Below are positions 1 to 36,973 of a stretch of DNA of 36,973 bases, piece after piece. The stretch covers positions 1 to 36,973 of the forward strand of contig CADAAJ010000034.1 in the NCBI GenBank assembly GCA_902785855.1, given 5' to 3'. How positions within the stretch are numbered: position 1 is the stretch's first letter; the number at the start of each line of letters is the position of its first letter. The notes below the pieces were generated by a model that saw nothing but the letters and a program-made list of their open reading frames with translations, searched no databases and was not told where the DNA came from. This DNA is from an uncultured Methanobrevibacter sp. (GTDB taxonomy: Archaea; Methanobacteriota; Methanobacteria; Methanobacteriales; Methanobacteriaceae). Position numbers and translations under genes: made by a program.

Positions 1-98
1 CAAACGAGGCGTTTTAAAACGAATCTATCGCAGAGATCTCATTTGGAATGACAATCGCAAAAAGGATTTTGAAAATCAACAAAGTTTTTGAAAGAGTC
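1..98 (+). mobile_element. Right end of an insertion-sequence-like element, with partial transposase C-terminus
   Basis: A frame that is open from base 2 ends at a stop at about 89-91 (last residues DFENQQSF). It could be the C-terminus of a transposase whose body lies left of the window. The stop falls inside the sequence aaaatcaacaaagtttttg (from 72), which continues to gagtc at 98. The reverse complement of 72-98 matches 3464-3489 and partly matches 36878-36894, as expected for terminal inverted repeats of one IS type. The IS family cannot be named from this fragment. The transposase reading is an inference; the shared terminal sequence is seen directly. Confidence 0.45.
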
Positions 99-162
99 CT
101 TTCACAAATGAAAAACAGTTTTTCTTTTTAAGAGTTATATACGAGAGATTTATTTTTTGAAG

Positions 163-360
163 CTATTCTTCATTGCCCATTTCGTCAAGTTCCTTTTGAA
201 GGTCATGGATTTGCATTTCCTTGTAGAACCTTTCAAACTTTCCTGTTTCAATGAGATAAGATGAAACTTCAAGAGCATCCCTAAAGGTATAATTAGACTC
301 TTTGATAATTTGCTTTTTGTCTTCATCCATATAGGATGATGTATTATTAATATTGGCCAT
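163..360 (-). CDS. Small hypothetical protein (65 aa)
   Basis: This short, highly charged, probably helical protein starts MANINNTSS and has an acidic C-terminus (KELDEMGNEE). It contains no membrane segment and no motif I recognise. It has an ATG start with only a weak ribosome-site candidate (GGTTGT), and an AT-rich stretch with TATA-like sequences at 391-420 lies upstream. It stands alone, with the IS-like end behind it and the HNH gene upstream on the same strand. Codon use resembles its neighbours. A functional assignment would be guesswork. Confidence 0.5.
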   Translation of the reverse strand: MANINNTSSYMDEDKKQIIKESNYTFRDALEVSSYLIETGKFERFYKEMQIHDLQKELDEMGNEE

Positions 361-552
361 AGCTATTACAACCGGTATATAATAATTAATATAATATTTT
401 ATTATTCATTTTATATAAAATTATCATACCAATTTAGTAATTTTAACTTCCTCCCCAGCATTTGGTTCCCAATAATACATAACCACTATAACCAAAAAAA
501 AGCATTTAAATAGGATATGTACAATCTAACGACATTTTCATCTAAAAAGATT

Positions 553-924
553 TTAATCCTTTTGAATTAAATTTGATTTATTTAAATTACACTCTTGACA
601 TAATGTTTGCAAATTGTCTAATTCATCAGAACCTCCTTTACTCACAGGCATGATATGATCTACATGCAATGTTGCTCCATCTGATTTCTTTGCCCCACAT
701 TCAACGCAAGTATAATTGTCTCGTTTAAATACCTCATGTCTCAATCCTCTTGGAATATGTGTTCGTTTTCTTTTAGATTTTTTATTTTTGCCTTCATTAA
801 GCCAATATTCCTTATAATCTTCCTCAAAACAATATAATAATGGTAAATTTGTCCATTCAAATGGTAGTCCTCTCCGTTCTGTTTCATCAGATACCTCTAA
901 AGTAGTAAAAATACTATTTAACAT
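553..924 (-). CDS. HNH endonuclease domain protein
   Basis: The C-terminal half (about residues 60-120) is a classical HNH nuclease domain. It has a CVEC zinc knuckle, the catalytic VDHIMPVSKGG segment, the central Asn in LDNLQTLC, and a second CQEC knuckle followed by NLNKSN. Such domains cut DNA using one divalent metal, with the His of VDH as general base. The N-terminal 55 residues, ending in a basic KKSKRKR patch, are not recognised. The protein is short (123 aa), as is usual for stand-alone HNH proteins of phages and defence loci. It is the second gene of an apparent operon, 24 bp after the 119-aa gene; its GAGGT site overlaps that gene's stop and lies unusually far (about 20 nt) from this ATG. 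Target and biological role are unknown. Confidence 0.82.
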   Translation of the reverse strand: MLNSIFTTLEVSDETERRGLPFEWTNLPLLYCFEEDYKEYWLNEGKNKKSKRKRTHIPRGLRHEVFKRDNYTCVECGAKKSDGATLHVDHIMPVSKGGSDELDNLQTLCQECNLNKSNLIQKD

Positions 925-948
925 ACATCTAATTGATTTTGTTTTACC

Positions 949-1308
949 TCATTTAGGAATTTCATATACTCCATCCAATCTTAGCAAATGAAAACCATCA
1001 TATTTGTCCTGACATATACACAATAGATATTTCCACCGATTATCATCATCCATACCTAATAAATCTCGTAATTCTTTATTTTTTTTAACAACAGCCATTA
1101 TTATTATTATCTTATTATGAGTAGGAAAACCGCCAGTAAAAAGTTTAAAATCATCATTATTATTATTCATGTAAATATCATGTTCAATACTACTTAAAAA
1201 ATCAAATTCACCCAAAATTAATATGTGATTATCTTTTAACAATACTTCTATTTCATGTATAACACCATTAATATCTAAAAAAGATGATTTTCCATTTTTA
1301 CCTTTCAT
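949..1308 (-). CDS. Hypothetical protein upstream of the HNH gene (119 aa)
   Basis: I do not recognise this soluble alpha/beta protein. It begins MKGKNGKSSFLDI, has an Asn/Asp-rich turn (MNNNNDD) near residue 48 and a hydrophobic strand IIIIMAVV near residues 67-74, and ends in LLRLDGVYEIPK. The start is well supported by a GGAGGG ribosome site about 7 nt upstream of the ATG. It is the first gene of a two-gene unit with the HNH nuclease, so it could be an immunity, regulatory or specificity partner. That is inferred from position only. Confidence 0.62.
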   Translation of the reverse strand: MKGKNGKSSFLDINGVIHEIEVLLKDNHILILGEFDFLSSIEHDIYMNNNNDDFKLFTGGFPTHNKIIIIMAVVKKNKELRDLLGMDDDNRWKYLLCICQDKYDGFHLLRLDGVYEIPK

Positions 1309-1599
1309 AATTAACCCTCCGAATTTAATTTTTAAAATTTCTACTAAAAACCTGTTTAAGATGAATTTTTAGTGAATAAACACGCTTCATTTCCACAAGA
1401 TTATCATTTATATTATTCTTTTTAATGTTAATAAAAATTAAATTTAATCCTTTTTTAATTCCACCAACATGATTATAATATTGACAACACATTTTATTCT
1501 ATTTAATCAGTTCTCGTAATACATAGCTTAAAAAATTAGTTTTTCAATATCTGAACCCTAATTGACAGTATACAAAAGAAAAAGAAGTTAACAAAAGTG

Positions 1600-2232
1600 T
1601 TAACTTGAATATAAATCTGTAAAAATCCATGACGGATCATATGCTATGATGTAACCATCCTCACACCAGATTGACCTTACATTACCTGAAGTTGTATCAG
1701 CAACTGCAGCAGGATCCCTGTTAATCCAGTTTCCTCCAGTATGCTTTTTATGTTTTAATCTTAATCTGATGTGACCTGTTCCTGAAACCCTGCATTTTAC
1801 ATGGACAAACTGAACATCATAGCCTAAGCTTTTGGCAATACGATAGTATACTTGACCCCAGTCCACACAGTTGGAACCCTTTCCTGCCTTAGCGTCCGTT
1901 ATTGTCTTTTTGTCGGTCTTTTGTGAATCGAAGTATTTCAGGTACAATTTGATTTTAGCTATTACTGCTAAAGCCTCATCTATGGTGTTTCCCTTGAAGT
2001 TGAATGTTTTGACAAAGAGCTTCATTGTGGAATCATTGTAATCCGGAAGTTTGGACATTCTGTATACTATTGCTGGAAGTCTTCCATTTGCTTTAATATA
2101 TGCCTCTGTCCTTATGGCCATGCCCACATATTCAGCCTTGTCAATTTGAGTTCCATCTTTTAAAGTTACATAGTTTGGAAGGAAATCTAGTGACTTGTTG
2201 TCTTTGATTACAGCCATCATATACATTGCCAC
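1600..2232 (-). CDS. Pseudomurein endoisopeptidase-like protein (PeiW/PeiP, peptidase C71 type)
   Basis: The C-terminal domain has the layout of the phage pseudomurein endoisopeptidases PeiW and PeiP, thiol peptidases of the transglutaminase-like fold. The nucleophile is Cys122 in GSNCVD, the histidine is His154 in GTGHIRL and the aspartate is Asp173 in NRDPAAV. These enzymes cut the Ala-epsilon-Lys isopeptide bond of pseudomurein and lyse methanogen cells. Residues of about 15-60 (LPNYVTL, NGRLPAIVYR) look like pseudomurein-binding repeats. At 210 aa from this ATG it is shorter than PeiW and PeiP (about 300 aa). The frame stays open upstream of the ATG to about 2331, so the true protein is probably longer but damaged at its 5' end. 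Base composition is less AT-extreme than in the neighbours, which fits a prophage or cell-wall origin. Confidence 0.78.
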   Translation of the reverse strand: MAMYMMAVIKDNKSLDFLPNYVTLKDGTQIDKAEYVGMAIRTEAYIKANGRLPAIVYRMSKLPDYNDSTMKLFVKTFNFKGNTIDEALAVIAKIKLYLKYFDSQKTDKKTITDAKAGKGSNCVDWGQVYYRIAKSLGYDVQFVHVKCRVSGTGHIRLRLKHKKHTGGNWINRDPAAVADTTSGNVRSIWCEDGYIIAYDPSWIFTDLYSS

Positions 2233-2356
2233 TAGCTTATCACTACCTAATTTCTTTGCTTTCTTTTCAATGTCCTTACAGTTACCGTTCAGTGTTAGTA
2301 TCTGGTAGTAGTCACGTTTTTTTGTTTTGAATCAGCCAATAACAAATTGAGTTCAT
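2233..2356 (-). pseudogene. Broken 5' extension of the endoisopeptidase gene
   Basis: In frame with the endoisopeptidase, about 33 codons upstream of its ATG read as plausible coding sequence (DYYQILTLNGN, then DIEKKAKKLGSDKLVA). They begin after a TGA at 2332-2334 without an ATG. A different frame starting at an ATG at 2354-2356 (MNSICYWLIQ) runs into the same place and would join by a one-base change in the A7/T7 run at 2317-2323. This suggests a homopolymer frameshift or sequencing error near the N-terminus. GTG at 2236-2238 is an alternative start. Confidence 0.45.
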
Positions 2357-2467
2357 GGCTTGGCAAAAGCTTGTCCAACTTATATTATCTTTTTTATTAT
2401 CTAACATATTATATTATTTATATATCATAGCTAATATATTTGTTGTAATACCCTTACACTATTTATT

Positions 2468-3427
2468 TTAAAAATTAAAAGGCAAAATATCAATAGAAGA
2501 TTTTAAACCAATTATTAAATATTTTATAGAATAACACGCAAATAGCAATATAAACAACAATAACATTACGAAAATAATTAAATTACCAAATATATATGGG
2601 TCTAAAACATTTATTGCATCAAAAGACAATATATCAGAAATTTTAAAATAAATCGATAAAATAAACATCCCTGCTAAGAAAAATATTGCAAATATTGTTG
2701 ATATAAAGAAATACTCCCCATTTTTTCTCATAATAATTTTCTTTTCCACTTCTTCCTCATCAAAAATCATTTTGTAAGTAAAAGCAAGTAAAGCTAATGT
2801 AGCCCCCAATAAAACAATAGTTAAGGACAATATAAAAAAATTATTTGGATTGTCAGGTATAGCAGTCACAATAGAAGTAATAATATCAAAATAGAACAAT
2901 AAAAAAAGAGAAAAAATCCCTAAAATAGCAAAAACTATTGAACCATATATTGAATCTTTTATCTTTGAATTTGCATCTGAAATGAAAAAAATAGCATAAA
3001 TTCCATAAATTGATGCACCAAATCCAAACAAAATTTTACAAGTTATTGCTTCAAGAGTTATATCTGCAAATAGTGGTACAAAACAACCTTCCAAAAAAGA
3101 AAAACATAAAACTAAAATCAATTTAAAATAATTTAACTTAACATTTTTTTCATGAAAATCATTAACATGCTCCAATCGGTATTTAGTCTCATCAGGAGTT
3201 AAAGTGTCATCCATCATTATTTTGTCTATTTTATAAAATACCCTAAAAGAAATTATTAAGCAATAACCAAATGGAATAAACATAGGCAAAAATACTTCAA
3301 AACCAACATCGGGAACCTTTACATAATATTTAATCCAAACCCCCATAATTAAAGATATATAACACAATATAAACAGAATATAAAAATTATCTATCAATTT
3401 ATTAATAAATGGAACATTAGAATTCAT
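2468..3427 (-). CDS. Polytopic membrane protein of unknown function (319 aa)
   Basis: About eight hydrophobic segments are visible, at roughly residues 13-33, 45-64, 100-125, 128-150, 162-185, 197-218, 240-262 and 280-302. A charged loop of about 30 residues lies between segments 2 and 3, and an EEEVEKK loop lies before segment 7. No transporter, protease or enzyme motif is recognisable. An ATG start lies about 24 nt downstream of a TATA-like box (atatataat, 3451-3459) with no clear ribosome site, so the mRNA may be leaderless. The promoter abuts an IS-like terminal sequence at 3464. It is monocistronic, between the endoisopeptidase and the defence island; no function can be assigned. Confidence 0.65.
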   Translation of the reverse strand: MNSNVPFINKLIDNFYILFILCYISLIMGVWIKYYVKVPDVGFEVFLPMFIPFGYCLIISFRVFYKIDKIMMDDTLTPDETKYRLEHVNDFHEKNVKLNYFKLILVLCFSFLEGCFVPLFADITLEAITCKILFGFGASIYGIYAIFFISDANSKIKDSIYGSIVFAILGIFSLFLLFYFDIITSIVTAIPDNPNNFFILSLTIVLLGATLALLAFTYKMIFDEEEVEKKIIMRKNGEYFFISTIFAIFFLAGMFILSIYFKISDILSFDAINVLDPYIFGNLIIFVMLLLFILLFACYSIKYLIIGLKSSIDILPFNF

Positions 3428-3450
3428 AATTATCTATTTATAAATAAGTG

Positions 3451-3459
3451 ATATATAAT
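3451..3459 (-). promoter_or_regulatory. TATA-like box for the 319-aa membrane protein gene
   Basis: The sequence atatataat (reverse complement attatatat) lies about 24 nt upstream of the ATG at 3427. This is the position expected for an archaeal TATA box of a nearly leaderless transcript. Confidence 0.4.
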
Positions 3460-3463
3460 TAAT

Positions 3464-3489
3464 GACTCTTTCAAAAACTTTGTTGATTT
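3464..3489 (+). repeat. Solo IS-like terminal sequence
   Basis: The segment from gactctttcaaaaacttt through gttgattt is nearly the exact reverse complement of 72-98 and resembles 36878-36894. No transposase follows it. It is either a solo end left by deletion or a site where the element once sat. It lies directly behind the promoter of the membrane protein gene. The rest of 3490-3701 is AT-rich and holds nothing I recognise. Confidence 0.5.
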
Positions 3490-3701
3490 GAAATTTTTTG
3501 ACGAAAGTTAGTTTTAAATTTTTAATTTCGTTTAAAATTAGTAAAATTTAATAAATAGTAATTTTGTTATTCACATTATTCATAATCATGTTTTGATTAA
3601 AATGGTACAGATATTTTAATTAATATTCTTATCTTGTTAATATAGACTTTACATGATGCTAAATATAATTATTCTTAAAAATTTACACAACTAAAATAAA
3701 G

Positions 3702-5168
3702 TTAATCATAAAATACCTTTTTAATAGTACTTAATGAGGCATAATCTGATTCATATAACATTTTTTCAAAGGTTTTATCCAATAATAATTCTTTAAAAAG
3801 TTCTGAAGTTTTATTATCATGCATCTTATTATAATAATATGCACAACTTAAAATCAATAAATTGGAGTAATGTACATAAAATTTATTTCTGTAACTTGTA
3901 ATTGATTTAAACCAGTCTGAATTCAAATATTTAATGGACTTCAATGTTTTATTAATTTCATTTAATAGTTTATTTTTATCCATGCAATCTAAATAATATA
4001 ATAAAATAAAATTGCTTAAATTTGTTAAAGCATAATTTAAAAAGATATGTGAATTATTATTCAAAAGATTATCTAAATGTTTTTCACGTTTTACAAAACA
4101 TATTTTTAATAATTCATAATATCTGTCTTCATCACGGTTATAATTTTCCAAAAGTTTTCGTCTATAATCATTTTCTTGAGAAAAATATGAAATTTCAAAT
4201 TGATTAATAATAAATTCTATATCAATTTCATCATCTTCTTTAATTAATAAGCCTATACTTTCATTAAATAACTCGTTTCTATCAAAAATTTGTATCAATT
4301 TCTTAAATAATTCATCGTCCTGTTTGTATGTATGAGATAATATATTTTTAACCAGATTTTTATTTTTTAACATTTTATCATATTCCTCATCTAAAATTTT
4401 TTTCAAAGAAGGGAATACAATGAACTCATTATTGATAGTGTTTTTTTGCAAAATCATTAAAAGTTCTTCAATAGAGCATGATTTAATAAATAATATACTT
4501 GAAAATAAATTAATGGATTCCATCATTGTTTCTACAAATAAATCAAAATCTAAATTTTTAAAAAATAATATTAAAGTGAATATTTCATTTGTAAAAACTA
4601 ATTTTGAATTAATGGTGAAATAATTTGTTTCCTCCATGTTAATTAATCTTAATAGATATGTATCAGATTTTGTCTCGTTAATATTGATAGTTTCAATAAT
4701 TTTACTATAGAATTCAAAACTTTTATTATTTTTTATATCCTGAGTTGGAACATTTAAAGATTTGAAAAAATCGGCTAAGATCTTTGAAAAATCTTTGAAC
4801 TGTTCGTTTAAGTTGTGGATTGTAAGTAATTCAGAAATGTCTAATTTTAGAAAATGAAGATTAACATGGTAAAATATTAAAAAAGAACAGATATCAGCAT
4901 AGTTCACACTATATTTAAAAAATGGAAGAATTGTTTTATAGACGTTTAATTGAAATTTTTCATTGTTAATGGATTTTGAATTGTTGTTATCATAAATTAT
5001 TTTATCAATTTTATCTAGAATAGATTCAATCCTTAATGATTTATTATTAAATGGAAATTTAAAATAAATCCATTCTTTAATGGAAAATTTTAATAATTCA
5101 TGGAAAAGATAATTCAATTCTTTATCAGATTCAATGTCCTTTAGATCAATGTTAGCTACATCTATCAT
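3702..5168 (-). CDS. Large helical protein of unknown function (488 aa), partner of the PLD-like gene
   Basis: The protein is long, soluble and apparently all-helical, rich in Leu, Ile, Lys, Asn and Glu. It has no nucleotide-binding, nuclease or membrane motif I can see. The repeated short amphipathic helices would suit a sensor or scaffold. The ATG at 5168 is preceded by GGTGA at good spacing, and it begins only 18 bp after the stop of the PLD-like gene, so the two are almost certainly co-transcribed. By position it is the second component of a two-gene defence-type unit. This role is inferred from context, not from motifs. Confidence 0.65.
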   Translation of the reverse strand: MIDVANIDLKDIESDKELNYLFHELLKFSIKEWIYFKFPFNNKSLRIESILDKIDKIIYDNNNSKSINNEKFQLNVYKTILPFFKYSVNYADICSFLIFYHVNLHFLKLDISELLTIHNLNEQFKDFSKILADFFKSLNVPTQDIKNNKSFEFYSKIIETININETKSDTYLLRLINMEETNYFTINSKLVFTNEIFTLILFFKNLDFDLFVETMMESINLFSSILFIKSCSIEELLMILQKNTINNEFIVFPSLKKILDEEYDKMLKNKNLVKNILSHTYKQDDELFKKLIQIFDRNELFNESIGLLIKEDDEIDIEFIINQFEISYFSQENDYRRKLLENYNRDEDRYYELLKICFVKREKHLDNLLNNNSHIFLNYALTNLSNFILLYYLDCMDKNKLLNEINKTLKSIKYLNSDWFKSITSYRNKFYVHYSNLLILSCAYYYNKMHDNKTSELFKELLLDKTFEKMLYESDYASLSTIKKVFYD

Positions 5169-5186
5169 TCTTTCACCATTTAAAAA

Positions 5187-6683
5187 TTAAATATATTCTT
5201 GATTATTTGACCATATTTCATATTTGCTTTCATCAAATTTGGACCATATTTTTTCAAATTCCTCTAAAATTTCATGTCCATTTGTTGCTTCTTGAATTAA
5301 ATGCATATTTTTATCAATACTATTTAAAGAAGTACCTAATGTATATGCTTTAATATTAGAATTTGATTTTCCGGTTTTTGGAAAAATTAAAAAGCGATCA
5401 TGCAATTTTACAGAATAATCTGTAATTCTAAATTCCATATTAAATTTAAAATTATTTTTGTGCAAATTTATATTATTTTTATTAATTTCTTTAAATTCAT
5501 CTAATGATACTTTATTACCATGATTAAAAGTATTTAAAACATCCTTTGATGTTATGGCTTTAATTGTAACATTGGCAAGATTTAGTCGACTAAATAATTT
5601 TAATAATTCTTTATATGATAAATAAGGGTCAATAATGTAAACTTCTTTTTGACCATATTTTTTAATTAATTCTTGTAAGAATCCCATGCTACTTTTTTGT
5701 TTATTAGTAGACAATAAACTGCTCTTATTTTCTTGTGAATTCAATTGATTTTTATGTATGGTCCCGTTAATTATATCTATATAATTTTTTGGTTTTTCTT
5801 TAATTGGATTAGTTTTATCTTTTTCACCAATAGTAACATAAATTCTACGTATAAACCTTGGGCAGCAACTATAAACTAATAAATTAGGATTTTTTCTCCA
5901 AATTAATGAATTGCTTAATTTATCTAATGGTCCAGTATCAATAAATTGTGTTTTATTGCCATCATAATCAACAATATTATTACTTAAAAAATTATGTTCA
6001 ATTATAATAGTATTTGTTATAATGCATTTGGGAATAGTATCTAACTTGTTATTCCATTCAAAATCGATGTAGAAACCATCAAAATTATCATTTGCATGAT
6101 AATTTAAATTTAAAATAGTAATTGGTAATTGAAAAACATAATTGCCAAATCTATCATCATTTGATGAAAAATCCAAAGGTAAAACTTCTAGAATTCTATT
6201 AATTAATTTTTCATATTTGTCAGAATCATTTTTAAAATAATCAAAATTAGATTTATCTTCTTCAAAGAATTCATAAATATAAGAACCTGAAAAAAAGTTA
6301 TTTTTTAAAATATTGTTTAATCTATTTTCATCATCAGGAGAAATATATTGTTTTGAAAGTAATTTCAATGAAGAACCTTTTAAAATTATATAATCTTTTT
6401 CAAATTCATTTTTTTCAAGTTTATTAAAAATATCAATAGCCTGATTTAAAGAAAAATAATGTTTACAAAAACCTAAAGTAAAATTACTATCAATTCTCTT
6501 ACGTTTAGAAAGGTATTCACTATGGAATTTATCAAATTCCTTTTCTTCAAATGTAAAAATTGTATAAATATTCTTATATTTTTCACAATTTTCACGGTTA
6601 TCAATTAAATATATTTGAATCGCTTCACAACTTTTGTAAAATCCCAAAACTCCAGGGATCAATAATTCTTCCATTGGCAACAT
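5187..6683 (-). CDS. PLD-like phosphodiesterase/nuclease domain protein (498 aa), candidate defence effector
   Basis: The C-terminal 160 residues look like a single phospholipase-D-type catalytic unit. There is a strand ending in YIIDPYLS (about 348-355), the core KLHDRFLIF (about 426-434) in place of the usual HxK motif, and YTLGTSLNS (about 447-455). This HDRF plus G(T/N)S(L/F)N pattern is familiar from single-PLD proteins of defence islands, including, from memory, the VPA1262-type family. The N-terminal 330 residues (start MLPMEELLIPGVLGFY) are unrecognised and may be the sensing part. A weak AGGTAG site precedes the ATG at 6683. It heads a two-gene operon with the 488-aa helical protein. 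Assignment to a nuclease role is moderately secure; the exact family is uncertain. Confidence 0.65.
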   Translation of the reverse strand: MLPMEELLIPGVLGFYKSCEAIQIYLIDNRENCEKYKNIYTIFTFEEKEFDKFHSEYLSKRKRIDSNFTLGFCKHYFSLNQAIDIFNKLEKNEFEKDYIILKGSSLKLLSKQYISPDDENRLNNILKNNFFSGSYIYEFFEEDKSNFDYFKNDSDKYEKLINRILEVLPLDFSSNDDRFGNYVFQLPITILNLNYHANDNFDGFYIDFEWNNKLDTIPKCIITNTIIIEHNFLSNNIVDYDGNKTQFIDTGPLDKLSNSLIWRKNPNLLVYSCCPRFIRRIYVTIGEKDKTNPIKEKPKNYIDIINGTIHKNQLNSQENKSSLLSTNKQKSSMGFLQELIKKYGQKEVYIIDPYLSYKELLKLFSRLNLANVTIKAITSKDVLNTFNHGNKVSLDEFKEINKNNINLHKNNFKFNMEFRITDYSVKLHDRFLIFPKTGKSNSNIKAYTLGTSLNSIDKNMHLIQEATNGHEILEEFEKIWSKFDESKYEIWSNNQEYI

Positions 6684-6777
6684 TTTTAATACTACCTTTT
6701 AATTATTGGTTTTATATCTTAAATTTATGTTAATTTATTATTAGATGTTTTCAAAATGTTTGATGTATATGTAATTT

Positions 6778-7126
6778 TTAATTATGATTTATTAAATAAA
6801 CAAAATTAATTTCTTCATAAATATTATCAATTAAAAATTCTTCTAAAAAATTTTTCAGTTCAATATTGTTCTCAATATCATTGTAAAAGTTTTCATTGAA
6901 TTTTGTTTTGTTTCTTAATTCTTTATCATATATTTTTGAAATAAGGGTTTTATTTCATCTTTATTTTTTTTTATCTATTTCATTAACTAATTCTTTATTT
7001 AGTAGAATATTATCTTTTAGTTTTGAAATAACTTTAGCTCATGTTCGCCATATGAAGTTTCAAAATTAGTGTTGATAATATAGAATATATTTATGATTTT
7101 TTTCTTTTCATTATTTTGATTGCCAT
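6778..7126 (-). pseudogene. Decayed gene directly downstream of repeat copy A
   Basis: The minus strand reads as broken coding sequence. An ATG at 7126 (MAIKIMKRKK) is followed by pieces such as INIFYIINTNFETSYGEH, then VISKLKDNILLNKELVNEID, then LISKIYDKELRNKTKFNENF, ending NFVYLINHN and a TAA at 6778-6780. At least three frameshifts, mostly in A runs, are needed to join them. The ATG lies about 42 nt from repeat copy A, the same arrangement seen for the intact genes behind the other repeat copies. The original product is not recognised. Confidence 0.5.
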
Positions 7127-7167
7127 AAGATTAACTAATGTTTTTTTCAATGTACATCTCATATACT

Positions 7168-7338
7168 AATTAAATCATTTCCCACATCAACTTCAACTAA
7201 ATTAGAAACTCACATAAATTAAATCATACATTCCATGTTAATATCAATATTTAATTTAGTCTTTCTGTAAGTATTTTGCATTTTAATTTGAAGCATAATA
7301 GAAAAGTTATTTAATGTTTGATAATAAATAATGTATTA
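7168..7338 (-). repeat. Island repeat, copy A
   Basis: This copy is close to copies B and D over about 165 bp. It shares cacataaattaaatcataca, tttaatttagtctttctgta, and the end aatgtttgataataaataatgtatta. It has a one-base insertion near 7203 and scattered substitutions relative to B. On the minus strand it lies just 5' of the decayed gene at 6778-7126, and its other end lies 78 bp past the stop of the ERCC4-type gene. The flanks outside the repeat are unrelated to those of the other copies. Confidence 0.9.
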
Positions 7339-7415
7339 GCACAATTTATTTAGAGTTTTTAAGCTTGTAATAATTGTTTTTAATGATTTTTAGTTATTAT
7401 TAATTTTTAACTATT

Positions 7416-8165
7416 TTATATTAAAGGTTCTCCATTAAGAACACTTTTACATTCTTCAATTTTTTTAACAGTTAGTCTATTAATATTTAATTTATCACAT
7501 AATTCTTGGGAGTCATTTTCTGTGAAAAGTTGAATTGCCTGAGGAATTGTGTTAATTTTTGTCTTTTTGATAATTTCTCGAATTTGCTTATCGGATAATG
7601 TTCTAGTGGCCCATAATAAATTTACAGCATAATTATCATTTTTTTTCATTTTACTACGTGGAGGTTGTGTTAAATGCCTTCCATTCAACCAAAAGAAATG
7701 ACATATTGCTTCAAAAGCCATATTTTCATCTTTTGCTAAGAAAATATTGATTTTTGAATTAAATCTAAGTATTCCTTTCCATTGAGAGTTTTCATTCATA
7801 AAATGAACAGGATTATCACATATAACAATTAATGCTATATCTTTAAAACCGGAATGTGCGTATAAGTTTTCTACTTGTGTTGTTAATTTTCCATCGCGAA
7901 GTGATGTTTTGAAATCTTCATAATTTTTAAATTCAACTACAACTTCTCTAAAAGCATAATCTCCATATTCAAGATTATCAATTTTAAAATATTCGTCTTC
8001 ATTTTTTCTTTTATTTTTAAGAACATCCATAACTTCTAGTTTGCTATTAGATTTTTTTTCTAAGTAGCTATCTAAATATCTTTTAAATCTTTTGGCTCGG
8101 TCTTTTTCTCTACTATCTACAATAACAACTTCTTTATCTTTTATATCTTCATAATCTAAACTCAT
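7416..8165 (-). CDS. ERCC4/XPF-type nuclease, third gene of a Gabija-like operon
   Basis: Residues 13-100 form an ERCC4 nuclease domain: VVIVDSREK (13-21), GDYAF (68-72), then EFKNYED (78-84) in place of the canonical ERKxxxD, then DGKL and Gln97. The acidic residues and the Lys are kept; the central Arg is replaced by Phe79. The C-terminal 70 residues look like helix-hairpin-helix DNA binding (INTIPQAIQLF, LNINRLTVKKI). XPF, MUS81 and Hef relatives cut branched or flap DNA; this one has no helicase domain. The ATG has a good GGAG site and follows gajB by 38 bp, so it is probably the last gene of the gajA-gajB-nuclease operon. Standard Gabija has only two genes, so this may be an accessory nuclease. 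Confidence 0.82.
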   Translation of the reverse strand: MSLDYEDIKDKEVVIVDSREKDRAKRFKRYLDSYLEKKSNSKLEVMDVLKNKRKNEDEYFKIDNLEYGDYAFREVVVEFKNYEDFKTSLRDGKLTTQVENLYAHSGFKDIALIVICDNPVHFMNENSQWKGILRFNSKINIFLAKDENMAFEAICHFFWLNGRHLTQPPRSKMKKNDNYAVNLLWATRTLSDKQIREIIKKTKINTIPQAIQLFTENDSQELCDKLNINRLTVKKIEECKSVLNGEPLI

Positions 8166-8203
8166 GTTTTAGTCTCCTACAAATATAAGAGTATTTTTTT
8201 AAT

Positions 8204-9931
8204 TTATTTGATGTTACTTGACATGTCATTATTTTCATTAACAATATCTATAACATTTTCTTCTCCAACCATATCTTTTATTTTGTTTAAAGATTTTTCG
8301 CTTAACTTTTCCGTGAATAAAATATGTAAATTGCATATTGCTCTTGAAACACAAACATAAAACAAGTTTCTACTTTGTATGAACTTATTATCATTATTAT
8401 CTGTGCCTATGTTTTCTATCATTTCATTAAAATTATATTTGTTCCAACCTTTTCCAAAAACTGCCAATATATTTTCATATTCTTCACCTTTAACATTATG
8501 TTGGGTTGAAAATGGAGTGTGTTCTTCAATATATTCTTTTAATGGAGGTATTTCGTTATATTGCACTTCTTTTAATTTAACTATTTCATCAAATTGACGG
8601 TTATGTTCTTCTTCATTTTTTAAATATTTATTTAGTTTATTTTCCAGTTTTTCAATTTTTGGATTTAATTTTATCTTTTTACAGGATTTTAAGTGTTCTA
8701 TTACCTCACCAATTGTTTTATTTTTGCGCATATTTTTTATTGATTCTATTTCTGTTTTGATTAATTTTTTATCATCAATAGATGAAATTTTTATATTATT
8801 TAATTGAAAAAATTCAGCATATTTATTATTATCATAATATTCAATCATATTTTCTAAATCTATTAAAAAAGAAATATATTCATTTTCTTTTTTAATTACA
8901 TTATCATTAAATCTAAATGATTTCAATATATTTTCATAGTTTTGATAAGATGATAACAATTTATGGGTTAAAATAAGAATTTTACCATCTGATGCATTTT
9001 TACATTCGCTTGAAAATCGTTTTTTAACAATTTTAAAATATTTAATTCGTTCTTCATCTTGAAGTTCACCTTTCCATTGAGATCCACCCTTTCTTTTCCC
9101 GTCCCAGGAATTTGTATGATAGACTTTAATTAGACCTTTTTTTTGCTTGTTAGGGTATTGAATTAATTTTGGACGTAATTTATTTAAAAATTCAACAATA
9201 TTAGTGTATGATCTGAAATTAGCTTCTTTATTAATAATTTTTAACCTTTTATCAGTAATTTTTCCACAAGTGTCATTATCATATATTGCCTGCCAATGAT
9301 CTCCAAATAATCCTATGATGGATGAATTTTTGGTGCTTTCATAAGCTTCAATTAATGAATTTACAAAGTATTTATTTGTGTCTTGATATTCATCAATAAA
9401 TAAAAAAGGGTAATTATTGATTAAAATTGCACAAAATTTAGTATATTTACATAATTTTGAAAATATTAGTGGAATGTCATTATGGGTTAAATGAATTTCT
9501 TTTTCAGTAATTTCTCTTTTATTTCCTGTTTCATACAATATTTTCTGCTTTTTTATTTCTATTTCAGTTTCTTCAATTTTTTTTCTCCACTTTTCTTCAT
9601 TAGAGATAATATTTCTTATTTCTTTTTGATATCCATTCATAAAATTCCAACAAAATCCATGAATAGTATTTGGGTCAATCAAAGGATTTTTTTCAACTCT
9701 ATCCTTAATTTCATCAACAGCAGTATTTGTAAAACTTATGCATGCAATCTTTTGATGATTATTTTTAATATCTTCGCTATATTTTTTAATAATATAATCT
9801 AAAGATTTATGCAGTGAATATGTTTTACCTGCACCAGGTCCCGCTTCAAAAATGAAACTTTCATGATTATCGATTGCTGTATATAATTTTTCATTTGCTA
9901 TTTCAGCCGCTTTTTCTGCTTCGTTGCTCAT
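8204..9931 (-). CDS. gajB: GajB-like UvrD/Rep superfamily 1 helicase (Gabija component)
   Basis: SF1A helicase motifs appear in order: the Walker A in FEAGPGAGKTYSL (Lys36), CISFTNTAVDEI, TIHGFCW, the Walker B FLFIDEYQDTN, GDHWQAIY (motif III), NFRSYTNIVEF (motif IV), then TQHNVKGEEYENI (motif V) and FYVCVSRA (motif VI). At 575 aa it is a compact UvrD-like helicase of the size seen for GajB. The ATG is immediately adjacent to the TAA of the upstream ATPase/TOPRIM gene, with GGTGAT as its ribosome site, so translation is coupled. In Gabija, GajB binds DNA ends and assembles with the GajA nuclease to block phage. The pairing with an OLD-family gene makes the Gabija call strong. A domain search against characterised GajB would confirm it. 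Confidence 0.88.
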   Translation of the reverse strand: MSNEAEKAAEIANEKLYTAIDNHESFIFEAGPGAGKTYSLHKSLDYIIKKYSEDIKNNHQKIACISFTNTAVDEIKDRVEKNPLIDPNTIHGFCWNFMNGYQKEIRNIISNEEKWRKKIEETEIEIKKQKILYETGNKREITEKEIHLTHNDIPLIFSKLCKYTKFCAILINNYPFLFIDEYQDTNKYFVNSLIEAYESTKNSSIIGLFGDHWQAIYDNDTCGKITDKRLKIINKEANFRSYTNIVEFLNKLRPKLIQYPNKQKKGLIKVYHTNSWDGKRKGGSQWKGELQDEERIKYFKIVKKRFSSECKNASDGKILILTHKLLSSYQNYENILKSFRFNDNVIKKENEYISFLIDLENMIEYYDNNKYAEFFQLNNIKISSIDDKKLIKTEIESIKNMRKNKTIGEVIEHLKSCKKIKLNPKIEKLENKLNKYLKNEEEHNRQFDEIVKLKEVQYNEIPPLKEYIEEHTPFSTQHNVKGEEYENILAVFGKGWNKYNFNEMIENIGTDNNDNKFIQSRNLFYVCVSRAICNLHILFTEKLSEKSLNKIKDMVGEENVIDIVNENNDMSSNIK

Positions 9932-11842
9932 TTAATCACCCACTTCTGATAACCATTTTAAACCTTTCTTAATATAATCTGGAATTTTCCAATGAGTATT
10001 ATTTTCAATACCACATTTAATAGCAAAATCTAATTTGCTGTTAATTTTTTTCGCCTTATTAAACACTGATTCATTTGAAAGTGATTTTAAATCAAACATG
10101 TCGTAATTTTCTAGAATAAATGCATCTTCAAAAGATCTTGGCCAAATGCCATCATTATTTTTTATTTGAAATGTAATCATTACTTTTGGATTATCATCTT
10201 TAACACCAATTTTTAAAGTGTCATCAATTTTAAGTTTTCCTTGACTTTGAGGATTAACCCAATTTTTTAATGCATAATTTGATGAAAATAGCTCTAAATC
10301 ACTATCATAAGGGCATTTTTTCCCATTTTTGTCTACGAAATCAATATCTGTTATTACCAAACAATATGTGTTTATAAATTCTAAAAACTTATAGAATTTA
10401 TGAGCATATGCTCCACCTACTTCAATAATGGATATGTATTTATTGGATAATTTGTTTTCATATTCTTTATCAAATTTTTCAATAATGCGAGGTAAAAGAA
10501 TATGTTCGGATTGTCCCTCAATTAAAATAACTTTATCTGCGAAAAATAAATCACATCTTGTTAATGTTAAAAATTTATGAAGAAAATTTGCATTTTCTTG
10601 ATTGGTTTCTTTAAATATTTTCAAATCTTTGATTTCAATGTTGTTGTTTGATTTTCTTGAAAAGTATCTAATGGATTCAAAATTAGCTTGATTTGAAATA
10701 TGTGACGAATGTGTGGTTACAACAAACTGTACAGGCCATTTTTTCCCATATCTTTTTTCAAAATCTTTTTTTAATTTATTAATTTCTTTAATAAATACTT
10801 CTTGCATTTGTGGATGCAAATGGGCTTCTGGTTCTTCTATAAAAATTAAATTTAATCCGGGAAGTTCATTTTTATTAATAAATTCATCATAAAATTGTTG
10901 TAATCTAAAAAGAATGTATATTAGATTTCTTGAACCTAAACCATTATAATCTTCAGGTAATTTTATTCCATTGGATCCTTCATAACATATTTTAGTATGG
11001 TTTTTTATAAGGTTTTGAGTTTCAATCAAAGTTTCTGTCTGAATATTTGGATCATTAAGACCAGGATATCCAAATATTTTTAAATTTGGCAGTAATTGAG
11101 TTTGAATTGTTGAATCTAATTTGTCAATTGCAATTGTTTGAATTTCTTGTATATTTTTCTCAATTTCATCATTTGAACTTAAATCTTTATTATCAACAGT
11201 TTTAAATAAAACTTTACTTAAAATTCTAGCTTCACTATGGGTGTTATCGTCCAGTTCTCTTTGTGCAAAAATAAAATTATTTTGGATAAGATTATTATAA
11301 GTCTCTATCTTAATCTCTTTAGTATTATTTTCATCACTAGGGTCTATTGAAATTACGGAATACTCAAAGAAAGTTGATAGTTCTTTTTTTAAGAATGTTA
11401 TTAATCTATTTTTTTCATTGTTTTCAACAAATTTTTTACCAGAATCATAAAACTTTTCTTTTTCAGACTTTCGAATAGAATAATTTACTAAAAGTTTTAC
11501 ATAATCTATTTCATCATCTAAATCAATTATAAAATCAGATAAAATTGCAAAATCAGAATTATCACTATATTTCAAATAATATGTGATGGATACAGTTGGT
11601 AATTCAAAATCTTTATTATAGGTGTCCTGATTAAAAAAATCAATAAATTTTTTAAATGATTTAATATTAAAGTCTTCAATTTTTAATTTGTTTTTTAAGT
11701 TATTTGTACGGTTAAATATTTCATTTAATGAAGTTTTACCACTATTATTTTTACCTACAATAAGTGTAGACTCTTCATGGAATGTAAACTCTACATCTTC
11801 AAGAAGTCTAAAATTGTGTATTTTCACCTTTTCTAAATACAT
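9932..11842 (-). CDS. gajA: GajA-like OLD-family ATPase/TOPRIM endonuclease (Gabija component)
   Basis: The N-terminal ABC-type ATPase has a Walker A at 30-37 (GKNNSGKT), a signature-like stretch around 300-306 (NGLGSRN), a Walker B at 332-344 (LIFIEEPEAHLHP) and an H-loop VVTTHSSH near 374-381. The TOPRIM nuclease follows, with VILIEGQSEH (Glu442) and the metal-binding pair in VITDIDF (Asp499, Asp501). This is the OLD/GajA architecture: a site-specific nickase whose activity is held back by nucleotides until phage replication depletes them. At 636 aa it is slightly longer than the founding GajA (about 580 aa). The ATG is preceded by GGAGAT. It is the first gene of the operon, and repeat copy B lies about 130 bp upstream. 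Confidence 0.9.
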   Translation of the reverse strand: MYLEKVKIHNFRLLEDVEFTFHEESTLIVGKNNSGKTSLNEIFNRTNNLKNKLKIEDFNIKSFKKFIDFFNQDTYNKDFELPTVSITYYLKYSDNSDFAILSDFIIDLDDEIDYVKLLVNYSIRKSEKEKFYDSGKKFVENNEKNRLITFLKKELSTFFEYSVISIDPSDENNTKEIKIETYNNLIQNNFIFAQRELDDNTHSEARILSKVLFKTVDNKDLSSNDEIEKNIQEIQTIAIDKLDSTIQTQLLPNLKIFGYPGLNDPNIQTETLIETQNLIKNHTKICYEGSNGIKLPEDYNGLGSRNLIYILFRLQQFYDEFINKNELPGLNLIFIEEPEAHLHPQMQEVFIKEINKLKKDFEKRYGKKWPVQFVVTTHSSHISNQANFESIRYFSRKSNNNIEIKDLKIFKETNQENANFLHKFLTLTRCDLFFADKVILIEGQSEHILLPRIIEKFDKEYENKLSNKYISIIEVGGAYAHKFYKFLEFINTYCLVITDIDFVDKNGKKCPYDSDLELFSSNYALKNWVNPQSQGKLKIDDTLKIGVKDDNPKVMITFQIKNNDGIWPRSFEDAFILENYDMFDLKSLSNESVFNKAKKINSKLDFAIKCGIENNTHWKIPDYIKKGLKWLSEVGD

Positions 11843-11974
11843 TCTATCTCCTAATAAATACTATTATATGGCTGTTTGATTTTAGATTTGATAATCTTTA
11901 ATTATTTTATATTTGTCATTGATATATAAATGAATTTTGTAAGAACACTTGAAAAGTAATTTCATAGCATAATC

Positions 11975-12146
11975 TACTTAACTCATTTCCCACTTTAACT
12001 TCAACTAGATTAAAACTCACATAAATTAAATCATACATTCCATGTCAATATCATTATTTAATTTAGTCTTTCTGTAAGTATTTTAGATTTTAATTTGAAG
12101 CATAATAGAAAAGTTATTTAATGTTTGATAATAAATAATGTATTAT
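11975..12146 (-). repeat. Island repeat, copy B (172 bp)
   Basis: This copy is the same length as copy D (20822-20993) and differs from it at only about three positions (11994, 12007 and 12046 region). Both edges are sharp: sequence similarity between B and D starts at tacttaact and stops after atgtattat. On the minus strand it precedes gajA. On the plus strand its last 9 bases contain the ATG of the gene at 12138, so B sits between two divergent genes and may act as their shared promoter region. Confidence 0.93.
12114..12121 (+). promoter_or_regulatory. TATA-like element inside repeat B
   Basis: The sequence ttatttaa lies about 17-24 nt upstream of the ATG at 12138, and no Shine-Dalgarno site is present, which fits a leaderless archaeal transcript. 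The same element is carried by copies A and D, where the following ATG leads only into two- and eleven-codon frames. Confidence 0.35.
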
Positions 12147-13334
12147 AAGAATATTAATGAAGGAATGTTTTGTAGCGAATTAATTCCAATCGATTTGGAT
12201 AATAAGGAAGATTATTATCGTATGGTTTATAGCATTTATTCATCTTTAACTAGTGAAATAGTAATTGATTTTATTAATTCAAATAGAATTAATTTATTTA
12301 TTATGGAATCTGCTCAGGTATTGGCTAATTCAATTAGACTTTTTGAGTTAGGGTATTTTGATGCAGCATATTATTCGATGAGAACTTCAATAGAAGTTTT
12401 CACGGTATTATTTGATGTATATGATTATGATGATGAAAAAATAATGAAAAATATGGGCAAGTTTGTTAAAAATGAATATTTTGTGAGAAGGAAGCAAATT
12501 ATTGATTATTTGTCTAAAAATGGAATTGTGTTTGCAGATATTAAAGAAAAAATGCCTAACTTTTTAAAAGAAATGGAGGATACTTCTCAAAAATTAAATA
12601 ATCGAGTTCATAAATCTAATTTTGATAATTTTTACATAAAACATAAAATTAAATGTCAAAATGAGAATTATAGGGCAAATCAGGCAAATGAATTTATAAG
12701 TCTATTAGAAAAATCGATTAAAATAGTTGCAGTAATGAGATTGATTTTAGATCCAATTCCTCTTTTGATGGATGATGAAGAAATAGCATATAGAATTCCT
12801 AATTTAATGACTTATTCATTTTCTAAAGATCTTTTAGAACTTATTGGTGAGAAAACATTATTAGAATTTAAAAGTACTGAAAAATTCATAGGATTTAAAG
12901 AATGGATAATGGGCTTTGAAAAAAGAAATGAGTATGTTGATGCAGTGGTAATGTATGAATTCATTGATTTGAATAATTTAGATGAAATTTATAAACAAAA
13001 AGAATTATTAAGTAAGTATGATTTAATGAATGTGAATATAGCAGGTTGTAGTAATAAAATTATTGAAATAATTAGTTATAATGGTTTTGATAGATATCGG
13101 ACAAGTTCTAATAATTTTAATGGTGTAATTTGTAATCCTTTAAGATATGATCAATTGAAAAACTTAGTTGAATATTTTAATTTAGAATATGATGAAATTT
13201 TTGTATCAATATTAAATAGGAATCCAAATTTTGATTCACTGCAAACTATTGATTTGATTTATATTTTTCACAATGAAAAATTTACACAAGAGGAGATTGA
13301 TAACTTGGTAAGTGTTGATTTAGTGGTAGATTAA
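12138..13334 (+). CDS. HEPN/DUF5677-like helical protein (398 aa), candidate defence gene
   Basis: A helical segment at about residues 55-90 (SAQVLANSIRLFELGYF, then SMRTSIEVFTVLFDV) resembles the core of DUF5677 and HEPN-like four-helix domains, followed by NNRVHKS near 154-160. I see no clear RxxxxH RNase motif, so the HEPN link is tentative. The C-terminal 170 residues are alpha/beta and unrecognised. The ATG lies inside repeat B, without a ribosome site; a second in-frame ATG at 12165 is preceded too closely by AAGGA to be better. It is divergent from gajA and is followed by a convergent transposase remnant 18 bp away. It could be a stand-alone abortive-infection gene, inferred from the neighbourhood. 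Confidence 0.65.
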   Translation: MYYKNINEGMFCSELIPIDLDNKEDYYRMVYSIYSSLTSEIVIDFINSNRINLFIMESAQVLANSIRLFELGYFDAAYYSMRTSIEVFTVLFDVYDYDDEKIMKNMGKFVKNEYFVRRKQIIDYLSKNGIVFADIKEKMPNFLKEMEDTSQKLNNRVHKSNFDNFYIKHKIKCQNENYRANQANEFISLLEKSIKIVAVMRLILDPIPLLMDDEEIAYRIPNLMTYSFSKDLLELIGEKTLLEFKSTEKFIGFKEWIMGFEKRNEYVDAVVMYEFIDLNNLDEIYKQKELLSKYDLMNVNIAGCSNKIIEIISYNGFDRYRTSSNNFNGVICNPLRYDQLKNLVEYFNLEYDEIFVSILNRNPNFDSLQTIDLIYIFHNEKFTQEEIDNLVSVDLVVD

Positions 13335-13352
13335 TATGATTGTGATATGATT

Positions 13353-13758
13353 TTATGGATTGGTATTGCTAATATATGATTTTATTGCAAAAATTGAAAT
13401 ATTTTTTAAAAATTTAAAGAACTCAGTTTGGGATTTTTTATTACAATTACGACATAAATAACGTTTAAATTTAATAGGAATACTACTTTCTAAACATAAT
13501 GTTTTCCAATTAAAAATTTTTTTAATAATATCATGAGAATTACATTTGCTACAAATGGTTTTGATACTAATAACACCATCTGAATTAACAAAGTAATTTT
13601 CATCGAGGATACTCTCCATTGGAAGGATGATTTGATAAGAATTATCCAATAATTTCACACTTTTCATCTTTTCTGATTGGAACTTCAGGAAAACCAATAA
13701 ATTTATATTCCCCATCTTTCAAAATAAGACATGAAAGACATTTATTTTCACTGTTCAT
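13353..13758 (-). pseudogene. Transposase N-terminal fragment with zinc ribbon, frameshifted
   Basis: The longest open frame (13353-13715, 120 aa) contains a four-cysteine zinc ribbon, CSKC at the front and CRNCNKKSQTEF behind, with NSYQIILPMESIL before it. This layout is common at the N-terminus of archaeal IS transposases. An ATG at 13756-13758 opens another frame (MNSENKCLSCLILKDGEYKF) that reaches about 13650 and would join by one frameshift. After KSQTEFFKF the reading departs and stops, so the catalytic part is missing. It faces away from the other transposase remnant at 13948. Confidence 0.6.
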
Positions 13759-13947
13759 ATATAATAATGTGTTTTCCAACCAACATTATACTTAATTATT
13801 CTTAAAAAATTAATTAAAGAATATATAAAGTAATAACAAGATTATAACTAACATATGGTTGGTAAAATAATGAATGATGATAAAATAATAAGATAAAAAA
13901 CATAAATTCATCAAAAAATAAACACAAAATAATCACTCAAGACCTAA
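13759..13947. other. Intergenic sequence between two transposase remnants
   Basis: No coding sequence is visible. The ends carry partly inverted matches, ttttccaaccaacat near 13770 and atatggttggtaaaa near 13853-13867, which could be old IS or promoter sequence. Otherwise it is simple AT-rich DNA. Confidence 0.3.
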
Positions 13948-14548
13948 CATGTTGACAGCCCCAAAAAATTCCACAATCCTATCCTAAAAGAAAAATATAG
14001 TGATGAATTATACTTAAATTTAAGAATAATCACCATAGAATTAGAAAATGGAGAAATTGAAACACTATTAACAAATTTAACTCCAAAAATGATGACCACA
14101 GAAGACATCTGCCAAATTTACGATTATCGATGGGGAATTGAAACCAACTACAATACTTTTAAAAATCGCTTAAACATCGAGAATTACAATGGAACTAAAA
14201 GAATAACAATCGAACAAGATATTTACTCCCAATTTATATTTTATAATATAATCTGCTACTATAATTCTTATTTAAACATGTTAGTAAATCTTCAATTGAG
14301 TAAAAAAGGCAAATGCGATGAAGATGATGAATATCAAATAGATCAAGCCAATTTAATTAGAAATCTTAATGATGGATTAATGAAAGTAATCGTAAATCCC
14401 ATTAAAGATAACATTTGTGAATTCACATCGGATTTAATATGGAAATCGTCGGATGAACTCAATAAAATTAAAAAAAAATATAAGATATGAGCATCAAAAG
14501 TCTAAACCATTCATTAGATATCGAATGAAATATCAGGACATGTCCTGA
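13948..14548 (+). pseudogene. IS4-type DDE transposase, C-terminal remnant
   Basis: The intact stretch at 14089-14490 contains the IS4-family YREK signature, Y-x2-R-x3-E-x6-K, in IYDYRWGIETNYNTFK. Coding-like sequence continues upstream in the same frame to a stop at 13945-13947 (FHNPILKEKYSDELYL, then LENGEIETLL), so the listed ATG is not the true start. Downstream, a frameshift near 14485 leads into EHQKSKPFIRYRMKYQDMS and a stop at 14546-14548, which looks like the real C-terminus. The first two catalytic aspartates are absent, so the element cannot transpose by itself. Confidence 0.75.
14533..14548. repeat. 16-bp perfect palindrome
   Basis: tcaggacatgtcctga is identical to its own reverse complement. 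It covers the last codons and stop of the decayed IS4-type transposase, so it may be part of the element's end or a chance survivor. The rest of 14549-14780 is noncoding and otherwise featureless. Confidence 0.6.
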
Positions 14549-14780
14549 GGAGGATAACGCCCATGAAACAAATAAGAAGGAAAAAATCATGAAAATTTCC
14601 TAAAGTTTACGACATTGAAAAATCAAAACCTGATTTAAAAATAATATAACATAGTTATTAAATATGAAATTTAATAAAAATTTTCACCAGGAATATCTTA
14701 AGTTTCTAGGAATGCTTATTTTCAAATGTTTTTAATATAATACATTAAATTTGATATATGCTTTGTGATTTTCTCCCTTA

Positions 14781-14790
14781 AATATATATT
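14781..14790 (+). promoter_or_regulatory. TATA box for the 14813-17348 gene pair
   Basis: The sequence aatatatatt lies about 23-32 nt upstream of the ATG at 14813. No ribosome site is visible, which is the usual form of a leaderless archaeal promoter. Confidence 0.5.
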
Positions 14791-14812
14791 GATATAAATT
14801 AAACCTATACAT

Positions 14813-16276
14813 ATGAGAAACCATCCTTATGATAAACTCAAAGACCATGAACATAAAAATGGAATTTTTAAGTCTCCAATTAATCAGATTGATAATATTA
14901 AATTGTATCATTGGAGAAATGATTGTCTTCCAGATTTTATTTGGATTGCATTAATATTAGATTATTATAATCGTGAAGGTGCTTTTTTAAAGTTATCATC
15001 AATTTTTAAAGAGATTGAAGATTCTTCTTTTCAATTTGATTCGTTACAATTATCGTATATTTTTTCTTTAGATAAACCTCATCAAATTGAATTTTATAAT
15101 ATTCTATTAAAATATATTGATGTTGAAACATTGTCTCCATTAACAATTATTTTTAATAAAAACCAGTTATTTAAAGAATATTTTGTTATAGAAAATTATA
15201 GGGTTGAAGATAAACTTATTATTTTAGAAAATATTGTTGAATATTATGGAACTAATAAATCTGATGAAGCAACAGATGTTCAATATGTAATTCTAACTTT
15301 TTATTTTCTCATACGAAATAAAATTCACTTAACGGAAAAAACTAGTGAAATAGCCGATTATTTATATAAATATCCAAAAACGCCTCACGTAAATGATGAA
15401 ATGAAAAAATATCGACCCACTGTTAGGAGCATTTTTGGTGCCATCCAAGATGGTATATATGAACATAATCAAGAATTTATAAGATTATTTTGGAGAGAAT
15501 TATTAAAAATAGGGGGTTGTGAGTTGATATATGGAGAATATATGAATCAATTTACATTAGATGAAAATTTTATTGAAGATATTAAAATTGAATTTCAAAA
15601 ATTGATTATTGAAAACACAGAAACTGAACTTGAAGATTCACAATTTAATGTTATTATAGGTTCTTCAGTTTATGCATTAAAAGTGTTAAACGAACTTGTT
15701 GAATGTAATCTTAGAAATAAAGTTATGGGAAGATTGTGTTTGAGAATAATTATTGAAGTTTACATCACATTAAAATTTATTCATAAAAAAGAACAAGAAG
15801 AACCAAACATATGGGAAGAGTATCAAGAATATGGTATTGGAAAATATAAGATGATTCTAATCAAAGCTCGTGAAGTAAAAGAATTTGAAAACTCACATTT
15901 GAATACTGAATTGATTGACGCATTAGTTAACGAACAATTTGATGAAATGTTCTTAAATATTGAAGTAAAGTATTTTAAAAAAGATATGAGAAAAAAGGCT
16001 GGTGATGTTGATGAAAAAGAATTATATGATTTGTATTATGATTATGAGTCAAATTATGCTCACGGTTTATGGGGGGCAGTTCGTGAAAGTGCAATGTTAA
16101 CATGTGTTAATCCACTTCATTTAGGACATAATGTTCCAGATGTTCAATTAAATCATGGTTTAGCAGATGTTTTGCCTGATGCGATAATGGTTTTTAAAAA
16201 ATTATTATCATTTATTGATGATAATTATCCATTGTCTTCTGAATTCATGTCAAAATATGAGGTAAAAAATGAATAA
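14813..16276 (+). CDS. DUF5677-like helical protein (487 aa), first gene of a two-gene unit
   Basis: The C-terminal half resembles DUF5677-type proteins. A helix with KVLNELVECNL is followed by RLCLRIIIEVYITLKFI (a conserved R...E pattern near 310-330), and a later helix has LYDLYYDYESNYAHGLW, with a conserved Tyr/His pair near 415-422. The family occurs in defence islands, but its activity is not established to my knowledge. The N-terminal 260 residues are helical and unrecognised. The ATG follows a TATA box without a ribosome site. Its end overlaps the next gene by 8 bp, so the two are translated together. Confidence 0.65.
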   Translation: MRNHPYDKLKDHEHKNGIFKSPINQIDNIKLYHWRNDCLPDFIWIALILDYYNREGAFLKLSSIFKEIEDSSFQFDSLQLSYIFSLDKPHQIEFYNILLKYIDVETLSPLTIIFNKNQLFKEYFVIENYRVEDKLIILENIVEYYGTNKSDEATDVQYVILTFYFLIRNKIHLTEKTSEIADYLYKYPKTPHVNDEMKKYRPTVRSIFGAIQDGIYEHNQEFIRLFWRELLKIGGCELIYGEYMNQFTLDENFIEDIKIEFQKLIIENTETELEDSQFNVIIGSSVYALKVLNELVECNLRNKVMGRLCLRIIIEVYITLKFIHKKEQEEPNIWEEYQEYGIGKYKMILIKAREVKEFENSHLNTELIDALVNEQFDEMFLNIEVKYFKKDMRKKAGDVDEKELYDLYYDYESNYAHGLWGAVRESAMLTCVNPLHLGHNVPDVQLNHGLADVLPDAIMVFKKLLSFIDDNYPLSSEFMSKYEVKNE

Positions 16277-17348
16277 TGCTATAATTTATTTACATAATAT
16301 TCAAAATGAATATTATGACATATTAAAATCTAAAGAACCAATTGTATTTTCAGATGATTTAAATTTAGTCGAAATTACTATGATTATTGAAGAAATAGAC
16401 ATTTTTTGGAGAAAAAATAGGGATAAAATCTTATTTGATTTGGATTATTTTGATGATAAAGAAACATTGTTTTTAGCAGGATCCATGTATTTGGACATTG
16501 ATGGTAATTGTCATTATTACTTTAAAACATTTGGGGATGAAAATATTATCAATGATTCGATATTAAAATTTCAAAACATTGCTAATAATGATGTAAATGC
16601 TGATTTTGATATAATTTCAATTTTTAAACGATCATTTAAAAATACTTTGAGTTTATTAGAAAATTTTAGTTCTTATTTTTATATTCTACCTGTAGATTAT
16701 ATTATTTCAGTGTATAATGATGAATTAATTGAAATGAAAAATAAAATATTTTATCAACTTCTTTCATCATTACTTGATTTTGAGGATATTTTATCCAATG
16801 AGTTATTTTTTGAGACCTTTGACTCAATTGAGAAAATTGAAAATATTTTAGAAAATAAAAAAATTGATTTATTCACATTTAATGAAGGAGACAATAATTT
16901 ATCTCTTAAAGAAAGATTAGACAAATATGAAACTCAAATTCCATTTAAGCTTGATGATTATCTGATGAAATTTTTATGTTTGTTGTATAATTATTGGAAT
17001 CAAATTATAAGTATATTTTTGGTCTTCATGGAACTTGGTTTCATACCGTATATTAGTTTTAAAAATACTTTTTTTAATTTTCATACCTTATTTTTATCTT
17101 TATATAATGGAGAAGATGCAGATGAAATTTTAAATAAAATAATTGTATTTTATACATTTAATATTTGTACAGATGAAAGAATTTTTAATAAAATTAATTT
17201 TGAAGATTATGTTAATTTAGTTGTGAATAATGATTTCCAAGAAAAATTAATGAATAATGATGAAGATAACATATCTAAGGGATTGAATGTATTGATAAAC
17301 CATATTTCTAAAGAGTTCAATATATTGATGGAGAAAAATGAAAATTAA
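16269..17348 (+). CDS. Hypothetical acidic helical protein (359 aa), second gene of the pair
   Basis: I do not recognise this protein. It is soluble, acidic and helical, with many Asp-Phe/Ile-Asp runs. One strongly hydrophobic stretch near residues 233-255 (LCLLYNYWNQIISIFLVFMEL) could be a buried or membrane-associated helix. It starts inside the end of the upstream gene (8-bp overlap), and the pair share a single leaderless-type promoter. Overlap of this kind usually indicates a fixed stoichiometry, so it is probably an obligate partner of the DUF5677-like protein. Function is unknown. Confidence 0.62.
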   Translation: MNNAIIYLHNIQNEYYDILKSKEPIVFSDDLNLVEITMIIEEIDIFWRKNRDKILFDLDYFDDKETLFLAGSMYLDIDGNCHYYFKTFGDENIINDSILKFQNIANNDVNADFDIISIFKRSFKNTLSLLENFSSYFYILPVDYIISVYNDELIEMKNKIFYQLLSSLLDFEDILSNELFFETFDSIEKIENILENKKIDLFTFNEGDNNLSLKERLDKYETQIPFKLDDYLMKFLCLLYNYWNQIISIFLVFMELGFIPYISFKNTFFNFHTLFLSLYNGEDADEILNKIIVFYTFNICTDERIFNKINFEDYVNLVVNNDFQEKLMNNDEDNISKGLNVLINHISKEFNILMEKNEN

Positions 17349-17880
17349 ATTTATAACTCGCATTTAAAATTATTCTATGCTCTATTATATTTCATAAATA
17401 TTTGTATTAACGTATATGAAACAAGGTTAATCTCCTACTTTGACATGATAAATTACTGTAGCATGTGACAACTCAGATGCAATACATTGAACTCGGCGGA
17501 AGTATAAGTAAAAACTTTGATTATTAATTATAGATGAACTGAACAGAAGAGAATTCACCCTAGGTGTGGGTAACTCAAGAGAAAATAAAGTTGGCCGTAC
17601 AAGAAGGATTTCAACGGATATTCAAAGATGGGCATTTTCCTTGTTGGAAAGAATTTGACAGAATTCATGGAAAATGGTGATGAATTTCTGGAAAAAATAA
17701 TAGCATATCCGAATGAAGTCATTCATTATGACAGTATAATGGCTTTTACTGGAGGTTATGAAAAGATTGTTTCAGAAAAGCAATCTCAAAGTTGATGTGG
17801 ACATGTGGTATTCCACATGAAAATAACTTGTAGTGGGTAGTTTATTTTTTTATAAAAATTTTAAAAGAATAAAATTATGT
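17349..17880 (+). pseudogene. Intergenic region with decayed coding fragments (about 17530-17795)
   Basis: Two short plus-strand fragments read like relics of a gene with a less AT-rich composition than its neighbours. One reads EFTLGVGNSRENKVGRTRR and runs on to WAFSLLERI (ending near 17655). The other is in a different frame from 17628 (MGIFLVGKNLTEFMENGDEF, then KIIAYPNEVIHYDSIMAF) and ends at 17793-17795. They overlap in different frames, so at most one is right at any point. The parent gene is not recognised. The remainder of the region holds nothing I can name. Confidence 0.35.
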
Positions 17881-18876
17881 TTAACCATTTTTTATTTTAG
17901 AGTAAATCTCATCACTAATTTCTTTTACAGTAAATTCTTCAGTGGACATATATCTAATTTGTTTCAATGGTTTAAAAAATTTTTCCAAGTCTTCATCGTT
18001 TAATCCATGATTAATGGGTAATAGTCTACCATCATCCATAAGAGATATTAAAGCATCGAACTCCATTTTTGGCCATGATCTTTTAATAAACTCTTTGGAT
18101 AATACAACAATGCCATAATCAGATTTAGTTAAACCATTATTAATTTTCTCTCTTAAATTATCTCCAATTCTTAATATGGCTATATCGTACCATATTTCTA
18201 AATCTGTTTCTGATAATGTTTTATAAAGTTCATTAACCCATACTTTATCCTTTGAAGAATGTGATATAAATACGTCATAATGTTCTTTTTCTTCTTGGGA
18301 AGTAATACTGTGAGTTTCTAATTTTGTATTAATTTCCTCGAGTTTAACTAATATTCCTTCTTCATTAAATTCAAATCCATAAAAACTTAATACTCTGTTA
18401 ACTTTTTTGAGATTGTCTTCATATTTTTCAGGAGTTAATAAATACTCTTGGGGGTCACATAATACTTCTAATACTTTTAAAATTTTATAGAACCCTTCAA
18501 TACTTTCTTCTTGCATATTTTCGAAGGTTTCACATACAAATTTCCATTTTGTATTTCCATCATGGACGATTTCAGGAAATCCTGCTTTTTTAAATAATCG
18601 TGTTATTTCAGACCCAGTATATGTTTCGCCGATGATTTTTGATAATGCTTCAAGTGCATTTAATTGAAATTTCATTTTTTTAATCCTCTCTTCGGATATC
18701 TTATATTTTTTGCAAAATTCTTTAAATTTAATTAGAATCTCTTTTCTAGTTTTTACATGGGATTTGACAAAATTTGGAAGATTATTGTTCCAAGTTTCAT
18801 ATTCATTATTAAGATTAAATATGATACTTTTTAGTATATCTACAGTATTTGCAAATCTTTTAGATATAGGTTTCAA
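17881..18876 (-). CDS. TIR-domain protein with AbiJ-like N-terminal region
   Basis: Residues 199-330 are a TIR domain: YDVFISHSSKDK (200-211), then EIWYDIAILRIGDNL, VVLSKEF, and SWPKMEFDAL with Glu272 at the usual NADase catalytic position. Bacterial TIR effectors degrade NAD+ or make nucleotide signals on phage infection. The segment at about 75-145 (LSKIIGETYTGSEITRLF, then KWKFVCETF and CDPQEYL) resembles N-terminal domains of AbiJ-type abortive-infection proteins. The frame opens at TTG (18874-18876), overlapping the TGA of the upstream gene as TTGA. An ATG at 18675 (residue 68) has a much better GAGAGG site and could be the real start, which would give a protein of 264 aa. Confidence 0.85.
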   Translation of the reverse strand: MKPISKRFANTVDILKSIIFNLNNEYETWNNNLPNFVKSHVKTRKEILIKFKEFCKKYKISEERIKKMKFQLNALEALSKIIGETYTGSEITRLFKKAGFPEIVHDGNTKWKFVCETFENMQEESIEGFYKILKVLEVLCDPQEYLLTPEKYEDNLKKVNRVLSFYGFEFNEEGILVKLEEINTKLETHSITSQEEKEHYDVFISHSSKDKVWVNELYKTLSETDLEIWYDIAILRIGDNLREKINNGLTKSDYGIVVLSKEFIKRSWPKMEFDALISLMDDGRLLPINHGLNDEDLEKFFKPLKQIRYMSTEEFTVKEISDEIYSKIKNG

Positions 18877-19253
18877 ATCAAATTTAAGGATTTAAAATAA
18901 ATATTATTATTTTCTACAAAATAAGTATTATATTTATATTTTCTTTTATTTGAACGATAACTAAGTAGTTCAACATTTCCTTCAAAAGAAACGTTAAATG
19001 TATAAATTGTATTTTCAACTTCGGTTCCATCTTGATAATATCCTTTGGATTTGTCTTCACAATAATCTATTTTGTTAAAGTCAATTGTTATTGGGTTGAC
19101 CGTATATTGTTTTATTAGGGAATTGATACATTTCTCTTGGTTTTCAATTAGGTAGTTGCATTCTGTTTGATTAATCTTTTTGATGATATCTTTTTTGTTT
19201 GATTCGATATATTCTTCAATTCTTTTATTGAAAATTTCTTCTATTTTAATCAC
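18873..19253 (-). CDS. Small protein upstream of and overlapping the TIR gene (126 aa)
   Basis: The N-terminus (KRIEEYIESNKKDIIKKI, then TVNPITIDFNKIDY) has a helix-then-strand layout that I associate with the beginnings of larger defence-island proteins, so this may be a shortened relative. The rest is beta-rich (NTIYTFNVSFEG, YKYNTYFVEN). The start is GTG at 19251-19253; no in-frame ATG is nearby. It begins about 18 bp from diverged repeat copy C and ends in a TTGA overlap with the TIR gene, so it is probably that effector's regulator, sensor or antitoxin. This is inferred from position. Confidence 0.55.
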   Translation of the reverse strand: MIKIEEIFNKRIEEYIESNKKDIIKKINQTECNYLIENQEKCINSLIKQYTVNPITIDFNKIDYCEDKSKGYYQDGTEVENTIYTFNVSFEGNVELLSYRSNKRKYKYNTYFVENNNIYFKSLNLI

Positions 19254-19271
19254 CCATTCATGTATATTATT

Positions 19272-19412
19272 TTACTTATTCCCACTTTAAATTCAACCAG
19301 ATTAAAACTCACATAAATTAAATCACACATTTCTTGTTAACATCATTATTTAATTTAGTCTTTTCGCGTATTTTATATTTTAATTTGAAGTTTTTAGTTA
19401 TTCAATGTTTTT
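19272..19412 (-). repeat. Island repeat, copy C (diverged, about 140 bp)
   Basis: It matches B and D clearly over cccacttta...attcaaccagattaaaactc, then acataaattaaatca and catcattatttaatttagtc. It then degrades: ttttcgcgtattttatatttt replaces the homologous stretch, and the last 30 bp are recognisable only in part. The orientation is the same as in the other copies, and it lies immediately 5' of the 126-aa gene and TIR unit. Confidence 0.82.
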
Positions 19413-19423
19413 ATTTTAAATCT

Positions 19424-19699
19424 TTAACTTTTAAATATAATTTTTTTAAGTTCATCCCCTTTCAATCGATTAAAGGTTAATGATATTCTTATTGTTGTTT
19501 CAAAAATTTCATAAATGTCTTCTAGTTTTAAATTCATGGTTTCTTCTTTTAAATGCAAAACATTGGTTAGTGTAAGATAGTCATAGTCTTTGTTAGATTT
19601 TGCATATTTGATGATATTTCTTATGAATGGTATGGATGCGATAAGTTCTGATTTTTTATAATATTTTAATTTATAAAGTGAATCTATTTTTAAATTCAT
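19424..19699 (-). CDS. Small hypothetical protein (91 aa) in the DUF3800 module
   Basis: A short helical protein starts MNLKIDSLYKLKYYKK and ends LKGDELKKIIFKS. It has no recognised motif. The ATG has a GGTGT ribosome site. It lies 89 bp after the DUF3800 gene on the same strand, and its stop is about 12 bp from repeat C, so it falls inside the module bounded by repeats C and D. It could be a partner of the DUF3800 protein or an independent small gene. Confidence 0.5.
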   Translation of the reverse strand: MNLKIDSLYKLKYYKKSELIASIPFIRNIIKYAKSNKDYDYLTLTNVLHLKEETMNLKLEDIYEIFETTIRISLTFNRLKGDELKKIIFKS

Positions 19700-19788
19700 T
19701 TAAACACCAATAATATTCATTGGGAAAAGTAAGTATTATTTTTTGTGCATAGAATAATCTTACTGATAAATTTTTAAGTATAACATAT

Positions 19789-20769
19789 TTAGAACCATTT
19801 GTTAAGTGAAGTTTGCTCAACTAATGCCTGGGGGTCACTGATTTGTATTTCATGATGAAATTGTTGTGTGTCATGTAATAATCCTTCAAAATCTTTTTGT
19901 GATTTAATTGTGGTTTTTGGAAATATTGAAACCTGTTGGCTTCTAAAATAATTATAAGAGCTATTGTGATTATATGGATGATTCCATATTCTTTTAAAAA
20001 GTGGATAAAAATCATTTGCAACTTTGATTTTATTTTTATTTTTTGATAATTGAAATAATATTTGACTGGATAAACCTAAAATTAAATCAATTAATTGAAT
20101 TAACTGGGCATTTTCTTTGGAACTACTGTTGTTATATTCGCGATGGTTGGAATTAATAAATGTTATTTCATCAGTTGTGATAGTAACTCTTTTTTGATTA
20201 TTTAAATAATCAATTACATGCCATTTAAAATATTCATGTTTCTCTTTTTCATCAGCATTATCATGATAAATATTTTTAATAATGATATTTTCGTCTTTGA
20301 AATAAAATGATTTTGCAGAAAGCAAAACAGTACGATAAAACCTATTGTAAATGTTGGTAGTGTCTTTATCCACACCAAATTTATCAAAATCTAAATTATC
20401 TAAATCCACATATAAAATATTAAAATATAATAATTTGTTTTTATCTTTTTGATGTTTGTTGTGATTTGTAATAAATTTGGCCCATCTAGAGTAAATTTCT
20501 AATTTGGATTGGGACATATTTTTTTCAATTTTAGTAGAATGGATTTCAAAATTGTTAAGATTATGGTAGTGTTCTTTGCATTCATTTTTACAATCTTCGT
20601 AATTCCAAGACCATTTTGTGGGATGTTTATGCAAACATCTTAAATTACATAACTTTTTCGTTAAGTTAGTTTTATAAGATGTTGGAATAAAAAGACATGC
20701 TATTCCCAGATAGTTTCTACCATTTTCATCCTTAAAATGTGCTTCATCGGAATAAATTTCTAACTCCAT
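19789..20769 (-). CDS. DUF3800 family protein (predicted RNase H-fold nuclease)
   Basis: The family pattern is visible: an N-terminal strand with IYSDEAHF (Asp8, Glu9), a central YHDNADEKEKHEYF, then EITFINSNHREY, and the terminal helix with QLIQLIDLILG. DUF3800 proteins have an RNase H-like fold with spaced acidic residues and occur widely in mobile and defence regions; a nuclease activity is predicted rather than shown for most. At 326 aa it is in the upper part of the family's range. The ATG lacks a ribosome site. Repeat D begins 52 bp upstream. Confidence 0.8.
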   Translation of the reverse strand: MELEIYSDEAHFKDENGRNYLGIACLFIPTSYKTNLTKKLCNLRCLHKHPTKWSWNYEDCKNECKEHYHNLNNFEIHSTKIEKNMSQSKLEIYSRWAKFITNHNKHQKDKNKLLYFNILYVDLDNLDFDKFGVDKDTTNIYNRFYRTVLLSAKSFYFKDENIIIKNIYHDNADEKEKHEYFKWHVIDYLNNQKRVTITTDEITFINSNHREYNNSSSKENAQLIQLIDLILGLSSQILFQLSKNKNKIKVANDFYPLFKRIWNHPYNHNSSYNYFRSQQVSIFPKTTIKSQKDFEGLLHDTQQFHHEIQISDPQALVEQTSLNKWF

Positions 20770-20821
20770 GAATAATATTTTGTTTTTAGTTGTTATAAAT
20801 TGTTGTCTATATTTTGTTATA

Positions 20822-20993
20822 TACTTAACTCATTTCCCACTTCAACTTCAACCAGATTAAAACTCACATAAATTAAATCATACATTCCATGTTAATATCA
20901 TTATTTAATTTAGTCTTTCTGTAAGTATTTTAGATTTTAATTTGAAGCATAATAGAAAAGTTATTTAATGTTTGATAATAAATAATGTATTAT
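20822..20993 (-). repeat. Island repeat, copy D (172 bp)
   Basis: This copy has the same length as copy B and about three substitutions against it. On the minus strand it precedes the DUF3800 gene. On the plus strand the repeat-borne ATG (20985-20987) opens a frame of only eleven codons (MYYFKFSCFLI), so no gene corresponding to the one at 12138 remains here. Copy D marks the right edge of the defence island. Confidence 0.93.
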
Positions 20994-21507
20994 TTTAAGT
21001 TTTCCTGTTTTTTAATTTAATATATGTTAATAGAATGTTATATTTAAGTTATATTTTTTAATGAATAGTTTTATTAATTTTGAAAAATAAAATTATAATT
21101 GACACATTTGTGTCGCTTTTCGATTTGGTTATAAATTGTAAATAACTTTTTACCCTATATTGGATTTAGGATTTTTCCTAAATCCTTTAATAATATTTTT
21201 CTTTATGAGTTTGAGTAATACAGTAGAGTATTATAATAGAATATCTATTCTAATAAGGAATTAAATCAATCTAATCTGTTGAGATATAAAATATATTTTT
21301 TAGAAATATGTTTGAAGTTCAACTAATTTAATGTTTCATTGTTTCTCAATATTTTCTGATAATCTTAAGTCTTTATTTAAATAATCATTGATTTAAATCA
21401 GTTAATATTCTTAAAGGCAGTGTGTTAATATAGATTCAATAAAATTGATAAATCGTTTTTGGAATTATTAACTGAAATTATTACACTTATTTTAGATATA
21501 GTTTATT
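20994..21507. other. Noncoding boundary between the defence island and the phosphonate locus
   Basis: No gene is visible in about 510 bp. It contains a perfect 10-bp hairpin (21162-21185), a 12-bp palindrome tgatttaaatca (21389-21400), and short inverted repeats such as gacacatttgtgtc near 21100. It may hold the 3' region of the phosphonate operon, which ends at 21508 on the minus strand. Confidence 0.5.
21162..21185. terminator. Perfect 10-bp stem-loop, possible terminator or RNA element
   Basis: ggatttagga, the loop tttt, then tcctaaatcc form an uninterrupted stem. It is followed on the plus strand by a T-rich run (tttaataatattttt). No plus-strand gene ends nearby, and the minus-strand operon ends 320 bp away, so its role is unclear. 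Confidence 0.4.
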
Positions 21508-22509
21508 TTATTCAAAATTATTATTAATTTGTCTTAAATATTCAATATCTTTTTTAAATTTTTTATCCATTTCTTCTTTTGAGTTAAATTGTTTTTTTAT
21601 AAAATCAGTAAAATCATGAGTTTCAATATGTTCTGGCAATTGCATATAATTAGGACCAAATAATATATTTAGATAATAATCATTATCTTTAGGGCATTTA
21701 AAGTCATATTTTTCAAATTTAATTCTTACTAATGGAAAAGTTTTTTCTGTTTCGCGTATGGATACTGGATATAATTGTAAAGAATCTAATCCATCATTGA
21801 AATATTTTGTTTTATTACTTGTAAAACCTAAATATCCCTTTTGTATATCCATTTCATTATTAAATTGTTTTTTACCATTTTTAACTTCCTGATTAAATTT
21901 ATATTTAGTTGAACAATAATTTTTTTCAAAGTGATTTAGTTTGTCTTCTTCAATATAATCTTCTGGAAAGCAATCAATTTTAATATATGGTTTCAACCAA
22001 CCTATTTGAAAAAACATAAACTTTGCAAAGTCTAAATCATCATTACCTTCGAAATCATAAACACTATTAAAATCATTAAAGTAATTTTCATGATTATCTC
22101 TTAATAATGATAATCCACATTCTTGTTTAAAATATTTAAATCTTGAAATTTCTTTAGGAAAAACATCAATAAATTTTTCATAATCTTTTCTCATAAATGT
22201 AATATCTACATCATCATCCCATGGAATAAATCCTCCATGACGAACAGCACCTAAAAGAGTACCTCCAGTAATCCAATAATCAATATCATGTTTTTTGCAT
22301 ACTTTATCAATGAATCTTAATAATTCTAATGTAAATAATTGAATATCTCTTAATGTTGAACTTCTTTTAAATTCAGATGGAGAAATTTGATGGGATTTGA
22401 AATAATCTAATTTTTGTAATTTTTTAGCAATATTTAAAAAAGAATTTAAAATAGTATTATTATATTTAATAAAACTGGGTAAATTTGAGTATAACCTTTC
22501 AAAATCCAT
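21508..22509 (-). CDS. licD: LicD-family phosphotransferase (333 aa), last gene of the phosphonate operon
   Basis: Residues 83-103 hold the LicD core GTLLGAVRHGGFIPWDDDVD, whose aspartates (98-100 and 102) bind metal in the nucleotidyltransferase fold. LicD of Haemophilus and pneumococcus moves phosphocholine from CDP-choline to surface sugars. Here the upstream genes make AEP and a nucleotidyltransferase, so the likely donor is CMP-AEP. The 120-residue C-terminal part (LYPVSIRETEKTFPLVRI) is also typical of the family. The ATG lies one base from the stop of the decarboxylase gene, so translation is coupled. It is a paralogue of the licD at 27806. The acceptor is unknown. Confidence 0.87.
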   Translation of the reverse strand: MDFERLYSNLPSFIKYNNTILNSFLNIAKKLQKLDYFKSHQISPSEFKRSSTLRDIQLFTLELLRFIDKVCKKHDIDYWITGGTLLGAVRHGGFIPWDDDVDITFMRKDYEKFIDVFPKEISRFKYFKQECGLSLLRDNHENYFNDFNSVYDFEGNDDLDFAKFMFFQIGWLKPYIKIDCFPEDYIEEDKLNHFEKNYCSTKYKFNQEVKNGKKQFNNEMDIQKGYLGFTSNKTKYFNDGLDSLQLYPVSIRETEKTFPLVRIKFEKYDFKCPKDNDYYLNILFGPNYMQLPEHIETHDFTDFIKKQFNSKEEMDKKFKKDIEYLRQINNNFE

Positions 22510-22510
22510 T

Positions 22511-23632
22511 TTATCGCTCTTTTAAAAATTTCATAAATTTTTTTTTATTTTCTATTGCTGTTGATGTGGGCCTTCCAAGATTATCTCTTGCACCAATTGA
22601 AGATTTTATTTCTATAAATGAAAGATAATTGTTATCTTTAACTTTTTTAATTTCTAAATCTAAATCTTTGAAGTTGTCTACAGTTGAAACATATTTATAT
22701 CCACAAGCTTTTCCCATTTCAACTAAATTAATAGTATTTGCGACAGTTGGCATCCCTCCAACAGTTTCATGAGCTTCATTATTTATTACAATATGGACTA
22801 AATTAGGGGGATTAACATTTCCTATAACAGCCATTGCACCTAAATGCATCAATAATGATCCATCTCCATCTATACACCAAATTTTCTCATTTGGTTTATT
22901 GATTGCAATACCTAATGCTATTGATGAAGTATGTCCCATTGAACCTACTGTTAAAAAATCATATTTATGATTTTGATTATTTGTTTCTCTTATTTCAAAC
23001 AATTCCCTACTTGTTTTTCCTGTTGTTGAAATAATTGGGTCTTCTCCAGTAAAATTAACAATGTGTTTGATAATTTTTTCTCTTAACATTTTATTATTGT
23101 TTTTGTATTCAATTTTTTTATCATATGTTAATGCGCCTTTTTTAATTATAAATGCAACTTGTTTGCCAGACTTCAATAAAAAATTATATTTTTCCATTAC
23201 ATTTTTAATTTCATCAAAAGTTGTTTCATTCTCTATTATGAAATTCTCAATATCCATCAAGTCAAGTAATTTACAAGTTATTTCGCCTTGGTAGGTATGT
23301 TGGGGTTCATCATGAATTCCAGGCTGCCCTCTCCATCCAATAACAAAAATAGCAGGAATTGCATAAACTTTATCATTTAAAAGTGAAGCGACAGGATTGA
23401 TAATATTGCCTTCTCCACTGTTTTGCATATATATGACTGGCACTTTACCAGTTGCTAAATGATAACCTGCTGCTAATGCAGTGCAATTTCCTTCATTAGC
23501 CGCAATTATATGGTGTTTCTCATCAATACCATATGTATTCAATAAATAATTACATAATGCTTTAAGTTGTGAGTCTGGAACACCTGTAAAGAACTCACAA
23601 TCTAAAGCACTTATAAAATCTTCAACATTCAT
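22511..23632 (-). CDS. ppd: Phosphonopyruvate decarboxylase
   Basis: This is a thiamine-diphosphate enzyme that decarboxylates phosphonopyruvate to phosphonoacetaldehyde, the step that drives the unfavourable PEP mutase reaction forward. The TPP motif runs from GDGS (256-259) to NN (284-285), and the N-terminal part has FFTGVPDSQLK (14-24) and the catalytic Glu region in AANEGNCTALAAGY (44-57). The length (373 aa) is normal for Ppd/AepY. Related sulfopyruvate decarboxylases of the coenzyme M pathway are usually encoded as two subunits in methanogens; this single-chain form beside pepM indicates phosphonate synthesis. Start ATG with AAGGT. Confidence 0.92.
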   Translation of the reverse strand: MNVEDFISALDCEFFTGVPDSQLKALCNYLLNTYGIDEKHHIIAANEGNCTALAAGYHLATGKVPVIYMQNSGEGNIINPVASLLNDKVYAIPAIFVIGWRGQPGIHDEPQHTYQGEITCKLLDLMDIENFIIENETTFDEIKNVMEKYNFLLKSGKQVAFIIKKGALTYDKKIEYKNNNKMLREKIIKHIVNFTGEDPIISTTGKTSRELFEIRETNNQNHKYDFLTVGSMGHTSSIALGIAINKPNEKIWCIDGDGSLLMHLGAMAVIGNVNPPNLVHIVINNEAHETVGGMPTVANTINLVEMGKACGYKYVSTVDNFKDLDLEIKKVKDNNYLSFIEIKSSIGARDNLGRPTSTAIENKKKFMKFLKER

Positions 23633-23686
23633 TATAATACCTTATAATATAAAATTTAAGGAAATTTCATATTTAACAAAAATTAA

Positions 23687-24391
23687 TTATCTCAAGACAT
23701 AAGAAATAACATGAGAATCTTCATGTGTATTCATATCCATAAACATGTCGTAAGTATCAACTTTATTACATTTTAATTTATTAAAAAAGTTTAAAAATTC
23801 TTTTTTAGTTCTATAAATTGCATTATAATCATCTTCTAAATTATCAGAATAGAAATCTTTAAGAGTTAATCTGGAATCATGGGCGGTAGTTTCTGTGATG
23901 AATATCTGTTTATCTTCATTTGTAATTTCATTTATTACATACATTAATTCTGTTAAATCATCATCATTAATGAATAATAAAACTTGACTTATCAACACCA
24001 CATCAAATGGTGGTTTAACTAATAATTCATCAATTAAAATATCAACTGCAGACATTACTTGGAATTTACAATTATCAAAATGATAATTTTTATTTGCTGA
24101 TTCAATGTGACTTTCAGTATAGTCAATACCTAAATAAGCAGAACATTTATCATGAATAAATTCAACAAATCTTCCACCACCACATCCAATTTCAAGAACT
24201 TTCTTATCAGTAAAATCAATTGTTTCAAGCATCAATTTTCCCTGTTCTTGATTTCTTTTTTTAGCACTCTCTTTATTTTCATAAATTCCAATTTGCAAAT
24301 CATCTTCAAGACCTTTATTATATCTATTATCAAAAAATGATTTTACTTTATCGTATTCAAGGTCTTCTTTGTTACCATATAATCTTGCCAT
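23687..24391 (-). CDS. Class I SAM-dependent methyltransferase in the phosphonate operon
   Basis: A Rossmann methyltransferase with motif I VLEIGCGGGRF (65-75), acidic motif II in YLGIDYTESH, and PFDVVLISQVLLF as motif IV. The 234-aa length suits a small-molecule or sugar methyltransferase. It lies between the fused nucleotidyltransferase/transaminase and ppd in one operon, with an AGGTG ribosome site. By position its substrate could be AEP, its CMP-activated form or the finished glycan; N-methylation of AEP would give a phosphocholine-like head group. The sequence alone does not decide the substrate. Confidence 0.8.
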   Translation of the reverse strand: MARLYGNKEDLEYDKVKSFFDNRYNKGLEDDLQIGIYENKESAKKRNQEQGKLMLETIDFTDKKVLEIGCGGGRFVEFIHDKCSAYLGIDYTESHIESANKNYHFDNCKFQVMSAVDILIDELLVKPPFDVVLISQVLLFINDDDLTELMYVINEITNEDKQIFITETTAHDSRLTLKDFYSDNLEDDYNAIYRTKKEFLNFFNKLKCNKVDTYDMFMDMNTHEDSHVISYVLR

Positions 24392-24454
24392 ATAAACACC
24401 TATATAAGAATTTTATTTTTACAAATATATAAAATTTCTCACATCTAAAGTAGT

Positions 24455-27611
<3,157 letters not shown>

Positions 27612-27805
27612 ACTTTCACCATGATTGTAATAATATAAATTTATATTTTAATACATATAAAATATTATACTATAAATTAACAAAATACATAAAAAAGTAT
27701 TATTAAAATAAATCAAAAATAATATAAATAAATATTATAAATTATAATTAAATGTAATATTTGATTAAAAAATGAAACAACATTTAGTTCACATGAGGAA
27801 AAATT
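27612..27805. promoter_or_regulatory. Divergent promoter region between pepM and licD
   Basis: The region is nearly pure AT. TATA-like sequences lie at 27631-27650 for pepM (minus) and around 27731-27765 for licD (plus). A GAGGA ribosome site at 27795-27799 serves the licD ATG at 27806. Shared control of the operon and the second licD is plausible. Confidence 0.45.
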
Positions 27806-28840
27806 ATGGATCTAAGTAACCTTTTTAAAAAATTACCAAATAAAATGCAAAATTCTGAAAAATTTATTTATTATTCTGTTGAATTTTCCAAGTTTATTCG
27901 CAATCTTTCAAAACCAAAGCAAAGTAATCCCAATCCTTATTTAAATTTCCTATTTAAATCAACAAATATTGAACCTAGGGGGTTTCTTAAAGATGTGCAA
28001 GTATTATCTGTTGAACTGCTAAGATTTATTGATAATGTTTGTAAAAAATATAATTTAGATTATTTTTTAGCATATGGGACATTATTGGGTGCTGTTCGTC
28101 ATAGAGGATTTGTTCCATGGGATGATGATTTAGATATTATCATGCTAAGACAAGATTACAATGAATTAATCAAGGTTTTACCTAAAGAAATAAATGAAAA
28201 TAATTATTTAAGGAATAATTGTGGTTTAACAAAATTAAAAAACTTCACTGAAAATTTATTTGAAAATAATCAACATATTTATACGGATATTTATGAAGAT
28301 TACTTTTTTGATAGCGATTATAAACAAGTCTTTTTACAATTTGCTCTATTAAAGCCATTTGTTAAGATTGATGTATTTCCATTTGATTATGTAAAAGATG
28401 AATTTGTTAAAAAATATAACAAAAAATATCTCTCACAAAAATTTTATTTTAGAAATTTATATGATAAAAAAGATTTTTCATATGGTGAAGAATTAAATAA
28501 AACATTTGAAAAATTAGGTTTAAGCATTCATGAAACTAATTTTATTGCAGAAGGTGTTGATAGTAGCCGTTGGGAAGATTACGGTGCTTTTAAAAAAGAA
28601 GTGTTTTATCCAGTTAAAGAAATAAATTTTGAAAATTATTTTTTTAAAGGTCCAAATAAACCTCATGAAATACTTAGAACTTGGTATGGTGAATCTTATA
28701 TGGATATCCCTTCTGACATAAAAGTACATGAATTTGCCGAATATAATCTTATTTTATATGATTATAATGAAAAAGAAATGAGTATAGCATTTAAAAAAAC
28801 AACAATGAAACTTAAGGAAATTAATGATAATTTCAAATAA
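27806..28840 (+). CDS. licD: LicD-family phosphotransferase (344 aa), second paralogue
   Basis: The core GTLLGAVRHRGFVPWDDDLD (92-111) matches the licD at 21508 closely, and the flanking helices (VELLRFIDNVCKKYNLDY) are also paralogous. Two LicD enzymes suggest two acceptor sites or two acceptor sugars for AEP-type head groups. The start is supported by a GAGGA site seven bases upstream. It is divergent from pepM and convergent with the SDR epimerase gene, whose stop is separated from this one by a single base. Confidence 0.87.
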   Translation: MDLSNLFKKLPNKMQNSEKFIYYSVEFSKFIRNLSKPKQSNPNPYLNFLFKSTNIEPRGFLKDVQVLSVELLRFIDNVCKKYNLDYFLAYGTLLGAVRHRGFVPWDDDLDIIMLRQDYNELIKVLPKEINENNYLRNNCGLTKLKNFTENLFENNQHIYTDIYEDYFFDSDYKQVFLQFALLKPFVKIDVFPFDYVKDEFVKKYNKKYLSQKFYFRNLYDKKDFSYGEELNKTFEKLGLSIHETNFIAEGVDSSRWEDYGAFKKEVFYPVKEINFENYFFKGPNKPHEILRTWYGESYMDIPSDIKVHEFAEYNLILYDYNEKEMSIAFKKTTMKLKEINDNFK

Positions 28841-28841
28841 A

Positions 28842-29882
28842 TTAAATTAATTTTAAATATTCATAAGTTCTTTTAAAGCCTTCTTTCACTGAATATTTGG
28901 CTTGCCAATTTAATTCATCTCTAATCTTTTTAGAAGATAGTATTCCAAATTTGAATGGTGCATAACATTGTTTGTCTTCATCTTCAATATCATAAATCAA
29001 TTCTAACTTTTGAGAAGGGATGTTACTTATTATTTCTGCTAATTGTCTAATAGAAACTTCATTTTTCTCATCAGAAACATTGTAAACCATTTCATTGCTT
29101 TTTAAAAGGATTTTAAACATTGCATTTATGGCATCTGCAATATAAGTATATGTTCTGATAGATGAACCATCACTCTTTAAAATAATATTTTCACCATTTA
29201 TTAGATTTTTAAGAAAATCTGCTTGTACTCTGCCATCATAAATACTCATTCTTGGGCCGTATGTATGTGCTAACCTTACAATTTTTGTATTTACTCCGTA
29301 CTCTTGATTAAAACTAACACACATATTTTCAGCCGCTTTTTTACCTTCAGCATAAGCATTCCTAGGAATCAATTGGTCAATAAATCCAAAACTATCTTCA
29401 GTGAAATATTCTTGATTATCTAAAGGTTTACCATAAATTTCTCTAGAAGAAATAAATAAATATCCTTCAACATTTTTATCCTTTGCAAGAAGTAGCGTAT
29501 TTGCAGTACCAATTGTATTTGCAAAATTTGTCTCAACGGGATTTTTTTCCATGATTTTGGGACTTGCTGGACTTGCGGCATGAATTATATAGTCAATATC
29601 ATTATCATATTCAATTTTAGTGGTCACATCTTGAATAATCGGAAAAACAAATTCATTTCTACGAATCTGAATATTTAATTTATCAATATTTCGAACTAAA
29701 GGGATAATTTTGATATTGGCACAATAATCTTCATTCAGTTTCATTAATGTATATAAAAAATAACTACCAATCATCCCAGAGGCACCAGTAATCATAATTG
29801 ATTTGCCATATAACTCTTTTAATCCATTGTTTTCCTGAATAATTTCCTCAGTGTCTTCATCAATAATTTTATTAATTATCAT
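28842..29882 (-). CDS. Extended SDR nucleotide-sugar epimerase/dehydratase
   Basis: The NAD-binding Rossmann motif GASGMIG (33-39) and the catalytic YAEGK (Tyr177, Lys181) with FISSREIYG upstream identify an extended short-chain dehydrogenase of the dTDP-glucose 4,6-dehydratase/UDP-glucuronate decarboxylase/4-epimerase group. HAASPASP (101-108) is typical of UDP-glucuronate decarboxylase-like members. The substrate cannot be fixed from sequence; it probably supplies a sugar nucleotide to the glycan. Length 346 aa is normal. The start ATG has only a weak GGTTG site, with a TATA-like box about 25-37 nt upstream at 29905-29919. Confidence 0.85.
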   Translation of the reverse strand: MIINKIIDEDTEEIIQENNGLKELYGKSIMITGASGMIGSYFLYTLMKLNEDYCANIKIIPLVRNIDKLNIQIRRNEFVFPIIQDVTTKIEYDNDIDYIIHAASPASPKIMEKNPVETNFANTIGTANTLLLAKDKNVEGYLFISSREIYGKPLDNQEYFTEDSFGFIDQLIPRNAYAEGKKAAENMCVSFNQEYGVNTKIVRLAHTYGPRMSIYDGRVQADFLKNLINGENIILKSDGSSIRTYTYIADAINAMFKILLKSNEMVYNVSDEKNEVSIRQLAEIISNIPSQKLELIYDIEDEDKQCYAPFKFGILSSKKIRDELNWQAKYSVKEGFKRTYEYLKLI

Positions 29883-29971
29883 TTTAACACAACCAATTGT
29901 ATTTCATATTATATAAATTATAGTTTAACTATATATAATATAATTTATGTAAATAATATTTAGTGATTTAA
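29883..29971. promoter_or_regulatory. Divergent promoter region, epimerase and IspD-like genes
   Basis: In 89 bp there are two TATA-like boxes facing opposite ways: 29905-29919 for the minus-strand epimerase gene and 29930-29940 (aatatataat-like) for the plus-strand cytidylyltransferase gene. Read with the neighbours, it is a compact archaeal bidirectional promoter. Confidence 0.45.
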
Positions 29972-30682
29972 ATGAATTATTTATTATTAATGATGGGTGG
30001 AAAAGGTACTAGATTAGGTGCTGATAGGCCAAAACAATACATAGAAATTGATGGTATACCTATTTTCCACTATATACTAAAATCTTATAATCAACTGGAA
30101 TATATTGATGAAATAATTATTGTATCTAATGAAATGTGGATTGATTATGTTCAAAAATGGATTGATAATTTAGAAATCAAAAAGCCAATATCAATCATAG
30201 CGGGTGGTGAAACACGTTCACATTCAGTTTATAATGGTTTAAAAGCGATTTCAAATAAAGCCCATGATGATGATATAGTGTTACTTCATGATGCAACACA
30301 CCCATATGTTGACGAAGAGGGGACAATTAAAGTTATTGAAGCTATTGAAAATTATGGTGGTGCAACTCTTGGTGCATATCAATATGATACTGTTTATAGA
30401 ATGGATAATGAAGGGTTTGTTACTGAAGTTATTCCAAGACAAGAATTAGTTGCGGGGGCATCACCTGAAGGATTTAAATTCAATAAAATTTTCCCTATTT
30501 ATAATAATGCGGATGATGAGGAACTTGAACAAATGACATCTGGTGGAGCAATGGCATTAGAACATGGTATTAAAATGAAAACAATTGAATGTAATGTTAT
30601 TAATTTAAAGATTACATATCCGCATGATCTTGAAATTTTCAAAAAAACTATTCACAGTTATTTCTTCGAATCTAAAAAATAA
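29972..30682 (+). CDS. IspD/TarI-like cytidylyltransferase
   Basis: The N-terminal motif GGKGTRLGADRPKQY (9-23) is diagnostic of the IspD/TarI group, which transfer CMP from CTP to a phosphorylated alcohol. DATHPYVDEEG and the ASPEGFKF segment also match. Archaea of this kind use the mevalonate route and need no IspD, so the TarI-like role (activating ribitol-phosphate or a similar polyol or sugar phosphate) is more likely. The 236-aa length is normal. The next gene, the GatZ-like protein, follows after 11 bp, so they probably act in one pathway. Confidence 0.85.
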   Translation: MNYLLLMMGGKGTRLGADRPKQYIEIDGIPIFHYILKSYNQLEYIDEIIIVSNEMWIDYVQKWIDNLEIKKPISIIAGGETRSHSVYNGLKAISNKAHDDDIVLLHDATHPYVDEEGTIKVIEAIENYGGATLGAYQYDTVYRMDNEGFVTEVIPRQELVAGASPEGFKFNKIFPIYNNADDEELEQMTSGGAMALEHGIKMKTIECNVINLKITYPHDLEIFKKTIHSYFFESKK

Positions 30683-30693
30683 ATGGTGATTAT

Positions 30694-31995
30694 TTGAAAC
30701 ACCCGGTTAAGGAAATTCTTGATAAAAGAAAGAATGGGATTAGTTCAGGTATTGTATCTTATTGTACTGCAAACAGTATAGTTATTGAAACTATTTTAGA
30801 GTATTATATGGATTTTAATGAATATGTTCTAATTGAATGTACTGCAAATCAAGTGAATCAATTTGGTGGATATACTGGAATGACTCCTTCTGAGTTTAGA
30901 GATTTTGTATTTGATATTGCAGAAAAAGTTGGATTTCATAAGGACAAACTTATTCTTGGTGCTGACCATTTTGGACCACTTACTTGGGCTGATAAAGATG
31001 AAAATGAAGCAATGGAAAATGCAAAAGAGCTTGTAAGACTTGCAGTCCTTGCAGGATACACCAAAATCCATTTAGATACAAGTATGTTTTTGGCCAATGA
31101 TGATATTTCAAAAAGATTATCTGATGAAACCATTGCTAGAAGGGGTGTTGAATTATATAAAGTCTGCGAAAAAGCTTTCATTGAAAGGCTTGATGAATTT
31201 CCAGATTCAATCCATCCTATTTATGTTATTGGTAGCGAAGTTCCAATCCCTGGGGGGGAATACGATAAAAAATCTATATTAGAAGTTACTTCACCACAAG
31301 ATTTTGAAAGTACTGTAAATATGTATGATAAAATCTTCAAGGAATATGGGATTGAAAATGCATGGGACAATATTATTGCAGTTGTCGTTCAGCCGGGTGT
31401 TGAATTTAGCAATAATGATATTCACAATTACAATAGAAATGATTCAAAAGAATTATGTGAAAAATTAAAAGATTATCCTAATTTAGTATTTGAAGGTCAT
31501 TCAACAGATTTCCAATTTAAAGAGAAATTAAAAGAAATGGTTGAAGATGGAATTGCAATATTAAAAGTTGGTCCTGCAGTAACATATGCTTTAAGAGAAG
31601 GTTTATTTTCACTAAGTTTAATGGAAAAAGAATTGATTAAATGTGAACATGAAAGGGCTAATTTTATAGAAAACCTTGAAAAAGTCATGTTGGATAATCC
31701 TAAAGATTGGGAGGAGTATTATCATGGTAATGATCTTGAAAAAGAACTTCAAAGAAAGTATAGCTTTTCTGATCGTAGCAGATATTATTTGAGTCTTAAT
31801 AAAATTAATCAAAATATCAATAAACTATTTAAAAATATTGACTCTTGTGATATGCCTTTAGGAATTATAAAACAATACTGTCCTAATACCTATTTAAAAA
31901 TACGATTAAAACAAACCAAATATAATGCAAGAGATATTGTAAAATCAGAAATCTATGATGTTATTGATAATTATAATTATGCTATAGAAAAATAA
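30694..31995 (+). CDS. GatZ/KbaZ-like protein (D-tagatose-bisphosphate aldolase non-catalytic subunit family)
   Basis: The sequence has the full-length layout of the GatZ/KbaZ family: SYCTANSIVIE, TANQVNQFGGYTGM, ILGADHFGP, IHLDTSM, then VIGSEVPIPGG, FEGHSTDFQ and ILKVGPAVTYALRE. In enteric bacteria these proteins stabilise the tagatose-bisphosphate aldolase; other members have been reported as sugar-phosphate 4-epimerases. No catalytic aldolase gene is adjacent, so a sugar or sugar-phosphate epimerase role is preferable. The frame starts with TTG at 30694-30696, well supported by GGTGAT five bases upstream; the first internal ATG lies far inside the protein. It follows the cytidylyltransferase by 11 bp. 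Confidence 0.87.
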   Translation: MKHPVKEILDKRKNGISSGIVSYCTANSIVIETILEYYMDFNEYVLIECTANQVNQFGGYTGMTPSEFRDFVFDIAEKVGFHKDKLILGADHFGPLTWADKDENEAMENAKELVRLAVLAGYTKIHLDTSMFLANDDISKRLSDETIARRGVELYKVCEKAFIERLDEFPDSIHPIYVIGSEVPIPGGEYDKKSILEVTSPQDFESTVNMYDKIFKEYGIENAWDNIIAVVVQPGVEFSNNDIHNYNRNDSKELCEKLKDYPNLVFEGHSTDFQFKEKLKEMVEDGIAILKVGPAVTYALREGLFSLSLMEKELIKCEHERANFIENLEKVMLDNPKDWEEYYHGNDLEKELQRKYSFSDRSRYYLSLNKINQNINKLFKNIDSCDMPLGIIKQYCPNTYLKIRLKQTKYNARDIVKSEIYDVIDNYNYAIEK

Positions 31996-32158
31996 AGTAT
32001 TTTATAATATATATTAATGTCATGTTTAAATTATATATGGTTTTGTATTGTTTTAATTATTTCCATTAAATTACCTAATTAGTTTTATTTTATCTAAATG
32101 GCAGCATTTGGTTAATTTTATTTTTTCATAGTAATAAAAGAAAAGTTGTTGAGTTAGT
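31996..32158. other. Intergenic region between convergent genes
   Basis: It is AT-rich, with several T runs that could end transcription from both sides. No gene, repeat or notable structure is visible. Confidence 0.4.
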
Positions 32159-33217
32159 TTATTCTAATCTTTTCATATTCATATATTTTCGATACATTTT
32201 TTTAATAAAAAGATTGTTATAAAATTTATCATACATGCTTGCAGTAATCAATGCTAATCTGAATTTTCTTTTCAAAATTAAATTGTTTAGGAATTTAACT
32301 TCTGGTGTTTTAATATTTATTTCATTTGTGGTTTGTTCAAAGTCATAAAGCATTTCTAAAAATTCTATTTTTCTTTTTTTATCAATATTTAATGTTACAA
32401 ATATTAATAAAAGGCTTGAAAAATAATCACTAATAAAAACTTCATGATTTAAATCAATATTTTTTATTAAAAAATTATTTATTCTTTTTAATCCATTAAA
32501 AAAAGCTAAAAATAGTTTTTCAGTACTATTATGGATTGTAGAATCACCATATTCATTATACATATAAATATATGTATTTGGAAGTATGCACATTTTTTCA
32601 CAAACGGCCAATGCTTGGAAATAAAAATCCCCATCTTCTGTAGGTCCATCTTCAAAAAATATTAAGTTATTATCTGTTATAAAATTATAATCAAAAATTT
32701 TACCCCATGATGCAATAAAACAACCGGTTGTAACTTTATCGAATTTTGTTTGTGTTTCTGTAGGTTTTAAAATAATTTCATCAGCGGATCCTTTAGAACA
32801 TAAATTGTTTTTAATCACTCCATTATCGGTGTTAATGTGGTGATTTGCAAGTACAAAATCTGATTTTGTTCTTGTTATTGCATTATAAAGAATTTTAAAT
32901 GCATCATCAACATAATAATCATCAATATCTAAAAAAATCACATAATCTGTGTGCACGTTTTTTAAACCTAAATTTCTAGGACGTCCAGGATAACCTGATT
33001 TTTCATTGTACTTTAAACTTAAATCATAGAAATAACAGTTATCATATTTTAATTCAAGATTTTTTGCAACATCAACACTTTTGTCATCAGAACAATCGTT
33101 AACTAAAATTATTTCTATATTTTCAAAACCTATTGTTTGTTTTTTTAAGGTTTCAATAACCTCATTTAGATGTTTTTCACCATTGTAAAATGGGATAATT
33201 GTTGAAACTAAATACAT
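32159..33217 (-). CDS. Glycosyltransferase family 2
   Basis: A GT-A fold enzyme with an N-terminal STIIPFYNGEKHL, VNDCSDDKS, and the metal-binding DxD in VIFLDIDDYYVD (97-100). EDGPTEDGDF further on fits the catalytic ED region. It has no clear transmembrane segment and so transfers a sugar from a nucleotide donor on the inside of the cell. At 352 aa it is normal for the family. A TATA-like box (33241-33250) lies about 24-33 nt upstream of the ATG, without a ribosome site. Donor and acceptor are unknown. Confidence 0.88.
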   Translation of the reverse strand: MYLVSTIIPFYNGEKHLNEVIETLKKQTIGFENIEIILVNDCSDDKSVDVAKNLELKYDNCYFYDLSLKYNEKSGYPGRPRNLGLKNVHTDYVIFLDIDDYYVDDAFKILYNAITRTKSDFVLANHHINTDNGVIKNNLCSKGSADEIILKPTETQTKFDKVTTGCFIASWGKIFDYNFITDNNLIFFEDGPTEDGDFYFQALAVCEKMCILPNTYIYMYNEYGDSTIHNSTEKLFLAFFNGLKRINNFLIKNIDLNHEVFISDYFSSLLLIFVTLNIDKKRKIEFLEMLYDFEQTTNEINIKTPEVKFLNNLILKRKFRLALITASMYDKFYNNLFIKKMYRKYMNMKRLE

Positions 33218-33272
33218 TGTTTTTTCATTTATTTTTGATATGATATAATTTTTATGTATTGATACATAAACT

Positions 33273-33282
33273 ACATATATTA
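33273..33282 (+). promoter_or_regulatory. TATA-like box for the FkbM methyltransferase gene
   Basis: acatatatta lies 20-29 nt before the ATG at 33302, and no ribosome site precedes that start. It is part of a compact divergent region whose minus-strand box (33241-33250) serves the glycosyltransferase gene. Confidence 0.4.
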
Positions 33283-33301
33283 ATTAAATTAAAATTAAAG
33301 A

Positions 33302-34243
33302 ATGATTGAAATGATTAAGTATTATATTCATGGTGTTTCTACTGCATGGAAATGTGTTGATAATTTTTTTGAATTAATGTTATTTAGACAGGGATTAAAA
33401 AAGGAATGTGTTGTTAAAACTAAAACATTAGGTGAATTCCATTTAAAAGAAAATCCTGTAAAAGTATCTATGATTAATTTAATTTTAAATTTTCAAAGTA
33501 AAGTTTTAAATAATAATTATGTTGAAGAGGAAATACCTATTTTTAAAGAGTTTATCAATTCCCTTAATGAAAATAATGAGTATGTTGTATTAAACGGGGT
33601 TAAATTTGAATATAATTCTGAAATTCTAGTTTTATTTGAGTATTTTTCGGATATGGGTAATGCTCCTTTTGAAAATATTAAAAATAAAATAATTTTAGAT
33701 ATTGGTGCAAATATTGCAGATACTTCTTTATTATTTGCCAAAGAAGGTTGTGAAGTTTATTCTTATGAGCCAGTCCCTCCGACATATGAAATTGCATTAA
33801 AAAATATTAGTTTAAATCCCGAATTTGGAGATAATATTCATTTATTTAATAAGGCAGTATCTGATAAAGAAGGAACTATTGAAATTAAATTTAGTTCAGG
33901 TTCAAGTTTATCATCTTCCATTTATTCCGAAGATGGGGAGTCTTTTGAAGTAGAATGTATTTCTTTAGATAAAATTATATCTAATTTAAAAGAAGTAGGT
34001 AAAAAACCTAATTTATTACATATGGACTGTGAAGGGTCTGAATTTGATATAATTCCTATTTCTGATTTGACTATTTTTGAAGAGGTTGTTATTGAACATC
34101 ACCAAAAAATGGCTGGTAAAGACCATAGGATAATACTGGATGTTTTGGAAAAAGAAGGTTTTGAAATAAAAAGTAAAATTTCATGGGATGATTCAAATTT
34201 TGAAGATATTGGAATTATTCATGCAGTTAATAAAAATAAATAA
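33302..34243 (+). CDS. FkbM-family SAM methyltransferase
   Basis: The SAM-binding motif ILDIGANIADTSLLFA (131-146) is followed by VYSYEPVPPTYEI, then VSDKEGTIEI, and the family motif LLHMDCEGSEFDII near 238-252. FkbM proteins O-methylate sugars and lipids; in glycan loci they usually modify the surface polymer. The N-terminal 125 residues are family-typical but unassigned. It is followed by the sugar-transferase gene after 11 bp, so the two form an operon. M4 (second ATG at 33311) is an alternative start. Confidence 0.85.
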   Translation: MIEMIKYYIHGVSTAWKCVDNFFELMLFRQGLKKECVVKTKTLGEFHLKENPVKVSMINLILNFQSKVLNNNYVEEEIPIFKEFINSLNENNEYVVLNGVKFEYNSEILVLFEYFSDMGNAPFENIKNKIILDIGANIADTSLLFAKEGCEVYSYEPVPPTYEIALKNISLNPEFGDNIHLFNKAVSDKEGTIEIKFSSGSSLSSSIYSEDGESFEVECISLDKIISNLKEVGKKPNLLHMDCEGSEFDIIPISDLTIFEEVVIEHHQKMAGKDHRIILDVLEKEGFEIKSKISWDDSNFEDIGIIHAVNKNK

Positions 34244-34254
34244 GATGTGGTTAG

Positions 34255-35211
34255 ATGTCAAATCAATATAAATATTATGTTAATTTGTTAAAAAATGGAT
34301 TTTCTTTATTTTTTTTCAATTTACGTAATTTTGGAATAAAATTTGCATTTATCAATCTTTTGGCAGATATGGCTCGTTTTTATTTATTTATTAATTTAAA
34401 TTTTTCTAAGATTTTATTTGACAAACAAGATGATATGATTTACAATATATTAATTAATAAATATTCTGATTTTATTGAGGAGTATATATCTAAAGAAATT
34501 AAAATTGGTTTAAATTCAAAAAAAATTTGGTGTTTTTGGTGGCAAGGAATTTCAAATTCTCCCCCAATTGTACAAAAATGTATTAATAATATTGAAAAAT
34601 ATTCTGGAGACTATGAATTGATTGTTCTTACTAAAAATAATTATCGGAATTATTTGGATGTTCCAAAAGAAATTGTTAAAAAAGTGGATGAAGGAAAAAT
34701 TTCATTTACAAATTTTTCAGATATTTTGCGTTTTGGTCTTTTAAGCAATTATGGTGGAGTGTGGATTGATTCAACTATATTTGTTTGTGACTATATTTTT
34801 AATGAGTTTGATGATGCAATTTTTAATTCATGTTATCGTAATCATGGATGGTCAAGTTTTTTCATGGGAGGAAAACCTAATAAATTATTTTCATTTGTAT
34901 ATGACCTTTTAATTAAATATTCTCAGGATTATGATAAATTCCTTAATTATTTTTTAATTAATTATTTTGTTGATATTGCATGTAATTATTTTAAAGAATG
35001 TAATGAATATGTACAAGGTACAACACTATTAAATCAAAATATTTTTTATTTTATAGAAAATTTTTCTAAATCTTACGATGAAAAGGAATTTAACGAATTA
35101 TGTGATAATTATAAGTTTTTTAAACTTTCATATAAATTAACTAAAAATTATCACTTATATGATGAGCATAATAATTTAACTTATTATGGTTATTTTATGC
35201 AAAATGAGTAG
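34255..35211 (+). CDS. Capsular polysaccharide synthesis-type glycosyltransferase
   Basis: Motifs typical of the Caps_synth/Gly_transf_sug group appear: KIWCFWWQGISN (90-101), SDILRFGLLSNYGG (155-168) and the DxD-like VWIDSTIF (169-176). Such enzymes use nucleotide sugars to extend capsule-like polymers. The N-terminal region has an amphipathic or membrane-associated stretch (FSLFFFNLRNF). It lies between an FkbM methyltransferase and a flippase, as expected in a glycan export locus. The ribosome site is weak (GGTTAG). Confidence 0.8.
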   Translation: MSNQYKYYVNLLKNGFSLFFFNLRNFGIKFAFINLLADMARFYLFINLNFSKILFDKQDDMIYNILINKYSDFIEEYISKEIKIGLNSKKIWCFWWQGISNSPPIVQKCINNIEKYSGDYELIVLTKNNYRNYLDVPKEIVKKVDEGKISFTNFSDILRFGLLSNYGGVWIDSTIFVCDYIFNEFDDAIFNSCYRNHGWSSFFMGGKPNKLFSFVYDLLIKYSQDYDKFLNYFLINYFVDIACNYFKECNEYVQGTTLLNQNIFYFIENFSKSYDEKEFNELCDNYKFFKLSYKLTKNYHLYDEHNNLTYYGYFMQNE

Positions 35212-35407
35212 TTTTTTTTGAATTCATATTTATATTTATTCGATATAAGATATTTAATGTCATTGGTAACATTTATATACTTATCTAATTAAATGTTTAT
35301 TTTAAGTAAATTATTTTATAATATTTTTTTTAAAGAAAAAAATGATATTATCAATTAGTTTAATTTCTTAAAGATTATGATTTAATATTATTTTTTAAGG
35401 TTAAATA

Positions 35408-36838
35408 ATGACTAATAGAGTAAAAGTTTTATTTTATAATATGGGTTGGTTGATGGTTTCTCAAATAATCGCAAGTATTTGTGCTTTTTTTTGGACAATT
35501 TTAATTGCTAGATATTTGGGTCCTTCTGAGTTTGGTATTATGGGAACAGCAGTTTCTGTTTCAAGTACATTTATATTTTTGGCAGATTTTGGTATTTCAA
35601 GTTATATTATAAGAGCTATTTCTACAGATATGGATCATGAATCAAAATATCTTGATAATTCACTTACTTTAAAATTATTTTTATCTATCGGATATTTTAT
35701 TGTAACCTGTGCTTCTTTATTAATTTTAGGATGGAATAATTATATAATTTTAATCTGTTTGTTATTTTCATTTGAAAGTGTTATTAAAACTTTTCAGGAT
35801 ATATTATTTGCTTCATTCAAAGCTCATGAAATAATGAAATTTCAAGCTTATGTCACTATTTTTATTAATGTGTCTCTTTTACTTTGTTTAATTTTAGTAT
35901 CATACACAAATTTTGGATTAATTGGTGTTTCAGTAGTATATATTTTTGTAAATTTTATAGCTTTAGTATATGATTTTTATCTTGTTAGAAAACATATTAT
36001 CAAACCAAAATTATCAATTAATAAAGATTTTTTCAAATTTTTAATTAAATCAGGATTTCCGTTTGCAGCTTCTGGATTTTTATACACAATTTATTATTCA
36101 ATAGATATTATCATGCTTACTCAATTTTCATCAACTTATGACACTGGTCTTTATAACTCTGCATATAAATTAATATCCGTTTTAACTCTATTTTATGTGG
36201 TTTATACATCTGCAGTATTTCCAGTCATGAGTAAATTATTTAAAAATGAAAAAAATTTATTGAATATTAGTTTTATTAAATCAATTAAATATTTATTACT
36301 TGCTACAATCCCAATAGCCGTATTTATATTTTTCTATGGTTTTGATATTATTAATATTTATGGTTCTGATTATGATGGTGCTGCTGATGTTTTAAAAATT
36401 TTAATTTGGACTGTTTGTTTTTTATTTGTTAATGGGGCTTGTTCGTTGATTTTAAATGCATCTTATAAAGAATTTTCGGTAACTAAAATTTATCTTATTG
36501 CTGCAATTTTTAATGTTGTTTTGAATTCTTTTTTAATACCTCATTATTCTTTTTATGGTGCGGCTGTTGCAACAATTTTAAGTGAAATTTTAATTTTAAT
36601 TTTAGAATTATATATGATTAATAAAATTAATCAGCTCCCAGATAAAAAATTAGGTATTGATATAATGAAAATCATAGTTTCGTCATTTGTTGTTGGAATT
36701 GTATTGTGGATATTTAATTTAAATATGTGGGTTGCTATGATTATTTCATTAGGGGTTTACTTTATATTGGTATTTTTGTTTAAGATATTTGATGAAACGG
36801 ATAAAATGATTATTAATCAAATTATTAAGGGTGCTTAA
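35408..36838 (+). CDS. Wzx-type polysaccharide flippase (MOP superfamily)
   Basis: A polytopic protein of 476 aa with about 12-14 hydrophobic segments. It starts with an amphipathic helix and SQIIASICAFFWTILIARYLG, then PSEFGIMGTAVSV, which is the conserved front of Wzx/RfbX flippases. It would move lipid-linked oligosaccharide across the membrane. An AAGGTT site lies just before the ATG. It is the last gene of the locus in this window, after a 196-bp gap from the glycosyltransferase gene, so it may have its own promoter. Confidence 0.9.
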   Translation: MTNRVKVLFYNMGWLMVSQIIASICAFFWTILIARYLGPSEFGIMGTAVSVSSTFIFLADFGISSYIIRAISTDMDHESKYLDNSLTLKLFLSIGYFIVTCASLLILGWNNYIILICLLFSFESVIKTFQDILFASFKAHEIMKFQAYVTIFINVSLLLCLILVSYTNFGLIGVSVVYIFVNFIALVYDFYLVRKHIIKPKLSINKDFFKFLIKSGFPFAASGFLYTIYYSIDIIMLTQFSSTYDTGLYNSAYKLISVLTLFYVVYTSAVFPVMSKLFKNEKNLLNISFIKSIKYLLLATIPIAVFIFFYGFDIINIYGSDYDGAADVLKILIWTVCFLFVNGACSLILNASYKEFSVTKIYLIAAIFNVVLNSFLIPHYSFYGAAVATILSEILILILELYMINKINQLPDKKLGIDIMKIIVSSFVVGIVLWIFNLNMWVAMIISLGVYFILVFLFKIFDETDKMIINQIIKGA

Positions 36839-36877
36839 TTATTTATTTAAAATATATTTTTTCATTATAAAAACCAT

Positions 36878-36973
36878 GGCTCTTTCAAAAACTTAAGTGA
36901 TTTTGATCAAAAAAATTTTTGAGGAGCATGATTTTTTCTTTTATAATTTTTCTTTATTTTGAATTTAAAAGTA
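36878..36973. mobile_element. IS-like terminal sequence at the right edge
   Basis: ggctctttcaaaaactt matches the first 15 bases of the ends at 72-98 (inverted) and 3464-3489, then diverges (aagtgattttgatcaaaaa). It is the left end of an element or solo remnant continuing beyond the window. No coding sequence is resolvable in the remaining 80 bases. Confidence 0.4.

Follow-up and report, generated by a model that had tools for sequence, protein, structure and literature searches.

A short repeat in four copies within a defence island of an uncultured Methanobrevibacter, tentatively read as a non-autonomous DNA element

The island and its repeat family

The window, that is the whole stretch of 36,973 nucleotides that was analysed, carries a predicted antiviral gene cluster, and its comparison with itself gave a single long repeat family, consisting of four copies of about 175 bp (A to D) which all lie within 13.8 kb of this cluster. 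The genes and copies are as follows.

3702-6683: two-gene unit, a VPA1262-family protein with an uncharacterised partner; candidate defence pair
7160-7338, minus strand: repeat copy A (blastn 94.4% to D; profile 139 bits; low end at 7160 or 7162)
7416-11842, minus strand: Gabija module with an ERCC4 gene, bracketed by copies A and B
7416-8165, minus strand: ERCC4-domain nuclease gene, directly 3' of gajB (Pfam ERCC4, 2.4e-7)
8204-9931, minus strand: gajB (PADLOC GajB, 2e-191)
9932-11842, minus strand: gajA (PADLOC GajA, 8e-205)
11968-12146, minus strand: repeat copy B (97.7% to D; low end at 11968 or 11972)
12138-13334, plus strand: uncharacterised gene from the list of open reading frames, diverging from copy B
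14813-17348, plus strand: DitA/DitB defence pair, between B and C (PADLOC DitA, 1.6e-154; DitB, 2.7e-66)
17881-19253, minus strand: TIR-domain gene in two frames, 3' of copy C
19263-about 19431, minus strand: repeat copy C (BLAST 19263-19390; profile 19265-19431, 103 bits)
19424-19699, minus strand: partial candidate defence gene of PDC-S46 type, lying between C and D (PADLOC 3e-17, model positions 527-591 of 719)
19789-20769, minus strand: gene labelled DUF3800 by the first-pass annotation, 3' of copy D, its length matching that of its relatives
20818-20993, minus strand: repeat copy D (blastn and profile; low end at 20818 or 20819)

To the left of copy A lie, in this order, an HNH gene, a pseudomurein-peptidase-like gene and the two-gene VPA1262-family unit, in which the end of the VPA1262-family protein bears what we take to be a phospholipase-D-like HDRF motif. 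The ERCC4-domain gene is a possible Gabija accessory. No relatives of GajA were found at an E-value of 1e-30 in the 148 other genomes of the order, which suggests from sequence comparison that gajA may have been acquired recently. The gene at 12138-13334 has relatives in 5 of the 148 other genomes at 1e-5, and one relative genome (G108) carries two tandem copies of its homologue. Between this gene and DitA/DitB lie remnants of an IS4-type transposase. The two frames of the TIR gene align, with 42% and 60% identity across the break, with one single frame of 464 amino acids in a relative (G017), and the gene is thus frameshifted relative to that one; between DitB and the TIR gene (17345-17885) there is also a decayed plus-strand reading frame, its family unassigned. 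The gene labelled DUF3800 gave no Pfam match at 0.01 and a PADLOC match to PDC-M04A at 0.0011. Beyond copy D follow a LicD gene and then genes read as glycan-related. Two LicD-type paralogues (21508-22509 and 27806-28840) stand in opposite orientation with 36% amino acid identity, and this pair also forms an inverted repeat of 72% at the DNA level. No tRNA gene was found in the window by ARAGORN and no integrase among the 19 proteins scanned between 553 and 22509. Rfam gave no match in the window at the gathering level and none around copy D at an E-value of 1.

Self-comparison and pairwise BLAST agree with the first-pass annotation in that the four copies share one orientation. The flanks of the copies are unrelated and the ends of A, B and D are common to within a few bases, as pairwise BLAST confirmed. 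E-values between pairs of copies range from 1e-29 (A-C) to 2e-83 (B-D) in local BLAST; B and D had been described as differing at about three positions, and they are indeed nearly identical, the count being 4 of 175. Copy C is the most diverged of the four (87% identity to D over 131 bp); it covers the whole unit with both ends worn, and its alignment contains a 6-nt deletion, a 2-nt deletion and an 8-nt insertion. The G+C content of the copies is 18-21% against 25% for the window. The repeat is non-coding, as the overlap of the matched stretches with open reading frames of at least 80 amino acids is at most 5%; the profile end of copy C reaches 8 nt into the frame at 19424-19699. A minus-strand frame, MYDLIYVSFNLVEVEVGNELS, looks protein-like, and a reading of the repeat as a remnant of a coding gene was rejected, given a frameshift in copy A, no PADLOC or Pfam match and differences among the copies that by eye are mostly non-synonymous.

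Placement of the copies and search for further ones

It had been proposed that each copy lies 20-140 bp 5' of a minus-strand gene or operon. Measured from the low ends of the copies (11972, 19265, 20819 and 7165) to the listed minus-strand starts, the distances are 129 nt for B (to gajA at 11842), 49 nt for D (to 20769) and 11 nt for C (to 19253). For copy A, a decayed stretch read by eye is the sole candidate close by, and the next listed open reading frame starts 481 nt away, at 6683. Copies A, C and D each have minus-strand genes on both sides, so that a 5' position is uninformative for them, since any insertion would qualify. Copy B, the sole copy between divergent genes, stands 5' of both, and the start codon listed for the plus-strand gene 12138 falls within the high end of this copy. 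Upstream of a relative of gene 12138 (in L051) the sequence is different and includes a stretch resembling a ribosome-binding site, and from this difference we infer that the join at B may have replaced the upstream DNA of gene 12138.

The further claim that the repeat divides the island into modules holds for part of it. Copies A and B enclose the Gabija/ERCC4 module, and C and D enclose the PDC-S46-type fragment together with the gene labelled DUF3800, whereas the interval from B to C comprises the plus-strand gene, the transposase remnants, DitA/DitB and the TIR gene with no internal repeat.

A motif search over 87 upstream regions recovered the ribosome-binding motif and not a TATA motif, so that all statements on promoters rest on reading by eye. 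Among four tRNA upstream stretches of the same genome read in this way, one contains TTTATATAT, another a run of TATATATA, and one consists simply of the tRNA in front. Before gajA, the most TATA-like stretch, TTTATATATC, lies by eye in the 129-nt unique spacer and thus outside the repeat; before the DUF3800 gene, TATATAAC straddles the edge of the unit. That the unit acts as a promoter is therefore unproven, and for gajA such a role is perhaps unneeded. The idea of a portable promoter, put forward in the first-pass annotation, is therefore weakened by the position of the stretch before gajA and by the triviality of the 5' placement for three of the four copies.

The repeat is apparently private to its lineage, as far as the sequence collections searched allow this to be judged. 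In its own draft genome (2.16 Mb, 95% complete) no further convincing copy was seen among the 40 of 97 candidates that were scored, the next-best match being 51 bp long with an E-value of 8e-6. Of 149 further genomes of the order, 15 gave BLAST matches at 1e-4; these matches cover at most 80 of 175 bases (five candidates scored per genome) and occupy dissimilar places; a scan of the genus gave weak matches in 12 genomes. As a control, the query was reversed without being complemented and gave matches in 9 of 150 genomes. The weak matches were taken as background and not as copies, since the best E-value was 1.3e-6 as compared to 4e-6 for the reversed query and the lengths were alike, although the numbers of genomes, 15 and 9, are not identical. 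The matches in L031, L033, L034 and L036 represent one locus type, which we take to be the leader of ribosomal protein L3, judging by the letters that follow three of them.

With a sequence profile, the four copies were found at E-values below 1e-28 among 67 genomes of the genus, and the best match in the other 66 was at 6e-4; at an E-value of 1, some match occurred in 59 of the 67. This best outside match (G022, 5.8e-4) was discarded, as it lies inside a gene, presumably one for a HAD-type phosphatase. A structure profile run on the same 67 genomes at 0.05 found nothing beyond the four copies. Fifteen loci with homologues of three neighbour genes gave no match to the repeat at an E-value of 10, and 15 larger loci around such homologues gave no match to the sequence profile at 1. 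In these larger loci the structure profile had five matches, at E 1.7-3.6, as compared to two, at E 2.0-2.7, in 35 control loci, which is the level of chance. The check for enrichment next to defence genes that the first-pass annotation had proposed thus yielded no copies in relatives that could be scored.

Other collections gave a similar picture. One exact match to a 21-mer common to all copies was found in 84,980 GTDB species genomes; it lies inside a reading frame of a Bacteroidetes MAG, presumably an arginase-type gene, and was taken as chance. IMG/VR contained no match to either of two 21-mers, and a degenerate 18-mer retrieved 21 contigs, one of which gave a profile match of 8.2 bits (E 0.48). 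Searched with protein patterns, the same collection gave 21 stretches for GajA, none of them confirmed, and none for the DUF3800 protein. Plasmids gave no match to the repeat, and phages one weak match (E 9e-5; 74.5% across 54% of the query).

The predicted hairpin and the distribution of substitutions

The minus strand of the unit is predicted to fold into one long imperfect hairpin, at the following positions.

7171-7309, minus strand: predicted hairpin in copy A
11979-12116, minus strand: predicted hairpin in copy B
19271-19400, minus strand: predicted hairpin in copy C
20826-20963, minus strand: predicted hairpin in copy D

Against dinucleotide shuffling, the folding energies of single copies are ordinary, with z at -0.43 in D, -1.08 in A and +1.91 in C. 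For the four copies together, RNAalifold gave on the minus strand a z of -1.26 (p 0.07) for the whole unit, -1.48 (p 0.075) for the hairpin and -2.01 (p 0.035) for the inner hairpin, as compared to 0.51, 0.0 and -0.14, respectively, on the plus strand. Without copy C the minus-strand values were -1.22 for the whole unit and -2.17 for the inner hairpin.

Substitutions were counted as parsimony events on the tree ((B,D),(A,C)), with the fold of D as the pairing mask. Pooled in this way, events are rarer at paired columns of the minus strand, with 13 in 96 paired against 33 in 79 unpaired columns (binomial p 0.0002; p 0.0025 with masks from random folds). The difference persists within the hairpin span (13 events in 96 columns as compared to 17 in 42; p 0.0025, or 0.03 with random-fold masks) and within the inner hairpin (5 in 70 as compared to 12 in 34; p 0.0015, or 0.0025 with random-fold masks), and a plus-strand pairing mask gave no depletion in stems (p 0.61). 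Tested copy by copy against D, Fisher p-values for the inner hairpin were 0.003 (A), 0.10 (B) and 0.34 (C), and for the whole hairpin 0.027, 0.027 and 0.55, so that the signal comes mainly from A, B and the pooling and not from C, the most diverged copy, which by itself shows no sparing of stems (C against D under random masks, p 0.23).

All five substitutions in the inner stem are in C; four of them keep the pair by a one-sided change and one breaks it. Copy C also carries a 2-nt deletion within a stem and copy A an insertion of 1 nt, and in the outer helices most pairs are broken in copy C. No pair is altered on both sides, although five further pair types arise by one-sided change. Paired cells amount to 95.7% as compared to 95.9% with shuffled 3' letters, and no measure of covariation exceeded the shuffles. 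As the inner region was picked after the broken outer helices of C had been seen, and as only four related sequences are available, the evidence for stem sparing is graded as weak to moderate. These predicted structures give a faint hint that the unit might make a folded RNA. For the regulatory RNA suggested in the first-pass annotation this means that the pooled sparing of minus-strand stems speaks weakly in its favour, and that copy C taken alone, the covariation counts and alifold z values of only -1.3 to -2.0 speak against it.

Possible origin and role of the repeat

We tentatively regard the unit as a short non-autonomous, foldback-like DNA element that was copied within this one defence island, a reading to which we assign a probability of about 0.4. 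An element of about 175 bp with fixed ends would have undergone three or more copying events, each leaving it between genes and facing the same way; it would presumably have been copied as a DNA unit, with the hairpin as its functional feature. Copying of the unit as DNA explains most economically why three copies in unrelated contexts have the same ends, and the pooled sparing of stems fits a foldback element as well as it fits an RNA. At present the copies would most likely serve only as homology where some modules meet and as a portion of the intergenic DNA 5' of gajA, of the TIR gene and of the DUF3800 gene. That all copies have one orientation and lie in one island is unusual for a freely transposing unit and counts against this reading. 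The features of known mobile elements were likewise searched for. Terminal inverted repeats in copy D amount to 13 matches as compared to 12.95 in shuffles (p 0.59). With the boundaries left free by 8 nt, no clear target-site duplications were found, the matches being of 4 nt at A, B and C and, at D, an AT match of 6 nt, and no conserved tetranucleotide was seen by eye in the flanks. Five IS4-type loci of relatives, related to the transposase remnant of the island and one of them cut by a contig end, share with the repeat only short matches at the level of chance (best E 0.009). Copies scattered over the genome are absent, the four being confined to one stretch of 14 kb. Scattered copies, or IS- or MITE-type ends with duplications, had been named beforehand as outcomes that would contradict the first-pass interpretation, and neither was seen.

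Two rivals of the foldback reading are live. It is rather unlikely, though worth serious consideration, that the unit is a 5' leader or a small RNA, in which the first 30 bases of the minus strand would be a promoter and the next 138 the hairpin, regulating or accompanying the defence gene that follows. The restriction of stem sparing and of the low inner-hairpin alifold value to the minus strand argues for such a role, as do the four of five inner-stem substitutions, all in C, that retain the pair, and the best-kept copies B and D precede genes of normal length, while the worn copies A and C precede a decayed stretch and a frameshifted gene, in a sample of four. However, the lack of any two-sided change, a fraction of paired cells not above that of shuffles, ordinary folding energies and a whole-unit alifold p of 0.07 point the other way, together with a copy C that spares no stems and has lost most outer pairs. 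Nor did Rfam recognise the window or copy D, the start codons lie at distances anywhere from 11 to 129 nt, gajA has its best TATA-like stretch outside the unit, and the repeat does not recur before the same genes in the 15 homologue loci or the 15 larger loci. The other rival, which we consider unlikely, takes the copies as borders of recombination, such that modules came or left by homologous or site-specific recombination with a direct repeat on each side. Module swapping at a shared sequence fits the anatomy, given the common orientation, the bracketing of Gabija/ERCC4 by A and B and of the DUF3800 gene by C and D, and the extension of B into the start of gene 12138, where the L051 relative has a ribosome-site-like sequence of its own; yet several units without a repeat between them fill the interval from B to C, no integrase was found in the 12 scanned of the 13 frames of at least 80 amino acids between A and D, and no pair of attC boxes was seen by eye.

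Two further explanations appear less probable still. The repeats could be plain debris, fragments of one local series of duplications with neither function nor mobility, which would be in keeping with the other wreckage of the island (the transposase remnant, the PDC-S46 fragment and the frameshifted TIR gene) but would not readily explain the same two ends in three unrelated contexts and the sparing of stems; we consider this improbable. It is very doubtful that the unit combines a portable promoter with a hairpin RNA and travels with, or is captured by, unrelated defence modules, to which it would offer common control and homology for exchange.

Several known types of repeat resemble the unit in part. 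MITEs and the palindromic elements of the REPIN type or derived from IS200/IS605 are short, non-coding, dispersed and hairpin-forming and have no gene of their own. The unit is likewise short, non-coding, dispersed, predicted to form a hairpin and without a gene of its own; in contrast to such elements it has neither terminal inverted repeats nor clear duplications, no parent was found among the IS4-type loci compared, and it is present in four copies only, in one island and in one orientation. Since the tests for the ends and duplications that define such elements gave nothing, we provisionally group it with the small non-autonomous repeats for its behaviour and not by membership. Integron attC sites are direct repeats of the same orientation which fold on one strand and bracket cassettes, whereas the unit, judged by eye, has no GTTRRRY/RYYYAAC pair and the scanned proteins of the window include no integron integrase. 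Attachment sites of integrated elements are direct repeats around acquired modules; unlike these, the unit is 175 bp long and present in four copies, in a window that has no tRNA gene and no integrase among its scanned proteins.

In our view, little is understood of the build-up and exchange of defence genes within the islands of archaea. Should the unit be a common leader or border, the exchange and co-regulation of modules could be approached through it directly; the present evidence amounts to a short repeat, apparently private, with a single suggestive signal of conservation, and its interest lies mainly in being a well-defined target. The repressor RptR is reported to bind three 9-bp direct repeats inside one promoter of a defence island (PMC12255303). 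These are, as here, direct repeats in a defence island, tied in that case to regulation, although they differ in being 9 bp long and within a single promoter, while the 175-bp units stand before different genes. Titles and abstract openings in the literature gave no description of such a repeat, which does not prove its absence from print.

For comparison, 50 loci were examined for local repeats, namely 15 island loci of relatives and 35 controls, 15 of them from other genomes and 20 from the same genome. At the thresholds used, none of the 50 has three or more dispersed non-coding copies of any repeat. Local repeats of at least 80 bp at an identity of at least 80% occurred in 5 of the 15 island loci, in 5 of the 15 controls from other genomes and in 2 of the 20 from the same genome. 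L098 and L112 contain largely non-coding pairs of copies, and L117 contains a tandem array. The island of L098 (G041:C44) contains a broken homologue of the DUF3800 gene, a direct duplication of 2.6 kb (82%) and a pair of 469-bp repeats (90%).
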